Assembly: GCA_902785605.1 (NCBI GenBank)
Contig: CACZZL010000006.1
Coordinates: forward strand, 1-64,000
Reading direction: 5' to 3'
Length of the DNA stretch: 64,000 bases
Source of the DNA: an uncultured Bacteroidales bacterium
GTDB taxonomy: Bacteria; Bacteroidota; Bacteroidia; Bacteroidales; Paludibacteraceae
Position numbers and translations under genes: made by a program. How positions within the stretch are numbered: position 1 is the first letter of the stretch; each line of letters starts with the position of its first letter. Shown in pieces: positions 1-64,000 of this stretch. Below the pieces are notes generated by a model that was not told the origin of the DNA, searched no databases, and saw nothing but the letters and a program-made list of their open reading frames with translations.

Positions 1-138
1 CGTGAGACAATGGAGAAACGGCTGGGACGATCGGTGGTGTCGAAAGAACGTGCATCGGATTATATCCTGCCGGAGCAGCCGAAGAAAGATGTGGAGGAAT
101 TGCCGTTTGAGGATGTGACTGATAATGGCGAAAAGTAA
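1..138 (+). CDS. 3' end of an unrecognised protein (partial)
   Basis: An open frame enters from the left edge and ends at a TAA after 45 codons. The visible tail is charged and contains RETMEKRLGRSVVS followed by an acidic end rich in Glu and Asp. The start lies outside the window. The tail is loosely reminiscent of phage antirepressor-type proteins, but I cannot assign a family. Its GC content looks higher than that of the two genes that follow, so it may belong to a different block of DNA. Confidence 0.5.
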   Translation, partial: RETMEKRLGRSVVSKERASDYILPEQPKKDVEELPFEDVTDNGEK

Positions 139-321
139 CCGTGTGCAAATCGATGCGGTTAGCGGATAATGCGGTATCTGGACGGAGCGAAGAGTGGGGA
201 AGCAAGCATGGCGCAGAGTATTGCTATGCAAGCGGAGATCTTTGGAAAACTATCCCCAATCGGTAGAAGAAACAAAGAATGCTAACGAAGAGTTTTGGAA
301 ACGGTTTAAGTAGGTGGTTAT
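139..321 (+). other. Short gap with a possible gene remnant
   Basis: No full gene is visible. One frame ending at the TAG at 310-312 reads as a plausible protein tail (ENYPQSVEETKNANEEFWKR), but it has no obvious start codon. Another frame in the same stretch gives a short peptide starting at 170. I read this as a possible degraded gene end next to the accessory genes. No promoter matching the Bacteroidota consensus was seen. Confidence 0.3.
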
Positions 322-1176
322 ATGATGGAAGAGAAGAGAATAGGGAATCATAATGGCGACTACTATACAATGGATGAGACGATGGATTCTTTGTATGTGG
401 CTACATTAAAAGATTCTCAATTGATGCAAGATCTTCTACGTTTTCAGGATTTCTATAAGAACGTGGCATATAATTGCTTCTTATTTCTACCAAAAGGAAC
501 CAAAGGCGTATGTAATTACGACTCATATCTATATGAATCATTAGCAGGGACAATATCTTCGATTCACACTATGGTGGAGAAGGGACATTTAAACGATGCT
601 TGCGTTTTATTACGTTTGTATTTCGATAACATATTAACACAGACATATATCCATCTTCTGGCCGAGCAAAAATTTGACGTGTTTACAAATTTCTACGTTA
701 ATGAGATTTGCGAATGGTTGCAAAAAAAGAATAGAATACCGTCGATAAAAAAAGTATTGGCAATGATAGAAACAAGCGACAAAACAAAGACTATCTATTC
801 GCTAGTTAATAAAAATGATAGACTAAAAACAGATAGGGAATTTTTAGATGATTGTGTTCATGGAAATAGGTATCAATATTTTTTATACAATTGCAGTGCT
901 ATATATTTAAAGCATCGGGATGTGTTCTTATCAAAAATTCAAACCGTATTGAATACACTATTTGTGTTACATTTGTCGTTCATATTTTCTTTGACTTCGC
1001 ATTATCTAACATCATCAGATTATAGAGATTGTCTGGAAATGGGAATGACTCCTCCAGAGGGAAGCGAATATTGGATAGCGCCCTTTGCACAAGAAATATT
1101 TGATACTTATATCAAACCTAATAGCGAACTAGCTAATTATCTTTGCTCAATATGTAGTCTTAAGATAACGAGATGA
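322..1176 (+). CDS. Hypothetical 284-aa protein, AT-rich
   Basis: No family was recognised with certainty. The protein is soluble-looking and largely helical, with no signal peptide. A central segment (about residues 80-120) with leucine-rich helices, followed by a DDCVHGNRYQ motif near residue 180, resembles the general layout of HEPN-like or DUF5677-type helical proteins. The canonical RNase spacing RX4-6H is not present. The gene is visibly AT-richer than the core genes, which suggests recent acquisition. It lies about 210 nt upstream of the Avs-like nuclease-NTase gene on the same strand, so a defence role is possible but is inference only. ATG at 322 or 325 could be the start. Confidence 0.6.
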   Translation: MMEEKRIGNHNGDYYTMDETMDSLYVATLKDSQLMQDLLRFQDFYKNVAYNCFLFLPKGTKGVCNYDSYLYESLAGTISSIHTMVEKGHLNDACVLLRLYFDNILTQTYIHLLAEQKFDVFTNFYVNEICEWLQKKNRIPSIKKVLAMIETSDKTKTIYSLVNKNDRLKTDREFLDDCVHGNRYQYFLYNCSAIYLKHRDVFLSKIQTVLNTLFVLHLSFIFSLTSHYLTSSDYRDCLEMGMTPPEGSEYWIAPFAQEIFDTYIKPNSELANYLCSICSLKITR

Positions 1177-1385
1177 AAATTATATAACGTGTAATTACAA
1201 GAAATGTGATATTTAATACTATGTTCAATAATGATGACTGATTTTTCGCTGCTACACGTGGTTTATATCTTTACGTATTAATAATGTGTATAAACTTTGT
1301 GCATTACTGAATTTCGGAATGCTGCGGTTGAATTTTGAGAAATATTTTAAGTAAAGGTTCACTTATAATACTGAAAATGATAGCT

Positions 1386-4300
1386 ATGAAAGAATATCCG
1401 TCATGGAATCTGTTTGCCTATAGATATCCTTCAGAAGAATTGCAGAGAGCGAGGTTTGAAGACCTTGCTCGATGTCTTTTTTGTAAGAGGTATGATATCC
1501 AATATGGACTATACCAGTGCATCAACCATGCTGGAAATGAAACGGATGTTATTGAAAGGGATGGGGACATTATCGGTTTTCAGGCGAAATATTTTAAGAA
1601 ACAAATAGATAAAGCCCAAATTATCACATCGCTAAAAACGGCTAAAGAGAATAATCCGAATCAAACAAAAGTAATCATCTATACTAACCTTTCTTTTGGC
1701 AACTCCACTAAAAACGGTGCTACTAAAACAGCCAAACAATCAGCAATAGAGAATGATGCGGCAACAATAGGTTTGAGCATAGAATGGGCGACTGATAAGA
1801 TGATTTTAGATCAGGCTGCTCAATGCGATTGGATTCGTGATATCTTCTTTTCGGTAGATTCGGACTATGAATTGTTGTATGAATTCGAAAAGAAAAATAC
1901 GGAACATATTCTCAATCCCATCGGTACAGTAATTACATTTCGCGACAAGGAGATTAAAATAAGTAGGGACAAAGTTTTATCGCAGTTATATGATGGCATT
2001 ATCAATAACTCTCATTTTGTTTTGCATGGAGAAGGTGGCTGTGGCAAAACCGCCATCATAAAGGATCTGACAGATATAATGCGAGCAAACAATATTCCTG
2101 TTTGTATTCGAAAGGCACAATCGCTGAATGTTACCAAAGTTGATGATATCTTTCATGCGCAGAAGAATTATACTCTGGAGCAGTTTAATACGCTATATAG
2201 CAGCGCATCTCATAAGGTGTTTGTAATTGATTCTGCCGAGCGATTACAGGAAATTGATGATCAGGAACCTGTATTCAATCTGCTAAAGAGTTTGTCGAAT
2301 GATGGTTGGAGTATCCTGTTTACAGTAAGGGATGTGTACTATCAGGATTTGTGCGATGATCTACTATCCGTCTATCACATTGCACATAATGCGATTGCGA
2401 TTGATATCATAGGCGAAGATGAGTTAAAACAGTATGAACAGGAACTAAACTTCAGTTTGCCCAAGAATGCAGATTTCAGATTACGGCTTTGCAATTTGTT
2501 TTACCTCAAATATTATCTACAATACTATGAGAAAACATCTCAAGAGGATTCTTATCCGGCTTTTGTCAACTATATCTGGAGAGAAAAAATCTCAGGTAAA
2601 TCTACTTGTAATGGCATAAATATTGAACGGAACAAATGCTTTCTTCAGATCGTTAATGACAGGATGAACCATAATGAGTTCTTTTTAGACGAATCCAATT
2701 ATGATGCAAGAGCTCTACAGGCATTGTTAGCAGACGAAATTGTCGGAAGAACGGAAAATGGGATATTTATTACCCACGATATCTATGAGGAGTGGGGAGC
2801 CTGTCGGATTATCGAAAGAGAATGGAATAGAAGGAAAGGCATTCAAACATTTTTTCAAAACATAGGCAGTTCTTATGTGGTGAGACGTACATTCCGGCAA
2901 TGGCTGGTTGAGAAACTGAATGGAAATCCTGTACATGAGTCGCAGGAAATACTTGATGCTGTATCTAATAATTCGATTTTACCTGTTTGGAGGGACGAAA
3001 TAATCGTCTCCATTTTGCTGTCATCATATAGTGAAACTTTTTTCAATCAATCATCAGAACAACTACTCAAGGATGAGGCTCAGATGCTAACGCGGGTGGC
3101 ATATCTATTATTGATAGCGTGTAAACGAATCACCCGAGTGGTGAAATTGCAAGAATATGACTATCCGTTGTATGCTCCTGAAGGACCTGGATGGGAGTAC
3201 ATGATTCGCTTCATTTATGCGCATAGAGAGGAAACTTTGAAATGTCCATATCGGGTGCGAATCTTGAAGGAATGGTGTCAATACAATCAAAAAGGAGAGA
3301 CAACCAGATATGCTGGATTATTGGTCCTCGAAATGATGAAGGAGATAGAAAATGATTTGCATCATTTGTATTTAAGCAATCATGACCAAGAAGAGTTGTA
3401 TCAGATTTTATCGAACGCAGCATCTGAAGTGCAAACGGAATTGTCATCGTTGCTTGAGACGATAACAGAAAACCAATGGCGTGATTCAGATGATCCGTAT
3501 TATGATTTTTCCACTTATCTGCTTACGCAGAGTCATAATGTTGCGAAAATAATCTGTTTGTTTCCTCATGCGATCCTGGACATAGCTTCGATGATTTGGA
3601 TAAATGAAGCAGATAGTTATGATGAGTATGAAGAGCATTATGGACTAGAGTGTGAACCTAGATTCGGAATCCGAGAACAATATAGTAATAAAAATTATTC
3701 TCCGGAAGGGGCAATGCAGACGCCAATCTATCTGCTCTTATGTGCCGATCCGGTAGAAGCGATTCGGTATGTTGTCCGGTTTGTTAATCATTGCGTTGAT
3801 TTTTATGCCAAGCACCCGTATTCGGATTCGGCTGATGAAGTGAAACAGATAGAATTACATCTTCAAGATGGCACTACTATACAACAATGGGGTTCTATAT
3901 GCTTATGGGGAATGTATCGTGGAGCCATTCATTACACCATGCCGGACTTGCTGCAATCTGTACATATGGCACTTGAGAAATTTCTGCTGGATGCCGTAAC
4001 GGATCAACCGACATGGGTTGAACCCATGATGGATTATATCTTGCGGGATAGCAGAACGGTGTCACTAACGGCTGTGGTATCAAGTGTGGTGATGGCTTAT
4101 CCGGAGCGATACTATAAATACGCTTTGGTGTTGTTTGATACATTGGAGCTCTTTCATTATGATTCCGTTCGTTTGCAAGATGAGTCTCACCATCGATGGC
4201 ACATCAATATGGGAGCGATGATGAATAAAGAGGTGGCTGAGGAACGGCTTAAATCAGGTGAGTTAGCGCATCGAAAAGAATCATTAGAAAGCATATGTGT

Positions 4301-5918
4301 CCGTTATCAATATGTGCGGACGCAAGAGTTGTCGGAAGAGGATAGCGAAGAACTTGTCAACCAGATTCACCGAATTTTGGATAAGCATTGGGATACTGTC
4401 AAGAAAAGCACGAACGTATATAAAGATACCAAAGAGATTCTACTTTATAGACTTGATCGAAGGACACATAAGCCTAAAATTGTTGAGGGTGGCGCAGAGA
4501 ATCAAGTAATGTTTGAATTGTGTCCGCAGATGCCGGATGATTTGAAACAGAGGAGTGAAGATCGCATAGCAAGGGTGAGCGCGTCTATGCGTTTCTCGTC
4601 GCTTCATGTGTGGGCGTTTAAAAAGTTACGTCATGAGGATGTGGCCCAATATCCGCAGTATGAAAATGCGGCGAATGTAATGGATTCACTTCGAGACTTG
4701 TTGAACGCATTGCAAATCGGTGAGGAGTTAATGCCGATGGATGAATGGATTCCGTTTTCCGTAGCAGGTATGTTAATCCGTGATTTTTATGAGCAACTGG
4801 CCGATGAGGATAAGGATTTGTGTATTCAACTTATTAATGAAAAATTATCAGAAGGTGTTTCTGCATCATACCATCCTCAGATTGACGATGGGGTAGAGTG
4901 TTGCGTTCATGCGCTACCGCAGTTGATTTTGCACGACAATGAACAGGCTGATGCCTATTGGCAAGTATTATTGAGCATGTTGTTCAACAAGATTCCGTTA
5001 GGAGAATACAAACGAATGTGTGATTATGCGTTAGAAGCCATTTATGAAGGCCAATTATGGCAGCTCGCAAATGAGCAAATGCATCGGCTGCTCGATGATT
5101 ACATCGCGCATTTCGGGACAATTGATAAAATCGCAAATTTAGAAGACGCCGAGATATTGTTGGAGCTGATTCCGTTCGATACGAATGATTCACGTCTTGA
5201 AGATGTCGTATCGCAGTTAATACCATTTGTGGGGAAGGCTCTTTTGGACGAATGGAATAAACAATACTATAGATCAAATCATTTGTACGATGCTTATGCT
5301 CAATTTGTGTTGCATCGTCCTTTAGAAAAGATAGACGATTTTATTAATCCTCTATTGCCCTCTATACAGTCCCATAAGGAATTGCAATATTTTCTGTTCT
5401 CCTTTATTCATACTGAAGACAAATATGAGCAAAAAGATGCCTTCTGGCGTATCTGGAAACTGTTGTATCCCAAAGTTACATCGCGTTCGTTTGGCTATGC
5501 TGATGAAGTAATAACGGTATATCTGCTTGTTCACCCGTGGGCTCTGTACGAACGGACAAACTGGCATAGTTTTGCGATGCAAAATGCATGGATATATGCG
5601 AATACGGCTCGCGATATAGGGCAAGTTCCGTGTGTGTTATACTCTATTGCAAAGGCGATGAATGGACTAGTTAAAAACAATCTTCGAGAAGCAACAGATT
5701 GGGTATATACAATTGTTAAAGCGCATGAGGACTTGAATATGGGGGAATTAAGATCCACTACTGTTTTTTATCTTGAACAAGCATTAAGCGGATATATTAA
5801 AACCAATAAGAAGTTCATTAGACAGCATAATCCTTTGCGGGAAAAACTATTGGCTATTTTGACATTTATGGCCGAACGCGAGTCTATCATGGCATATCGG
5901 CTTCGTGAAAGGTTGTGA
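1386..5918 (+). CDS. Avs-like antiviral STAND NTPase with N-terminal nuclease
   Basis: A protein of about 1510 aa. Residues 1-150 look like a PD-(D/E)XK (Mrr/Cap4-type) nuclease: a conserved Glu in the FEDLARCLFC helix, an ETD around 52-54 and the core GFQAK around 64-68. A P-loop NTPase follows, with Walker A GEGGCGKT at 215-222 and Walker B VFVIDSAE around Asp282. The remaining roughly 1100 residues are helical, repeat-like and without recognised motifs, as in the target-sensing region of STAND proteins. This order matches the Avs (AVAST) family, closest in plan to Avs4. Those proteins are known to bind phage terminase or portal proteins, oligomerise and cleave DNA. The start could be TTG 1335, ATG 1377 or ATG 1386. 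I chose 1386 because MKEYPSWNLF begins the conserved-looking part. The specific family is inferred. Confidence 0.75.
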   Translation: MKEYPSWNLFAYRYPSEELQRARFEDLARCLFCKRYDIQYGLYQCINHAGNETDVIERDGDIIGFQAKYFKKQIDKAQIITSLKTAKENNPNQTKVIIYTNLSFGNSTKNGATKTAKQSAIENDAATIGLSIEWATDKMILDQAAQCDWIRDIFFSVDSDYELLYEFEKKNTEHILNPIGTVITFRDKEIKISRDKVLSQLYDGIINNSHFVLHGEGGCGKTAIIKDLTDIMRANNIPVCIRKAQSLNVTKVDDIFHAQKNYTLEQFNTLYSSASHKVFVIDSAERLQEIDDQEPVFNLLKSLSNDGWSILFTVRDVYYQDLCDDLLSVYHIAHNAIAIDIIGEDELKQYEQELNFSLPKNADFRLRLCNLFYLKYYLQYYEKTSQEDSYPAFVNYIWREKISGKSTCNGINIERNKCFLQIVNDRMNHNEFFLDESNYDARALQALLADEIVGRTENGIFITHDIYEEWGACRIIEREWNRRKGIQTFFQNIGSSYVVRRTFRQWLVEKLNGNPVHESQEILDAVSNNSILPVWRDEIIVSILLSSYSETFFNQSSEQLLKDEAQMLTRVAYLLLIACKRITRVVKLQEYDYPLYAPEGPGWEYMIRFIYAHREETLKCPYRVRILKEWCQYNQKGETTRYAGLLVLEMMKEIENDLHHLYLSNHDQEELYQILSNAASEVQTELSSLLETITENQWRDSDDPYYDFSTYLLTQSHNVAKIICLFPHAILDIASMIWINEADSYDEYEEHYGLECEPRFGIREQYSNKNYSPEGAMQTPIYLLLCADPVEAIRYVVRFVNHCVDFYAKHPYSDSADEVKQIELHLQDGTTIQQWGSICLWGMYRGAIHYTMPDLLQSVHMALEKFLLDAVTDQPTWVEPMMDYILRDSRTVSLTAVVSSVVMAYPERYYKYALVLFDTLELFHYDSVRLQDESHHRWHINMGAMMNKEVAEERLKSGELAHRKESLESICVRYQYVRTQELSEEDSEELVNQIHRILDKHWDTVKKSTNVYKDTKEILLYRLDRRTHKPKIVEGGAENQVMFELCPQMPDDLKQRSEDRIARVSASMRFSSLHVWAFKKLRHEDVAQYPQYENAANVMDSLRDLLNALQIGEELMPMDEWIPFSVAGMLIRDFYEQLADEDKDLCIQLINEKLSEGVSASYHPQIDDGVECCVHALPQLILHDNEQADAYWQVLLSMLFNKIPLGEYKRMCDYALEAIYEGQLWQLANEQMHRLLDDYIAHFGTIDKIANLEDAEILLELIPFDTNDSRLEDVVSQLIPFVGKALLDEWNKQYYRSNHLYDAYAQFVLHRPLEKIDDFINPLLPSIQSHKELQYFLFSFIHTEDKYEQKDAFWRIWKLLYPKVTSRSFGYADEVITVYLLVHPWALYERTNWHSFAMQNAWIYANTARDIGQVPCVLYSIAKAMNGLVKNNLREATDWVYTIVKAHEDLNMGELRSTTVFYLEQALSGYIKTNKKFIRQHNPLREKLLAILTFMAERESIMAYRLRERL

Positions 5919-5942
5919 TTTTTGATAAAAGTAACCAAATTA

Positions 5943-5974
5943 TTTGTTTATTCGCAAAAATTTCTGTACCTTTG
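5943..5974 (+). promoter_or_regulatory. Promoter for the small ORF / RhuM remnants
   Basis: TTTG at 5943-5946 and TACCTTTG at 5967-5974 are separated by 20 nt, matching the Bacteroidota -33/-7 pair. A five-codon mini-ORF (5997-6014) lies between the promoter and the first gene. Its stop overlaps the ATG at 6011. Confidence 0.7.
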
Positions 5975-6010
5975 CATACAATTTAAAGGTAGAAATATGA
6001 ACTTGATTAT

Positions 6011-6211
6011 ATGACAACACCGACAAATAGCATACAAGGCATATTGATTTCGTGTAGGGATGTTCAGTACGTTGGCAAGCGTATTGATGAAATACGCGCA
6101 TGGGAAAAATCGCATCATGCGTCTAACATGCAGGAGGAGATCAAGTTGACCAAAGCATACTGTCGAAAAATCATTGATATGCTGGATGATTGTTTTGAAA
6201 AGAGAGAATAA
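6011..6211 (+). CDS. Small hypothetical protein (66 aa)
   Basis: A small, charged, probably helical protein with no signal or membrane segment and no recognised family. Support for it being real: a good promoter sits directly upstream, the start overlaps the stop of a mini-ORF, and it ends only 5 nt before the first RhuM fragment. That position suggests it was the first gene of an operon whose later gene has decayed. Function is unknown. Confidence 0.5.
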   Translation: MTTPTNSIQGILISCRDVQYVGKRIDEIRAWEKSHHASNMQEEIKLTKAYCRKIIDMLDDCFEKRE

Positions 6212-6216
6212 GCGAT

Positions 6217-6468
6217 ATGGTTAACAACGAGAGCAATATCATCATTTATAACACAATCGACGGAAAGGCGAGTGTGGTGCTATATGCGCGGGATGGGAGC
6301 GTGTGGATGAACCAGAATCAACTTGCGGAACTTTTTGACACCTCTAAGCAAGGTATAGGTCAGCATATTGCTAACATGCTGAACGAGAGTGAATTAGATG
6401 CAAATTCAGTTGTAAAGGATTATTTGACAACTGCCGTGGATGGAAGAGGCATACGAATTGTAGCATAG
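6217..6468 (+). pseudogene. RhuM-family N-terminal fragment (copy 1)
   Basis: The 83-aa product has the start of a RhuM (virulence protein RhuM) domain. It shows the VWMNQNQLAELFDTSKQGIGQHI helix-turn-helix-like segment in pieces (SVWMNQNQLAELF, then SKQGIGQHIAN), followed by SELDANSVVKDYLTT. Full-length RhuM proteins continue for about 250 further residues through a YYNLD...GYRV...FRQWA core. Here the frame closes after TTAVDGRG. A second RhuM N-terminus begins 14 nt later, so this is a truncated relic. RhuM family function is not well established. Confidence 0.75.
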
Positions 6469-6481
6469 AAGAAAACACGAT

Positions 6482-7277
6482 ATGGAACAGGAATTGCAGT
6501 TTTTGTTGTATGATCTGCCGGACGATAGTGCGAAAGTACAAGTAGTCGTTCGGGATGAGACTGTATGGATGACCCAAAAAGCCATGGGTGTGCTGTTTGG
6601 GGTTCAGGCTCCGGCAATCAGTAAGCATCTGAAGAATATCTTCGAAAGCGGAGAACTGAATCCAGAAGTGGTTATTTCCAAAATGGAAACTACCACTCAA
6701 CATGGCGCTATAGCAGGGAAAACGCAGACAAGTGAGACAAACTTTTACAACTTGGATGCCATTATATCCGTGGGTTATCGTGTGAACTCGACCAAAGCGA
6801 CGCGGTTCCGGCAATGGGCAGCGTTTGCAAACTCCTCGATACACGAACTCAAGCACAGCTTGGTTAAAGGTACTCGGAGTTGCTACGCTTTCCCCACTGC
6901 AAACAGCCAAAGGCTTAGTTTACATTGGGGGCCCCAGGTGATAGAGTATTGTACGGCTAAAGCAGCTTAGGAATAGGCAACAGATAACGGACATATACGC
7001 GGAGTGCAGTATCGACTACGATCCGAAAGCGTTGACGACCAAGGAGTTCTACGCGATGGTGCAGAACAAGTTCCACTACGCGATAACGGGACGTACGGCA
7101 GCCGAGATCATCTATCACAGCGCTGACCATACGCAGGAACATATGGGGTTGACGACATGGAAGAACTCACCGGAGGGACGGAGCAACTATCCGAAATTTT
7201 CGAATAGTTCAAATGGAAGGTGTCGGCACGTGGCGCGTGAGGTGAAGTTTGATAAGATAAGTTTGCAGCAAGATTGA
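6482..7277 (+). pseudogene. RhuM-family gene, disrupted (copy 2)
   Basis: The first 113 codons are a good RhuM N-terminus with TVWMTQKAMGVLFGV, FYNLDAIISVGYRV and FRQWA. After about 6821 similarity is lost and the frame runs into an unrelated tail ending at 6970. RhuM-like sequence resumes in another frame from about 6951 (RQQITDIYAECSIDYDP, then FHYAITGRTAAEIIY and MGLTTWK) and is lost again before the stop at 7277. The conserved segment between FRQWA and ITDIY and the normal C-terminus are missing. It was a separate RhuM gene or a duplicate of copy 1 and is now non-functional. Confidence 0.8.
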
Positions 7278-7392
7278 GAAATGTCGATTGCCAATTGACA
7301 GAATGCGAAGAAGAATGTTTGAATTAGAGAAACTGCGTTTAGATGACAAAAAATGAAAATATGCAAGCAAATTTAATTTTTTTCATCAAAAA

Positions 7393-7424
7393 CTTGCATA
7401 TATAAAAAAAATATACTACTTTTG
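7393..7424 (+). promoter_or_regulatory. Promoter of the HTH-nucleotidyltransferase-phosphoesterase unit
   Basis: CTTG (7393-7396, within CTTGCATATAT) and TACTTTTG (7417-7424) are spaced by 20 nt. A four-codon mini-ORF at 7449-7463 precedes the ATG at 7468. Confidence 0.75.
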
Positions 7425-7467
7425 CGGCGGATTTGCAATTTATAATTGATGCGTGAGAAATAGCAAA

Positions 7468-8421
7468 ATGGATGTTAACGTACAAAATATCAGTAATTAC
7501 ATCGAGAAGATGGTAGGTGCAGAAGTGCAGATTGAGCCTTTAGATAAGGCTAAAAAGCAAGCACTACCGGTTCTGATTACGAATGCCTATCAGTTGCTGC
7601 AATGTCAGTTGCTGGGTGCGGAGGTGAGTCTGATGGTTTGCAAGGATGCCAATGCGACACCGATGCAACTGAAAAAGCATTGTGCGATAGTAGAAAGGGC
7701 ATTGGAGATGCATGCTGCTGTGGTGCTGCCGGAAGTGAAGCCGTACAACATGAAGCGGTTGGTGGATGCACGAGTGAACACGATTGTTCCGGGACGTCAG
7801 TTGTTCCTGCCTTCGCTGCTGATGGATCTGCGCGTACAACGTAATCCGGTGGATATGGTAGGCAAACCGATGCCGGTGATGGCACAAGTGGTTGTGCTTT
7901 GCCATCTGCAGAAACAGAATCTGAACGGGATGTCGGCTCAGCCTATTGCGGAGTTGATGGGTGTATCCTATCCGAACATCAACCGCGCAGTGAAATGGTT
8001 GGCAGACAATCGGTTTGTAGAGTTGAGTCCAGGCCGTGAGAAGCAGATGCAGTTCATCCATGAAGGTAAGGAACTATGGGAGCAAGCGTTGTCGGTGCTG
8101 CAGAGTCCGATTGAGCGTGTGCTACGAACGGATCGAATGTTGGATGCGTATATTTGCGGAGAGGAGGCGTTGGCTGAGTTGACGATGTTGGCAGAACCGC
8201 AGGAACGGCATTGGGCCATTACGAAACAGGAAGCGCAACAGTTGGGTGCGGAGTTGCACAAGGAGTTTGGTGAGCATGTGGTGGAGGTTTGGCGCTATAA
8301 TCCGAAGTTGATGGGAGAGAACGGGATGGTGGATAGGCTGTCGTTGTATTTGTCGCTACGGGACACAGAGGATGAGCGGGTAAGGAAAGAGGTAAAAGGA
8401 TTGGTAATTGGTAAATGGTAA
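7468..8421 (+). CDS. Winged-helix regulator / AbiEi-like antitoxin
   Basis: A soluble protein of 317 aa. A MarR/winged-helix DNA-binding segment lies in the middle (about 165-205): MSAQPIAELMGVSYPNI, then AVKWLADNRFVEL. The C-terminal part ends in VDRLSLYLSLRDTEDERV, a pattern I associate with regulators paired with AbiEii-type nucleotidyltransferases. Its 3' end overlaps the nucleotidyltransferase start by 7 nt, which fits an antitoxin-toxin pair under one promoter. GTG 7453 is possible, but ATG 7468 is preferred. The last codons and the next start lie in a short repeat (GGTAATTGGTAAATGGTAATT). The antitoxin role is inferred from gene order and family resemblance. Confidence 0.65.
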   Translation: MDVNVQNISNYIEKMVGAEVQIEPLDKAKKQALPVLITNAYQLLQCQLLGAEVSLMVCKDANATPMQLKKHCAIVERALEMHAAVVLPEVKPYNMKRLVDARVNTIVPGRQLFLPSLLMDLRVQRNPVDMVGKPMPVMAQVVVLCHLQKQNLNGMSAQPIAELMGVSYPNINRAVKWLADNRFVELSPGREKQMQFIHEGKELWEQALSVLQSPIERVLRTDRMLDAYICGEEALAELTMLAEPQERHWAITKQEAQQLGAELHKEFGEHVVEVWRYNPKLMGENGMVDRLSLYLSLRDTEDERVRKEVKGLVIGKW

Positions 8422-8427
8422 TTAGTG
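8402..8427 (+). repeat. Short-period repeat at the HTH/nucleotidyltransferase junction
   Basis: GGTAATTGGTAAATGGTAATT-type units cover the last codons of the regulator and the first codons of the nucleotidyltransferase. It is one of the dispersed tracts described in the findings. Confidence 0.6.
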
Positions 8428-9194
8428 ATATGATAACGGGATTGGAATTGTTTAAGGAGCGGTTTGCGGCATATGCGGACAGTTATGTGCTAATCGGAGG
8501 TGCGGCATGTTATGTGCATGAAGAGGCGGGTGCTCAGATGCCACGTGCCACAAAGGATCTGGATGTAGTGCTGGTGGTAGAGGCGTTGTCAGCTGATTTT
8601 GTGCGTGAGTTTTGGCAGTTTGTGCGTGAAGGAGGCTATGAACGTCGTCAACGAAGCGCTGACAAACATGAGTGTTTCCGCTTCCTTAAACCGCAAGACA
8701 AGCGTTATCCGAAGCAAATTGAGTTGTTTGCACGTGCCATAGGGGTGCTGCATATCCCTGACGATGCTCATTTGGAGCCTATACCGGCAGAGGATGAGTT
8801 GTCAAGTCTGTCGGCAATATTGATGAACGAGAGTTATTATCGTTTTACGATAGCGCATAGTCGGTTGGAGGACGGATTGCATGTGGCAAATGCGGAGGCG
8901 CTGATATGTCTGAAGGCGAAGGCGTACAATGATTTGCGTGCACGGAAAGAGCAAGGAGGCGATGTGGATTCGGATGATATAGAGAAGCATAAGAAAGATG
9001 TGTTCCGGTTGGCACCGATGCTGACGGAAGGAGCACGATATGCGTTGCCGGAGGAGATGGAGGCTGATATGCGGGAGTTTGTGGCGAGAGTGGCTGAGGA
9101 GTTGCCGAATGAGGATTTTCTGCGTGCAGCCGGACTTGGTGCGCAACGTGTGGAAGGATTGCTAGATGTGCTGAAAAGAGCGTATTTGGAATGA
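8415..9194 (+). CDS. AbiEii-type nucleotidyltransferase (putative toxin)
   Basis: A 259-aa protein with the start of a polymerase-beta-like nucleotidyltransferase fold. YVLIGGAACYV (GG at residues 28-29) is followed by RATKDLDVVL with the metal-binding Asp pair at 48 and 50. A helix with SSLSAILMNESYY and a later HLKALK-type segment (EALICLKAKAYNDLRARK) match the family pattern. Enzymes of this group in AbiE-like systems transfer nucleotides, reportedly to tRNA for some members, and stop growth or phage. The substrate here is unknown. It overlaps the regulator upstream (7 nt) and the phosphoesterase downstream (4 nt). ATG 8415 or 8430 could be the start. Confidence 0.75.
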   Translation: MVISDMITGLELFKERFAAYADSYVLIGGAACYVHEEAGAQMPRATKDLDVVLVVEALSADFVREFWQFVREGGYERRQRSADKHECFRFLKPQDKRYPKQIELFARAIGVLHIPDDAHLEPIPAEDELSSLSAILMNESYYRFTIAHSRLEDGLHVANAEALICLKAKAYNDLRARKEQGGDVDSDDIEKHKKDVFRLAPMLTEGARYALPEEMEADMREFVARVAEELPNEDFLRAAGLGAQRVEGLLDVLKRAYLE

Positions 9195-9985
9195 AGCCGT
9201 GGGTGCTGACATATAAGGATGCGAAATCGCTGGTGATATGCGGGGACATACATGGGGAGTTTGTACCGTTGGTTTATGAGATGTGTGTGCGATACGGAAT
9301 GCGGGATACGCTGGTGATTGTGGCCGGAGATTGCGGATTCGGGTTTGAAAAGCCGGGTGCGTATGATCAGGTGTTTCGGCGTATCGAGAAGCGTCTGACG
9401 CAGAACAACTGCTGGATAGCGATGGTGCGTGGTAATCATGACGACCCTGCGTATTTTGCGACGGATACGGCAGGACATACGGCTGTGGAGCACTTGCGTT
9501 GGAGGACAGTGCCGGACTATGCGGTGATTGAGGCTTGCGGACGAACGGTGCTGTGTGTCGGAGGTGCTGTGAGTGTGGATCGGCAGATTCGTTTGCAAGA
9601 GATGAGTCGGCATCCGGGGAAGGTGTATTACTGGCCGGATGAAGCAGTTCGGTATGATGCTCCGGCACTGGAGGCGATACGGGATGCCGGACTGAAAGTG
9701 GATATCGTGGTGAGTCATACGGCTCCGTCGTTCTGTGAGTTTCAGTCGAAAAGCGGATTGGCGAGTTGGGCAAAGGATGATCCGGGATTGATTGCGGAAT
9801 GTGAGGCAGAACGGCAGACGATGGATGCGATTTTGGCACATCTGAAGCGAGATGGACATCCGTTGGAGCGGTGGTACTATGGACATTTTCATAACTCGTG
9901 GCATAGCGAGATAGATGGTGTGTGGTACAAGATGCTGGATATTATGGAGTTGCTGGAGGTGCCGAGGATAAAAGAAGAAAATTAA
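9191..9985 (+). CDS. Calcineurin-like metallophosphoesterase
   Basis: A 264-aa soluble enzyme with the full metallophosphoesterase motif set: GDIHGE (18-23), GDCGFGF, GNHDD, SHTAP and GHFH. These ligands bind two metal ions and hydrolyse phosphoesters. The start overlaps the nucleotidyltransferase stop by 4 nt (ATGA), so the two are probably translationally coupled. A phosphoesterase that could reverse or regulate nucleotide transfer beside a nucleotidyltransferase is suggestive, but the substrate cannot be read from the sequence. wecB follows after only 7 nt and might share the transcript. Confidence 0.85.
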   Translation: MKPWVLTYKDAKSLVICGDIHGEFVPLVYEMCVRYGMRDTLVIVAGDCGFGFEKPGAYDQVFRRIEKRLTQNNCWIAMVRGNHDDPAYFATDTAGHTAVEHLRWRTVPDYAVIEACGRTVLCVGGAVSVDRQIRLQEMSRHPGKVYYWPDEAVRYDAPALEAIRDAGLKVDIVVSHTAPSFCEFQSKSGLASWAKDDPGLIAECEAERQTMDAILAHLKRDGHPLERWYYGHFHNSWHSEIDGVWYKMLDIMELLEVPRIKEEN

Positions 9986-9992
9986 ATAGAAT

Positions 9993-11207
9993 ATGAAAAT
10001 AACATTGATTGCAGGTGCGCGACCCAATTTTATGAAGGTGGCACCGATTATTAAGGCGATTAAGGCGCATAACGAGGGGTTACCGGTTACGGGTGACGGG
10101 TTACGGGATGCAAACAAGCGGATCGAGTATCGCTTGGTGCATACAGGGCAGCACTATGACAAGAACATGAGTGACACGTTCTTTGAGGAGTTGGGCATTC
10201 CGGCTCCGAACGTGAACCTCGGTTGTGGTGGTGGTTCGCAAGCGGAACAAACGGCTGCTATCATGGTGGCGTTTGAGAAGGAACTCATGGCGCATCCGGC
10301 CGATGTGGTGCTGGTTGTGGGCGATGTGACAAGCACGATGGCTTGCTCGATTGTGGCGAAGAAACTGAACACGAAAGTGTGCCATGTGGAGGCAGGAATA
10401 CGAAGCTGGGACTTGACGATGCCGGAGGAAATCAACCGCATGGTGACGGACAGTTTGGCGGATTATATGTTTACCACATCAGACGTTGCTAATCGAAATT
10501 TAATTCGGCAGGGAGCCGAATTGGTTACGGGTTACGGGTTACAGGTTACGGGAGAGCGCATTCTGCCCGAAGACAAGTATGCGAACCAGCGTGTGCAGCA
10601 ACGGGTTTGGCATGTGGGGAATGTGATGATAGATACGCTGTTGGCGAACAGAGCACGGTTCAGGAAGCCTGATGTGTGGGACGAGTTGGGGCTAAAGCCT
10701 CAGGAGTTTGTGGTGATGACGATGCACCGTCCGGCTAATGTGGACGAGGAGAACCATCTGCGTGCCATGATGGAGCAAATCATTGATAATGTGCATAATT
10801 TGCCGGTGATCTTCCCGATACATCCCCGTACAGCCAAGTTGTTCTACGGACTCTGGGGCGATGAGGCTGAATTGGCAAAACGGCTGCCAAACCTCCATAT
10901 CGTTGAGCCGATGGGATACTTAGAGTTCAATTATCTGGTGGAACGCGCGAAAGCAGTGGTGACTGACAGCGGTGGTATTACCGAAGAGACGACGGTGATG
11001 GGTGTACCGTGTATCACCTTGCGCGACAATACCGAACGTCCGGAGACGTGTACCGTAGGGACAAATGAACTCATCGGCACGAATCCTGCGGCTATCAAAC
11101 CGGCATTGGACAAGCTGTTTGCCGGAGAGTGGAAGAAAGGTGCGATTCCGGAACTCTGGGATGGGCACACGGCTGAGCGAATCATCGCGATTCTCGCAGA
11201 TCTGTGA
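9993..11207 (+). CDS. wecB: UDP-N-acetylglucosamine 2-epimerase (non-hydrolysing)
   Basis: A 404-aa cytosolic enzyme interconverting UDP-GlcNAc and UDP-ManNAc for surface polysaccharide synthesis. Family motifs are visible: AGARPNFMK at the N-terminus, HTGQHYD, GDVTSTMA, VEAGIRS, PEEINR, MHRPANVD and DSGGITEE. It is slightly longer than typical members (about 370-380 aa). The excess is explained by two short in-frame tracts of GGTTAC-type repeats (10077-10109 and 10523-10552) that encode VTGDGLRD and VTGYGLQVTG in surface-loop positions. It ends at a strong terminator shared with glyQS. Confidence 0.93.
   Translation: MKITLIAGARPNFMKVAPIIKAIKAHNEGLPVTGDGLRDANKRIEYRLVHTGQHYDKNMSDTFFEELGIPAPNVNLGCGGGSQAEQTAAIMVAFEKELMAHPADVVLVVGDVTSTMACSIVAKKLNTKVCHVEAGIRSWDLTMPEEINRMVTDSLADYMFTTSDVANRNLIRQGAELVTGYGLQVTGERILPEDKYANQRVQQRVWHVGNVMIDTLLANRARFRKPDVWDELGLKPQEFVVMTMHRPANVDEENHLRAMMEQIIDNVHNLPVIFPIHPRTAKLFYGLWGDEAELAKRLPNLHIVEPMGYLEFNYLVERAKAVVTDSGGITEETTVMGVPCITLRDNTERPETCTVGTNELIGTNPAAIKPALDKLFAGEWKKGAIPELWDGHTAERIIAILADL
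10077..10109 (+). repeat. GGTTACGGG-type repeat inside wecB (first)
   Basis: Degenerate units of GGTTAC(C/G)GG lie in frame near codons 29-39 and code for LPVTGDGLRD. They fall just before the conserved HTGQHYD region, in a position where epimerases vary in length. Confidence 0.7.
10523..10552 (+). repeat. GGTTACGGG-type repeat inside wecB (second)
   Basis: Four near-identical units of GGTTACGG/GGTTACAG encode VTGYGLQVTG at about codons 177-187, between the conserved NLIRQG and WHVGN segments. Confidence 0.75.
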
Positions 11208-11214
11208 TATGTGT

Positions 11215-11252
11215 AAAAAAACCAACGTACCTTTTGGCACGTTGGTTTTTTT
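11215..11252. terminator. Bidirectional terminator between wecB and glyQS
   Basis: An inverted repeat AACCAACGT(A)CC / GG(C)ACGTTGGTT with a TTTT loop is flanked by an A-run on the left and a T-run on the right. It can therefore end transcripts from both convergent genes. Confidence 0.85.
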
Positions 11253-11267
11253 CATTTACCCATTCAC

Positions 11268-12839
11268 TCACTCGTTTGTGTCCTCGAAGGAGTCACCGAC
11301 GATTTTGCGGTAGAGTTCCTTCGGATCGGTAGCTTTGCGGATGATCTCGTGCAGGTCCTCGATCTTAACACGATCCTGGGTCATGGTGTCACGGTAACGA
11401 ACAGTGACGCAACCATCTTTCTCGGTATCGTGGTCAACGGTGATACAGAACGGTGTTCCGACTGCGTCTTGACGACGGTAACGCTTACCGATGGAGTCTT
11501 TCTCGTCGTACGCTACCTTGAAGTCGAACTTGAGTTCGTTCATGATCTCGCGGGCTTTCTCCGGCAGTCCGTCTTTCTTAACGAGCGGCATGATACAAGC
11601 CTTCACCGGAGCCAGTACGGCCGGAAGGTGCAGAACGACACGCGTGTCGCCGCCTTCAAGTTGTTGCTCTTCGTATGCCGAACACATGACGGAGAGGAAC
11701 ATACGATCCACACCGATGGATGTCTCGATGACGTACGGGGTGTAGGATTGGTTGAGCTCCGGATCGAAGTACTCGATCTTCTTTCCGCTGTATTTAGCGT
11801 GGCTGCTCAGGTCGAAGTTGGTACGGCTGTGGATACCCTCCACCTCCTTGAAGCCAAACGGCATGAGGAACTCGATGTCGGTAGCGGCATTGGCATAGTG
11901 TGCCAATTTGTCATGATCGTGGAAACGATATTTCTCGTCACCGAGACCCAGCGCTTTGTGCCATTTGAGACGGAATTGCTTCCAGTGCTCAAACCACTTG
12001 AGTTCCTCACCCGGGCGAACGAAGAACTGCATCTCCATTTGTTCGAACTCACGCATACGGAAGATGAACTGACGCGCTACGATCTCGTTACGGAACGCCT
12101 TACCGATCTGTGCGATACCGAACGGAATCTTCATACGGCCGGTTTTCTGGACGTTAAGGAAGTTGACAAAGATACCCTGTGCGGTTTCCGGACGGAGGTA
12201 GATCTTCATCGCACCGTCAGCGGTGGAGCCCATTTCGGTGGAGAACATGAGGTTGAACTGACGTACGTCTGTCCAGTTACGTGTACCGCTGATGGGGCAA
12301 ACGATCTCCTCGTCGAGGATGATCTGCTTGAGTTCGTCGAGGTTGTTATCGTTCATTGCCTTGGCAAAACGCTCGTGCAGCGCTTCGCGTTTAGCGATAT
12401 GCTCTTTGACACGCTCGTTGGTGGCTTTGAACATCTCTTCGTCAAAGCTCTCGCCGAAACGTTTGCGTGCTTTCTCAACCTCTTTGGCGATTTTCTCGTC
12501 GTACTTGGCAATCTGATCTTCGATCAGTACATCTGCGCGGTAACGTTTCTTGGAGTCGCGGTTATCAATCAACGGATCGTTGAACGCGTCCACGTGACCG
12601 GATGCTTTCCAGGTCGTCGGGTGCATGAAAATAGCGGCATCGATACCGACGATGTTCTCATGCAGCAGCGTCATCGAATCCCACCAATAACGCTTGATGT
12701 TGTTCTTCAACTCGACACCGTTCTGACCATAGTCATACACAGCGCCCAGACCATCGTAGATCTCGCTGGACGGGAAAACAAATCCGTACTCCTTGCAATG
12801 CGCTACGATTTTTTTGAATGTTTCTTCTTGTGTTGCCAT
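11268..12839 (-). CDS. glyQS: Glycine--tRNA ligase (class II, single chain)
   Basis: A 523-aa homodimer-type glycyl-tRNA synthetase that charges tRNA-Gly in the cytosol. Visible features are the N-terminal FPSSEIYDG...YDYGQNGVELK, the class II motif 2 region FRNEIVARQFIFRMREFEQMEMQ in pieces, the RPETAQGIF segment and the C-terminal anticodon-binding domain starting near LPAVLAPVK. Length and motif order are normal. Its promoter lies at 12915-12946. The leader between contains a CATTTACCAT-type repeat tract. A 511-aa open frame on the opposite strand is a shadow of this gene. Confidence 0.96.
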   Translation of the reverse strand: MATQEETFKKIVAHCKEYGFVFPSSEIYDGLGAVYDYGQNGVELKNNIKRYWWDSMTLLHENIVGIDAAIFMHPTTWKASGHVDAFNDPLIDNRDSKKRYRADVLIEDQIAKYDEKIAKEVEKARKRFGESFDEEMFKATNERVKEHIAKREALHERFAKAMNDNNLDELKQIILDEEIVCPISGTRNWTDVRQFNLMFSTEMGSTADGAMKIYLRPETAQGIFVNFLNVQKTGRMKIPFGIAQIGKAFRNEIVARQFIFRMREFEQMEMQFFVRPGEELKWFEHWKQFRLKWHKALGLGDEKYRFHDHDKLAHYANAATDIEFLMPFGFKEVEGIHSRTNFDLSSHAKYSGKKIEYFDPELNQSYTPYVIETSIGVDRMFLSVMCSAYEEQQLEGGDTRVVLHLPAVLAPVKACIMPLVKKDGLPEKAREIMNELKFDFKVAYDEKDSIGKRYRRQDAVGTPFCITVDHDTEKDGCVTVRYRDTMTQDRVKIEDLHEIIRKATDPKELYRKIVGDSFEDTNE

Positions 12840-12847
12840 AAAAACTA

Positions 12848-12899
12848 TTTACAATTTAATCATTTACCATGTACCATTTATTGAACCATTTAGTCATTG
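12848..12899. repeat. CATTTACCATGTACCATT repeat in the glyQS leader
   Basis: Repeated CATTTA/ACCATT units sit between the glyQS start and its promoter, so they would lie in the 5' untranslated region of the mRNA. They belong to the dispersed short-period tracts. Confidence 0.6.
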
Positions 12900-12914
12900 G
12901 GTCAATTTTGCCTG

Positions 12915-12946
12915 CAAAATTACTGCTTTTTTTTGATATATGCAAG
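12915..12946 (-). promoter_or_regulatory. glyQS promoter
   Basis: On the minus strand TTGCATATATC is followed, after an A-rich spacer, by TAATTTTG. This is the Bacteroidota -33/-7 pair with the extended -33 box common in this window. Confidence 0.8.
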
Positions 12947-12993
12947 AGTTTGGCATAATTATTGCACATATTTTTCTATAAATTGGAAGAATT

Positions 12994-14742
12994 ATGCGAA
13001 AAATTGTCTCTGTATTAGTAGCATTGATGTGCATAGGAGCTGCAAGCGCATGTATGAAGAAAAGCGTTCCGTCAGTGGTTGGAGATCAGCCGCTCACCGT
13101 GATCGTGATGGATACGACGCAAGCATTGCTGCCGGAAGCGCAAGTGAAAATAGGTGAACAGAGTTTTACCACCTCTTTTGATGGCCGTATTGTGTTAGAA
13201 CCCGAGCAAATCAAGGGTGTAAGCACGATTGTCATCAGTTGCGAAGGCTATGAGAGTCGCAAGGTGCGTCCGGAGGCATCTCCGCTGATTGTGCGTTTGA
13301 CACCTAAACGTGTGAAGGAGAGTAGGGTTAGCGGCAGTGGCAAGGACCGGATGCTTACCGGTGGCCGTCCTGTACGCACCGAAGCGCTTTACTCCTATGC
13401 CAAGACATCGGCTGTTATGGTTGAGGACGAAGCGGTTTTGGCAGAAGCAGCTGATCATATAGTGGTTGGATACGGAGGAGTCGTCAATCAGGTCTCTGCC
13501 GGTAAACTGACAGCCGGAGAAGTGAACGATTTTACGAAGTGGTACTTCTGGCCGACGGTGCTTGATAGCACGCATAAGGCGTTTATCCAGACCTGGGGCA
13601 TCGCGCCTCGTCATCGGTACACGGTGCAGGTGAAGAACCAAGCCGGTTATCCTGTTGTCAATTATCCGGTTAACCTGACGGACCAACAAGGTAATACCCT
13701 ATTCCAAGCCATGACGGATAATACCGGTAAAGCGGAGCTGTGGAATGGGTTACGGGTTACCGGTTACGGGGTACAGGTTAACGGTGAATGGAAAGAGGGG
13801 TTGAATACGATGGTGGTGGATGAACCGTGTGACGCTCCGGAAGGAGTAGATGTGGTGTTCGTGTTCGACGCGACGGGTTCGATGGGTGATGAGTTGCACT
13901 ATCTGCAAGCGGAGATGAAAGATGTGATCGCTCGTGCCAAAGATGCGACCGGAGGTTTGGCTATCCGTACCGGTGCTGTCGTTTATCGTGATCACGGAGA
14001 TGAGTACCTCACCCGTATCTCGCGTTTGACGGATGACATCAGCATCACGCAGTCGTTTATCGACAAGCAGCAAGCGTCTGGTGGAGGTGATTTTCCGGAG
14101 GCTGTTCCCGAGGCATTGATGGCAGCTCTGAACAGCGTCGGATGGGATGCTGAGGCGCGTGCACGCATTGTGTTCCTTATCTTGGACGCGCCTTGTCATA
14201 GCGATTCGGCTACGGTTGCCCTGCTGCATGAGCAAGTGTTCAATGCCGCTGCGCAAGGAGTGCGTATTGTCCCCGTTGTCTGCAGCGGATTGGACAAGAG
14301 CGGCGAGTATCTGATGCGCGCTATCGCATTGGCTACCAACGGCACGTCCTTTTTCCTTACCGATGACTCGGGAATCGGACATGCGCATCTCAAACCGACA
14401 ACCGACAGCCTTCAAGTGGAGCACCTGAACGATATGCTCGTGCGAACGATTGTAGAGTTCAGTACGATGCCCGGTTGTGAGAATGAAGAGATGAGCGAAC
14501 TAGCGAATGAAGGGTTGAACGAGGATTTTATTCCGAATCCGTTTGACGCTAACGATCTGCAGAATGATCCTTCTATCCCGCATGGTCCCGGTGTGCACTA
14601 CCTGTTGGATGTGTCCGGCAAACTGCTTGGGATCTACGAGGGGGAGATAGAGGATGTGCGGACAGATGGCCTGCCGAGAGGTATCTATTTCATCAAGACA
14701 TATAGTAACGGACAGTGGTTTACTAAAAAGATATTGGTATGA
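12994..14742 (+). CDS. VWA-domain lipoprotein with T9SS-like C-terminal domain
   Basis: A 582-aa exported protein. Residues 1-20 form a signal ending in GAASAC, a lipobox-like site with Cys20. A CarbopepD-like beta segment (about 30-110) follows. The von Willebrand A domain (about 285-490) has the metal-site motif as DATGS, with Thr where Ser is usual (DxSxS). The last 40 residues (LPRGIYFIKTYSNGQ, then KKILV) match the type A C-terminal sorting domain of the type IX secretion system. A GGTTACGGG repeat at 13747-13784 encodes RVTGYGVQVNG just before the VWA domain. It overlaps the hydrolase downstream by 4 nt. The role is unknown; adhesion or protein binding at the surface is likely. Confidence 0.8.
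   Translation: MRKIVSVLVALMCIGAASACMKKSVPSVVGDQPLTVIVMDTTQALLPEAQVKIGEQSFTTSFDGRIVLEPEQIKGVSTIVISCEGYESRKVRPEASPLIVRLTPKRVKESRVSGSGKDRMLTGGRPVRTEALYSYAKTSAVMVEDEAVLAEAADHIVVGYGGVVNQVSAGKLTAGEVNDFTKWYFWPTVLDSTHKAFIQTWGIAPRHRYTVQVKNQAGYPVVNYPVNLTDQQGNTLFQAMTDNTGKAELWNGLRVTGYGVQVNGEWKEGLNTMVVDEPCDAPEGVDVVFVFDATGSMGDELHYLQAEMKDVIARAKDATGGLAIRTGAVVYRDHGDEYLTRISRLTDDISITQSFIDKQQASGGGDFPEAVPEALMAALNSVGWDAEARARIVFLILDAPCHSDSATVALLHEQVFNAAAQGVRIVPVVCSGLDKSGEYLMRAIALATNGTSFFLTDDSGIGHAHLKPTTDSLQVEHLNDMLVRTIVEFSTMPGCENEEMSELANEGLNEDFIPNPFDANDLQNDPSIPHGPGVHYLLDVSGKLLGIYEGEIEDVRTDGLPRGIYFIKTYSNGQWFTKKILV
13747..13784 (+). repeat. GGTTACGGG-type repeat in the VWA lipoprotein gene
   Basis: Units of GGTTACGGG / GGTTACCGG / GGTACAGG lie in frame and encode LRVTGYGVQVNG. 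This is almost the same peptide as the second wecB tract (VTGYGLQVTG), although the host proteins are unrelated. Confidence 0.75.
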
Positions 14743-15818
14743 GAAAATCCATATTCATTCTATCGTTATGCGCCTTGTGCTTGAGCCTTCCGCTTTCTGC
14801 GGAGGTGCTGGAGCGCGGGGTGTTGTATCGTTCGGTGGATCAGCACGGTGATTCGCTGACAGTCTCCGGACGACTGATGGTGCCACAGGACAGCACGCCC
14901 AAGGGCATTATGCTGATTCCGCATTACACTATTTTTTGCAATGACGAAGCTCCTTCGAACAACCCTACGCACGATGCGAAGGTGTTCCGGGATGATTACG
15001 TGGTCCTGCAACCGGATTACGTGGGTTACGGAGTGACGGTGGCTCGTACGCATCCGTACTTATACGGTGAACTGGCAGCACGTAACACCGTCGATCTGTA
15101 TCTGGCAATGCTGCCGGTACTGGACAGTATGGCGCTGGGTATCCCGCTGGATAGTGTGTATATACTCGGTTACTCGCAAGGTGGTGCGACTGCGCTGTGG
15201 ACGCTCAAACTGATTGAGGAGCAATACGCAGACCGGATTCATGTGAAACGCTGCTTTGCTGGAGGTGGGCCGTATGACGTAGCGGCAACCTTCGACGAGT
15301 CATCCCTCTCGCTCCAATACGCCATGCCGATGATTATTCCTATTCTGGTGATGGGTACTTCCGCTTCGTATGATCTGGATCTGGAGCAGGATTATTTCTT
15401 CACTCCTGCGCTGCAACGTGCGTATGCCAAGTGGATTGAACCGAAGAACACCAAGCCGCTGGATATCTATTTTCGGATGCCGGTTCATCTGCGCAGTCAT
15501 TGGTTAACACCGCAAGCGATGGACAAGACGCTGCCGCAGACACAACGTTTTTACGCGGGGTTGTTGCGCTCCAGTCTGGTGCATTATCCGGTGTTGGAGA
15601 ACGATACGGACAGTATCATCCCGACATGGAAACCCCAGGCACCGCTTTATATCTTCCATTCTACCAACGATGATGTCGTCACCGTCCGTTGCTCGCAACA
15701 CCTGCAGCGCTGCTATGGAGACCAACCGAACATCATCTGGGATTTTGGCCGATATGGTCATCATATACAAGCTGTACGCGTGTATGTGGACCATGTAATG
15801 CAGCTTTTGGAAGAATAA
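14739..15818 (+). CDS. Secreted alpha/beta hydrolase
   Basis: A 359-aa protein with a signal peptide (about 1-21) and an alpha/beta-hydrolase fold. The nucleophile elbow is GYSQGG (about residue 147), a likely acid is in HSTNDDVV and a late His in GRYGHH. The lid segments resemble secretory lipase or prolyl-oligopeptidase-like esterases. The start overlaps the VWA lipoprotein stop by 4 nt, so the two probably form one unit. The substrate is unknown. Confidence 0.8.
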   Translation: MRKSIFILSLCALCLSLPLSAEVLERGVLYRSVDQHGDSLTVSGRLMVPQDSTPKGIMLIPHYTIFCNDEAPSNNPTHDAKVFRDDYVVLQPDYVGYGVTVARTHPYLYGELAARNTVDLYLAMLPVLDSMALGIPLDSVYILGYSQGGATALWTLKLIEEQYADRIHVKRCFAGGGPYDVAATFDESSLSLQYAMPMIIPILVMGTSASYDLDLEQDYFFTPALQRAYAKWIEPKNTKPLDIYFRMPVHLRSHWLTPQAMDKTLPQTQRFYAGLLRSSLVHYPVLENDTDSIIPTWKPQAPLYIFHSTNDDVVTVRCSQHLQRCYGDQPNIIWDFGRYGHHIQAVRVYVDHVMQLLEE

Positions 15819-15829
15819 TTGCACATTTA

Positions 15830-15861
15830 TTTGCACAATTCAAAATTTTTTCGTACCTTTG
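15830..15861 (+). promoter_or_regulatory. Promoter of the small membrane protein / OmpH unit
   Basis: TTTG (15830-15833) and TACCTTTG (15854-15861) with a 20-nt gap, 26 nt before the next start. Confidence 0.8.
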
Positions 15862-15887
15862 CAGCCGAAATGCAGTCGAAATAGTTT

Positions 15888-16118
15888 ATGCGTATATCTG
15901 TGTGGATTATAATAGGGATTACAGTAGGGCTGTTGCTCCTGGCAATGGTGCTTCTTTGTGTGGGTGTTATCCTGCGCAAAGATCATTCGTTCCGCTCGCA
16001 GCATATCAGCGAAAACAAGCGGATGAAGGAGGATAAGATTCATTGCGCTAAGGCTCAGGACCGCGAAGCGCAACGAGCGAATACAAAGAAAATAGATGTA
16101 AAAAATATAGATTTATGA
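15888..16118 (+). CDS. Small conserved membrane protein
   Basis: A 76-aa protein with one N-terminal membrane helix (about residues 5-28) and a basic tail. The tail contains HISENKRMKEDKIHC and AQDREAQR, a pattern I recall from small uncharacterised Bacteroidota membrane proteins (HIxxNKxMRxxxIxC...QDxxAR). It has its own promoter, and its stop overlaps the OmpH-like start (TTATGA), so the two are probably co-translated. Function is unknown. Confidence 0.75.
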   Translation: MRISVWIIIGITVGLLLLAMVLLCVGVILRKDHSFRSQHISENKRMKEDKIHCAKAQDREAQRANTKKIDVKNIDL

Positions 16119-16756
16119 AAAAAGTAAATTATGCCATTATCGTTGAGTCGATTTTAGCTATCGCTATCGTAGTGTTGTATGTGTTCTATTTTGTAGGCAA
16201 CCCGTTTGCAAAGAAAACCACCGTAGATGACATAGAGGCTACCGGTGAGAAGATTCCGGTTGCTGTAGTGAATACGGACTCGATCATCAAACATTACACC
16301 TTTGCTGTCGAAGCGCAGGATAAACTGATGAACCAATACGAGGAATCGACGCTCAAGTTGGATACCAAACTGAAAACGTTCCAGAAAGAGTACGAGACTT
16401 TCCAGCAGGATGTGATCAATTTCCAACGCAAACTGGAGGCAGGTGCATTCCTGAGCCGTGAGCGTGCTGAGAGCGAGCAGATGCGTCTGCAGAAGAAAGA
16501 GCAGCAACTGATGGCTAAACAGCAGGAGCTGGAGAATCTTCGTCAGCAGTTAACCAACGATTTCATGGAGCAGCAGGCTCAGTTGACCCAACAGTTAACA
16601 GACTCTGTTCAATCGTACTTGCGTGAGTACAACGCAGACGGACATATCCATCTCATTCTCAATGATGCTGTACTGATGGAGAAAGTAGCCGGTTACGATA
16701 TCACCGACAAGGTGATCGAGGGACTGAACGCACGTTCGGCGAAGGCTGAAAAGTAA
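16115..16756 (+). CDS. OmpH/Skp-family periplasmic chaperone-like protein
   Basis: A 213-aa protein with an N-terminal membrane anchor or uncleaved signal (about 7-27), the Skp-type start VAVVNTDSII, a long coiled coil rich in Gln, Glu and Lys (about 75-165) and the usual C-terminal segment. Skp-like proteins hold unfolded outer-membrane proteins in the periplasm. The following gene is an outer-membrane barrel, which fits. It is probably tethered to the inner membrane. Confidence 0.85.
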   Translation: MKKVNYAIIVESILAIAIVVLYVFYFVGNPFAKKTTVDDIEATGEKIPVAVVNTDSIIKHYTFAVEAQDKLMNQYEESTLKLDTKLKTFQKEYETFQQDVINFQRKLEAGAFLSRERAESEQMRLQKKEQQLMAKQQELENLRQQLTNDFMEQQAQLTQQLTDSVQSYLREYNADGHIHLILNDAVLMEKVAGYDITDKVIEGLNARSAKAEK

Positions 16757-16759
16757 AGA

Positions 16760-18604
16760 ATGAAAGATCGGTTAAAGGTTATAGGTTATGGGTTATGGGT
16801 GACGGTTTTTTTACTCTCACCTCTCACCTGCCACCTCTCACCTTTATATGCCCAGCGTATCCCCGAGGCGATTGAGTATACGGAGATATACGATTATTTG
16901 GAAGAGCTGACAACGGACGGAATCATTTCGTCCAATGCGGCTGTCAAACCCTATACGCGCGATGCCATCGCGCGTATGTTGGTTGAGGCGCAGTCCAAGG
17001 ACTCGCTGCTCAATAGACGTCAGCGGGAGGACTTGCAGTTCTATCTGCAGGACTACGCGCTGGAGCTGGATACGCTACCGACGTATTACTCCTACGGCCA
17101 TCGTCATGTGACGCAGTGGATTACTCCGGTGTCCAACCTCTCGTTGGCGGATCCGAGTCTGCATATCCTGACCAAGGATAAGATTTTCAAGATGCGTCTG
17201 CGTCCGATACTGGGCATGGACCTCAGTTATAATAATTCCGGGTTGCTCATGCACCGCGTCTATGGTGCGGAGCTGCAGATGGATATTGCCCACCACCTCT
17301 CTATCTGGGGTTCGATTCGGGATAACAGTTGGAGCGGACAAGGCGTGAACGGTTCGCGCGTGACGCAACCCGGCTACTTGAACAACTTGGCCGGTGTGCA
17401 GTACAAAGAGGCGAATTACGGTGGCGATTTCTCGGATTCACGAGGCGGAATATCGTTGTATGCCTGGTGGGGTTCGATTGGCGTGCAGCGCGAACGCATC
17501 ACTTGGGGTGACGCACAGCATTGTTCGAACATCCTCTCCGCACATAATCCTGCTGTGCCGATGGTTACGCTCCAATTGACACCCTGCAAGTGGTTTCAGT
17601 TCGACTATTTCCATGCGTGGCTGCCGAGTAATGTGCTGGACAGTACCTATTATTATGTGGAGAACGACCGGGAAGGCGTGACGCAGCGTGAGTATAGGCC
17701 TGCCAATAAGTTCATGGCAGCGAATATGTTCACGTTCATGCCTTGCAAGTATGTGCAGTTCTCGTTCGGAAACTCGGTCGTGTATGCTGAGCGGAACGTG
17801 CAAGCTGCGTATTTCATTCCGATTGCGTTCTACAAATCGCTGGATCACTTGCTGACCAAGGGCTTGTCTTCGGAGAATCAGAACTCGCAGGTGTTTGGTA
17901 CGATCACCGTTCGTCCGACGGACCATCTGCGGTTGTACGGATCGTTCTTCCTGGATGAGTTCAAGTTTGCCCGTCTGAAGAAGTCCAATCCGGAGCATAA
18001 CCCTGTTTCGTACTTAGTGGGTTTCAACTGGAGCGGTTGGCCGGTACGCGGATTGGCGCTGCGCGGTGAGTTTATGCGTTCGTACATCGCTTGCTACACG
18101 CATTCGATAGCGGTGCTCGATTATACGTCCAACAGTTATAACATGGGGCATTACATGGGCGATAATGCGCAGAGTATCTTCTTGCAACTGGCTTATCGTC
18201 CGTCTCGCGGTTTGCGTCTGACACTTGATTATACCTGCGATACCAAGTACCGTGCCTATGCGTATCTGCGGCATAACATAGCCGGTTCCCGAGTGGAGAA
18301 CCCTATCATTGCGCAGACCCCGTTTAGTGAGCCTATTTGGCGAAATGACGAGATCCGATTCCGTGCTGTGTATGAGGTGTTCAACAACTGCTATGCACAT
18401 GTGGGATTCACCTATAGCAACACACGTGCGTTCGCACCGACGAGTGCACGAATAGAAGGAGAAGACCGGGGATGGAATGCCGACGGGACCTCACAGAACT
18501 TATCCGGAGACGAACTGGAGGCGTATTACTTGAACAAGTACACGCCGACGTATCTGCAGGGGAAGAAGTTTACCTTTACTTGCGGACTGAGTTTCGGATT
18601 CTAA
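16760..18604 (+). CDS. Capsule assembly Wzi-family outer-membrane protein
   Basis: A 614-aa beta-barrel protein with many alternating aromatic strands and a terminal Phe (GLSFGF), as expected for BAM insertion. The pattern of the middle part (VQRERITWGDA, then FHAWLPS and YAERN) fits the Wzi family, which anchors capsule polysaccharide at the surface. The signal peptide is unusual. Its codons are made of two repeat tracts, GGTTATGGGTTATGGGT and CTCACCTCTCACCTGCCACCT, giving VIGYGLWV and LSPLTCHLSPL before the YAQ cleavage site. It overlaps the convergent glycosyltransferase by 4 nt. Confidence 0.75.
   Translation: MKDRLKVIGYGLWVTVFLLSPLTCHLSPLYAQRIPEAIEYTEIYDYLEELTTDGIISSNAAVKPYTRDAIARMLVEAQSKDSLLNRRQREDLQFYLQDYALELDTLPTYYSYGHRHVTQWITPVSNLSLADPSLHILTKDKIFKMRLRPILGMDLSYNNSGLLMHRVYGAELQMDIAHHLSIWGSIRDNSWSGQGVNGSRVTQPGYLNNLAGVQYKEANYGGDFSDSRGGISLYAWWGSIGVQRERITWGDAQHCSNILSAHNPAVPMVTLQLTPCKWFQFDYFHAWLPSNVLDSTYYYVENDREGVTQREYRPANKFMAANMFTFMPCKYVQFSFGNSVVYAERNVQAAYFIPIAFYKSLDHLLTKGLSSENQNSQVFGTITVRPTDHLRLYGSFFLDEFKFARLKKSNPEHNPVSYLVGFNWSGWPVRGLALRGEFMRSYIACYTHSIAVLDYTSNSYNMGHYMGDNAQSIFLQLAYRPSRGLRLTLDYTCDTKYRAYAYLRHNIAGSRVENPIIAQTPFSEPIWRNDEIRFRAVYEVFNNCYAHVGFTYSNTRAFAPTSARIEGEDRGWNADGTSQNLSGDELEAYYLNKYTPTYLQGKKFTFTCGLSFGF
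16769..16843 (+). repeat. Two repeat tracts forming the Wzi-like signal peptide
   Basis: GGTTAWGGGTTAT-type units (16769-16805) are followed by CTCACCTCTCACCTGCCACCTCTCACC (16814-16843). Together they supply most of the hydrophobic core of the signal sequence of the outer-membrane protein. Confidence 0.75.
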
Positions 18605-19485
18605 TACGCTTTGCGCATGCGTTTGTAATCGCGTCGCGCTTCGAACACAGCCTTGCAACTTTTGGGATGACCCTGCAGCAGATAGACACAGGCGGCAGCA
18701 TAATCTAAGAAGAAACGTACGAACAGCACTCCATAGGGGTGTTGTTTGTTTTTGTAGATCATCAGCAGGTTGTTACGGTGGTTGAGATAAGCCTTCCGCG
18801 GATTGTCATAACTGAGCGAACCTCCGCCCAAATGGTACACCATGCTCTGTGGAACACAGGCCAGTTTCCATCCCTTATTGCGCATACGCCAGCACAAGTC
18901 AATCTCTTCCATATGCGCGAAGAACGACGCATCCAATCCGCCTAAATCCTTATATACTTGCGTGCGCACGCACATACATGCGCCGGTAGTCCAATCGATG
19001 TTCACGACTGTGTCGTATTGCCCTTTGTCCTGCTCCACGCCCCATACGCGGCGACCACGACAATAGGGATAACCGAGTGCGTTGAGGTAACCTCCTGCTG
19101 CACCGGCATGTTCGAAATAAGCTCTCTTGCGCCAACTGCGAATCTTGGGTTGTACGGCTGCTACTTTAGGGTGCGCGTCCATGTACTCGAGTAGGGGACG
19201 GAGCCATCCTTCCGGTGTCTCCACGTCCGAGTTGAGCAGAACGACGTATTCGCTGTCCACTTGGTCTATGGCGCGGTTGTATCCTTCGGCAAAACCGTAG
19301 TTGCGGTCCAGGAGGATGGTCTTGACGGTTGGGAACTCATGGGCCAGCACGTCCAGACTGTTGTCTGTGCTGCCGTTGTCTGCTACGATAACCTCCGCAT
19401 CTGCCGTATTGGCTACTACCGACGGCAGATAGGTGCGCAGCATCTCTGCACCGTTCCAGTTTAATATGATGACACTACACTTCAT
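18601..19485 (-). CDS. Family 2 glycosyltransferase
   Basis: A 294-aa GT-A enzyme. It has the N-terminal CSVIILNWNG, VIVADNGSTDNS, the DxD-like LLNSDVE, and EEIDLCWRMRNKGW in the acceptor region. Family members such as rhamnosyl- and galactosyltransferases extend cell-surface glycans. It lies 3 nt downstream of the acyltransferase on the same strand, in a run ending a cdsA-acyltransferase-GT operon, which suggests envelope glycolipid synthesis. Confidence 0.9.
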   Translation of the reverse strand: MKCSVIILNWNGAEMLRTYLPSVVANTADAEVIVADNGSTDNSLDVLAHEFPTVKTILLDRNYGFAEGYNRAIDQVDSEYVVLLNSDVETPEGWLRPLLEYMDAHPKVAAVQPKIRSWRKRAYFEHAGAAGGYLNALGYPYCRGRRVWGVEQDKGQYDTVVNIDWTTGACMCVRTQVYKDLGGLDASFFAHMEEIDLCWRMRNKGWKLACVPQSMVYHLGGGSLSYDNPRKAYLNHRNNLLMIYKNKQHPYGVLFVRFFLDYAAACVYLLQGHPKSCKAVFEARRDYKRMRKAY

Positions 19486-19488
19486 TTC

Positions 19489-20361
19489 TTAATCATTTTG
19501 TTTTTTCCATTTGAACCGGTTGTGTGACCACAGCCATAACTCGGGTTGCGCGATGATGTTCTTCTCCAGATTCTGCGCATAAGCAGCTGTGATAGCACCC
19601 TGTTCCGTTGTCTTGGGCTCATTACTCAGCAACTCAAACCGACATTGGTAATAGCCTCTTTCAGATCGTTTGACTGTCAACGCAAAGACCGGATAGTTGA
19701 ATCGCTTGGCCAATTCTTCTCCGCCATCTAAGAACCCCGTCTCTTGATGCAGGAAGTTTACCCAGGTGCGTGTTACTTCCGGACGCGGTTTCTGGTCTGC
19801 GATAAGGCCTAAGACGATGGGTTGTTTCTCTGCCCGATAGCGTACCATTTCGCGTAACAGGCGTTGTTTCTCCACGTATGCCCCGCCTCGTTTCTTGCGA
19901 ATCTCCAGTAGCGCTTTGTCGGTGCTCTCTTTCTTGGCTTTGCGATAGACATTGAGTTCCAGTACCTCGGGCGAAAACCACTGCTGGCAGGACGACATCC
20001 ACTCCCAGCAACCCATATGTGCCAGCATGACTACACATCCGCCGACCTGTTTGGCTGCTTGGTCCACTTCGTCGGCGTTGGCAAACACTACACGCTGTTT
20101 CATCTCGTCTGCGCTAATCCGATAGCCGTAGATGGTCTCGACGATCGTGTCGCAGAACTGATGGTAGAACGCTTTGGCGATTTGTGCCCGTTCCTTCTCC
20201 GTTTTGTTCGGGAAAGCAAGTCGCAGATTCTTGTCCACTACTTTTCTCCGGTAACGCACCAAATAGAACATTACCGGATACAGCAACTTATCCGCGAACG
20301 CATAATGAACGTTCAGCGGTAAACGGCTTAGAACAGAGGCACAAGAAAGTAGCATAACCAC
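19489..20361 (-). CDS. LpxL/HtrB-type lysophospholipid or lipid A acyltransferase
   Basis: A 290-aa inner-membrane-associated acyltransferase. The HX4E catalytic motif is visible as HMGCWE around residue 115. The GLIADQKP segment and the C-terminal WLWSHNRFKWK are typical of the HtrB/LpxL group, which adds secondary acyl chains to lipid A. The start overlaps the end of cdsA by 34 nt, indicating translational coupling. Confidence 0.88.
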   Translation of the reverse strand: MVMLLSCASVLSRLPLNVHYAFADKLLYPVMFYLVRYRRKVVDKNLRLAFPNKTEKERAQIAKAFYHQFCDTIVETIYGYRISADEMKQRVVFANADEVDQAAKQVGGCVVMLAHMGCWEWMSSCQQWFSPEVLELNVYRKAKKESTDKALLEIRKKRGGAYVEKQRLLREMVRYRAEKQPIVLGLIADQKPRPEVTRTWVNFLHQETGFLDGGEELAKRFNYPVFALTVKRSERGYYQCRFELLSNEPKTTEQGAITAAYAQNLEKNIIAQPELWLWSHNRFKWKKQND

Positions 20362-21200
20362 GAGAAGGATGCAATAATCGGCGCGGCTAATAAGATACTG
20401 TCAAAACGATCCAATACGCCTCCGTGCCCCGGAAGGAATTTACCGGAATCTTTTACGCCCAACGAACGTTTCATGACGCTCTCCATCAGGTCACCCATCG
20501 TGCCGAACGCGCTGACAATGAATGCAAAAATACAGGTGGTATAGATGCCGCGATCAGCTACGATGATGGAGTCGAACCAACCGAATGACCATAAGATGAA
20601 CGCTGCACCCAAGGCGAACAGGAAGCCACCGATCAAACCTTCCCAACTCTTTTTCGGGCTGACATGCGGAGCCATCTTGTGATTGCCTTTCGGTAACTTG
20701 GCTGTCAGACTTCCTACGCAATATGCACCTGTGTCATTTGTCCAGATAAGAATGAACAACGCCAGCAGAATATGCCAGTCCAGATAACAAATCAGACATA
20801 ACGATGCTAAAGGTGCGCCAATCATGATTTGCGAGATAAGCAGGTTACCCCAATTCTGCAGAGGATGATTGGAGTGATTCCATATCTCGTCCAGCAAAGC
20901 AAAAATAGTCAACAGCAGATACATGACTTCCAGTATGAAGACGAGCACCATGTGGAAATCTTCATTCGTTTTCGTGTGCAAGGAGAAGAAAAAGAACGCT
21001 GTGAACTGCACCACGGTAGTCAGGAAAGCGTACACACGCAACGCGCGTTCCGATTGTACCAACCGGTGAAACTCATCCACAGCCAAGACACTAATCAGCA
21101 GAAACAGACTGCAGAATGCGTATTCGTTCCACAAAATACTGCCCACTACGCAGGCTACAAAGACAATACCACTCAGGGTTCGTTTGATCAATTCTTTCAT
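20328..21200 (-). CDS. cdsA: Phosphatidate cytidylyltransferase
   Basis: A 290-aa membrane enzyme with about eight helices that makes CDP-diacylglycerol for phospholipids. The CdsA signature is complete: KRSLGVKDSG, then PGHGGVLDRFDS near the C-terminus. The start at MKELIKRTLS (21200) is chosen because the open frame upstream runs into the promoter at 21221-21253. It is the first gene of a cdsA / acyltransferase / glycosyltransferase operon. Confidence 0.94.
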   Translation of the reverse strand: MKELIKRTLSGIVFVACVVGSILWNEYAFCSLFLLISVLAVDEFHRLVQSERALRVYAFLTTVVQFTAFFFFSLHTKTNEDFHMVLVFILEVMYLLLTIFALLDEIWNHSNHPLQNWGNLLISQIMIGAPLASLCLICYLDWHILLALFILIWTNDTGAYCVGSLTAKLPKGNHKMAPHVSPKKSWEGLIGGFLFALGAAFILWSFGWFDSIIVADRGIYTTCIFAFIVSAFGTMGDLMESVMKRSLGVKDSGKFLPGHGGVLDRFDSILLAAPIIASFSWLCYFLVPLF

Positions 21201-21220
21201 ATTTGAACAATTTTGCGGTG

Positions 21221-21253
21221 CAAAATTACTGTTTTTTTTTGATATATGCAAAT
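21221..21253 (-). promoter_or_regulatory. cdsA promoter
   Basis: On the minus strand TTTGCATATATC and TAATTTTG flank an A-tract spacer. It diverges from the acyl-CoA ligase promoter about 50 nt away. Confidence 0.8.
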
Positions 21254-21301
21254 AAAATAAGCAAAAAAAATACGGCAAATAGTAAAATAAAACAAGTTTT
21301 A

Positions 21302-21333
21302 TTTGCACATGTCAAAAAAATGTAGTATCTTTG
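21302..21333 (+). promoter_or_regulatory. Promoter of the acyl-CoA ligase / coaX unit
   Basis: TTTGCACATGTC starts at 21302 and TATCTTTG lies at 21326-21333, with a 20-nt gap. A leader of about 60 nt separates it from the start at 21402. Confidence 0.8.
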
Positions 21334-21401
21334 TAGCCGATTTGAAAATTAACAAGTATTGCGAATATATAATCATTTAATTTATAAGGAGGAAAGCCCT
21401 T

Positions 21402-23078
21402 ATGATGCATGAAGAACAATACAATTTTGTCAAGTACTTCGAGCGTTCCATTAAGGAGAATTGGGACAGACCGGCTGTGACGGACTACGGCACGAACGTT
21501 ACATTGACCTATGGCCAGTTGGCTATTAACATTGAGAAGCTGCATATTCTGTTCAAAGAGTGCGGCATAAAGAAGAACGATAAGATTGCTGTGATGGGTA
21601 AGAACAACAGCAATTGGATTGCTGTTTATCTGGCTACGGTGACCTATGGCGCTGTTATTGTGCCGATTCTACAGGATTTCCGTGCTAACGATGCAATTCA
21701 TATCGTCAATCACTCGGGTTCGAAATTGCTCTTTATCAGCGACATCAATTGGGAGGGCATTGATCTGGATCAGATTCCCAAGGTGTTGGCGGCGGTTAGT
21801 CTGAATGACTGGCATCCGATCTCGCTGGCATTGGATCCGACGAAGATTAATTATGAGTCGATTGCGCAGAGGTTCAAGCAGAAACACCCGGACGGTTATT
21901 GGGCTAAAGATGTGCATTTTGACGAGCGCTCTAACGAGGAAGTGGGCTCGATCAACTATACTTCCGGTACGACCGGATTCAGCAAGGGTGTGATCATGCC
22001 GCTCAACGGTTTGGCCGGTAATGTCCGCTATGCGATTGAACATAATCTGGTGTGTCCTCAGTCTCGTCAAGTCGCATTCCTTCCGATGGCGCATGCTTAC
22101 GGTTGTGCGTTTGATTTTCTGGCTTGTCTGGCAGCAGGTGGTCATACCTATCTGATTGGACGAACTCCGTCTCCGAAGATTCTGCTCAAAGCGTTCGCGG
22201 AAACCAAACCTACTGTGATTCTGTCGGTTCCGCTGATTTTGGAGAAGATATACAAGAAGATGATTGTGCCGCAGATACAGAAGCCGCCTGTAAGTTGGGT
22301 GCTCAAAGTGCCATTCCTGGATGAGGTTGTTTGTGCGAAGATTCGTGAGGAGTTGATTCAGGCCTTTGGCGGTGAGTTCCAACAGATGATTATTGGTGGT
22401 GCTCCGTTGAACCCGGAAGTGGAAGCGTTCCTGTACCGTATCAAGTTTCCGATGTCTGTCGGGTATGGTATGACCGAGTGCGCTCCGCTGATTACGTTCA
22501 CACCGTATGCAGAGGGTAGTAAACTATACTCGTGCGGACGTCCGTTACCGGGAATCATGGAGGTGAAGATCCTGAATCCGAACGAGCAAGGTATAGGTGA
22601 AGTGGTAGTACGTGGTGAGAATACCATGCTCGGTTATTACAAGAACCCGCAGGCAACCAAAGAAGCCTTTACCGAAGACGGATGGCTGCGTACCGGTGAC
22701 TTGGGCTTGGTGGACGCAGACGGATTCCTCTTTATCAAAGGACGCTGTAAGACGATGCTGCTTGGTCCGAGCGGACAGAACATCTATCCGGAGGAGATTG
22801 AGGCGAAGATCAATAATATGCCGTACGTATTGGAGTCGCTTGTGCTGCAGCAGGAGGACAACCGTTTGGTGGCGCTGATCTGTCCGGATTACAACGAAGT
22901 GGATGCAGACGGTTTGACCCCGGAACAACTCGTGGAGCAGTTGGAGGAGACTCGTAAACAGGTGAATTCCGAACTGGCGGCTTATGAGCAGATATCGCTT
23001 GTCAAACTCTATCCGCATGAGTTTGAGAAGACGCCGAAGAAATCGATCAAACGATTCTTGTATTCGAATATGGCCTGA
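21402..23078 (+). CDS. AMP-dependent acyl-CoA/fatty-acid ligase
   Basis: A 558-aa adenylate-forming enzyme. The motifs INYTSGTTGFSKG (ATP loop), GYGMTECAP, and GWLRTGDLG with the hinge GRCKTML are all visible, as is the C-terminal catalytic lysine region TPKKSIKRF. It most resembles long-chain fatty acid CoA ligases, which activate fatty acids for lipid synthesis. It is followed by coaX after 12 nt, linking acyl-CoA formation with coenzyme A synthesis in one transcript. The exact acyl substrate is not known. Confidence 0.9.
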   Translation: MMHEEQYNFVKYFERSIKENWDRPAVTDYGTNVTLTYGQLAINIEKLHILFKECGIKKNDKIAVMGKNNSNWIAVYLATVTYGAVIVPILQDFRANDAIHIVNHSGSKLLFISDINWEGIDLDQIPKVLAAVSLNDWHPISLALDPTKINYESIAQRFKQKHPDGYWAKDVHFDERSNEEVGSINYTSGTTGFSKGVIMPLNGLAGNVRYAIEHNLVCPQSRQVAFLPMAHAYGCAFDFLACLAAGGHTYLIGRTPSPKILLKAFAETKPTVILSVPLILEKIYKKMIVPQIQKPPVSWVLKVPFLDEVVCAKIREELIQAFGGEFQQMIIGGAPLNPEVEAFLYRIKFPMSVGYGMTECAPLITFTPYAEGSKLYSCGRPLPGIMEVKILNPNEQGIGEVVVRGENTMLGYYKNPQATKEAFTEDGWLRTGDLGLVDADGFLFIKGRCKTMLLGPSGQNIYPEEIEAKINNMPYVLESLVLQQEDNRLVALICPDYNEVDADGLTPEQLVEQLEETRKQVNSELAAYEQISLVKLYPHEFEKTPKKSIKRFLYSNMA

Positions 23079-23090
23079 TAGCTGACAGCT

Positions 23091-23849
23091 ATGAACTTGT
23101 GCATTGACCAGGGAAACAGCCGTACAAAAGTGGCATTGATGACGGATGAAGGGAAGATAATGAATCACTTCATTTACAAGTCTTTCTCTTCCGCAGATAT
23201 TGAGCGTTTGTTCGATCTGTATGATATCTCCGATTCAATCATTTCGTCCGTGGTCAATATTGAAGCGGCAGTGGTGAATACGTTACACCGTCGATCTCAG
23301 CATTTTGTGCTCTTTGATCATATGACGCCTGTGCCGATTATCAACCGATACGACACCCCTGCTACCTTGGGACAAGATCGTTTGGCAGCTGCGGTTGGAG
23401 CGAAGAGTTTGTGCCCGAACGAGAATCTGCTGATTATTGATGCCGGTTCTGCGATCACCTACGATTTTGTATCAGAAAAGGGAGAGTACATGGGCGGAAA
23501 CATCGCACCGGGACTGAAGATGCGATTCACGATGCTTCAACGCATGACCAAGAAACTGCCGTTGGTAGAGGTGGAAGACAACGAGCTCATTCCGCTGTTC
23601 GGCAAGAACACCCGCGATGCGATTGCCGCCGGTGTGATTCGGGGGGTGGCCTATGAGGTGAAAGGGTACATGCGAACACTCAAAGAGAAGACGCAGCATT
23701 ATCAGACCTTTATCACGGGAGGTAACGCACCCTATATACTAACGAACGTGCGTACTTCCCGTACGGAGAACAGACAATTGCAATACGAGAAGAATCTGGT
23801 GTTGATCGGATTGAATGAGATTTTGATTTATAACAAGGGATTACAATAA
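23091..23849 (+). CDS. coaX: Type III pantothenate kinase
   Basis: A 252-aa cytosolic kinase for the first step of coenzyme A synthesis. Family signatures are DQGNSRTK at the N-terminus, GQDRLAAAVGA in the middle, IDAGSAITYDF and the FITGGNA motif. Length is normal. In many Bacteroidales coaX is followed by an outer-membrane protein, a TPR protein and lptC, exactly as here. Confidence 0.94.
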   Translation: MNLCIDQGNSRTKVALMTDEGKIMNHFIYKSFSSADIERLFDLYDISDSIISSVVNIEAAVVNTLHRRSQHFVLFDHMTPVPIINRYDTPATLGQDRLAAAVGAKSLCPNENLLIIDAGSAITYDFVSEKGEYMGGNIAPGLKMRFTMLQRMTKKLPLVEVEDNELIPLFGKNTRDAIAAGVIRGVAYEVKGYMRTLKEKTQHYQTFITGGNAPYILTNVRTSRTENRQLQYEKNLVLIGLNEILIYNKGLQ

Positions 23850-23870
23850 GGAGAAGGAACAGACAGAATA

Positions 23871-25094
23871 ATGAAGATACGAACCAAAAACATACTATTG
23901 GTCGGTGCGCTGCTGTTGAGCGTGACGATGATGGGACAGAACATGACCAGTTCTCCGTATTCGCGTTACGCGTACGGAGACCTCAACGAGAACGTTCCGA
24001 CAGGCTACCGCGCGATGGGCGGAGTTGGTTTCGGTATGCGTAACAACCGCGCCATCAACCCTTCTCAGCCGGCTTCTTATACGGCATGCGATACACTGAC
24101 GTTCATGTTCGATTTGGCTGCGAGTGCCAACTGGAGCCGTTACCGCGATGCGGGAGGAATGAAAAACAAAGCGAACGGAAACTTGGAGTACGTCACCATG
24201 CAGTTCCCGCTGTATAAACGGTGGGTGGCCATGTCCCTTGGTCTGTTGCCTTACAGTTCTGTAGGATACGATATCCAATTGAGTGATTCGATCAATTCCG
24301 ACTATCACTATACAACCTACTATGCCGGCGACGGAAACATCAGCCAGGTGTACGGTGGTTTGAGTTTTAATGTATGTAACTGGCTGGCGCTCGGTGCGAA
24401 TGTCTATTATATGTGGGGTGAACTGAGCCACATGCGTATGCTGTCGTTCACGGAGTCCAATGTCAATTCGACCATTCAATATGAGAATCTGAGCGTGAGC
24501 AACGTGCGTTTCCGTGCGGGAGCACAATTGTTCCACACATGGGGAGATCACACCGTCAATCTGGGTGCTATCTATGAGCATCAGATGAAACTCCATAGCG
24601 ACCTGCTCATCTTTGAGACCCAAGGCGACACGGTTTATACTATAACAGGTGGCTGGCAATTGCCGATGGTCTGGGGTGTCGGCGGTAGTTACAACTGGGC
24701 GAACCGACTGACGGTTGCGTTTGATTTTGAGCGGCAATGCATGGCATCCGCGATGTATGGCGGCGCCCCGGGCAGCATGAGCGGCTTACGCGACCGGAAC
24801 CGCTACGCTTTCGGTGTCGAGTATCGACACAATCCCATGGGGCGCAATTATGCGGAGCGTATGTTATGGCGAGCCGGTATCAATGTACAGGATGAGTATC
24901 TGACCATGGTCGGAGCTAAGAAAATTACGGCCAGTGTAGGTATCGGATTCCCGCTCTATACGGTGGGCACGGTCATCAATACGACTATTGAGTATACGCA
25001 CCGCGGCACGAGTGCGGGATTGGAGGAGAATGCATTGCGATTGACCATCGGTGCTTCGATTGCGGAGAACTGGTTCTTCAAACGTAAATTGTAG
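23871..25094 (+). CDS. Outer-membrane beta-barrel protein (coaX-lptC cluster)
   Basis: A 407-aa protein with a signal peptide (about 1-23, cut after MMGQ) and a barrel of amphipathic strands. The N-terminal SSPYSRYAYGDL and YRAMGGVGFGMR resemble the hatch of FadL-like or PorV-like Bacteroidota porins, although I cannot assign a substrate. It sits 21 nt after coaX and before the TPR protein, in a conserved envelope gene order. Confidence 0.75.
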   Translation: MKIRTKNILLVGALLLSVTMMGQNMTSSPYSRYAYGDLNENVPTGYRAMGGVGFGMRNNRAINPSQPASYTACDTLTFMFDLAASANWSRYRDAGGMKNKANGNLEYVTMQFPLYKRWVAMSLGLLPYSSVGYDIQLSDSINSDYHYTTYYAGDGNISQVYGGLSFNVCNWLALGANVYYMWGELSHMRMLSFTESNVNSTIQYENLSVSNVRFRAGAQLFHTWGDHTVNLGAIYEHQMKLHSDLLIFETQGDTVYTITGGWQLPMVWGVGGSYNWANRLTVAFDFERQCMASAMYGGAPGSMSGLRDRNRYAFGVEYRHNPMGRNYAERMLWRAGINVQDEYLTMVGAKKITASVGIGFPLYTVGTVINTTIEYTHRGTSAGLEENALRLTIGASIAENWFFKRKL

Positions 25095-25160
25095 TTTGGC
25101 ACGATATTTGAAACGAATAACTGCAAATGGACAACTGATAACATTTAAAAATATACAATT

Positions 25161-26576
25161 ATGAAATTCAAAACTATCCTTGTTTTTGCGTTAGCAGCTG
25201 CTGTTCCGGCATTGGCATGCGCGAAGAAACCGAAAAAAGTTAGTGAAGAGACTCCCGTTCAGGCGGCTCCTGCTGTAGAAGAGGCTGAACCGGAAATCAC
25301 GCAAGACTGTCTGAACGAGTTGAACTTGTTCAACGATGATGTTCGTACCAAATCGTACGAGAGTGCTTATGAGCATTGGCTCTATGTGTACACGAACTGT
25401 CCGAACGCCAACAAAGTGCTCTACAGCCAGGGTACGAAGATGATCAATGCGCTGTATCTGGCAGCTACTGATCCGGCCGAGAAAGAGCGTTTGGCAAACC
25501 TCGCATTGGAGATGCAGGATAAACGTATCCGTTTCTTCGGCGATGATGCGAAATACCCGGCAGCTTACATCATGGGTGAAAAGGGTTTGGCATATATTGA
25601 TTTCTTCGGTGATGCAAAGATTGTAGAGGCACGTCAGTGCTTGCGCCAATCGGTAGAAGGAATGGGTGTTAAGAGCAAAATGGAAGTGTTAGAGACGCTG
25701 GTGGTTGTTTCTCGCAAACTATACAAGCAGAATCCGGATCAGTTGGTAGAGCAGTTCATCTCGGACTATGAGTTGGCTGCAACCCATCTGTCAACTCAAG
25801 CTTCGGATCAGAGCAACAAGAATGCTTCTTATGCAGCACAAAAACGTGACTATATCGATGACTTATTCGCAAGTTCGGGTGCGGCTGATTGCGCTAAACT
25901 GGACGAGATCTATGGTCCTATCGTTACGGCAAACAAAGAGAATCTGACCGTTCTTAACAATGTGGCTAAACTGTTCAAACGTATTCGTTGTACGGATTCG
26001 GATGTCTATTTCGCTGCATGCGAAGCTGCACACAAACTGCAGCCGACCCAAGAGTCTGCAGCCGGTTGTGCTTCGATGTCTGCCAAGAAGGGTGACTACG
26101 AGGCTGCGGTAGCATACTACGATCAGGCTATCAACCTGGCTATGGGTGAAGAGGATTACGAAGATGTGGCTGACTATCAGTACAATGCAGCCGTATATTG
26201 CTTTGCAAACCTGAAGAAATATCAAGAGGCTCGCAAATATGCATTGGCATCTATCTCGACCCTCAATAACTTGAACATCAGCAAAGGTCAGGGTCGTTGC
26301 TACATCATCATCGGTATGTGCTACGCTTCCAGCCGTCCGTACGGTAATGACGCAAAGGGTGCTATCTTGAACAAGACTGTTTATTGGGTAGCTGTAGATA
26401 AGTTTATCAAAGCAAAACAAGTTGATCCGTCCGTGGAAGCAACAGCTAATGAGTACATTCATTCTTATAGCCGTTATTTCCCGACACGCGAAGAGCGTTT
26501 CGACCTGCCGAATGAATTCTCTGGCTCGACCTTCTTCGTAGGAGGCTGGATAGGTGAAACGACTACTATCCGATAG
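25161..26576 (+). CDS. Secreted TPR-repeat protein
   Basis: A 471-aa protein with an export signal ending near ALACAKK (signal peptidase I or a weak lipobox). Helical repeats of TPR type include YEAAVAYYDQAINLA and YQEARKYALAS in the C-terminal half. Several Cys residues lie between repeats. Such proteins scaffold periplasmic complexes. Its end overlaps the lptC start by 23 nt, which links it with LPS transport. The exact partner is unknown. Confidence 0.8.
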   Translation: MKFKTILVFALAAAVPALACAKKPKKVSEETPVQAAPAVEEAEPEITQDCLNELNLFNDDVRTKSYESAYEHWLYVYTNCPNANKVLYSQGTKMINALYLAATDPAEKERLANLALEMQDKRIRFFGDDAKYPAAYIMGEKGLAYIDFFGDAKIVEARQCLRQSVEGMGVKSKMEVLETLVVVSRKLYKQNPDQLVEQFISDYELAATHLSTQASDQSNKNASYAAQKRDYIDDLFASSGAADCAKLDEIYGPIVTANKENLTVLNNVAKLFKRIRCTDSDVYFAACEAAHKLQPTQESAAGCASMSAKKGDYEAAVAYYDQAINLAMGEEDYEDVADYQYNAAVYCFANLKKYQEARKYALASISTLNNLNISKGQGRCYIIIGMCYASSRPYGNDAKGAILNKTVYWVAVDKFIKAKQVDPSVEATANEYIHSYSRYFPTREERFDLPNEFSGSTFFVGGWIGETTTIR

Positions 26577-27105
26577 TATTCTGATACTGCTCGCTATGCT
26601 TTGCTTCGCCTGTTCAAAGGGCGAAGTAGAGCAGAGCAACGAAACGCAAGAGCGTCAGGCAGTTGCCGTGCTGACCACTGATTCGGTCAGCACGCTTATT
26701 TCTGATTCCGGAATCACGCGCTATCGCATCGAAGCGCCACAGTGGTTGGTCTACGACAAAACAGAGCCGCCCTATCAGGAGTTTCCCAAAGGAGTGTATC
26801 TGGAGCAATTTGATGCCATGCTGGCCGTTCAGGCTTCCCTCAAAGCCGACTATGCGTACTACGACGAGACAACGCAGATATGGTTGCTCCGTGGTAATGT
26901 GCATGCGCTCAACCGCAAAGGGGAGGAGTTTGATACACCGGAACTGAACTGGAACCAGAAAACACACCGTGTTTATTCGGACTCGCTTATTCATATCAAG
27001 CGGGAGAAAAGTATTATCACAGGAGTCGGGTTTGACTCCAATGAGGAAATGAATCAATATACGATCTTGCATCCGACCGGTATGTTTCCGATTGATGAGA
27101 AGTAA
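26554..27105 (+). CDS. lptC: LPS export protein LptC
   Basis: A 183-aa lipoprotein with a GTG start. The start is supported by a basic n-region (KRLLSD), a hydrophobic core and a lipobox LCFACS. The LptC fold is indicated by GITRYRIEAPQW, FPKGVYLEQFD, ADYAYYDETTQIWLLRGNV and the TPELNWNQKTHRVYSD stretch (in pieces). LptC passes lipopolysaccharide from the LptBFG transporter to LptA. It overlaps the TPR gene, so expression is probably coupled. Confidence 0.88.
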   Translation: MKRLLSDSILILLAMLCFACSKGEVEQSNETQERQAVAVLTTDSVSTLISDSGITRYRIEAPQWLVYDKTEPPYQEFPKGVYLEQFDAMLAVQASLKADYAYYDETTQIWLLRGNVHALNRKGEEFDTPELNWNQKTHRVYSDSLIHIKREKSIITGVGFDSNEEMNQYTILHPTGMFPIDEK

Positions 27106-27123
27106 AGGTTGTAGGTTATAGTT

Positions 27124-27867
27124 ATGGGATTGTTAGATGGAAAAACAGCGCTCATCACGGGCGCAGCAAGAGGAATAGGTAAGCAGATAGCCCTTCTGTT
27201 TGCAAAGGAAGGATGTAATATCGCTTTCACGGATATAGAACGCAACGAAACGGTTGATGCGACTCAAAAAGAACTTGAAGCCTTGGGAGTCAAGGTGCGT
27301 GTTTATGCGTCCGATGCGGCTGACTACGATGCGGCACATGCCGTAGTGGAGGATGTGATCAAAGAGTTCGGACGCATTGATATTCTGGTTAATAACGCCG
27401 GTATTACGCGCGACACGTTGTTGATGCGCATGTCGGAAGAACTATGGGATGAGGTGATCCGTGTCAATCTCAAATCGGCCTTTAATTTCACGCATGCCGT
27501 AACACCTTATATGATGCGTCAGCGCAGCGGTTCAATCATGTCCCTCAGTTCCGTCGTAGGACTGAACGGGAATGCCGGACAAGCAAACTACGCCGCATCC
27601 AAAGCCGGCATCATTGCGCTGATGAAGACAACGGCTAAGGAGTTAGGACCACGAGGCATCCGCGCTAATGCGATCGCACCGGGATTCATTCTAACGGACA
27701 TGACCAAGGCTCTGAACGAAGAGACACTCAAACAGTTTGTTTCTATGGTTCCGATGAGAAGGGGTGGGCAACCCGAAGAAGTAGCTAAGGTCGCCCTTTT
27801 CTTAGCGAGCGACCTTAGTTCGTATGTCTCCGGACAAGTGATTCAAGTCAACGGAGCGATGGCATAA
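27124..27867 (+). CDS. fabG: 3-oxoacyl-ACP reductase
   Basis: A 247-aa short-chain dehydrogenase. It has TGAARGIG (NADPH loop), NNAGITRD, the catalytic Ser in SLSSVVG, the YAASKAG Tyr-Lys pair and the C-terminal SGQVIQVNGAMA. It reduces 3-oxoacyl-ACP in fatty acid synthesis. It is the last gene of the transcript running from the acyl-CoA ligase and ends at a clear hairpin terminator. The 18-nt gap to lptC carries GGTTGTAGGTTATAG repeat units. Confidence 0.93.
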   Translation: MGLLDGKTALITGAARGIGKQIALLFAKEGCNIAFTDIERNETVDATQKELEALGVKVRVYASDAADYDAAHAVVEDVIKEFGRIDILVNNAGITRDTLLMRMSEELWDEVIRVNLKSAFNFTHAVTPYMMRQRSGSIMSLSSVVGLNGNAGQANYAASKAGIIALMKTTAKELGPRGIRANAIAPGFILTDMTKALNEETLKQFVSMVPMRRGGQPEEVAKVALFLASDLSSYVSGQVIQVNGAMA

Positions 27868-27869
27868 AT

Positions 27870-27897
27870 AAATCCCGCATTTCGCGGGATTTATTAT
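27870..27897 (+). terminator. fabG terminator
   Basis: AAATCCCGC / GCGGGATTT stem (27870-27878 and 27884-27892) with a five-base loop, directly after the stop codon. The AT-rich flanks on both sides may also serve the convergent amylase gene. Confidence 0.85.
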
Positions 27898-27907
27898 TTG
27901 TGATAAA

Positions 27908-29200
27908 TTATTTCTCTATGATCTCGTAGCCCCATGGCTTTAGTGTAAACGTCTCGCCGGTTTCCAACGTGACGTTTTGTTCTTTATCGGACATATTCAT
28001 CACGGCGAGGATGGTGTTGGAATGTCTGTGTCCTTCCTTGGTGCGTTGGCACGCGAAGATAGCCTCGTTATCGCAAGCTATACGGGTCATCGGTGCACCT
28101 ACCTCCGGGCTGAAGAGCGCTTTGTTACGTTCGCGTAGGGCATTCAACTCTTTGTACAACGCAGCTTGTGCGTACTCCTCATCTGTATCAATCAGGTCCT
28201 TCTCAAAGAATTCAAGACGGTGATGGTTACCGCTTAACTGACCGGTGTATATCATCGGCATGCCGGGTACGACATAGCAGAACGCAGCAAACAGGTTCAC
28301 TGCCTCGCCCATGCGCTCTTGCTCGGTTCCGTTCCAACTGTTCTCGTCATGATTGGAGATGAAGTTCATACGAATCGCCTCCGGACGAATGGTTGTATCG
28401 GCCTTGGCAAAATAAGCCCACAGGTCTTCCACGTTCTGTTTGCCTTGTGCCACATCGTTCATGATATGATGCAGCGTCCATCCGTAGTACATATCGAATG
28501 CGGTTTCGGTCAGTTCGTCCGCTTTGTCCTCATCTTCAGCCAGCGTGAACATGTCCGGATGGGTTTGACGCAAGTCACCCATAGCCCAGTTCCAGAAGTC
28601 AGTCGGCACTTCACCGGCTACATCGCAGCGGAAACCGTCGATGCCGATTGAATCCATCCACCAATGCATGGCTTTGAGCATCTCATTGCGCATGTCTTGG
28701 TTCTCATAGTTCAGTTTGGAGATGTCAGTCCAATCGTATTGAACCATCAGATTACCCAGACTGTCCCGATAATGCCAGCCTTCGTTCTTGGTCCACTCAC
28801 TATCCGGCGCAGTATGGTTGGCTACCCAGTCGAGGATTACCTTGAAGCCCATCTTGTGTGCCTCGCTCAGAAAATGTTCAAAGTCCGCGCGCGTACCGAA
28901 CTCAGGGTTTATGGCGCAATAGTCAATGATGGAATAGTAACTGCCCAGCGTGCCCTTACGCGTAATGACACCAATCGGTTGACATGGCATCACCCAAATG
29001 ATATCAATGCCGTTCTCTTTGAGGGTCGGCAACAGACTCTCTGCTGCAGCAAACGTGCCTTCCGGTGTGGCTTGACGGGTGTTCAACTCATAGATGGTCG
29101 CGTCATACGCCCATTTAGGGTGACGTAACTCGTTTTGCTCTTGCGGCGCACAGCTGATTAGTGCAACTGCCGCCCAAAGGAAGAAAAGTGTCTTTTTCAT
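27908..29200 (-). CDS. GH13 alpha-amylase family lipoprotein (second gene)
   Basis: A 430-aa exported enzyme with lipobox LISC. The (beta/alpha)8 GH13 motifs are complete: DWVANHT, the nucleophile in DGFRCDVAG, the acid/base Glu in LAEDED and FISNHDENSW. These enzymes cut alpha-1,4-glucans at the cell surface or in the periplasm. The start overlaps the stop of the longer amylase by 4 nt (ATGA), so the two form an operon. No susC/susD pair is present in the window. Confidence 0.9.
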   Translation of the reverse strand: MKKTLFFLWAAVALISCAPQEQNELRHPKWAYDATIYELNTRQATPEGTFAAAESLLPTLKENGIDIIWVMPCQPIGVITRKGTLGSYYSIIDYCAINPEFGTRADFEHFLSEAHKMGFKVILDWVANHTAPDSEWTKNEGWHYRDSLGNLMVQYDWTDISKLNYENQDMRNEMLKAMHWWMDSIGIDGFRCDVAGEVPTDFWNWAMGDLRQTHPDMFTLAEDEDKADELTETAFDMYYGWTLHHIMNDVAQGKQNVEDLWAYFAKADTTIRPEAIRMNFISNHDENSWNGTEQERMGEAVNLFAAFCYVVPGMPMIYTGQLSGNHHRLEFFEKDLIDTDEEYAQAALYKELNALRERNKALFSPEVGAPMTRIACDNEAIFACQRTKEGHRHSNTILAVMNMSDKEQNVTLETGETFTLKPWGYEIIEK

Positions 29201-31242
29201 TCTACAGAAATATTATAGGTTAATTCTTTTCGATTAATAGTGACAACAACTGCTTGTCCTAAGTAGACACGCTTGTACGAAATAAGGTCTGCGCTGCTCT
29301 CCAGCGGAATCAGATCTCCGTAGAGCAACGGCATCGAATGACGACGCATTGCCATCAACTCGGCTACCTGTTTGCGCATTTGTATCTGTTCGTCGTTCAA
29401 TCCCTCAAAGCGCATCATGTGACGATTGTCCGGATCATTTCCACCTACCTCTGCATACTCGTCACCTTGATAGATACAAGGAACACCCGGTAGTGTGCTG
29501 TTCAGCACCTCCAGTAGTAAGGCACGTTTGTAGGCCACATCCGCATCTCCGATGCCAATCTCTTGTGTCCAACCTTCTTCCTTCCCATAACTGTGAATGT
29601 CTATGGCACCGCCGGCAATCGAGGCAAAACGTATCTGGTCATGATTGCCGCTGATGTTACCCATCGTGTGGTGCGCACCATAGGTGGCGAGGGATGTCAG
29701 TTCGTTGCTCAGTACTTCGTCCATTCCCGTCAAACCACACAATGCCTCACGTGCTGTGAAATAAACGTTGAAATCGAATTGAGCATTCAGCATACCCGAT
29801 TTGATGTAACTGCCAATCAATTCAGGGCTGCCATAGGTCTCTCCGATCATCCAAATCGGACGACCCGGCCAGCGGGTGGCAATCTTCTGTCCCAGCATGC
29901 GCCAGTATCCTTCCGGAATATGTTTGCAGGCATCGTGACGGAATCCGTCCAACTCGTAATTAGCCAACCAATACAGCGCACTGTCCGTCATCTGCTCACA
30001 TACTTCCTCACGTTCCAGATCGAGGGTAGGAATGTGTTTGTCAAACCATGTGGTCAGGCGTGCATCGTCCCATAACTCAAAGTTACGGCGTCCGTCGGGC
30101 AGGATAGAGTCCGTGTGCCAGTCAGGATGCTCTTGCAGCGTTGGGGAATTGATGTGCATGTGGTTTGCTACATAGTCCAATACGACGTTTATCCCGTGCG
30201 CGTGCGCGCTATCCAATAAGGTGCGGAACTCTTCCGGTGTACCGAAACGGCTGTCTAACTGGGTGGCATAGATAGGCCAATAGCCGTGGTAACCGCTGAA
30301 CTTGGTGTAGGTTTTTGCTGCGTCGTACTTATTGCCGTTTGTGAACGGGTAGTAGCCCCATGCATCCCATGGGTTCTGCGTGATTGGACTGATCCACAAC
30401 GTGTTAACGCCAAGTGTGTCAAAATAACCATCTGCAATCTTGGCCGTAATGCCGGCCAGATCACCTCCCTGATAATCGACTATATCCAGCACTTCCGGAG
30501 AGTTCATCTTCCAGTCATTGGCGGCGTTACCGTTATAGAAACGGTCAATCATCAGCGAGTACAGCACTTGCGCCTGCTGGTCATGGCGATTCAGCTGCGA
30601 AGCATCGGTGATGATCTGTCCGTCCTGCATCGGCAGCAACAAATCATTATACAGATATTTCTCGTCCTCTGCATACACTCGCATATAGCTGCGACCGCTG
30701 AAAGCTGATAACGGAGGATTTATAGCTGACAAATCCAATACCCATGTTCCATCCTCTTCTTCCTGCCACAGATTGTGGTCAATCAGCCTATTCTGGATGT
30801 ACGCTTCAAGGGTCGGATTAACCACATCGTCCGTAAATCCGACACGTAGTTGATTGTCTGCATAATGCAAGGATACCAGGCTCTGACGGACCGGTTTGTT
30901 AGGAAGGATAGGGATGGCGAAACTACCGTTCTTGTCCTGAAAAGCAATTGCATGGATAGAGTTGTCTCGATTGACGATGTCCATCTCACGAACGACTTGC
31001 GGTGTGCCGCTAATATTTTGACACTCAATTGCCTCTCCGGTAGTCCATTGTAAACCTTCCCACAGACTCGTATCACCGTATAAAACAGGCAGATAATCGG
31101 TCATGACCACATGCGTTGTATCGGAACTCATCCGAACCGGCATAATTGGATTACTGTTTGCAATTTGGGAAGCAATGTGACTGTGCTGTTGGCATCCCGC
31201 CAACACCAATGTCATAAGAACAAATAATAGCACTTTTTTCAT
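29197..31242 (-). CDS. GH13 alpha-amylase / neopullulanase-like lipoprotein
   Basis: A 681-aa protein starting at MKKVLLF (31242), chosen because the signal peptide with lipobox LAGC begins there. An N-terminal beta-sandwich (about 30-215) precedes the GH13 barrel with LDYVANHM, DGFRHDACKH (nucleophile Asp), MIGETYG (acid/base Glu) and ISGNHDQ. A C-terminal beta domain closes the protein. A repeat tract (30698-30730) encodes LSAINPPLSAFS in the domain linker. It is likely a surface or periplasmic starch or maltodextrin hydrolase acting with the downstream enzyme. Confidence 0.9.
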   Translation of the reverse strand: MKKVLLFVLMTLVLAGCQQHSHIASQIANSNPIMPVRMSSDTTHVVMTDYLPVLYGDTSLWEGLQWTTGEAIECQNISGTPQVVREMDIVNRDNSIHAIAFQDKNGSFAIPILPNKPVRQSLVSLHYADNQLRVGFTDDVVNPTLEAYIQNRLIDHNLWQEEEDGTWVLDLSAINPPLSAFSGRSYMRVYAEDEKYLYNDLLLPMQDGQIITDASQLNRHDQQAQVLYSLMIDRFYNGNAANDWKMNSPEVLDIVDYQGGDLAGITAKIADGYFDTLGVNTLWISPITQNPWDAWGYYPFTNGNKYDAAKTYTKFSGYHGYWPIYATQLDSRFGTPEEFRTLLDSAHAHGINVVLDYVANHMHINSPTLQEHPDWHTDSILPDGRRNFELWDDARLTTWFDKHIPTLDLEREEVCEQMTDSALYWLANYELDGFRHDACKHIPEGYWRMLGQKIATRWPGRPIWMIGETYGSPELIGSYIKSGMLNAQFDFNVYFTAREALCGLTGMDEVLSNELTSLATYGAHHTMGNISGNHDQIRFASIAGGAIDIHSYGKEEGWTQEIGIGDADVAYKRALLLEVLNSTLPGVPCIYQGDEYAEVGGNDPDNRHMMRFEGLNDEQIQMRKQVAELMAMRRHSMPLLYGDLIPLESSADLISYKRVYLGQAVVVTINRKELTYNISVE
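30698..30730. repeat. AGCTGATA-type repeat in the longer amylase gene
   Basis: CTGAAAGCTGATA...ATAGCTGAC units are spaced about 20 nt apart and encode part of the linker between the sandwich and barrel domains. Confidence 0.45.
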
Positions 31243-31262
31243 GGTTACCATATTTAGCGCTG

Positions 31263-31294
31263 CAAAATTACAACTTTTTTTTGGAATATGCAAG
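31263..31294 (-). promoter_or_regulatory. Promoter of the amylase operon
   Basis: On the minus strand CTTGCATATTCC and TAATTTTG are separated by 20 nt. It diverges from the pheS promoter. Confidence 0.78.
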
Positions 31295-31341
31295 AAAATG
31301 CGTTTTTTTTGTTAGGTAAACATGACAAAAAATAAATAAAA

Positions 31342-31373
31342 CTTGCACATGTTAAAAAAAAATAGTAATTTTG
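31342..31373 (+). promoter_or_regulatory. pheS promoter
   Basis: CTTGCACATGTT starts at 31342 and TAATTTTG lies at 31366-31373. The gap is 20 nt, with an A-tract in the spacer and the start codon 19 nt downstream. Confidence 0.78.
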
Positions 31374-31391
31374 TGGCAAATTTCGTAAACC

Positions 31392-32429
31392 ATGCTAAAA
31401 GATCGTATAAATGACCTCCATGCGCAGGTCAATGAGATGAGCGCTTCCAGCGCAGAGGAGTTAGAGGCGCTCCGTATTAAGTATCTCAGCAAGAAAGGTG
31501 AGATTACGGCGCTTTTCAACGAGTTTCGTACTGTTCCAAATGAGGAAAAACGCGAGTTGGGACAACTGCTCAACGCGTTGCGTCAAGATGCTGAAGGACG
31601 TATCAATGCCTTGCGTGAGCAGTTTGAGGCGAAGCAGGCTGAAGCGGACAAGTTGGACCTTACCCGTACACCGGATCCGATTGCGTTAGGTACGCGTCAT
31701 CCTTTGTCTTTGGTGCGCGAAGAGATAGAAGATATCTTCTCCCGTATTGGCTTCACGATTGCGCAAGGTCCTGAAGTGGAGGATGATAAACATGTCTATG
31801 GTATGCTTAATTTTGCGCCGGAACACCCGGCACGTGATATGCAGGATACGTTCTTTGTGGAAAAAGAGCAGGGCGTGCAGAAACCGACCGATGTATTATT
31901 GCGTTCGCACACTTCCTCTGTCCAAACACGTGTCATGACCAGCCAGAAACCGCCTATTCGTGTGCTCTGCCCGGGACGTGTTTATCGTAACGAAGCCATC
32001 TCTGCACGTGCTCACTGTTTCTTCCACCAGGTAGAGGGACTCTATATCGATAAGAATGTCAGCTTTGCCGACCTGCGCGAAGCGCTCTTGTATTTCTCCA
32101 AGGAGATGTTTGGCCCGGAGACCAAGATCCGTCTTCGTCCGTCGTATTTCCCGTTCACCGAACCGAGTGCCGAGATGGATATCAGTTGTAACATATGTGG
32201 CGGCACCGGTTGCTCGTTCTGTAAAGGGACCGGTTGGGTGGAGATCCTTGGTTGCGGTATGGTAGATCCGAACGTGTTGGAGGCGTGTGGCATTGATAGC
32301 AAAGAGTATAGCGGCTACGCCTTTGGTATGGGTGTTGAGCGAATCACCAACCTCAAGTACCGTGTGAAGGACCTGCGTCTCTTCTCCGAGAACGATGTGC
32401 GCTTCCTCCACCAATTTGAGGCGTGCTAA
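31392..32429 (+). CDS. pheS: Phenylalanine--tRNA ligase, alpha subunit
   Basis: A 345-aa class II synthetase subunit. It has the N-terminal coiled coil (about 1-85), then HPLSLVREEIEDIF, FDTL-like GMLNFAPEHPARDMQDTFF, RVYRNEAISARAH (motif 2) and GYAFGMGVERI (motif 3). It charges tRNA-Phe together with the beta subunit. pheT is not adjacent here, which is common in this phylum. Confidence 0.96.
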   Translation: MLKDRINDLHAQVNEMSASSAEELEALRIKYLSKKGEITALFNEFRTVPNEEKRELGQLLNALRQDAEGRINALREQFEAKQAEADKLDLTRTPDPIALGTRHPLSLVREEIEDIFSRIGFTIAQGPEVEDDKHVYGMLNFAPEHPARDMQDTFFVEKEQGVQKPTDVLLRSHTSSVQTRVMTSQKPPIRVLCPGRVYRNEAISARAHCFFHQVEGLYIDKNVSFADLREALLYFSKEMFGPETKIRLRPSYFPFTEPSAEMDISCNICGGTGCSFCKGTGWVEILGCGMVDPNVLEACGIDSKEYSGYAFGMGVERITNLKYRVKDLRLFSENDVRFLHQFEAC

Positions 32430-32447
32430 AAAAAATATTGCAAAATA

Positions 32448-32479
32448 TTTGCATATATCAAAAAAAAGCAGTACCTTTG
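32448..32479 (+). promoter_or_regulatory. Promoter of yceD-rpmF
   Basis: TTTGCATATATC starts at 32448 and TACCTTTG lies at 32472-32479, with a 20-nt gap, 18 nt before the ATG at 32497. Confidence 0.8.
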
Positions 32480-32496
32480 CACCCGATTTTGCGCCT

Positions 32497-32946
32497 ATGA
32501 GCGAGCAGAACCACTATATAGTCAATCTTTCGCGCCTTCCGATAGGCACGCATTCGTTTGATATTCAGCTGGATGACGATTTCTTTGCTTCGTTAGAGAA
32601 GTCGGAAATACTGAGTGGAACAGTGGACTGCAAAGCGACGCTAAATCTCCGGGAGGAGGACTATCAGCTCAACATAGCGGTTCATGGAACGGTGTTTGTT
32701 GTGTGTGATAGGTGCCTCGACCCGATGCCCCTTGACATAGAAGACGAGCAGGAAATCTTCTCGGAAGACGAAAATCTCGAAAATCGAAAATCAATAATCG
32801 ATAATCTTGATTTGACTTGGCTCGCTTATGAAATAGTAAGTATCAATATTCCGATCGTGCACAGTCACCAAGCGGGTGAGTGCAACAAGCAAATGGAACT
32901 TCTCCTCCATGATCACCTTTGTGCAGAGCCGGAACCCGAAAATTGA
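32497..32946 (+). CDS. DUF177 (YceD-family) protein
   Basis: A 149-aa protein starting at MSEQNHY; frames further upstream run through the promoter. The DUF177 pattern is present: VVCDRCLDPM, later LAYEIVSINIPIVH and HQAGECNKQM with the Cys pair. In bacteria this gene almost always precedes rpmF and affects 23S rRNA or L32 maturation. A repeat tract (32769-32811) encodes the acidic ENLENRKSIIDNLD segment in the variable loop. Confidence 0.9.
   Translation: MSEQNHYIVNLSRLPIGTHSFDIQLDDDFFASLEKSEILSGTVDCKATLNLREEDYQLNIAVHGTVFVVCDRCLDPMPLDIEDEQEIFSEDENLENRKSIIDNLDLTWLAYEIVSINIPIVHSHQAGECNKQMELLLHDHLCAEPEPEN
32769..32811 (+). repeat. AATCGAAAATC-type repeat in the DUF177 gene
   Basis: Units of CGAAAATC / AATAATCGATAATC repeat with a period of 8-10 nt and stay in frame within the non-conserved loop. 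Confidence 0.6.
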
Positions 32947-32995
32947 TGGCTGATAGTTAACAGTTAAAAGTGAAATTTTAAAATTGTAAAACAAT

Positions 32996-33178
32996 ATGGC
33001 ACATCCTAAAAGAAGACAATCGCACACCCGCCAAGCGAAACGTCGTACCCATGACGTAGTGAAGGCTCCTACATTGGCAACATGCCCGAATTGTGGTGCA
33101 CTTCATATCTACCACACTGTTTGCCCGAGTTGTGGCTACTACCGTGGTAAATTGGCAATTGAGCAAGCTGAAGCTTAA
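32996..33178 (+). CDS. rpmF: 50S ribosomal protein L32
   Basis: A 60-aa basic protein beginning MAHPKRRQS. The zinc ribbon CPNCGALHIYHTVCPSCGYY carries two CxxC pairs, the Zn-binding form of L32. It is 49 nt downstream of yceD in the usual gene order. The spacer contains GATAGTTAACAGTTAAAAG-type repeat units. Confidence 0.97.
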   Translation: MAHPKRRQSHTRQAKRRTHDVVKAPTLATCPNCGALHIYHTVCPSCGYYRGKLAIEQAEA

Positions 33179-33330
33179 TGTAAACTAAAAGCAGAAGGCT
33201 AAAGGTTAATGGTTCATGTTTTTGACCGTTAGCCTTTGTCCTTATGTTATAAACGCGTGCGTGACGCACGTACGTAGCTCGTGAGAGTTACCCTGTACAA
33301 CAATTAAACATTAAATCATTACATCATTTT
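33179..33330 (+). other. rpmF-rluB spacer with imperfect hairpins and repeats
   Basis: The 152-nt spacer contains GGCTAAAGGTTAATGGTT and a downstream GACCGTTAGCCTTTG that can pair imperfectly with it, a possible terminator for rpmF. A GCGTGCGTGACGCACG inverted repeat follows. Near the rluB start there is a short AATTAAACATTAAATCATTACATCATT repeat (in pieces). No clear promoter box was found. Confidence 0.45.
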
Positions 33331-34308
33331 ATGTACAACAACAATTTGAACAATGAAGGAGAGCGTCGTCCAAGACCGCGCTTCCATAGAGAGGGAGAAC
33401 CGGTATCGGCTCGTCCCGCGCGTCCCCGTTTTACGCGCGAAGGGGAAAACAGACCTAAACCTGCTGGATTTACCAATGAGCGTTCTTTTAACGGTGAGCG
33501 CCCGAGTCGTCCGTTCGGAGCTAAACCGAAACGCAATAACGGAATGTATTCACAACGCAAGCAGCAAGTTTATCGCGAGCAACATGAAGATATGACCAAA
33601 CCGGTTCGTCTGAATAAGTACCTGGCTAATGCCGGTATCTGCTCTCGTCGTGAGGCTGATGATTTTATTCAAGCAGGTGTTATCACTGTCAATGGTGTTA
33701 CGGTGGATAACCTCGGTGTAAAAGTGTTGCCGACGGATGACATCCGTTTCCATAATCAGCCGGTTCGTCGTGAGCGCAAGGTATATATCCTGCTCAACAA
33801 GCCCAAGAACACAGTGACTACTACCGATGACCCGCAAGAGCGTCATACGGTCATTGATATCGTTCGTAATGCGTGTGCAGAGCGCATCTATCCGGTCGGC
33901 CGTCTGGATCGTAATACGACCGGAGTCCTGCTGCTGACCAATGACGGTGATCTGGCAGCTAAATTGACCCATCCGAAGTTTAACAAGAAGAAGATCTATG
34001 CCGTTACGCTGGATCGTGACTTGGACGAGGTGGATGAGGCGATTGTTCGTGCCGGCGTAGTATTGGACGATGAGCGTATCGTACCGGACGCCCTCGAGTT
34101 CCCGAAGCCGGATCGTCGTCACATCGGTCTGGAGATTCACTCCGGTCAAAACCGTGTCGTGCGCCGTATCTTTGAGAAAGTAGGGTATAAAGTAGTCAAC
34201 TTGGACCGCGTGTCCTTTGCCGGCTTGACCAAGAAGAATGTAGGTCGCGGCAAATGGCGTTTCCTCACCCCGAAAGAGGTAGCTTTCCTCCAAATGGGTA
34301 ATTTCTAA
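33331..34308 (+). CDS. rluB: Pseudouridine synthase, RluB/RsuA family
   Basis: A 325-aa enzyme. Residues 1-85 are a disordered Arg/Pro/Gly-rich extension. An S4 RNA-binding domain follows (RLNKYLANAGICSRREAD), then the catalytic domain with GRLDRNTTGVLLLTNDG, where the Asp is the nucleophile that forms pseudouridine in rRNA. The R-rich N-terminal extension is frequent in Bacteroidota homologues. The exact target (23S or 16S) is inferred from the closest family. Confidence 0.9.
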   Translation: MYNNNLNNEGERRPRPRFHREGEPVSARPARPRFTREGENRPKPAGFTNERSFNGERPSRPFGAKPKRNNGMYSQRKQQVYREQHEDMTKPVRLNKYLANAGICSRREADDFIQAGVITVNGVTVDNLGVKVLPTDDIRFHNQPVRRERKVYILLNKPKNTVTTTDDPQERHTVIDIVRNACAERIYPVGRLDRNTTGVLLLTNDGDLAAKLTHPKFNKKKIYAVTLDRDLDEVDEAIVRAGVVLDDERIVPDALEFPKPDRRHIGLEIHSGQNRVVRRIFEKVGYKVVNLDRVSFAGLTKKNVGRGKWRFLTPKEVAFLQMGNF

Positions 34309-34326
34309 TCAATCTCGTAAATAGAC

Positions 34327-37300
34327 TTGAAACGCAGTTTCCATTACATATTGTTCCTCATCACGGTGGTATTCGCCATCTTCAGCGGTGTGATGATGTT
34401 CCGCGTGAACGTCAACGCTGATATGACGAAGTACCTACCGGATGATTCGCAGATGAAGAGCGGACTCGAAATCATCACGACCGAGTTTACTTCCACTGCC
34501 CAGATGTCCGGAACGGATGTGCACGTCATGTTCGAAGGATTGCAGCCTAACGAGGTGCCGGGTATACGGACTTTGTTGGATGCCTATCCCGATGTGCATG
34601 GTGTATCGTACAGATATTCAGCGGATAGTGCTTACACGGTTTTTGACCTTGATGTGCCGAAGTCCGTGGACCAGAAAGCGCTGGGTAAGCAGATTAACAC
34701 CCGTTTTGGTGGTAACTGTGTGGTAGAGACCAGTCAGGACGGTGCAACACCTCCTATCTCGGTGATGATTTTTGCCGCGGTGCTGATCATGGTGGTGCTG
34801 TTCGTGATGGCGCAGTCGTGGTTTGAGCCGGTCGTTATTCTCTTGACTGCCGGTTTGGCTATCCTGCTGAATATGGGTACGAACGCCTTCCTGCCTTCGG
34901 TATCAATCACTACCAATTTCATTGGTTCAATTCTACAAGCGGTACTATCGCTCGATTACTGTATCGTGCTGCTGAACCGCTATCGGCAAGAGCAGAATGA
35001 GAACACAGATCGTGATTCTGCCGTACTTGCAGCCAACCGGGCAATCAAACGCGCAGCGCCTTCTGTTCTATCTTCGGCTTTGACTACCGTAGTGGGACTG
35101 CTCATGCTCTGTTTCATGCGCCTGAAGATAGGTGCGGATATGGGTATCGTGTTGGCGAAAGGTGTCGTTTGTTCGCTTATCTGTACGTTCACCGCGATGC
35201 CGGCAATGATGCTGCTCTTCCGTCGCGTGATCAACAAAACCTCTAAAGCGGCATACGTACCGCCTACGGATGGTCTCGCTCGCTTTGTGGCACGGCACAA
35301 ACTGCCGATGGCCGTCGGTGCCGTATTGCTATTCTTCGCTTCGTGGTATTTCTCTCGTCAGACCACTATCTTCTTCTCTGCGGAAGCGGAGTCGCAGATA
35401 GAGAAAGTGTTCCCGTCGCCAAACCCCTTTGTGTTGGTGTATGAGACACAGGATGAAGATTCAATCTACGCGTTGGCTGATCGGTTGATGGCCCAACCCG
35501 GTATCCAATCTGTCATCTCTTATCCGACCCTTATGTCGCAGCCGCTCACACCGGCCGAGATGGCACACCATGTGCGTTCGTTGTTGACGGATTTCAAGGA
35601 TTATATGCCGGAAGGAACGACTGTTCCGCCGGAGGCTTTGGACATGATCAATCCGCAAATGGTGCAATTGCTCTATTACATGGAGTCGAGAGACACGGTA
35701 GAAACGGAACTGACCTTCCCGGAGATTGCACGATTCTTGCATACGCATGTTGCCTCTAATCCGCTGTTCGCATCCTATCTGGACGATGAGATGAAAGCGC
35801 AGATAGAGAGTTTGCAGTCGATGTTAGATGTGCAACCGGCTACTCAACCTACTAAACCGGTCACACCGGTCATCCCGGTTGCGTCAATGGAGAAACAAGA
35901 GTTGGAGGACACAGTAGTCTTGCCACGCGAGACGATAGCTCCACTGAGTTTTAATCCGGTAGAGAATACGGAAATAGACAGTCTGGAAGTGCCTACAGTA
36001 ACGATCAAACGCATTGCTATTGTGCCGTTTGTCGAGAAACTGAATGCCAAACAGACAACGGCTGTCTCTGTGGAGATGCGCAAACTGACGGATACGGCAG
36101 CGATCCGTTTGCCGATGACGGTGAGCGAAATGTCGGTCTTCATGGGTTCTACTCCTATTCAGACGCGTCTGGTCTATGGTTATGCTCCGGGCAGCGTGAA
36201 AAAAATGAGTCCGCTGCAATACGTCCATTTGTTGGTGGACGATCTGTTCAAACGTCAAGGTTTGGCGGGTATGATATCCGAAGAACAGCGTACGCAATTG
36301 AATCTGCGTGCTTCGTTGATGAACCTGGCGGACAAGAATGCTTCGCTCGCTCCTTCTGAACTCAACACGTTGCTGCATGCTTTTGGTATCACGGATTATA
36401 CGGAAGATGACCTGATGGCAATCGCTTATCCAAAACCCAAAACGGAGCCGCAGGTGTTGACGAAAAAACCGTCGGAACTCAATGCAGCAGAGATAGTCAA
36501 TTCCATCACAACGATTCAATCGACTTTACATAGCACGGATACAACCCGTGCTGTGATGGCGACCGCTTCGGTACCGGAAGAAGAACAGGTAACTCCGAAA
36601 CATAAAGGTCCGAGCAAGGCTGATATGCAGGCGGAATTGTTCACTGAATTGGTCTTTGGTGGTAAGACGTATACGGCAGAGCAGATGGCCGCTAAGTTGG
36701 CACGACTGATGAAATTGTCGGATGTCAAAGCCGAACCGGTTACTCCGGCCCAGATGTCGCTCTTGTACGATTATTATGGCGCGGTGAACAGCAATTGTGA
36801 TTCGCTCCGTTTGGGATTTGAGCCATTGTTGGCTTTCTTGTGCGATACGCTGGTGTACGATGAACGTCTGGCGGATATACTACCGGCCGAAGTGAGTGAG
36901 CAGGCCGCTTCTGTTCATACGCAGATACAAGAAGGCTTGGGTCAGTTGCGCAAAGAGAACTACTCCCTCTTGGTGGTATTGTCTTCACTGCCGGCTGAGT
37001 CTCCTCAGACGTATGCGTTTGTGGATACGTTGACTGCATTGGCGGACCTTGCAATCCCGCATCAGCATTATTATGTGGGCGAGTCTGTAATGTACGCAGA
37101 GATGCGAGGCGGGTTTGACCATGAGATGAACGTCGTTTCGTTGCTCACAATCCTTTCTATCTTCCTCATCGTCGCGCTCACTTTCCGTTCGGTGATTGTA
37201 CCGACGATTTTGGTTGTGACGGTGATGAGTGCCGTGTATGTCAATGTGGTAGTAGCCGGTTTGGTGACCGGACAAATGCTCTATTTGGCGTACCTGATTG

Positions 37301-37662
37301 TGCAGGCTATCCTCATGGGGGCTACAATCGACTATGGAATACTGTTTGCTAACTATTACCGCGAGAATCGTAAGAAGATGCTGCAAGTGAACGCAGTTTG
37401 TGCGGCATACAAAGGCTCAATCCGTACAATCCTGACTTCCGGACTGATCATGGTGATTGGCCCTGGAGCTATGGCGTTGTTTATTGATGATCTGATGATT
37501 AGCAATATCGTCGGCTGTTTGGCAGTCGGTGCATTTGTGGCGATAGTGCTCACGCTGACCGTGGTGCCCGCAGTGCTGGTTGCGCTTGATAAATGGGTGG
37601 TTTACGGCAAGAAGAACCGCTTCAACGGAGAGATTTCATTGGATAAAGAAGAGAATCTATGA
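34327..37662 (+). CDS. MMPL/RND-superfamily membrane transporter
   Basis: A 1111-aa protein with two RND halves. TM1 is near residues 5-25, then a first loop, TM2-6 (about 145-315) and TM7 (about 333-350). A very long soluble segment of about 580 residues follows, then the last TM bundle (about 935-1090) with GATIDYGILFANYYR. The YCIVLLNRYRQE and IDYGILFANYYRENR elements are typical of MMPL. The loop between the halves is unusually long and contains a Pro/Thr-rich linker (about 505-520). TTG at 34327 is the likely start. It overlaps the first ABC permease by 4 nt, so transport of a lipid or polymer precursor is likely. Confidence 0.85.
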   Translation: MKRSFHYILFLITVVFAIFSGVMMFRVNVNADMTKYLPDDSQMKSGLEIITTEFTSTAQMSGTDVHVMFEGLQPNEVPGIRTLLDAYPDVHGVSYRYSADSAYTVFDLDVPKSVDQKALGKQINTRFGGNCVVETSQDGATPPISVMIFAAVLIMVVLFVMAQSWFEPVVILLTAGLAILLNMGTNAFLPSVSITTNFIGSILQAVLSLDYCIVLLNRYRQEQNENTDRDSAVLAANRAIKRAAPSVLSSALTTVVGLLMLCFMRLKIGADMGIVLAKGVVCSLICTFTAMPAMMLLFRRVINKTSKAAYVPPTDGLARFVARHKLPMAVGAVLLFFASWYFSRQTTIFFSAEAESQIEKVFPSPNPFVLVYETQDEDSIYALADRLMAQPGIQSVISYPTLMSQPLTPAEMAHHVRSLLTDFKDYMPEGTTVPPEALDMINPQMVQLLYYMESRDTVETELTFPEIARFLHTHVASNPLFASYLDDEMKAQIESLQSMLDVQPATQPTKPVTPVIPVASMEKQELEDTVVLPRETIAPLSFNPVENTEIDSLEVPTVTIKRIAIVPFVEKLNAKQTTAVSVEMRKLTDTAAIRLPMTVSEMSVFMGSTPIQTRLVYGYAPGSVKKMSPLQYVHLLVDDLFKRQGLAGMISEEQRTQLNLRASLMNLADKNASLAPSELNTLLHAFGITDYTEDDLMAIAYPKPKTEPQVLTKKPSELNAAEIVNSITTIQSTLHSTDTTRAVMATASVPEEEQVTPKHKGPSKADMQAELFTELVFGGKTYTAEQMAAKLARLMKLSDVKAEPVTPAQMSLLYDYYGAVNSNCDSLRLGFEPLLAFLCDTLVYDERLADILPAEVSEQAASVHTQIQEGLGQLRKENYSLLVVLSSLPAESPQTYAFVDTLTALADLAIPHQHYYVGESVMYAEMRGGFDHEMNVVSLLTILSIFLIVALTFRSVIVPTILVVTVMSAVYVNVVVAGLVTGQMLYLAYLIVQAILMGATIDYGILFANYYRENRKKMLQVNAVCAAYKGSIRTILTSGLIMVIGPGAMALFIDDLMISNIVGCLAVGAFVAIVLTLTVVPAVLVALDKWVVYGKKNRFNGEISLDKEENL

Positions 37663-38519
37663 AAGAAGAAAAATGGGATTTGACCATCACTCCGCGGGAT
37701 AGACTGCTGGCAGTTGATTGGAAAGAGATATGGCGCTATCGGGACATGTTTCTTCTCTTTGTGGCACGTAATTTCCGTACAGCCTACAAGCAGACCATCC
37801 TTGGGCCGTTGTGGTTCATCATCACACCGGTGCTGTCCGTTATCGTTTACGTAGCAGTCTTTGGGGGAATTGCCAATATCCCGACAGATGGTGTGCCGCC
37901 CATCCTGTTTTACCTGCTCGGTATTTCCGTATGGGGGTATTTCGCCAGCTGCGTGAGCGCAACTTCCAACTCGTTTGTGTCCAATGCGGATATATTCGGA
38001 AAAGTCTATTTCCCGCGTATTATCATGCCGCTCGTGGCGGTAACAACAAACCTGCTGACGTTTGGTATCCAGTTGGCTATCTTCGCTGTGTTCTATATCT
38101 ATTACGCGTTAGTAGGTACGCCGAATGGGGTGCCATTGGAGATTCATTGGCAGTTGGCGCTGTTCCCGTTATTCGTGGCTATCTTGGCATTCATGGCGGT
38201 TGGTTTCGGAATGATTTTTTCGTCCATGACCACTAAATATCGCGACTTGCAGATTATGCTCGCGAAAATCATCTCGCTCTGGGTATATGTTACACCGGTG
38301 ATTTATCCGTTGAGCATGGTGACGAACGAGAAACTGCATTTGGCGATGAGCCTCAATCCAGTTACACCGGTCATGGAAGCGATCAAGTATGCGTTACTCG
38401 GTCAGGGTCAGTTCTCCTGGCTTTGGCTCGGATACAGCGTTGTATTTACCTTCGTGCTGCTGGTGTTCGGATTGATGATGTTTAACAAAGTACAAAAGTC
38501 CTTTATGGACACCGTGTAA
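37659..38519 (+). CDS. ABC-2 type permease (polysaccharide export, first)
   Basis: A 286-aa protein with six membrane helices. Wzm/KpsM-like features are AYKQTILGPLWFIITP, an FGKVYFPRI motif, the TTKYRDL segment and the C-terminal FNKVQKSFMDTV. These permeases export O-antigen, teichoic acid or capsule chains together with an ATPase. The start overlaps the MMPL stop by 4 nt. No ATPase gene is in the window. Confidence 0.88.
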   Translation: MKEEKWDLTITPRDRLLAVDWKEIWRYRDMFLLFVARNFRTAYKQTILGPLWFIITPVLSVIVYVAVFGGIANIPTDGVPPILFYLLGISVWGYFASCVSATSNSFVSNADIFGKVYFPRIIMPLVAVTTNLLTFGIQLAIFAVFYIYYALVGTPNGVPLEIHWQLALFPLFVAILAFMAVGFGMIFSSMTTKYRDLQIMLAKIISLWVYVTPVIYPLSMVTNEKLHLAMSLNPVTPVMEAIKYALLGQGQFSWLWLGYSVVFTFVLLVFGLMMFNKVQKSFMDTV

Positions 38520-38520
38520 T

Positions 38521-39393
38521 ATGGCAAAGAATCAAGACAATTACTGGACAACAGTGATCTCGCCAGGTTCCTTTGCCAAGGGACTTGGACTAAAGGAGTT
38601 ATGGGCGAAGAAGTACCTTATTTGGCTGTTTATCAAGCGTGATATCACAGTGCAATTCAAACAGACCATCTTTGGTATGGGTTGGTACTTCATCTCGCCG
38701 CTGTTCACCATGTTCATGTATATCGTGGTGTTCGGCCGTATCGCGGGAATACCGACCGATAGTATTCCTCAACCAGTGTTCTACCTGAGCGGTATCTGTC
38801 TTTGGGAGTACTTCTCGGAGTGCCTTACTGCCGTTTCCGGCACCTTCCAGACGAATGCGAACTTATTCGGAAAGGTCTATTTCCCGCGTCTGGTATCGCC
38901 TGTTTCGGTCGTGGTATCCAAACTGTTCCGTTTTTCGTTGCAGTTGGCTACTTTCATCATCGTCTATCTGCTGTTTGTATTCAAGGGCGTGTATCTGCGT
39001 CCGACGTGGTATCTGCTGCTCTTCCCGGTACTTCTTCTGATGATTCAGTGTTTGGCTTTGGGACTCGGACTCATAGTATCGTCCCTTACTACCAAATACC
39101 GTGACTTGACGAATTTCTTCGGAGTGTTCGTTTCGCTGTGGATGTATGCCACGCCGATCGTCTATCCGCTGAGCGAGGTGAAGAACGAGACACTGCATCA
39201 AATCATGCTCATCAACCCCATGACCGCTATCATAGAGAGTTTTAAGTACGGAGCTTATGGAAAAGCGCTTCCACCCGAGCAGGTCTTTGACTGGTCGGCT
39301 TTGGGTATCAGCGCTGTGGTGATATTGATCCTGCTGCTGATCGGAGTAGCTATGTTCAATCGTAAGCAGAAATTCTTCATTGACACCATTTGA
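38521..39393 (+). CDS. ABC-2 type permease (polysaccharide export, second)
   Basis: A 290-aa paralogue of the previous gene with the same order: QFKQTIFGMGWYFISP, FGKVYFPRL, TTKYRDL and FNRKQKFFIDTI. It begins one nucleotide after the first permease ends. Two unlike copies in tandem suggest a heterodimeric membrane domain instead of the usual homodimer. tsaD follows after 1 nt. Confidence 0.88.
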   Translation: MAKNQDNYWTTVISPGSFAKGLGLKELWAKKYLIWLFIKRDITVQFKQTIFGMGWYFISPLFTMFMYIVVFGRIAGIPTDSIPQPVFYLSGICLWEYFSECLTAVSGTFQTNANLFGKVYFPRLVSPVSVVVSKLFRFSLQLATFIIVYLLFVFKGVYLRPTWYLLLFPVLLLMIQCLALGLGLIVSSLTTKYRDLTNFFGVFVSLWMYATPIVYPLSEVKNETLHQIMLINPMTAIIESFKYGAYGKALPPEQVFDWSALGISAVVILILLLIGVAMFNRKQKFFIDTI

Positions 39394-39394
39394 T

Positions 39395-40441
39395 ATGGAA
39401 AAACCGGTTGTTATATTAGCCATTGAATCCAGTTGTGATGATACTTCGTCTGCAGTTATTGTAGACGGTGTGTTGCGCAGTAATGTGATTGCGAGTCAAA
39501 AAGTGCATGAGGAGTTCGGAGGAGTGGTGCCGGAACTGGCCAGCCGTGCTCATCAGCAGAATATCCTGCCGGTGGTGGATACGGCTCTCAAACGGGCAGG
39601 AGTAACCAAGTACGATATATCGGCTATCGCTTTCACGCGTGGTCCGGGACTATTGGGGTCGTTGTTGGTAGGTACCTCTTTTGCCAAAGGCTTGGCATTG
39701 GCGCTTAACGTGCCGTTGGTGGAAGTAAACCACCTGCAGGGACATGTATTGGCACATTTTGTAGAAGACGGAACCGGTTTGCCACATCCGACGTTCCCTT
39801 TCCTGTGCTTGCTGGTATCGGGAGGTAATAGCCAGATCGTGCTCGTGCGCGCTTACAACAATATGGAAATCATTGGTCAGACCATTGACGATGCTGCCGG
39901 TGAAGCGTTTGATAAGTGCGCCAAAGTGCTGGGACTGCCTTATCCCGGTGGACCGTGGATAGACAAACTGGCCAAACTGGGGGATGCAACCAAGTATCCT
40001 TTTGCCAAACCGAATATACCCAACTACGACTATTCATTCTCCGGCCTCAAGACCTCTTTCCTCTATACGTTGCGTGATATGCTCAAGCAGTATAATGTGG
40101 AGACGATAGACCAATTGGCGGAACAAGTGCCTAACCTGCGCGAAGACATGTGCGCATCCTTGCAGGCTACGGTCGTGGATATACTCATGCGCAAACTAAA
40201 AAAAGCAGCCAAAGACCTGAACATCAACCAGGTGGCTGTAGCAGGAGGTGTGAGTGCCAACAGCGCATTACGTCAGGCTTTTGTCGAATATGGTCAGCGC
40301 TACCATTGGACGGTGTTCATTCCACCGTTCTCCTTCACAACGGACAATGCCGCCATGATCTGTCAGGCGGGCTATTTCAAATATTTGGATAACGATTTCT
40401 GCGCGATTGATGAAGTGCCATTCGCTAAAACAACTATTTGA
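39395..40441 (+). CDS. tsaD: tRNA N6-threonylcarbamoyladenosine synthase TsaD
   Basis: A 348-aa Kae1/TsaD protein starting at MEKPVVILAIESSCDDTS. It has the metal-binding HxxxH in NHLQGHVLAH, LLVSGGNSQIV, DDAAGEAFDK, YDYSFSGLKTS and VAGGVSANS. It installs t6A37 on tRNAs with TsaB, TsaC and TsaE. The start at 39395 avoids the 5 codons that overlap the preceding permease. The downstream exosortase gene starts inside its last 32 nt. Confidence 0.95.
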   Translation: MEKPVVILAIESSCDDTSSAVIVDGVLRSNVIASQKVHEEFGGVVPELASRAHQQNILPVVDTALKRAGVTKYDISAIAFTRGPGLLGSLLVGTSFAKGLALALNVPLVEVNHLQGHVLAHFVEDGTGLPHPTFPFLCLLVSGGNSQIVLVRAYNNMEIIGQTIDDAAGEAFDKCAKVLGLPYPGGPWIDKLAKLGDATKYPFAKPNIPNYDYSFSGLKTSFLYTLRDMLKQYNVETIDQLAEQVPNLREDMCASLQATVVDILMRKLKKAAKDLNINQVAVAGGVSANSALRQAFVEYGQRYHWTVFIPPFSFTTDNAAMICQAGYFKYLDNDFCAIDEVPFAKTTI

Positions 40442-40976
40442 GCCATATCAGGATATAATTATCTTTATGGTTACGTTGCTGGTGGCGAACTATGCATGGA
40501 AGTTCACGATGATCGGTGACGAGAATGGGGACATGGTCACATGGTTCGGACTGGATGTAACCGCTCCGTTTGAATTCATGGCTTGTCATATCGCGTCCGC
40601 TGTTTATTGGTTGGTGTCGCTGTTTCGGGACACCGCTTATATGGTAAGCGAACACACCATCCGTTTTGAGTCGGGGAGCGGTACTACGATCATATGGGGC
40701 TGCACCGGACTCAAGCAGTCATTCATTTGGCTCTGTCTCATCCTAACCGTTCGTGGCGGGTGGAAGCATAAAACGTGGTATATTCCCTTAGGATGGATCT
40801 GTTGCTACGCGTTCAATATTCTGCGTATCTTCTTGATCACACTGTTTATAGAGCACCACCCGGATTGGTTTCCGGTGTTGCACGATCACATCTTCAAATA
40901 CTTATTCTACGGAATGATGTTCCTGCTGTGGGCTATCTTTGTTGAAAAGATAAGACCTTCTTCTTCATCGCACTGA
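40410..40976 (+). CDS. Exosortase/archaeosortase-family membrane protein
   Basis: A 188-aa protein with about five membrane helices. The putative catalytic triad of the family is visible: Cys98 in WGCTGLKQ, Arg139 in NILRI and His158/160 in HDHIFKYLFYG. Exosortases cleave and attach C-terminal PEP-CTERM-like tails to lipids or glycans. It starts 32 nt inside tsaD. Its last 44 nt overlap the convergent antiporter gene. No PEP-CTERM-type substrate was recognised in the window. Confidence 0.75.
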   Translation: MKCHSLKQLFEPYQDIIIFMVTLLVANYAWKFTMIGDENGDMVTWFGLDVTAPFEFMACHIASAVYWLVSLFRDTAYMVSEHTIRFESGSGTTIIWGCTGLKQSFIWLCLILTVRGGWKHKTWYIPLGWICCYAFNILRIFLITLFIEHHPDWFPVLHDHIFKYLFYGMMFLLWAIFVEKIRPSSSSH

Positions 40977-42783
40977 CTATTTTCCACGTCAGACTGGCTT
41001 GAGTCTGGTCGCCGGTGAGAATATCCGGCACGTCAGCGCCTATCTCCTGCTCGGGATAGACAAGCATATAACTATGCCCGCTGAAGAACTTATCCAGCAT
41101 CTTCGGCACTTGCTCAAAGAGTGGATTGTAGGATGGGGTAGATGGACGAGCATTAATAAGCACAATCATATCGTCCGGAGCCATTTGTTTGGCGATCATC
41201 AACACATCTTCCCAGTTCTCCATCTCACGATATGATGCGCGCAGGTACTTGCCTTTACGGCGGCAGAATGCCTGTAACGCACGTTGAGTATCTTCGTTGG
41301 TGTAGAACACGACCTTGGCGCCTAACTGGCTGCTCAATCGACGTACCAACCCGAAGCATGAGATGAAATCATGCTCTTTCTCCGCGTAACGCGGAACAGC
41401 GACCAACAGACGGTTAATGGTATTCAGCGGTTGGGACGGATGATAGACAATGGCTGCTTTGTGTTGGCTGTTAATCAGTTTCTTTGCCTCTGACCAATCG
41501 CTCTCACTCGCAAAATCTGCGTCGTGCAGTTCGCCTAACTCGCTCAGTTCCTGCAACTCATAATGCCGGTTCTCTGCCACAGTAAGCATGAGCCAGCTGT
41601 TATCCGCTTTGTCTGCTTCCAATCGTGCTTCCTCCTGTAGTGCCAACCGTTTGGCGGCATACTCGGTGATGAACGATGCCGATGTGCACAATACTAAGAT
41701 CATCAGCACGGTCGCATTCAAAATCTCATCGCCGAACACCCCGGTCTTATAACCAATTGTCACAATAGCCAATGTACCGGCTGCTGTGGCATGCGTCAAA
41801 CCAAAGATCAACTGCCGCTCCGTGCCCTGTAGACCAAAACTGACTTGCGCTAACCATGCGGCTAACCATTTACTGGACAGTTTGGTGGCTATCATCACCA
41901 CAGCAATGATGATCGTTGTCCAATCGCTCCATAACACATGCACGTCAATCATCATACCCACACCAATCAGGAATAGCGGCACGAACAGGTTGTTACCCAC
42001 AAAATTGATACGCTGCATGACCGGACTGAGGTTCGGCACTAATCGGTTCAGCGCGGCACCGCAGATGAACGCGCCTAAGATACCCTCCAAACCGCTCCAG
42101 TCTGCCAACCACGCAGATACGACCATCATCGTCATCACAATCAGAAAACCGCTCGTTGCATCCGACCAGCGTTTGAAGAACCGCTGAGCGATCCATGGAA
42201 AAACAAGTAGAATAATACCTAGCGTAAGGGCAATCCGTCCCAACAGACCCCAAGTGCTGATCGGGTCGGCATCAATATACTTACTCTTGAGAAACGCTAA
42301 TACCAACAGCGATAGTGTGATCGCAATCATGGTGCCACCGATGGACAGATTGACAGCCGCATTCTTCTGTACACCATACCGGCTCACGATCGGATAGGTC
42401 ATCAACGTGTGACTACCGTACATAGCACCCATCAGGATACTGGTCGTAACATTAAATCCCAACAGTAGACTGCTTCCTATACCCAGTACGAACGGAACAA
42501 GGAACGAATAGAGACCATATAAAATGGAACGCGAACGTTGCTGACGAAAATCGTTGGTATCCACCTCAATACCCGCTTGCAACATGATATATAGCATACC
42601 GATCTTGCCCAGCGTCTGAATCGTCTCTACACCGCCTAACCAACCGAAACCATGCGAACCGGCCATGATACCTACTACAATAAAACCCACAATACTCGGA
42701 ATCCGAATCTTGCGGCATATAATCGGCACTAACAAGATAGCTGCCAGAATTAATGCAAATATGGCATACGGGTTTGTAATCAT
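40933..42783 (-). CDS. CPA2-family cation:proton antiporter
   Basis: A 616-aa protein. The N-terminal 390 residues hold about 12 membrane helices with IRIPSIVGFIVVGIMAG and LQAGIEVD (KefB/CPA2 signature). The C-terminal 220 residues are cytosolic and UspA/Rossmann-like (RLLVAVPRYAEKEHD). It exchanges Na+ or K+ for protons. ATG 42783 is preferred to TTG 42795 because it follows the uvrA stop by 8 nt. It is co-oriented with and probably transcribed with uvrA. Its 3' end overlaps the exosortase gene. Confidence 0.88.
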   Translation of the reverse strand: MITNPYAIFALILAAILLVPIICRKIRIPSIVGFIVVGIMAGSHGFGWLGGVETIQTLGKIGMLYIMLQAGIEVDTNDFRQQRSRSILYGLYSFLVPFVLGIGSSLLLGFNVTTSILMGAMYGSHTLMTYPIVSRYGVQKNAAVNLSIGGTMIAITLSLLVLAFLKSKYIDADPISTWGLLGRIALTLGIILLVFPWIAQRFFKRWSDATSGFLIVMTMMVVSAWLADWSGLEGILGAFICGAALNRLVPNLSPVMQRINFVGNNLFVPLFLIGVGMMIDVHVLWSDWTTIIIAVVMIATKLSSKWLAAWLAQVSFGLQGTERQLIFGLTHATAAGTLAIVTIGYKTGVFGDEILNATVLMILVLCTSASFITEYAAKRLALQEEARLEADKADNSWLMLTVAENRHYELQELSELGELHDADFASESDWSEAKKLINSQHKAAIVYHPSQPLNTINRLLVAVPRYAEKEHDFISCFGLVRRLSSQLGAKVVFYTNEDTQRALQAFCRRKGKYLRASYREMENWEDVLMIAKQMAPDDMIVLINARPSTPSYNPLFEQVPKMLDKFFSGHSYMLVYPEQEIGADVPDILTGDQTQASLTWKIVSAMKKKVLSFQQR

Positions 42784-42791
42784 ATTCAATA

Positions 42792-45416
42792 TCAAATAAA
42801 TTTACCGGTAATACTTTTCGCATTCCGGCGGATATCCTCTACCGTTCCTTCTGCTACCAGTGTCCCGCCTCCGCGACCACCTTCCGGTCCCATGTCAATG
42901 ATCCAATCGCAGGCGCGAATGACATCCGTGTTGTGCTCGATGATGAGCACCGTGTTACCTTTGTCGGTTAACTGACGCAGTACTTTGAGCAGCACACGGA
43001 TATCTTCAAAATGCAGACCGGTGGTAGGTTCGTCCAGTATGTACAAGGTTTTGCCCGTGGACGGACGAGACAGTTCGGTTGCTAACTTGATTCGCTGACT
43101 CTCACCTCCGGATAGACTTGTAGATGACTGACCGAGCTTGATGTAGCCGAGTCCGACATCCTGTATCGTCTTGATCTTACGCAGTATCTTCGGCTGTGGC
43201 TCAAAGAACTCTACGGCTTGGTTCACCGTCATGTCCAACACATCCGCTATCGTCTTACCTTTCCAACGAACTTCCAACGTCTCGCGGTTATAACGCTGAC
43301 ATCCGCATGCCTCGCAGGGTACATACACATCCGGCATGAAGTGCATTTGAATCGTCTTGTAACCGTTACCCATACACTCTTCGCACCGTCCGCCTTTGGC
43401 ATTGAAACTGAACCGACCGGTCTTCCAACCGCGAATCTTCGATTCCGGCAACTGAGCAAACAACTCGCGTATGTCGGTGAACACGTTTGTATAGGTCGCA
43501 GGATTGGAACGCGGGGTGCGTCCGATAGGCGACTGATCTACGTTGATCACCTTATCGATATGCTCCACGCCTTCAATCGACTGATACGGCAGCGGACTCG
43601 TTTTGCTGCGGTAGAAACGTTGGCTGAGAATGGGGTAGAGCGTCTGGTTGATGAGCGAACTCTTACCGCTGCCGCTCACACCCGTCACGCACACCATCTG
43701 ACCCAACGGAATTTTCACTGTCACATTCTTCAGATTATTGCCCGTACAGCCGGAAAGGGTAATAAATCCCTTTGAAGTATCAAGACCTCGAGATGTCGAG
43801 ACATCGATTTTTCTTTCTCCATTCAGATACTGCGCGGTCAGTGTATCTGCTTTTAGCAGCTCTTCCGGTGTCCCGCTAAACAGCACCTTGCCGCCTAACC
43901 GACCGGCTTTGGGACCGATATCAACGATCCAGTCCGCATCCCGCATGATCTGTTCGTCGTGCTCCACCACAATCACCGAATTGCCCATGTCGCGCAACTC
44001 CTTCAGGCTGCTAATGAGCCGTTGGTTGTCGCGTTGGTGCAGTCCGATGGACGGTTCGTCCAGTATATATAGTACATTGACAAGGCGGCTTCCTATCTGT
44101 GTCGCCAAACGGATACGCTGGCTCTCACCGCCCGACAGGCTCTCGCTGCTGCGATTCAGACTCAGGTAACTCAGCCCTACAGACTGCATGAACCGCAAAC
44201 GTGCACAGATCTCCTTTAGTATCGGCTCTGCAATTGCATTTTGTTTGTCGGATAACTGACTACTGATGGTAGATAACTCGTGCAGAAGCACGTCTAAGTC
44301 CATTTCCGAAAAATCGGATATCGTGTAATTGCCAAGTTTGTAACTTAGCGCCTCTTTGCTCAATCGCTTGCCATGACACTCCGGACACTCAATCCATTCC
44401 TCTTTCTCCTCATCCTCTTCATTCGTTAACTCGTTCATTTGTTCACTCGTTAACAACTCCCACCAGTTATCTTCCCTTATCGCTTCGTCTATATCATCCT
44501 TTGCACTTTGTACATTGTCCCTTTGTATCTTCCCGAGACCTTTGCAACACGGGCACCAACCGGAAGGGCTGTTGAACGAGAAGGTATGGGGTGCCGGTTC
44601 CGGATAACTCAATCCCGTCTCTGGGCACATTAGACTTCTTGAGAAATATCTGAATTCTGAAGGCTGATCGCTGATAGCTACCATCATCAACCCGTTACCC
44701 TGTGTCATGGCACGGTCAATCGACTGTCGCAAACGTCGGGTGTCAGTTTCCTTTATCCCTTGTTCATTGTCACTTTGTACCTTCAGTCGATCCACAACTA
44801 CTTCAATCGTGTGGTTCTTGTACCGGTCGAGTTTCATGCCTGCCACAATCTCCTGCACCTCACCGTCTACGCGTACATGCACGAATCCTTTCTTACGGAT
44901 GGTCTCAAACAACTCTTTGTAGTGTCCTTTTCGGTTGTTGACTAATGGAGCCAGCAGTAGTATCTTCTTTCCTGCATACTCCCGTTGAATCAGGCCAATG
45001 ATCTGCTCGTCGGTGAACTTAATCATCGGCTTGCCGGTCAGGTACGAATGCGCTACGCCTGCACGTGCGAACAGCAGACGCATGAAATCATACACCTCGG
45101 TGATTGTGCCAACCGTTGAACGCGGATTCTTACTAGTTGTCTTCTGATCAATGGAAATGACAGGACTCAAACCCGTTATCTTATCTACGTCCGGACGCTG
45201 CATTTGGCCGATGAAACCGCGTGCGTAGGACGAGAACGTCTCCATGTAACGACGTTGTCCTTCTGCAAAGATCGTGTCGAAAGCCAACGAGGACTTACCC
45301 GAGCCGCTTAAACCCGTGATCACCGTCAACTTCTTACGCGGAATGGATACACTGATGTTCTTCAAATTGTGTACCCGCGCCCCGATAACTTCTATGCGTC
45401 CTTCGTCCTTTTGCAT
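42792..45416 (-). CDS. uvrA: Excinuclease ABC subunit UvrA
   Basis: An 874-aa DNA damage sensor with two ABC ATPase modules. Walker A is GLSGSGKSSL and VSGSGKSSL, and the signatures are SLSGGESQR (twice). Zinc modules are CPCCKGLGK...CPECHGKR and CEECMGNGYK...CEACGCQR. It is shorter than the usual 930-950 aa. At least five low-complexity segments fall in the variable loops (about residues 211-224, 245-256, 295-332, 379-389, 537-548) and coincide with short-period DNA repeats. Nucleotide excision repair with UvrB and UvrC is expected. The promoter lies at 45427-45457. Confidence 0.94.
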   Translation of the reverse strand: MQKDEGRIEVIGARVHNLKNISVSIPRKKLTVITGLSGSGKSSLAFDTIFAEGQRRYMETFSSYARGFIGQMQRPDVDKITGLSPVISIDQKTTSKNPRSTVGTITEVYDFMRLLFARAGVAHSYLTGKPMIKFTDEQIIGLIQREYAGKKILLLAPLVNNRKGHYKELFETIRKKGFVHVRVDGEVQEIVAGMKLDRYKNHTIEVVVDRLKVQSDNEQGIKETDTRRLRQSIDRAMTQGNGLMMVAISDQPSEFRYFSRSLMCPETGLSYPEPAPHTFSFNSPSGWCPCCKGLGKIQRDNVQSAKDDIDEAIREDNWWELLTSEQMNELTNEEDEEKEEWIECPECHGKRLSKEALSYKLGNYTISDFSEMDLDVLLHELSTISSQLSDKQNAIAEPILKEICARLRFMQSVGLSYLSLNRSSESLSGGESQRIRLATQIGSRLVNVLYILDEPSIGLHQRDNQRLISSLKELRDMGNSVIVVEHDEQIMRDADWIVDIGPKAGRLGGKVLFSGTPEELLKADTLTAQYLNGERKIDVSTSRGLDTSKGFITLSGCTGNNLKNVTVKIPLGQMVCVTGVSGSGKSSLINQTLYPILSQRFYRSKTSPLPYQSIEGVEHIDKVINVDQSPIGRTPRSNPATYTNVFTDIRELFAQLPESKIRGWKTGRFSFNAKGGRCEECMGNGYKTIQMHFMPDVYVPCEACGCQRYNRETLEVRWKGKTIADVLDMTVNQAVEFFEPQPKILRKIKTIQDVGLGYIKLGQSSTSLSGGESQRIKLATELSRPSTGKTLYILDEPTTGLHFEDIRVLLKVLRQLTDKGNTVLIIEHNTDVIRACDWIIDMGPEGGRGGGTLVAEGTVEDIRRNAKSITGKFI
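44420..44784. repeat. Cluster of repeat tracts inside uvrA
   Basis: Four tracts lie within 365 nt: GTTAACTCGTTCATTTGTTCACTCGTTAAC at 44420-44454 (in pieces), CTTTGCACTTTGTACATTGTC around 44500-44530, CTGAATTCTGAAGGCTGATCGCTGATAGC around 44649-44680, and TTGTTCATTGTCACTTTGTACC around 44757-44781. All stay in frame and fall outside the ATPase and zinc motifs. Confidence 0.65.
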
Positions 45417-45426
45417 AAATCGGCTA

Positions 45427-45457
45427 CAAAATTAGTAAAAAATTTGCACATATCAAA
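45427..45457 (-). promoter_or_regulatory. uvrA promoter
   Basis: On the minus strand TTTG (45457-45454) and TAATTTTG (45434-45427) are separated by 19 nt. Its -33 box lies inside the divergent EF-G2 promoter, so polymerase binding at the two may be mutually exclusive. Confidence 0.65.
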
Positions 45458-45474
45458 ATTTTTTTGTAACTTTG
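45443..45474 (+). promoter_or_regulatory. EF-G2 promoter
   Basis: TTTGCACATATC starts at 45443 and TAACTTTG lies at 45467-45474, with a 20-nt gap. It overlaps the divergent uvrA promoter. A leader of about 55 nt follows. Confidence 0.8.
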
Positions 45475-45534
45475 CCGCGATTTTGCTATCTATAGTTTGC
45501 AAATTATAATAAAAATACCTTAAATAACACAATT

Positions 45535-47691
45535 ATGGCTAAAGTTTATCAAGCAAATGAGATCAAGAACGTCGCTATGTTAGGCGGCTCGGGATCGGGT
45601 AAAACGACTCTCATGGAGTCGATGTTGTTCGAGTGCGGGGTGATTAAACGCCGCGGTTCGATTGAAGCACAATCTACCGTGTGCGACTACTTCCCGGTAG
45701 AGAAAGAGTACGGTTATTCCGTTTTCTCTACAGTTTGTAACATCGAGTTCGAGAACAAGAAATTAAACATCATCGATTGCGCAGGTTCCGATGACTTCTG
45801 CGGTGGTACTGTTGCTGCGCTCCAGATGTGCGGTTCGGCACTTGTAGTGCTTAGTGCGAACGGTGGCGTAGAGGTGGGAACGCAGAACAACTTCCGCCTC
45901 GTAGAGAAAGCACACAAGCCGCTGGCTTTCGTTATCAACAAGTGCGATCATGAGAACGCCGACTTCGACCGTACGTTCAATCAACTCAAAGATAACTTTG
46001 GCAATAAGTGTACGTTGATCCAATTCCCGGTGAACGCCGGTGCCGGTTTCAATGCCGTTATAGACGTGCTCAAGGGCAAGATGCTCGTTTGGAAAGCAGA
46101 AGGTGGTGCTCCGGAACTCAAGGATATCCCGGCTGAGTACGCAGACCGCGTAGAGGAGATGCGTTCGCAACTCTCTGAAGCAGCTGCTGAGGCTGACGAG
46201 ACGCTGCTCGATAAGTTCCTGGGCGAAGGTCTGACCGACGAAGAGATCATGCAAGGTCTGAAGTCCGTATATGCAGACGGTTCGATGTATCCGGTTCTCT
46301 GCTGCTCGGGTCTCAAAGACATGGGTATTCGTCGTCTCATGGACTTCCTCAATGGAATGGCTCCGAGTCCCGCTCAGTTCAGCTATCCGACCGTAGATGG
46401 TAAGAAAGTGAGCCCGGACGCTAAGGCGCCGACTAGCGTTTATGTATTCAAGACTTCGGTTGAACCGCATATCGGTGAAGTGAACTACTTCCGCGTAATG
46501 CAGGGTACGATCCATAACGGTGATGACCTGGAGAACATGGAGCGCGGCTCGAAAGAACGTATCTCGCAGCTCTATCAGGTAGCCGGTTCAATCCGTGTAC
46601 CGGTAGATGAACTGGCAGCCGGCGATATCGGTGCAACTGTGAAACTGAAAGATACCCGTACGGGTAATACGCTGAACGCCAAGGGATGCGATCTGCAATA
46701 TGCTCCGATCCAGTATCCGCAGCCGCGTTACCGCCGTGCTATCAAGCCGGTAACGGAGAGTGATGCAGAGAAACTCGCTGCCCTCCTCACCCGTTATCAT
46801 GAGGAAGACCCGACCTGGCTCGTTGAGCAGTCCAAAGAGCTCCGTCAGATGATCGTTTCCGGTCAAGGTGAGTTCCACCTCCGTACCCTCAAATGGCGTC
46901 TGGAGAACAACGATAAGATGCCGATCGAGTTCCTCGAGCCGAAGATTCCGTATCGTGAGACGATCACCAAGGCCGCTCGTGCTGACTATCGTCATAAGAA
47001 ACAATCCGGTGGTGCTGGTCAGTTCGGTGAGGTTCACCTCATTGTAGAACCGTATGAGGAGGGTATGCCGGTAAAAGAGACCTATAAGTTCGGCAACCAG
47101 GAGTACAAGATCTCCGTTAAGGATCAACAGGAAATCAACCTCGAGTGGGGTGGTAAGCTTATTATTATCAACTCCATCGTTGGTGGTGCTATTGATGCAC
47201 GTTTCATCCCGGCTATCGTAAAGGGTATCATGGATCGTATGGAGCAAGGACCGCTCACCGGTTCGTATGCACGTGACGTACGCGTCATCATCTATGATGG
47301 TAAGATGCACCCGGTTGATTCCAACGAAATCTCGTTCCGTCTGGCTGGACGTAATGCATTCGCTCAGGCCTTCAAAGAGGCTAACCCGAAAGTACTCGAA
47401 CCGGTTTATGACCTCGAGGTATTCGTTCCGTCGGAGATCATGGGTGATGTCATGTCTGACATCAACGGTCGCCGCGGTATGGTAATGGGTATGGAGACCG
47501 AGAAATCGTTCACTCGTCTCAAAGCACAAGTGCCTCTCAAAGAGTTGGCTTCGTACTCCACGACCCTCAGTTCGCTCACCGGTGGTCGCGCAACGTTCAC
47601 TATGTCGTTCAACTCGTACCAGCTCGTTCCGGCTGACGTACAAGAGAAACTGCTGGCTGCTTACGCTGCTTCGCAAACCGAAGAGGAATAA
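45535..47691 (+). CDS. Elongation factor G paralogue (EF-G2 type)
   Basis: A 718-aa translation factor with all EF-G domains. The G1 loop is GGSGSGKT (17-24) and G4 is NKCD (135-138). G3 reads DCAGSDDF (81-88) where canonical EF-G has DTPGHVDF, so the catalytic His is replaced by Ser. This fits the Bacteroides EF-G2 paralogue, reported to support translation without measurable GTP hydrolysis and to matter for gut colonisation. Codon use looks biased as in highly expressed genes. The canonical fusA must lie elsewhere in the genome. Confidence 0.9.
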   Translation: MAKVYQANEIKNVAMLGGSGSGKTTLMESMLFECGVIKRRGSIEAQSTVCDYFPVEKEYGYSVFSTVCNIEFENKKLNIIDCAGSDDFCGGTVAALQMCGSALVVLSANGGVEVGTQNNFRLVEKAHKPLAFVINKCDHENADFDRTFNQLKDNFGNKCTLIQFPVNAGAGFNAVIDVLKGKMLVWKAEGGAPELKDIPAEYADRVEEMRSQLSEAAAEADETLLDKFLGEGLTDEEIMQGLKSVYADGSMYPVLCCSGLKDMGIRRLMDFLNGMAPSPAQFSYPTVDGKKVSPDAKAPTSVYVFKTSVEPHIGEVNYFRVMQGTIHNGDDLENMERGSKERISQLYQVAGSIRVPVDELAAGDIGATVKLKDTRTGNTLNAKGCDLQYAPIQYPQPRYRRAIKPVTESDAEKLAALLTRYHEEDPTWLVEQSKELRQMIVSGQGEFHLRTLKWRLENNDKMPIEFLEPKIPYRETITKAARADYRHKKQSGGAGQFGEVHLIVEPYEEGMPVKETYKFGNQEYKISVKDQQEINLEWGGKLIIINSIVGGAIDARFIPAIVKGIMDRMEQGPLTGSYARDVRVIIYDGKMHPVDSNEISFRLAGRNAFAQAFKEANPKVLEPVYDLEVFVPSEIMGDVMSDINGRRGMVMGMETEKSFTRLKAQVPLKELASYSTTLSSLTGGRATFTMSFNSYQLVPADVQEKLLAAYAASQTEEE

Positions 47692-47743
47692 GACATCAAA
47701 CATCCCTATTAATAGTGATTTTGATCAGAAAATGACATGCGCG

Positions 47744-47775
47744 CTTGCGTATGTCATTTTTTTTGTGTACCTTTG
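47744..47775 (+). promoter_or_regulatory. Promoter of the TonB receptor pair
   Basis: CTTGCGTATGTC starts at 47744 and TACCTTTG lies at 47768-47775, with a 20-nt gap. A small CCGTTT/AAACGG hairpin (47780-47796) and a five-codon mini-ORF (47801-47818, stop overlapping the ATG) occupy the leader. Confidence 0.78.
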
Positions 47776-47814
47776 CAGTCCGTTTCGACGAAACGGGAAA
47801 ATGGAAGGTACAAA

Positions 47815-50142
47815 ATGAAAAGGTATAGTCTGATTTTTCTATTGTTTATAATAGGTACGTGTGCGCATATGCGTGCACAAGTGAGCGGCGTGGTGCTGGA
47901 TGAGCACGGCGAACCGCTCGTGGGAGCCAATGTCTATTGGGCCGGCACCGGAACAGGTGTCGCGACGGATTTGGAAGGAAACTTCACTCTCATGCCCGTT
48001 AAGACCACCAATCGTCTCGTGGCATCGTTCGTTGGCTGTCATAACGATACGGTTACGGTGCTCAACCGTCAGCCGCTGACCATTGTTCTCATTGACGAAG
48101 CGATCCTCGACGAAGTGATCATCACCGAACGGCGTGTCGGTGTGACGCGTCTGCGCGAATCGGCGTATGACGTACAGCGAATTGGAGCGGAGGAGATATG
48201 CCGCGCTGCGTGCTGTAACCTCAGCGAAGCATTTGAAACCAATGCGTCTGTCGATGTAGCCTATGCCGATGCAGCGACCGGTGCCAAGCAGATCCGTCTG
48301 CTCGGACTGAGCGGCACCTACGTCCAACTGCTCCAAGAGAACACACCTGCCGTGCGCGGTTTGGCGCAGAACTTCGGGCTGGAGTATGTGCCAGGGCCGT
48401 GGATGAGTTCTATCCAAGTGAGCAAAGGCACGTCTTCTGTCATTAACGGCTACGAAGCGACCACCGGACAAATCAACGTCGAACTGCTCAAACCGCAGAC
48501 ACAGAACCCCTTGTCCGTCAACCTCATGTTTAACTCTGAGGTGATGGCAGAGGCGAATATCGAAGGAGGATGGCAGATTCCGCTCAAAGAGCACGAACAT
48601 GAGCACGAGCACCATCATGAGCACGGTGAGCACTGTGACCATGAGTCGCTCTATACCGGCATATTGGCGCATTATACCGGCAGTTACATGTCAATGGACG
48701 AGAACAAAGACGGCTTTGCGGACATGCCGCTGGTACAGAATGCCAACCTCGCCAATCGCTGGTTCTACAAGCATGGTGACTATACGATGCAGGCCTTCGT
48801 TCGCGGACTATACGATCGTCGCCGCGGAGGACAGAACGTGCATCACCATTCAACCCCTGTCACCAATCCGTATCTGATCAACCTCAACACATGGCGTGTA
48901 GAGGGATTTCTCAAGAACGGCTATGTCTATGACGACGAGAGCGGCTCATCGGTCGCCCTCATTACAGCGGTTAGTTATCATGACCTCAACAACTCCTACG
49001 GTGTGCGTACTTGGCAGGCGAACCAACTCAACGTCTATGTCAACGGTATTTGGCAGCGTAACTGGGAAGGCGGCGGCCTGATCGACAACGATCATCGGCT
49101 CTCTGCCGGCGTGTCGGTCAACTACGACAAGTACGAGGAATTGCTCCAATTACCCATCACCAATTACCAATTGGACCGCTTTGAGGTGGTACCCGGTATC
49201 TTTGCCGAATATGCCTACACTTACAGCGATCAGTTGTCCTTGGTAGCCGGTGTCCGTGCCGACTATAGTACCCGTTACGGTTTCTTCGTCACCCCGCGTG
49301 CGAACGTGCGGTATTCGCCTTTCACATGGTGGACGCTCCGTGCCAGTGCCGGAATGGGTTACCGTTCGCCGAACGCGATAGCGGATAATGCGTTTATGCT
49401 GCCTTCTAACCGTACGCTGCACTTGGCTTCGGACATCCGTCAAGAGCGGGCTGTCAATGCCGGCATCAGTACGATGTTCTATATCCCGATGGGAAGCAAA
49501 GAACTGCAGCTGTCTGCTGAGTACTATTATACCCATTTCCTGAACTCGCTCATCGTGGACATGGACCGGGACAAGCATGCGGTGTATGTATACAATCAAT
49601 CGGATATAACGGGTGCGAAGTCGTTCGCACACTGTGCGCAGGTAGAAGCGTCCATGGAAGTGCTGCGCGGCTGGACATGGACGGCAGCATTCCGTTGGAC
49701 CGATGTAAAGCAGACTACCTTCAATGCCCAGACGAACGCATACGAGTTGCGCACCAAAGCGCTCACCAACCGCTTCAAAGGCGTGATAACCACCTCGTAC
49801 CAGACACCGCTCAAGAAATGGCAGTTTGATGTCACGGCGCAGTTCAATGGTATCAGCCGCATGCCCGATGGCTTCACTGCCTACGGCGATATGTTAGGCG
49901 GATACGGAACACCCAAACCCATCACCTGGTACCCTCAACTCATGGCGCAGGTGACCAAGTATTTCCGGACCTGCAGCATTTATGTGGGTGCGGAGAACAT
50001 GACCAATTTCCGGCAGGACAGCCCCATCATCGGCTACGACGACCCGTACGGTACGGATTTCGATGCATCCATGGTCTGGGGACCGACTATGGGATGGAAA
50101 GCCTATATTGGTTTCCGATATGATTTAGAGAAGAAAGATTAA
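47815..50142 (+). CDS. TonB-dependent receptor with His-rich loop (metal-linked?)
   Basis: A 775-aa outer-membrane receptor starting at MKRYSLIF. It has a signal peptide cut near MRAQ, a CarbopepD-like domain (VSGVVLDEHGEPLVGANV), a plug with GTSSVINGYEATTGQINVE (in pieces) and a 22-strand-type barrel. At about residues 259-280 an EHEHEHEHHHEHGEHCDHE-type loop with about ten His and one Cys could bind transition metals. A CC pair lies in the plug (AACCNLSEAF). Uptake of a metal or metal complex is a reasonable inference, as no siderophore or glycan partner (SusD) is adjacent. A repeat at 49147-49173 encodes LPITNYQLD. Confidence 0.88.
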   Translation: MKRYSLIFLLFIIGTCAHMRAQVSGVVLDEHGEPLVGANVYWAGTGTGVATDLEGNFTLMPVKTTNRLVASFVGCHNDTVTVLNRQPLTIVLIDEAILDEVIITERRVGVTRLRESAYDVQRIGAEEICRAACCNLSEAFETNASVDVAYADAATGAKQIRLLGLSGTYVQLLQENTPAVRGLAQNFGLEYVPGPWMSSIQVSKGTSSVINGYEATTGQINVELLKPQTQNPLSVNLMFNSEVMAEANIEGGWQIPLKEHEHEHEHHHEHGEHCDHESLYTGILAHYTGSYMSMDENKDGFADMPLVQNANLANRWFYKHGDYTMQAFVRGLYDRRRGGQNVHHHSTPVTNPYLINLNTWRVEGFLKNGYVYDDESGSSVALITAVSYHDLNNSYGVRTWQANQLNVYVNGIWQRNWEGGGLIDNDHRLSAGVSVNYDKYEELLQLPITNYQLDRFEVVPGIFAEYAYTYSDQLSLVAGVRADYSTRYGFFVTPRANVRYSPFTWWTLRASAGMGYRSPNAIADNAFMLPSNRTLHLASDIRQERAVNAGISTMFYIPMGSKELQLSAEYYYTHFLNSLIVDMDRDKHAVYVYNQSDITGAKSFAHCAQVEASMEVLRGWTWTAAFRWTDVKQTTFNAQTNAYELRTKALTNRFKGVITTSYQTPLKKWQFDVTAQFNGISRMPDGFTAYGDMLGGYGTPKPITWYPQLMAQVTKYFRTCSIYVGAENMTNFRQDSPIIGYDDPYGTDFDASMVWGPTMGWKAYIGFRYDLEKKD
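49147..49173 (+). repeat. CAATTACC-type repeat in the first TonB receptor
   Basis: CAATTACCCATCACCAATTACCAATT units lie in frame and encode QLPITNYQL in a barrel loop. Confidence 0.6.
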
Positions 50143-50146
50143 GCGA

Positions 50147-52432
50147 ATGAAAGAATTAAAGTATATAGTCTGTGCGCTGTTTTCGGTACTCTGTGTACCT
50201 GTCTTTGCGCAGTATGATGCGCACTTGACAGGACACGTGCTGGACGAGAAAACAGGCGAACATATGCCCTTTGTGAGTGTGCAGGTTAAAGGCACTAACA
50301 TAGGCACGGTCACTGATGAATCAGGACACTATTTTCTTAAAGACATGCCGATCGGCAAACAAACCATCGTCTTTAGTTTTGTAGGATACGAGACTGTGGA
50401 ACTACCGGTGACGATGGTGGAAAATAAAACCATCGAGTTGAAAGCCGTCATCCGCGAAGTGTCGCAGCAGCTGAACGCCGTCGTAGTGACTGCCAATCGG
50501 TATGCTACCAAGCGACAGGAAGCGGCGACCATTGTCAATGTGCTCTCACCGGAGTTATTCGAGACAACGGCCGGTTCGTGTGTGGCGGACGCATTGTGTT
50601 TTCAACCCGGTCTGCGGGTAGAGAACAGTTGTTCCAACTGCGGTAAAACCGACCTGCGTATCAACGGTCTGCAAGGCCAGTACACGCAGATCCTCATGGA
50701 TAGCCGTCCTGTCTTCTCTTCGATGGCATCGGTCTATGGACTGGAGCAAGTGCCTGCCGCGATGATCGACCGCATCGAAGTGATGCGTGGAGGCGGATCG
50801 GCGGTCTATGGCGCGAACGCAATCGCCGGTGTGGTGAACATCATCACCAAAGAGCCTGTACGTAACTTCGTCAACATCTCCAACACCTCACAGATCAACG
50901 AGCATGCCGGCTACGATATCCACACGGACCTCAACGCGTCCGTCATGTCAGAGAACCGTAAGATAGGTGCATACCTGTTTGCTTCTCATCGTACACGCAG
51001 CGCCTATGACCGCGATAAGGACGGGTTTAGCGAAGTGCCTCAACTCCGTGCTACCACAGCCGGTGCACGACTCTTCTTCAAGACCAGTGCTTACAGCAAG
51101 ATCACCATGGAGTACCACCATACGACCGACTATCGCCGAGGCGGCAACCGACTTGAGGACGAACCGCACACCGCGGATATCGCTGAGCAACTGCGTCATA
51201 ACATCGATGCCGGTTCGGTCGCATTCGATTGGTTCTCACAGGACAACAGACATTTCGTGTCCGCTTATTCGGCCATCCAGCATATCGGTCGTGAGAGTTA
51301 TTTCGGAGCCGGACGTGACACTGCGGCCTACGGACGTAGTACGGATCTGACCTCTAACACAGGTCTGCAGTACCGTTTCTCATACCCCTGTGGGCGTATG
51401 AACGGTGATCTGACAGTAGGCGCTGAATATAACTTCAACGGACTGCACGACCGTATGTTAGGCTATCAGCGCGACATAACACAGAACGTCCATGTAGTGG
51501 GTGCTTACGCGCAGAACGAGTGGAAGAACGAACACTGGAGCGTACTCATAGGAGCCCGTCTGGAGAAGCACAACTTGCTCAAGAACGTAGTAGTGACCCC
51601 GCGTGCGACCTTCCGCTACACACCTATAGAGGGACTCGTCTTCCGAGCCGGTTACAGCAGCGGATACCGTGCCCCGCAGGCTTATGACGAAGACCTGCAC
51701 GTGGCAGCTGTCGGCGGAAACGTGTCGCTCATTACACTTGACCCCAAACTCAAACCCGAGTACTCGCACAGCGCGACGCTCAGTGCCGATTGGTATCGTC
51801 AGTTTGGTGCATGGGAACTGAACCTGACAGCGGAAGGATTCTATACCTATCTGCAAGATGTGTTCTTCTTGCGCGAGGACGGTATAGATGCTGCGGGGAA
51901 CATCCTTTTCACCCGTACGAATGCCCCGGGTGCATGGGTGGGCGGACTGAACCTTGAAGGCAAAACGAGCTATCAGCACGCAGATTTCCGAATCCAACTC
52001 TCTGCCGGTTACACCTTCCAACGCAGTCGTTACACCGAGGCGCAAGCGTGGAGTTCTTCGATAGCACCGCAGACACGTATGCTCCACACGCCCGACCACT
52101 ACGGTTACGTGCTGCTCGACATCACACCGGTACGTGATTTTACCATCTCCATCAACGGCAAAGCGACCGGTTCGATGCTCGTGCCACACTTGGCAGGATA
52201 CATCGCCCAAGACGAAGAGACACTCACTCCGGCGTTCTGGGACATGGGAATCCGCCTCGCCTATGACGTACACCTGTACAAACACTACTGCTTGGAGATC
52301 AGTTGCGGAGTGAAGAATATCTTCGACCAGTTCCAGAAAGACCTGGACAAAGGGGAATTCCGGGATGCAGGATACATCTACGGTCCTTCCACTCCCCGAA
52401 CCTACTTCGTAGGATTGGCACTCAAACTATAA
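50147..52432 (+). CDS. TonB-dependent receptor (second)
   Basis: A 761-aa receptor with a signal peptide ending VFAQ, a CarbopepD-like domain (LTGHVLDEKTGEHMPF), a TonB-box/plug region (NAVVVTANRYATKRQEAA, RINGLQGQYTQILMDSRP in pieces) and a barrel ending FVGLALKL. The plug carries a Cys-rich NSCSNCGKTDLRI motif. It starts 4 nt after the first receptor, so the two are co-transcribed and probably take up related substrates. A strong terminator follows. Confidence 0.9.
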   Translation: MKELKYIVCALFSVLCVPVFAQYDAHLTGHVLDEKTGEHMPFVSVQVKGTNIGTVTDESGHYFLKDMPIGKQTIVFSFVGYETVELPVTMVENKTIELKAVIREVSQQLNAVVVTANRYATKRQEAATIVNVLSPELFETTAGSCVADALCFQPGLRVENSCSNCGKTDLRINGLQGQYTQILMDSRPVFSSMASVYGLEQVPAAMIDRIEVMRGGGSAVYGANAIAGVVNIITKEPVRNFVNISNTSQINEHAGYDIHTDLNASVMSENRKIGAYLFASHRTRSAYDRDKDGFSEVPQLRATTAGARLFFKTSAYSKITMEYHHTTDYRRGGNRLEDEPHTADIAEQLRHNIDAGSVAFDWFSQDNRHFVSAYSAIQHIGRESYFGAGRDTAAYGRSTDLTSNTGLQYRFSYPCGRMNGDLTVGAEYNFNGLHDRMLGYQRDITQNVHVVGAYAQNEWKNEHWSVLIGARLEKHNLLKNVVVTPRATFRYTPIEGLVFRAGYSSGYRAPQAYDEDLHVAAVGGNVSLITLDPKLKPEYSHSATLSADWYRQFGAWELNLTAEGFYTYLQDVFFLREDGIDAAGNILFTRTNAPGAWVGGLNLEGKTSYQHADFRIQLSAGYTFQRSRYTEAQAWSSSIAPQTRMLHTPDHYGYVLLDITPVRDFTISINGKATGSMLVPHLAGYIAQDEETLTPAFWDMGIRLAYDVHLYKHYCLEISCGVKNIFDQFQKDLDKGEFRDAGYIYGPSTPRTYFVGLALKL

Positions 52433-52460
52433 AAAAAGAGCCGCACGGCTCTTTTTTTAT
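52431..52460. terminator. Bidirectional terminator
   Basis: A GAGCC/GGCTC stem with a GCAC loop is flanked by A7 and T7. It ends the TonB pair and the convergent DUF2490 operon. Confidence 0.88.
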
Positions 52461-53248
52461 TACCAATCCAAATTGTACGTCACGCCAATCGCATGCAGAT
52501 AGGTCGTCTTTTCGGTCAACTGGATGTATCCTTTGTTCTTGGTGATGTTGATGTCGCGGTTGTAGCCGTACTGGAAACGGTAGTAAAAATCCAGACTACT
52601 CATCTTGGTCAACCGCCATTTGACGCCCACTTGGGTGCGCACATGGCTGATGTACTGCTTGCCATTTCGCTGCTGATACTCCGGCACATTGAGCGTGTTC
52701 TCCAACTCACACCATACATACGGTTTGACGGGTTTGCCCGGCACAATGAACTCTGCACTCAACCGACTGCGCAACAACCAATTATACCGGTTTTTTTCCA
52801 ACAGGTTCACGCTGTCTGTACGCATGTCGCACAGCACACGTTCACGCAGACTCAGTTTGACGTACTGCGACGGATACACACCGGCAACACTCATGAACAC
52901 ACGATGACGTAGCACCTCGTTCGCATCACTCCAGTCCTTACGACCCATTACACGTAAGGTATAACCGGCATCGACTTTGAAATAGTCAATCGGAGTATAA
53001 CCCAGCGTGAGGGTAGTGTATGCCTTGCTGAACGCAGCCCCGTTAAGCGAGTTATAGGCATCGATGCGCACGTCTTCCGTCAGACTCAGACGTAGACCGT
53101 TCTTCCATTTCTTGGTGAAATCCGCACCCACACGGAACTGCATCACCTGCTCCGTGCTGCTCGTCTGACTGTCATAAGTCCATCCAAACGTGCTGATACT
53201 GCAAAATAGCAGCAAGCCTATAATCGGCAACCGATAACCTTTCGCCAT
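52460..53248 (-). CDS. DUF2490 outer-membrane protein
   Basis: A 262-aa protein with a signal peptide (about 1-22) and about ten amphipathic beta strands ending in TYNLDW, typical of DUF2490 barrels. It is the last gene of a minus-strand operon with the VTC-like polymerase and DUF4956. The 1-nt overlap with the DUF4956 start shows close coupling. Function is unknown. Confidence 0.8.
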   Translation of the reverse strand: MAKGYRLPIIGLLLFCSISTFGWTYDSQTSSTEQVMQFRVGADFTKKWKNGLRLSLTEDVRIDAYNSLNGAAFSKAYTTLTLGYTPIDYFKVDAGYTLRVMGRKDWSDANEVLRHRVFMSVAGVYPSQYVKLSLRERVLCDMRTDSVNLLEKNRYNWLLRSRLSAEFIVPGKPVKPYVWCELENTLNVPEYQQRNGKQYISHVRTQVGVKWRLTKMSSLDFYYRFQYGYNRDINITKNKGYIQLTEKTTYLHAIGVTYNLDW

Positions 53249-53997
53249 TACTTGAACCTCGTTATTTGGTCAATACTGTTGTGTATCTTACCCTTCTCCA
53301 GGGTGTAGGTGACGTTGATATATGCCACGTCCCGCAGAAAGTCAATATGTCCGATTTCTACATCCTTAATATCAAGCCCGGTACGCTCTTTGAGGTCGGC
53401 TATCAGTTCCGCACGGCGCTCAGGCTTGATGTTCTCGATCTTTTCATAGAGAATGATCTTAGTAGAAGTACGTTTGCGGTTGATCCAAACATCAAAACCA
53501 TAGGCAAGGCTGATAATGAGCACATTGGCAAGTACTAACGAATACCACGCAAGATCATTGGCTTTGAGACTGAGCGAGTTGATGATGGAAACGGCAATGA
53601 TAATGAACAGATAGGTCATCTCGCGAATTGGAATCGTCTCCGTACGGTAACGGATCATGCCGAAGATGGCAAACAGACCCAGCACAAAACCTGTCTGAAT
53701 GTCTAATTTCTGCATCAACCACAGCAACAGGAACATGGCGCTGGAGAAGAGCATGAACGTAACGTAGTACTCGCGTCGCTTACCGAAGCGGTAGTAGATA
53801 CAGTACACGATGATCCATGTTACCAGCAGGTTAAACAGGAACATCAGCGGCAGCGTAATGGCTTCTGCGTTCACATGCAGCATATCAGCGAGTGAAAGCA
53901 TCAGGTTAGAGATACTCTCCGGGGCTGTACCGAAACGTTCGGCAATTGACGGGTCGTTCTCCAAAAACTCCAATGTCGGGTTACTTAATTCTGGCAT
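53248..53997 (-). CDS. DUF4956 membrane protein
   Basis: A 249-aa protein with four to five membrane helices in the first half (about 47-165), containing GLFAIFGMIRYRTETIPIREMTYLF (in pieces, typical of DUF4956), and a soluble C-terminal alpha/beta domain (about 180-249). DUF4956 proteins are frequent neighbours of VTC-type polyphosphate polymerases and may form a membrane partner. The overlap with the polymerase gene is 13 nt. Confidence 0.85.
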   Translation of the reverse strand: MPELSNPTLEFLENDPSIAERFGTAPESISNLMLSLADMLHVNAEAITLPLMFLFNLLVTWIIVYCIYYRFGKRREYYVTFMLFSSAMFLLLWLMQKLDIQTGFVLGLFAIFGMIRYRTETIPIREMTYLFIIIAVSIINSLSLKANDLAWYSLVLANVLIISLAYGFDVWINRKRTSTKIILYEKIENIKPERRAELIADLKERTGLDIKDVEIGHIDFLRDVAYINVTYTLEKGKIHNSIDQITRFK

Positions 53998-54764
53998 AAT
54001 TTTTCAATTTTACGTATTTTACTTTTGAATCGGTTCTTCTTAATTTTCGGGGTAGTCAAGGCCGTTCCGATACAGTACTTACTGATCTTGAGCTGATGAA
54101 TACGCAGATCCAGCATGATCTTGTTCATCGGAGAGGGTACATTGCCGTCGCGTTTGAGTTCGACAATCACCAGTTCCGGAAAAGTTTTGCTTTCACCTGT
54201 CACCACATTGTCCCACACCAAATCCATGTCAATCGTCAGCCGTTCGGTCTTGGCTTTGTTGACCAGTGTGATGCGGTGGAACCGGGTACTCAGGTGCGGG
54301 CTAAGTTCACTCCATTGGTACCGGCTCTTGGCGGCAATAAAATCCTCCACACTCCATGTCTCACGTTTGCTTTCACCAAAGGTGTTGGCACTAATCGCAA
54401 AGCCCGGTACGGCGATCCGTTTCTTCTTGGTGCGGCCTTTGTTGTTCTTGCGTTTGATCTCCAAAAACGTCAAATCGCTCTCCACATATTGCCGCACACG
54501 TATCTTCTGCCGCACCAGTTGCCGGTCGTGATGACGGACATACATGTCCAGCGTATCCGTGTCGTAGTACATGGTGTCGTACGTCGCTATCCGCTGTCCG
54601 TCTATCTCTTGTGCAAAATAGTCCGCTTGTGCCGCTTCCAAGATAGCCGGTAGAACCGATATCGGCACTGCATACTTGGTGTCGATTCGGTTCATCAACT
54701 TCACGTTCTCCATCTCGCTTAGCGAGATAGGGTCGTACTTACTTATCTGAGAAGATATACTCAA
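53985..54764 (-). CDS. VTC-domain polyphosphate polymerase-like protein
   Basis: A 259-aa cytosolic protein with the VTC/CYTH tunnel motifs: NRIDTKY near residue 25, RQKIRVRQY, FLEIKRK, RITLVNK and VIVELKRDG. In yeast Vtc4 these residues bind ATP and polymerise phosphate. Bacterial homologues are suspected polyphosphate or related polymerases. ATG 54764 or MENVK (54713) could be the start. The overlaps with both neighbours (13 and 26 nt) point to a conserved unit. Confidence 0.82.
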   Translation of the reverse strand: MSISSQISKYDPISLSEMENVKLMNRIDTKYAVPISVLPAILEAAQADYFAQEIDGQRIATYDTMYYDTDTLDMYVRHHDRQLVRQKIRVRQYVESDLTFLEIKRKNNKGRTKKKRIAVPGFAISANTFGESKRETWSVEDFIAAKSRYQWSELSPHLSTRFHRITLVNKAKTERLTIDMDLVWDNVVTGESKTFPELVIVELKRDGNVPSPMNKIMLDLRIHQLKISKYCIGTALTTPKIKKNRFKSKIRKIEKLCQN

Positions 54765-55167
54765 ATACCTTTACCGAATAGAGTTTGCCATTAGGCAAGT
54801 AGTTATACTGCTTTGCTTTAGTGCCGTCTGCGTTCCATTCGTACTTGCGAATGCGCACGGGTTTATTGCGATCGTTGTATTCGACTTCTTCCAATACCTT
54901 CCCGGTTACGTCATCGTAGGTGTACGTAGTACGGCTGCGTTGACCGTACGACGCGTATTCGATCTCCTCAATGCACCGTCCCTGGCTGTCGTACACCTTG
55001 ACGTGATCCAACCAACGTGCTTTCGTCTTGGCGTCCGTGTTCCACTCCTTGACCGTCAGGTTCTTGCGCTTCTCACGCTTGGCCAGTTGCTCCGGAGTAA
55101 GCAGGTTTTGTGCCAATGTCGTACCAGCTATCAACAGGCACGCAATCAAATAGATGTATCGTTTCAT
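54739..55167 (-). CDS. Secreted protein with YD/MORN-like repeats
   Basis: A protein of about 142 aa with a signal peptide (MKRYIYLIACLLIAGTTLAQ) and a run of short beta hairpins such as VKVYDSQGRCIEEIEYA, YTYDDVTGKVLEEVEY and YEWNADGTKAKQYNY. This pattern is like MORN/YwqK or YD-type repeats. MKRY at 55167 fits the signal peptide. An ATG at 55176 overlapping the upstream stop is also possible. It is part of the minus-strand operon, and the role is unknown. Confidence 0.7.
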   Translation of the reverse strand: MKRYIYLIACLLIAGTTLAQNLLTPEQLAKREKRKNLTVKEWNTDAKTKARWLDHVKVYDSQGRCIEEIEYASYGQRSRTTYTYDDVTGKVLEEVEYNDRNKPVRIRKYEWNADGTKAKQYNYLPNGKLYSVKVFEYIFSDK

Positions 55168-55172
55168 ATCAT

Positions 55173-55610
55173 TCATTTTGCTCTAATCCATGTTTGGTTG
55201 CGCCCTAACACCCCGAACTTATCCAGCGAACCGCGCAACACCAGTTTGCCGTTTTGGGGATAAACCTTACCGTAGTAAAACTTACCGGACTCAGGGTCCA
55301 GCACTTTGCCGCCTGTCAACTGGTTCTTCTTGGCATCATAGGTCATGCCGCGCAAGATCACCAGTCCTTCAATAGGCGCATTGTGGTCCTCTCCTTCGCA
55401 TAACTCGCACACCAGATCTTTCGGACCGACCAACATCTTACTGATCTTACCATAGTACAATCCGTCAGGTTGCTGATAGATTGTCACTACCGCGTAGTTA
55501 TTACCCGTTTTGTCGTCCACCGTCATCCAGTGTCCGAGAATATGACTGATCTGTGCACTCGCACTCATGCTGCCTACCAGCAATGTGATGAAAAATAAAT
55601 ATCGTTTCAT
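55173..55610 (-). CDS. DUF2147 secreted protein
   Basis: A 145-aa protein with a signal peptide ending SASAQ and the DUF2147 pattern: GHWMTVDDKTG, VTIYQQPDGLYYGKI, GLVILRGMTYD, GGKVLDPESGKFYYGKVY and RGSLDKFGVLGRNQTW. Members are small periplasmic or outer-membrane-associated beta proteins of unknown function. It is the first gene of the operon ending in DUF2490, with the promoter at 55639-55670. Confidence 0.9.
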   Translation of the reverse strand: MKRYLFFITLLVGSMSASAQISHILGHWMTVDDKTGNNYAVVTIYQQPDGLYYGKISKMLVGPKDLVCELCEGEDHNAPIEGLVILRGMTYDAKKNQLTGGKVLDPESGKFYYGKVYPQNGKLVLRGSLDKFGVLGRNQTWIRAK

Positions 55611-55638
55611 TTCTTCCTTCAGACTAACAAAAACCGTG

Positions 55639-55670
55639 CAAAATTACAAAAAAAATCTCACCCGCGCAAA
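55639..55670 (-). promoter_or_regulatory. Promoter of the DUF2147-VTC operon
   Basis: On the minus strand TTTG (55670-55667) and TAATTTTG (55646-55639) with a 20-nt gap. Confidence 0.75.
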
Positions 55671-55685
55671 TTATTTTGATTTTTA

Positions 55686-55717
55686 TTTGCGTATTTGCCA
55701 AAAAAGTAGTAAATTTG
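55686..55717 (+). promoter_or_regulatory. Promoter of the secreted protein / S9 peptidase unit
   Basis: TTTG (55686-55689) and TAAATTTG (55710-55717) with a 20-nt gap, 19 nt before the ATG at 55737. Confidence 0.75.
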
Positions 55718-55736
55718 CAGCCGCAAAAGTGTGCTT

Positions 55737-56975
55737 ATGAAAATCTTAGCGCTCATATTGGCTGTGATGTCTTGGACGGTGACGAGTAACAAGACAGTTG
55801 CCGGCGAAGGAGACCTGCCTTCCGGTGTCGTGGCAAACTATGTCAATACCTATAATAAAGGTCAGGTACGCGCGAAGGATACCGCTACGTTCTGCTTGCA
55901 TCACATGGAGAGCATTACGGTGGAGAGCATCACTGTCTATGTCAAATCGAACAAGACTTCCGGGGCCGGCGTGTTCACGGTGGAGGCAGACGGACAGACC
56001 TTGTCTACCAAGTCCGGCACCTTAGCGGAATGGACCGGCGCGTATGATAACACAGATTATCACGCCGTGTCCCTATTCTCCGGTTCGGAGACGGGGTATG
56101 CAGATTGGACCATCAAACTGGTGGGTACTATCAATTCGCTGCACATCGACCGATACGTCATCTCCTACACTGCATCCCCTGCTTATACGGTTACTTTGAT
56201 GAGCGGCGCGCAACAACTGCAGACATTGACGGAAACGGAAGGAGGCGCAGGCATCCAATTGCCGGTCCTGCAAGACAGAGAGAACTGGCACTTTACGGCA
56301 TGGACGGAGCAGCCTTTCTATACCATTCATACCATGCCGGACTCATGGATCACACCGGGAGACTATCACCCGTCGGGTGACTGCACTTTATGGGCCGTGT
56401 ACGTATACGAAGCCGAGCAGCAGGCAGCGTATGTGAGCGACCTGCAAACAGGCACGTATCTGTATCTTGATACCTACAATAACAGTGCCATCACAGGAGT
56501 TCCGTACAATGGACGAATGAGTTATACACTGGCCAATCCGTATGATAGCAATCAAGCCTATGACATGGTCTTCAACCCCACACTGGACAGCGTCACAATC
56601 CAACATGTGCCTACAGGCACCTACATCGGCTACGAGGGTAAGCAGTTAGCTGCCAAGCAGAGCGTGTGGTGCGTATACCACGAGCAGGACAGGACCGTCT
56701 TTTATATGCAGTATCAGGGTAAGACTTATGTCTTATGGCCCATGAACTACGAGAACGGTGACATGTTTGCCGGACTAAGGCAGGCCGGTTCTCTCACCGG
56801 TACAACGACTGCGCTGATGACTTTCATTGAGCAGGAAGAAGAACCCGCCTACACCTGTTATCCGGAGACGGGTAGGGACATCGAGTCCGTCACTACTGTC
56901 CCCCAAGAACTGATTCTCCCGATAGGAAATTACGAACTCCGTATAGTAAACGGAAAGAAAACAATACGTCTATGA
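55737..56975 (+). CDS. Secreted protein with InlB-B-like repeat, unknown
   Basis: A 412-aa exported protein. It has a signal peptide (about 1-22), a beta-rich N-terminal domain with an Ig-like look, a segment around 150-225 that resembles an InlB B-repeat (YTVTLMSGAQQLQTLTE, then WHFTAWTEQPFYT) and a C-terminal beta part. The last residues (GNYELRIVNGKKTIRL) look like a short repeat-derived or truncated sorting tail. Its stop overlaps the S9 peptidase start. The role is unknown; surface binding is possible. Confidence 0.65.
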   Translation: MKILALILAVMSWTVTSNKTVAGEGDLPSGVVANYVNTYNKGQVRAKDTATFCLHHMESITVESITVYVKSNKTSGAGVFTVEADGQTLSTKSGTLAEWTGAYDNTDYHAVSLFSGSETGYADWTIKLVGTINSLHIDRYVISYTASPAYTVTLMSGAQQLQTLTETEGGAGIQLPVLQDRENWHFTAWTEQPFYTIHTMPDSWITPGDYHPSGDCTLWAVYVYEAEQQAAYVSDLQTGTYLYLDTYNNSAITGVPYNGRMSYTLANPYDSNQAYDMVFNPTLDSVTIQHVPTGTYIGYEGKQLAAKQSVWCVYHEQDRTVFYMQYQGKTYVLWPMNYENGDMFAGLRQAGSLTGTTTALMTFIEQEEEPAYTCYPETGRDIESVTTVPQELILPIGNYELRIVNGKKTIRL

Positions 56976-58990
56976 TGAAATTACTGATGATACTGACTGT
57001 ACTGCCCGCTATCCTGTCGGGTTCGTACAATGCGCGTACGGTGCCTTCGTCCGTGCAGGACAGCCTGTTGGCGGTTGAGCCAACGGATATAGCGGACTAC
57101 TCCGCGCGTTATCAATTGGAGTCCGAGAACGAGCAGACCATCTTCCGTCACTCGACGCTCGCCGATTGGTATATCGTGGACACCGAGAAAGGTACGCGCA
57201 AACGCTTGGGCGAAGGGCTGAACCTGGGCCAAGTGCGGGATGCTGTCATGAGTCCGAACGGACGCTACATCGCGTTTGCTAAAGATAACAACCTCTATGT
57301 ACACAAACTGGGTTTCGGAACCGAGATCGCGGTGACCAAAGATGCCAATCCCGATATCATCAACGGGGTGGCGGATTGGTTGTACGAAGAGGAGTTCGGT
57401 ATCACCGCGCTGTTTGCCTGGTCGCCTGACTCCAAGAAACTGGCGTTCGTTAAATTGGACGAGCGTGCTGTGCCTGCGTTCGCTTGGCAGACTTATCTGG
57501 GCGAAGAACGCAATCCGCAGTATCCTGCTGCTGACACTTTGCGTTATCCCAAAGCCGGCTGTGCCAATGCCAAAGCGTCCGTCTGTGTGTACGATATGGC
57601 TACGAAAGCGATTCAGACTATGCAGGTCAACAAGGATAACGAAGACATCTATTTGCCGCGTATCCGGTGGCAAGGCGACGCGTTGATGGTGTTGCGGGTG
57701 GACCGTGACCAGACCCGCATGGAACTGCTGCGCTGTAACCCGCAATCGACCGTTTCTCAACTCCTCTATCGTGAGGAGTCGGAGAACTACTACATGGACT
57801 ACTCGCTCTTTGACGAGTACCAATGGCTTCGTGATGGACGTTTCATCGTGCTCAGTGAGAAAGACGGTTGGCGTCGCGCATACCTGCATGACGCACAGGG
57901 CTCGCTCATCAAAGCACTCACGCCCGAGAAAACAGACGTGACGGCGCTCTACGCAGTGGACGAATCAACGCAGACGCTCTATTACCAAGCCGCGCCGACA
58001 CCTTCCACACGGCAACTATATGCGGTGAATATCAAAAAAGGTGAAATCACCCAACTCACGACCGGTGAAGGCATGCACAGCGCACGTTTTGCTGTGGACG
58101 GCAAGAAGATGATCGAGTGTTTCCAGGCGTTCACTACACCGAACACCTATACCCTGTACACCCTCAAAGGCACCAAAATGACCAAGGTAGAGGTGTTGGA
58201 GGACAATGCGGACATAAGCGAAGAGTGGAAAGCGAACCAACTGCCCGAACCGCAAATGCTCAAGATCCCGAATGCTAACGGACAAGAGTTAGAAGCGATG
58301 TTCCTTTCGCCATTAGCCAATAGCCGTTCGCCTTTAATAATAATGCATTACAGCGGTCCGGCGAGTCAGCGCGTGCTCAACCGTTGGCGCAAGCGTTTTG
58401 AGTACGCTTTGGTGGAAGCTGGTTATGCGGTACTCATCGTGGATACGCGCGGTTCCGATTGCAGAGGACGCGCTTGGCGCAATGAGACTTACATGCACCT
58501 CGGTATCAAAGAGGCGGAAGACCTCATTGCTGCGGCTAATTGGGCTGCAAAGCGGGATGATATAGACGGCAACCGAATCGCGCTCCTCGGCTGGAGCTAC
58601 GGCGGTTATCAGACCCTCATGACCATGAGTCAACCCAACCATCCCTTCAAAGCCGGAATCGCAATTGCGCCGGTGACCGATTGGCGTTTGTATGACACGG
58701 GTTACACGGAGCGTTATATGCGTCGGCCGCAGGTCAATTTCCGCGGATACGACAAAGCCTCCTTGCTGCCCAGAGCCAAAGACCTCACCGGTAATGTGCT
58801 CATCATTCACGGCACAGCAGATGACAACGTACACTTGCAACACACCTTGCAGTATATCAACGCATTGGTGGAAGCGGATAAGCAGTTTGAGATGCAGTTG
58901 TACCCCGACGACAACCATTTCCTGCGCAAAGGCAACAACGCCACCCACATGCACAACAGAGTGTTATTATTCTTACAAAAAAATCTATAG
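56972..58990 (+). CDS. S9 family (DPP-IV-like) serine peptidase
   Basis: A 672-aa exported peptidase. It has a signal peptide (about 1-20), an eight-bladed propeller-type region with the glutamate motif DWLYEEEF that binds the peptide N-terminus, and the alpha/beta-hydrolase domain with Ser542 in GWSYGG, Asp617/618 in GTADDNVH and His649 in DDNHF. DPP-IV-like enzymes remove dipeptides after Pro or Ala. A repeat-like segment (58308-58340) encodes LSPLANSRSPLI at the domain border. The start overlaps the previous gene by 4 nt. Confidence 0.92.
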   Translation: MMKLLMILTVLPAILSGSYNARTVPSSVQDSLLAVEPTDIADYSARYQLESENEQTIFRHSTLADWYIVDTEKGTRKRLGEGLNLGQVRDAVMSPNGRYIAFAKDNNLYVHKLGFGTEIAVTKDANPDIINGVADWLYEEEFGITALFAWSPDSKKLAFVKLDERAVPAFAWQTYLGEERNPQYPAADTLRYPKAGCANAKASVCVYDMATKAIQTMQVNKDNEDIYLPRIRWQGDALMVLRVDRDQTRMELLRCNPQSTVSQLLYREESENYYMDYSLFDEYQWLRDGRFIVLSEKDGWRRAYLHDAQGSLIKALTPEKTDVTALYAVDESTQTLYYQAAPTPSTRQLYAVNIKKGEITQLTTGEGMHSARFAVDGKKMIECFQAFTTPNTYTLYTLKGTKMTKVEVLEDNADISEEWKANQLPEPQMLKIPNANGQELEAMFLSPLANSRSPLIIMHYSGPASQRVLNRWRKRFEYALVEAGYAVLIVDTRGSDCRGRAWRNETYMHLGIKEAEDLIAAANWAAKRDDIDGNRIALLGWSYGGYQTLMTMSQPNHPFKAGIAIAPVTDWRLYDTGYTERYMRRPQVNFRGYDKASLLPRAKDLTGNVLIIHGTADDNVHLQHTLQYINALVEADKQFEMQLYPDDNHFLRKGNNATHMHNRVLLFLQKNL

Positions 58991-58993
58991 AAC

Positions 58994-59950
58994 ATGAAAA
59001 AGTATGCTTTAGGTATCGACTTGGGCGGAACAGGTACCAAGTTCGGTCTGGTTAACGAAGACGGACAAGTGCTTCGCAGTAATTCCATCCCTACGCAGCA
59101 GTATCCGAATATCGACGAGTACTGCGACGTATTGTGCAAAGGTTTGAAGCAACTGGTAGCAGACGAAGGTCTCTCGATGAGTGACATCGTAGGTGTAGGC
59201 TGCGGCGCACCGAATGCCAATTTCTACTCGGGCTGCATTGAGCAGGCTCCGAACCTCCCGTGGAAGGGTGTTGTGCCTTTCGCTAAGCTCATCAGCGAAC
59301 GCATGGGTGTGAAGTGCACTATCACCAACGATGCAAACGCCGCTGCACAAGGTGAGATGATCTACGGCTCAGCACGTGGAATGAAGAACTTCATCGTCAT
59401 CACACTCGGAACCGGTGTTGGCTCGGGAATCGTTATCGACGGCAAACTGCTATACGGTCATGACGGTTTTGCAGGTGAACTCGGTCACTGCAAGATCGAC
59501 CACTCGGGTAATGGTCGTCTCTGCGGCTGCGGCCAGCACGGATGTATTGAGGCATACGCTTCGGCTACCGGCGTGGCACGTACCGCGAAAGAGATCGTCA
59601 CCTCGACCACACAACCGACACTCCTGCGCCAAGTCGCTGACATCGACCATATCACATCTAAAGATGTGTATGACGCAGCAGAGAAGGGTGACCTCGTAGC
59701 GAAAGAGATCTTCGACTACACCGGTCATCTGCTCGGTCAGAAACTGGCTGACTACGTCCATTTCTCCAGCCCGGAGGCCATCATCCTCTTCGGTGGTCTG
59801 ACCAAATCCGGTCACTGGATCATGGATCCTATCCGCGAGGCGCTCGATGCCAACCTGATGCCGATCTGGAAGGGCAAGATCCCTGTATCCATCTCCGTGC
59901 TCAAAGACTCCGACGCCGCTATCCTCGGCGCTTCCAGTCTCGCTTGGTAA
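58994..59950 (+). CDS. glk: ROK-family glucokinase
   Basis: A 318-aa sugar kinase. It has the ATP loop DLGGTGTKFG, TNDANAAA, LGTGVGSGIV, GELGH with the Zn His, and the ROK zinc motif CGCGQHGCIE. It phosphorylates glucose, which fits the starch-degrading genes in the window. It lies 3 nt after the peptidase. Confidence 0.9.
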   Translation: MKKYALGIDLGGTGTKFGLVNEDGQVLRSNSIPTQQYPNIDEYCDVLCKGLKQLVADEGLSMSDIVGVGCGAPNANFYSGCIEQAPNLPWKGVVPFAKLISERMGVKCTITNDANAAAQGEMIYGSARGMKNFIVITLGTGVGSGIVIDGKLLYGHDGFAGELGHCKIDHSGNGRLCGCGQHGCIEAYASATGVARTAKEIVTSTTQPTLLRQVADIDHITSKDVYDAAEKGDLVAKEIFDYTGHLLGQKLADYVHFSSPEAIILFGGLTKSGHWIMDPIREALDANLMPIWKGKIPVSISVLKDSDAAILGASSLAW

Positions 59951-59951
59951 G

Positions 59952-59983
59952 TAATGGCTAAAGGCGAAAGGTTAATGGCTAAA
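59952..59983 (+). repeat. GGCTAAAG/AAAGGTTAATGGC repeat at the deacetylase start
   Basis: TAATGGCTAAAGGCGAAAGGTTAATGGCTAAAG provides two alternative in-frame starts (ATG 59954 and 59975) that encode nearly the same MAK. Confidence 0.6.
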
Positions 59984-60652
59984 GTTATTAAATCACTTCT
60001 GCAAAGTCTCTATCCGTACGGTGTTTTCCGTGCGGATAGAGTTCTTTCGTCCTCTAACCCTTCGCCAGTCGCCTATCTCACTTTCGACGACGGCCCCATC
60101 CCCGAAGTGACCCCGCAAGTGCTGGCGATCCTTGCCAAGTACAACGTCAAGGCGACTTTCTTCATGGTAGGGGAGAACATCGACAAGCATCCCGATGTCT
60201 TCCGCCAGGTCATCGAAGCCGGTCATTCGATCGGCAACCACACCTATAACCACCTCAAAGGCTGGCGCACTCCCTATGATGAGTATATGGCGAATACGGC
60301 GAAATGGGAAAATGCTTTCAATCGTCAATTTTATACAATCGTCAATCAATCGTCAAATCGTCAATCGTCAAATCGTCAATTATTTCGTCCGCCTTACGGC
60401 AAAGCGACCTTCCGTCAGCGCCGTGCCTTGCATCAGCAGGGCTATCGTCTCATCTATTGGGACATCCTCACCCGCGACTACGAAGCGACGCGCACACCGG
60501 AACAGATGCTTGCGCAGATAAAGCGCGACCTCCGTCCCGGCTCCATCATCAACTTCCACGACTCGCTCAAATCCAACGAGCGCATGCTCGCCGTCCTCCC
60601 CCAAGCCCTCGACTACCTCCTCTCCCAAGGCTACACCCTCCTGCCTTTGTGA
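59954..60652 (+). CDS. Polysaccharide deacetylase (NodB homology)
   Basis: A 232-aa enzyme with the five NodB motifs: TFDDGP, GNHTYNH, FRPPYGK, the WD(I)LTRDY region and INFHDS. It uses a metal to remove N-acetyl groups from glycans such as peptidoglycan or chitin-like polymers. No signal peptide is evident. A repeat tract of ATCGTCAA units (60321-60380) inserts about 20 residues (including TIVNQSSNRQSSNRQ) between motifs 2 and 3. ATG 59954 or 59975 may be the start, as both are generated by a repeat. A terminator follows at 60749. Confidence 0.87.
   Translation: MAKGERLMAKVIKSLLQSLYPYGVFRADRVLSSSNPSPVAYLTFDDGPIPEVTPQVLAILAKYNVKATFFMVGENIDKHPDVFRQVIEAGHSIGNHTYNHLKGWRTPYDEYMANTAKWENAFNRQFYTIVNQSSNRQSSNRQLFRPPYGKATFRQRRALHQQGYRLIYWDILTRDYEATRTPEQMLAQIKRDLRPGSIINFHDSLKSNERMLAVLPQALDYLLSQGYTLLPL
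60321..60380 (+). repeat. ATCGTCAA tandem repeat within the deacetylase catalytic domain
   Basis: Six or more degenerate 8-9-nt units (ATCGTCAAT/CGTCAAATC) lie in frame between GNHTYNH and FRPPYG. The pure tract is about 60 nt. Slippage by one unit of 8 would shift the frame. Confidence 0.85.
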
Positions 60653-60748
60653 TTTTTTTATAGCGTCCATTATCCGGCGATAATATCGCCGCCTCTTCGT
60701 CCTTTTCCCGCAATGCCCACTTGGCGGCGGGTAACTTTGTCTGTTGTC

Positions 60749-60771
60749 CCGGCATTTAATGCTGGTTTTTT
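60749..60771 (+). terminator. Deacetylase terminator
   Basis: A CCGGCAT/ATGCTGG stem (one G-T pair) with a TTA loop, followed by T6. Confidence 0.8.
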
Positions 60772-60800
60772 GCAAAAACTTCATTTTCCGTGCCTAAATA

Positions 60801-60832
60801 TTTGCATATTCCAAAAATCTTTTGTACTTTTG
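60801..60832 (+). promoter_or_regulatory. Promoter without a downstream gene
   Basis: TTTGCATATTCC starts at 60801 and TACTTTTG lies at 60825-60832. The gap is 20 nt, with an A-rich spacer, as at genuine promoters here. Confidence 0.75.
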
Positions 60833-60838
60833 CACTCG

Positions 60839-60960
60839 ATTTGGTAAATATTTTGCTCCGGTTCTAAACCGGTTTGCACCGAAAATCGAGGAAAAACAGG
60901 AGATAGATCGGCCGTGGAACGGACTTGTCTCGGACCAATCCTAGACTTTATTAAAATCAT
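60839..60960 (+). ncRNA. Candidate small RNA, unknown type
   Basis: Sequence downstream of the orphan promoter starts with a CCGGTT/AACCGG hairpin (60858-60872) and continues with GC-containing stems (GATCGGCCGTGG, then TCTCGGACC). I compared it mentally with 6S, SRP, RNase P and tmRNA signatures and saw no match. The 3' end is uncertain because no clear terminator is visible, so the end coordinate is only a guess. Confidence 0.3.
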
Positions 60961-61122
60961 GAACTTATAAATAGCACATATACAACGCATTAATACACAT
61001 GTTCGCCCTCTTCATACCCGCCGTTCATATCCCTTAACAGCCCTTTTACACTACCAAGAACCCGAATCTAACCTCGTCCTCCAACCCCGAGGCTACTTAA
61101 TTTGTTAAAAAATCCCTCAAAA

Positions 61123-61154
61123 TTTGCATATGTGCAAAATTTGTAGTACTTTTG
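61123..61154 (+). promoter_or_regulatory. Promoter of the Ig-like lipoprotein / pnuC unit
   Basis: TTTGCATATGTG starts at 61123 and TACTTTTG lies at 61147-61154, with a 20-nt gap, only 9 nt before the ATG at 61164. The transcript would be nearly leaderless. Confidence 0.78.
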
Positions 61155-61163
61155 TACCCGCAA

Positions 61164-62996
61164 ATGAAAAAACGGTATTTCATAGTATTGTTTGCTGCGC
61201 TGCTTATTGGCTGTGCCAATAGGGGCGTGGGACCGCAAGGCGGACCGAAGGATACGGAGCCGCCGATACCGCTGTACGCTGAACCGGAGGAGGGTTCGGT
61301 CAATTTTCATGGTGACCGGATCGAGATCACGTTCAACGAGTATCTGCAGTTGGACAACGTAGCCTCTAACCTACTGATGTCCCCTCCGCAGCAAAACCCG
61401 CCTGATGTCAAGGTGCGCGGTAAGAAACTGATGGTGCAGTTCAAAGACACGCTGCACGACAGCACGACCTATACCATCGATTTCGGTTCTGCCATCTGTG
61501 ACTACCACGAGAAAGTGCCCTTACGCGGGTTCTGCTACTCGTTCTCCACGGGCGATGAGATCGACACCTTGGAGTACCGGGGACGTGTCTATGACGCGCT
61601 GACGTTGAACCCGCTCATTGGTGTGCTGGTGGGTATTCATAAGGATCTGTCGGACACCGCTTTCGTCAAGCACCCGTTCCTGCGAATCGCCAAAACGGAC
61701 TCGACCGGTTGTTTCCGTATCGGTAACATTCACCCGGGAACGTATCGTCTGTACGCCGTCGATGATATCAGCCGCGACTACCGTCTGACGGTAGGCGAAT
61801 CGTACGCGTTTGCCTCCGAACCGATCACGGTCTCCGCACCGCTGCCGCAACTGGTTCCGGATAGCATAGATTCTATTCCGCTAGATTCCATTCCTACGGA
61901 CTCTATTCCGCTGGATACGATCATCAATCATCAACGGCAAATCATCACTCAGTTGGCTTCCGCTGCTCCGCTGTTCTTGTTCAAGGAGTCGCAGCAGAAA
62001 CTGTATCTCCAACGCGCTGCGCGTGAGAAACAGCACTATGTCCAGCTCGTGTTCTCTGCCGCCCCGGACAGTATGCCGCAAGTGCGCGCCTTGAGTGACA
62101 CCGTTCATTATCTCGCTCATTATTCTACCAAGGGCGATTCAGTTACGCTTTGGCTCACCGACAGCCTTACGATTCGTCAGGACTCGCTCTATTTTGAACT
62201 GCGTTATCGTCAGACGGACTCCCTGTACCGCCTCGAGTGGACGACGGATACGATCCGTGCTTTCTGGCGCGCACCGAAGCTGTCCGCCAAGGCGCTCGAA
62301 GCGCAGGAACGGGCCAATCGCAACAGGCGGCTTGACCTCAAGAGCAACGCGCGGAAAGGATTTGACCTGTACGACACCCTGCGTATCATCTGTTCGACGC
62401 CTTTGGATTCGATCAACCGCGACGCGTTTCATCTCTACGAGTTAGAGGACACCGTTCGCCATTTGGTGCCTCTGGCCTGGATGCCGTACGACTCGATGCC
62501 GATGAAGCTCCAGTTACTCACGGCCTGGAAAGAGGGAGCGACGTACGAGCTCAAGATAGATAGCGGGGCTTTGCACGACGTGTACGGTGTGACGCATATC
62601 GCCGCTACGTACGGTCTGCAACTCAAGAAAACGACGGACTATTCGACCCTGCGCGTCAAACTGAATCCCTTCGTGCCTAACGCACGTATCCAACTGCTCA
62701 ACGGCAAGGACCAGGTGCTGTATGAACTGCCGGCAGATGAGCAGGGCTCGTTCTTCCAGTACCTCAAACCCGATGCGTATTACCTGCGTCTCTATCTGGA
62801 CGAGAACGGAGACGGTCAATGGACACCGGGCAGTTGGGCGGAGCAGCGTCAACCCGAACCCGTCTATTACTACAACCAGAAGATACAGACCAAGTCCAAT
62901 TGGGATTTTGAAGAGGAGTGGAACTACGAACAACTCCCGTCCATTGAGTCCAAACCCAAAGAACTGATCAAAGTCACTTCCCTGCAGAAGAAATAG
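61164..62996 (+). CDS. Ig-like domain lipoprotein
   Basis: A 610-aa outer-envelope lipoprotein. The start MKKRYFIVLF and lipobox LIGC support 61164. The Big_5-type Ig-like domain begins RGVGPQGGPKDTEPP, a pattern seen in conserved Bacteroidota lipoproteins, followed by a CarbopepD-like segment (YRGRVYDALTLNPLIGV) and several beta repeats. A DSIPLDSIPTDSIPLD stretch (about 235-255) is a short Ser/Pro/Asp linker. The role is unknown, perhaps envelope or peptidoglycan attachment. It is followed by pnuC with a 1-nt overlap. Confidence 0.85.
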   Translation: MKKRYFIVLFAALLIGCANRGVGPQGGPKDTEPPIPLYAEPEEGSVNFHGDRIEITFNEYLQLDNVASNLLMSPPQQNPPDVKVRGKKLMVQFKDTLHDSTTYTIDFGSAICDYHEKVPLRGFCYSFSTGDEIDTLEYRGRVYDALTLNPLIGVLVGIHKDLSDTAFVKHPFLRIAKTDSTGCFRIGNIHPGTYRLYAVDDISRDYRLTVGESYAFASEPITVSAPLPQLVPDSIDSIPLDSIPTDSIPLDTIINHQRQIITQLASAAPLFLFKESQQKLYLQRAAREKQHYVQLVFSAAPDSMPQVRALSDTVHYLAHYSTKGDSVTLWLTDSLTIRQDSLYFELRYRQTDSLYRLEWTTDTIRAFWRAPKLSAKALEAQERANRNRRLDLKSNARKGFDLYDTLRIICSTPLDSINRDAFHLYELEDTVRHLVPLAWMPYDSMPMKLQLLTAWKEGATYELKIDSGALHDVYGVTHIAATYGLQLKKTTDYSTLRVKLNPFVPNARIQLLNGKDQVLYELPADEQGSFFQYLKPDAYYLRLYLDENGDGQWTPGSWAEQRQPEPVYYYNQKIQTKSNWDFEEEWNYEQLPSIESKPKELIKVTSLQKK

Positions 62997-63667
62997 TGAA
63001 AACAAAATGGTTTGACTATAGTTTCTTAACGGTCGGTCTGCTCGTTCAGATCGTTACATTCGTGGTAGCGAACGAACTCGCTGCTCCCGACTCGCAACTC
63101 CCGGCGATCAGCCTCATCTCAGGCCTGTTAGGCGTGTGCTCGGTGTGCCTGTGCGCGCAGGGTAATATAGGAACGTACGTGTTCGGCTTTGCGCAGGTCA
63201 TTACCTACACCTACCTCTGCTACCAACAACGTTTCTACGGCGAGATCGCCATCAACGCCTACTATTTCGTCACGATGATCTATGGTGTGATCGCTTGGAA
63301 GAAACGGCTGCAAGCAACCGAGAACGGGACACAAGTGACACCGCGTACCTTATCTGTTCGTGCGATCCTGCTAATCGCGCTCTCTACCGTGCTGCTTTCC
63401 ACACTCGTAGGGTGGGGGTTGGCAACCTGGACAGATGATACCCAGCCGTACTTGGACGCTTATACAACAGTACCTGCGCTGGTTGCGCAGGTACTCATGA
63501 TCCTCGCTTATCGCGAGCATTGGTTCATCTGGTTGGCGGTCGATATCTTCAGCGTCGTCCTTTGGCTTCGTGCAGGCGACTACTGCATGACCGCACAATA
63601 CGTGTTCTGGTGTGCCAACTGCCTCTATGGTCTTCGCCGTTGGAAAACACTAACCACTAACCCTTAG
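62996..63667 (+). CDS. pnuC: Nicotinamide riboside transporter PnuC
   Basis: A 223-aa membrane protein with about seven helices and the PnuC pattern: YVFGFAQVITYTYLCYQQ, FYGEIAINAYYFVTMIYGVIAW (both in pieces) and WFIWLAVDIFSVVLWL in the last third. It imports nicotinamide riboside for NAD synthesis. The GTG start overlaps the preceding stop by 1 nt. No upstream riboswitch is visible. Confidence 0.9.
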   Translation: MKTKWFDYSFLTVGLLVQIVTFVVANELAAPDSQLPAISLISGLLGVCSVCLCAQGNIGTYVFGFAQVITYTYLCYQQRFYGEIAINAYYFVTMIYGVIAWKKRLQATENGTQVTPRTLSVRAILLIALSTVLLSTLVGWGLATWTDDTQPYLDAYTTVPALVAQVLMILAYREHWFIWLAVDIFSVVLWLRAGDYCMTAQYVFWCANCLYGLRRWKTLTTNP

Positions 63668-63683
63668 CCTTTCGCCTTTATTT
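63645..63683. repeat. ACTAACCACTAACCC / GCCTTTCGCCTTT repeat after pnuC
   Basis: Two short repeat types overlap the end of pnuC and the convergent gene. It is similar in style to the other dispersed tracts. Confidence 0.5.
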
Positions 63684-64000
63684 CTCATTCGGCATTTTAA
63701 GCGTGTACAGAATCGCTTCCGCCTGTCGTGTGGCATTACGTTTCTTCTGTCCCGGCGCATAAAGGAATGCTTCCGCAGTCACCACGCGGCCGTTGACCTG
63801 ATCCAGACGCGTCAGGCTCACAAACGGTCCGCCCATGGCTTCTCCGTCCAGCATTTTCCATAAACCGCGTGTCTCGATCGCATAGAAACCTCCTGTGGTA
63901 TCACGCAGCGCAGCAACCGAACGGCTTACCGGCGGGAAATGTTTGTACTCTGTTCCCATGTGACTGCCTTCGACCTGTGCACTCACCAGACGGCCTACCA
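63678..64000 (-). CDS. DUF4837-family protein, partial (3' part)
   Basis: An open frame on the minus strand runs through the right edge, so the N-terminal part is outside the window. The visible C-terminal portion has TRGLWKMLDGEAMGGPFVSLTR, AEAFLYAPGQKKRN and AILYTLKMP (in pieces), the pattern of the DUF4837 family in Bacteroidota, predicted lipoproteins of unknown function. It converges on pnuC. Confidence 0.8.
   Translation of the reverse strand, partial: VGRLVSAQVEGSHMGTEYKHFPPVSRSVAALRDTTGGFYAIETRGLWKMLDGEAMGGPFVSLTRLDQVNGRVVTAEAFLYAPGQKKRNATRQAEAILYTLKMPNEK

Follow-up and report, generated by a model that had tools for sequence, protein, structure and literature searches.

Results

Gene structure and domain organization

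The window, the whole 64,000-nucleotide stretch of Bacteroidales DNA analyzed here, begins at the first base of its contig, and the gene under study thus lies near the contig start. It occupies an open frame on the + strand without internal stops, whether read from an in-frame TTG at 1335 or from the ATG at 1386, and ending with the stop at 5918; from the ATG it comprises 1510 codons. The ATG is the likelier start, because similarity to L007, the closest relative, from RUG505 (uncultured Bacteroidales), begins at that methionine and the preceding stretch is unmatched. The features of the gene are listed below, with L numbers denoting relatives.

1386..5918, + strand: Avs4-type gene, 1510 aa, uninterrupted open frame with ATG start
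1386..1865, + strand: N-terminal nuclease region, residues 1–160, aligned with seven distinct relatives; predicted model aligned to 8dgf
1539..1541, + strand: codon for E52, proposed metal-binding acid (putative role); E in the window and in 7/7 distinct domain-bearing relatives
1581..1589, + strand: codons for Q66-A67-K68, proposed QxK site (putative role); K in 7/7 and Q in 6/7 distinct relatives (E in L008)
2028..2051, + strand: Walker A, GEGGCGKT, residues 215–222; Pfam NACHT 25.7 bits
2217..2240, + strand: Walker B, VFVIDSAE, residues 278–285; D282 and E285 retained in 10/10 aligned rows (9 distinct)
2766..2795, + strand: FITHDIYEEW, residues 461–470, invariant in 6/6 aligned rows, partly altered in L052 and L060
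2823..5915, + strand: helical sensor region, residues 480–1510, predicted mostly helix
5102..5103, + strand: site in the sensor that separates residues 1239 and 1240; E. coli Avs4 carries 52 extra residues here (its 1257–1308)

Judged by its sequence, the gene looks intact. A chance frame was ruled out by a gapless 1510-codon alignment to the L007 gene (81% protein identity), a dN/dS of 0.09, a match to the PADLOC Avs4 model with an E-value of 0, and a PDB sequence match with an E-value of 7e-188. It is virtually certain that the protein consists of three parts, namely a nuclease, a STAND NTPase (about residues 161–480) and a helical sensor of ≈1030 residues. An earlier note, made from the DNA alone, had described a nuclease-STAND plan with Walker A and B motifs followed by more than 1000 helical residues, and all of these elements were recovered.

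Genomic setting

The GC content is 36–43% over positions 1–7500, compared to 45–53% over 7501–24,000. Upstream of the gene is a frame for a 284-residue protein with a weak, below-cut-off match to DUF5677. The downstream side carries short frames, among them two with matches to RhuM-type PADLOC models and one with a match to Pfam RhuM, followed by an overlapping frame pair (7453–9194), a phosphoesterase and a wecB-type UDP-GlcNAc 2-epimerase. The L007 gene lies on the same side of a homologous wecB-type epimerase gene (84% identity) as the gene in the window. Its surroundings match the PADLOC models for RADAR RdrB, RmrA, SNF2-type helicases, DNA methylases and SpbK-type TIR proteins, and none of these defence-type neighbours had a match among the scanned neighbours in the window. 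The gene is thus found in the company of defence-type genes, but the genes directly beside it differ between the two loci. The shift in GC content and the company kept by L007 agree with the accessory setting proposed in the earlier note.

Comparison of the window gene with that of L007 gives a dN/dS of 0.092 for the gene as a whole and of 0.08–0.12 in each of seven regions, figures that are rough because dS is about 1.2. Purifying selection is acting on the gene. The position near the contig start, the adjoining short RhuM-like frames and a broken relative in another member of the order (L011, with one stop) might suggest a decaying or inactive Avs4 copy, but the absence of internal stops, the presence of the motifs and the low dN/dS in every region make this very improbable.

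The protein belongs to the Avs4 type

The window protein matched the PADLOC Avs4 model (PDLC02169) with 1191.1 bits and an E-value of 0. No other Avs model in PADLOC matched at E-values up to 1, the next match being mad8 (E 0.027). With the NCBIfam Avs4 model (NF041815), the protein scored 1379.5 bits, below the equivalog cut-off of 1500. Six other Avs4-type proteins were scored with this model: five exceeded the cut-off (1868–2072 bits), and the sixth, L007, fell short of it with 1392.6 bits. We therefore refer to the protein as Avs4-type rather than as an Avs4 equivalog.

A phmmer search of the PDB (177,635 distinct sequences) returned a single sequence at E-values up to 0.01, 8dgf_A, which matched in two stretches, residues 5–1207 and 1207–1509. 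This entry is the structure of E. coli Avs4 in complex with the phage PhiV-1 portal and has the Avs4 sequence in four chains, consistent with a tetramer. Foldseek also ranked 8dgf first for the predicted model of residues 1–520 (E 7.9e-36, aligned over residues 3–520; next entry 1.9e-08) and for that of residues 480–1510 (E 6.3e-37, TMq 0.54; next entry 4.5e-06). The two models were built from four sequences, with pLDDT of 72 and 69, and their whole-length rmsd to 8dgf is over 20 Å. Sequence and predicted fold thus both point to the family that had been named as closest in the earlier note, and indicate that the protein is of the Avs4 type along its whole length, including the sensor. The gene at 1386–5918 is a divergent Avs4-type receptor and a one-gene system.

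Pfam recognized only generic P-loop families in the protein, the best being NACHT (PF05729) at residues 211–325, with 25.7 bits against a gathering score of 26.7. This result would fit a protein from a different STAND family (Avs1, Avs2, Avs3, Avs5 or bNACHT) that merely shares the plan. However, such a reading is already contradicted within the libraries searched, both by the PADLOC result and by the agreement of the sequence and Foldseek searches on 8dgf, and we regard it as hardly credible. Avs5 and the eukaryotic NLRs (NLRP, NLRC4), which differ from Avs4 in effector and sensor, are 9–15% identical to the window protein. The predicted fold of the NTPase agrees with the NACHT modules of NLRs, suggesting that it works like a NACHT despite the sub-threshold Pfam score.

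The protein shares with E. coli Avs4 (8dgf; plasmid copies include WP_000240574.1 in L038) the domain order, the E...QxK residues, the Walker motifs and the fold of both halves, is homologous to it from end to end and is likewise encoded by a single gene. It differs in having 27–32% identity by domain, a sensor shorter by 52 residues, a loop in the nuclease part shorter by 17, and a host of a different phylum. Canonical Avs4 proteins from the same order (L008, L009) and the same family (L065, L066) have the same architecture, but a longer sensor and 28–38% identity to the window protein by domain. L007 aligns without gaps and has an equally short sensor; it differs in its flanking genes.

Nuclease and NTPase motifs

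The nuclease region, which we take to be of the PD-(D/E)xK type, was aligned with the seven distinct relatives that possess the domain (L007, L008, L009, L038, L052, L053 and L060); among the aligned relatives, L039 lacks it. No Pfam family matched residues 1–160 at E-values up to 0.01, and the same was true of the equivalent part of E. coli Avs4. Residues E52, Q66 and K68 align with the site of E. coli Avs4, which is of the E...QxK kind, and E52...Q66-x-K68 is the putative nuclease site of the window protein, with a presumed catalytic role. The QxK-type core described in the earlier note thus holds, whereas the D/E-x-K site that it named in a refutation test is not present.

Ten single positions were checked across the aligned relatives and were retained except for Q66 (E in L008), T222 (S in L060) and R315 (Q in L052). 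The FITHDIYEEW motif presumably forms the winged-helix part of the STAND module.

Distribution of relatives

Full-length matches were found in 3 of 178 genomes of the same genus: the window's own, G897, whose protein is the same as that of RUG505, and G817, which carries L060. In the same family, 5 of 358 genomes matched at 1e-20 (the window's own, G897, G817, G1007 and G1008), and in the same order 6 of 393 matched at E-values below 1e-40, counting fragments. A sample of the phylum yielded 3 of 395 genomes at E-values below 1e-40, namely the genome of the window together with G262 and G182, whose relatives are 23–28% identical and have matches that begin past the nuclease. Plasmids gave 39 matching records out of 72,556, 32 of them from Escherichia and none with 60% identity or more. 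No relative was found in 50,697 phage records.

Conservation of the sensor

Compared with E. coli Avs4, the sensor of the window protein shows 28% identity, its nuclease 27% and its NTPase 32%. When six canonical proteins are considered, identity spans 28–33% for the sensor, 31–36% for the NTPase and 26–33% for the nuclease (which five of them have), placing the sensor near the nuclease value and 2–7 points below the NTPase. The window protein retains 96 of the 127 sensor residues and 49 of the 57 NTPase residues that are invariant in eight canonical proteins, and 19 of the 26 nuclease residues that are invariant in seven; the shares for sensor and NTPase, 76% and 86%, give a Fisher p of 0.12. 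With its identity close to that of the other domains and this p-value, the sensor overall has not drifted from the rest of the protein. The specially divergent sensor suggested in the earlier note was thus not borne out for the region as a whole, the exception being the part around residues 1141–1360.

Both the lowest identity to L007 and a gap of 40–50 missing residues fall in that part. Between two conserved columns, the window protein and L007 each have 34 residues and the distant congener L060 has 36, where ten other relatives have 76–86: L008, L009, L038, L039, L052, L053, L065, L066 and the more distant L002 and L003. L011 and L013 gave no value, as their pieces do not span this stretch. 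The longer form occurs in all eight canonical members aligned here, although it is not known to be a defining trait of Avs4. Since the more distant relatives carry the longer form, the short form is most simply explained as a loss. Residues 1211–1360 are 73% identical to L007, compared to 79–85% in other regions, and dN is 0.17, compared to 0.09–0.11 elsewhere. As dS is also highest there, dN/dS is 0.08, which does not indicate positive selection. The lowest share of canonical invariant residues, 12 of 19, is retained past residue 1225. L005 and L017, being short or weak, were omitted from this regional comparison.

The window protein, L007 and L060 were set apart in the trees with an ultrafast bootstrap of 100 on the nuclease (9 proteins) and of 92 (13 proteins) and 82 (15 proteins) on the rest of the protein. 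L059, which is identical to L007, was omitted, and L012 was included only in the nuclease tree. L060 is 39% identical to the window protein in the nuclease and 24–26% identical outside it. With this low identity, long branches and two values below 95, the grouping is likely rather than sure, and the three proteins probably form one short-sensor branch, as far as the alignments and trees indicate. This branch is the one new point of the analysis, and a modest one. Literature searches for reported activity of any of its members found no report.

Proposed mechanism and ligand

According to passages of PMC12931631, Avs1–4 sense terminase, portal or Ksap1 and then cleave phage and host genomes. An antiphage role for the window protein is very likely. 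By analogy with E. coli Avs4, it is probably a one-gene antiphage receptor with the portal of Bacteroidales phages as its ligand.

E. coli Avs4 is a monomer at rest and is activated by ATP binding and tetramerization. If the window protein behaves in the same way, it would be inactive in the resting cell. During infection, its helical region would wrap around newly made, unassembled phage portal protein, followed by ATP binding and tetramerization, which would bring the nuclease domains together. Cleavage of cell and phage DNA would then stop the infection but sacrifice the cell.

The portal as ligand is the weakest step of this mechanism. Because of the missing sensor residues, the low conservation around them and the sub-cut-off NCBIfam scores, portal sensing is likely only and the ligand may have shifted; it is possible that the sensor recognizes an unfamiliar ligand. 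The short-sensor branch would then read a phage protein other than the portal, or a different face of the portal itself. The stretch of 34–36 residues shared by its three members, the divergence from L007 at 1211–1360, the few canonical invariant residues kept there and the NF041815 scores of the window protein and L007 all fit such a change, and the Avs5 family seems to respond to more than one ligand, as stated in passages of PMC12931631. On the other hand, identity over the whole sensor is near that of the nuclease, though below that of the NTPase, about three-quarters of the canonical invariant sensor residues are retained, and dN/dS at 1211–1360 carries no sign of positive selection. We consider a changed ligand or epitope unlikely, if well worth keeping in mind. 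Slightly less likely again is the specific proposal that the loss of 40–50 sensor residues in this branch redirected recognition towards a different phage protein, or towards a type of Bacteroidales-phage portal that is invisible to canonical Avs4.

If the window protein works like E. coli Avs4, portal sensing would extend to a Bacteroidales lineage, and the ≈28% identity of its sensor would put the portal-reading residues to the test, with those that are universally kept becoming candidate residues of the recognition core. Should the short-sensor branch read something else, it would show how the ligand of a receptor of this class can change through a small loss.

Relatives of the Avs4-type protein with possibly exchanged effectors

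The protein encoded at positions 3137–8272 of a Calothrix plasmid locus (L039) has an NTPase and sensor 74–83% identical to those of Avs4-type proteins from two genomes of the window's family, L065 and L066. Both of these family members carry the nuclease, and one gene was used for comparison at the DNA level:

L065:86–4888, Avs4-type gene, nuclease-bearing, window's family

The Calothrix locus and L065 share 79.8% DNA identity across 4247 bases. No nuclease of the Avs4 type was found within the L039 protein or just before it. Its N-terminus instead has a 22-residue stretch (..RNINT.GGNY.ERI.GDY.QG), with 77% identity to a stretch in the adjacent upstream gene. Paired motifs of this sort are reminiscent of the bacterial amyloid signalling motifs described in published work. 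Taken against L065 and L066, the L039 protein looks like the product of a cross-phylum transfer and an effector swap. L065 takes up a whole contig of just 5202 bases, so this contig may have been mis-binned.

Another genome of the phylum (L002) encodes a protein more distantly related to Avs4 in its NTPase and sensor (23–28% identity). A trypsin-like protease match lies ahead of the NTPase (L002:832–1540; Pfam Trypsin_2, 31 bits, cut-off 27.6). Judged by eye only, a further locus, L013, resembles this arrangement.

Genes and repeats downstream of the window gene

Two groups of frames lie downstream of the Avs4-type gene:

6217–7277, short frames, two with RhuM-type similarity (PADLOC, Pfam)
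7453–9194, a pair of frames that overlap, with weak winged-helix matches in the first

Both RhuM-like frames gave PADLOC matches (PDC-S05/S23), and the frame at 6482–6970 matched Pfam Virulence_RhuM at 54.6 bits; the short frames look like the remains of at least one gene. The overlapping frames are possibly a toxin–antitoxin pair. The second has a pattern reminiscent of AbiEii-type nucleotidyltransferases, and searches of Pfam and PADLOC returned no match to that family for it.

Runs of the 7-base unit GGTTACG occur within coding frames of the window, two of them inside the UDP-GlcNAc 2-epimerase gene:

10078–10106, GGTTACG run
10523–10551, GGTTACG run
13748–13776, GGTTACG run
16784–16805, GGTTACG run

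At up to 2 mismatches the window holds 11 matches, against a mean of 0.05 in shuffles, and the genome contains 33 exact 15-mers of the repeat (reversed control, 0). Stretches of this type are common to several genomes of the same genus.

Defence and provirus settings of related genes

The closest relative, in L007 (RUG505), is flanked by a defence-rich stretch (L007:18–5842 and 11432–15211), with matches of RdrB, RmrA, PIN, methylase, helicase and SpbK-type TIR kinds. Another Avs4-type gene (L053:7986–12698) sits in a provirus contig, near genes that, judged by eye only, resemble the terminase, portal and capsid genes of a P2-like phage. With a portal sensor beside a portal gene, one may ask what keeps the sensor from being triggered by its own neighbour.
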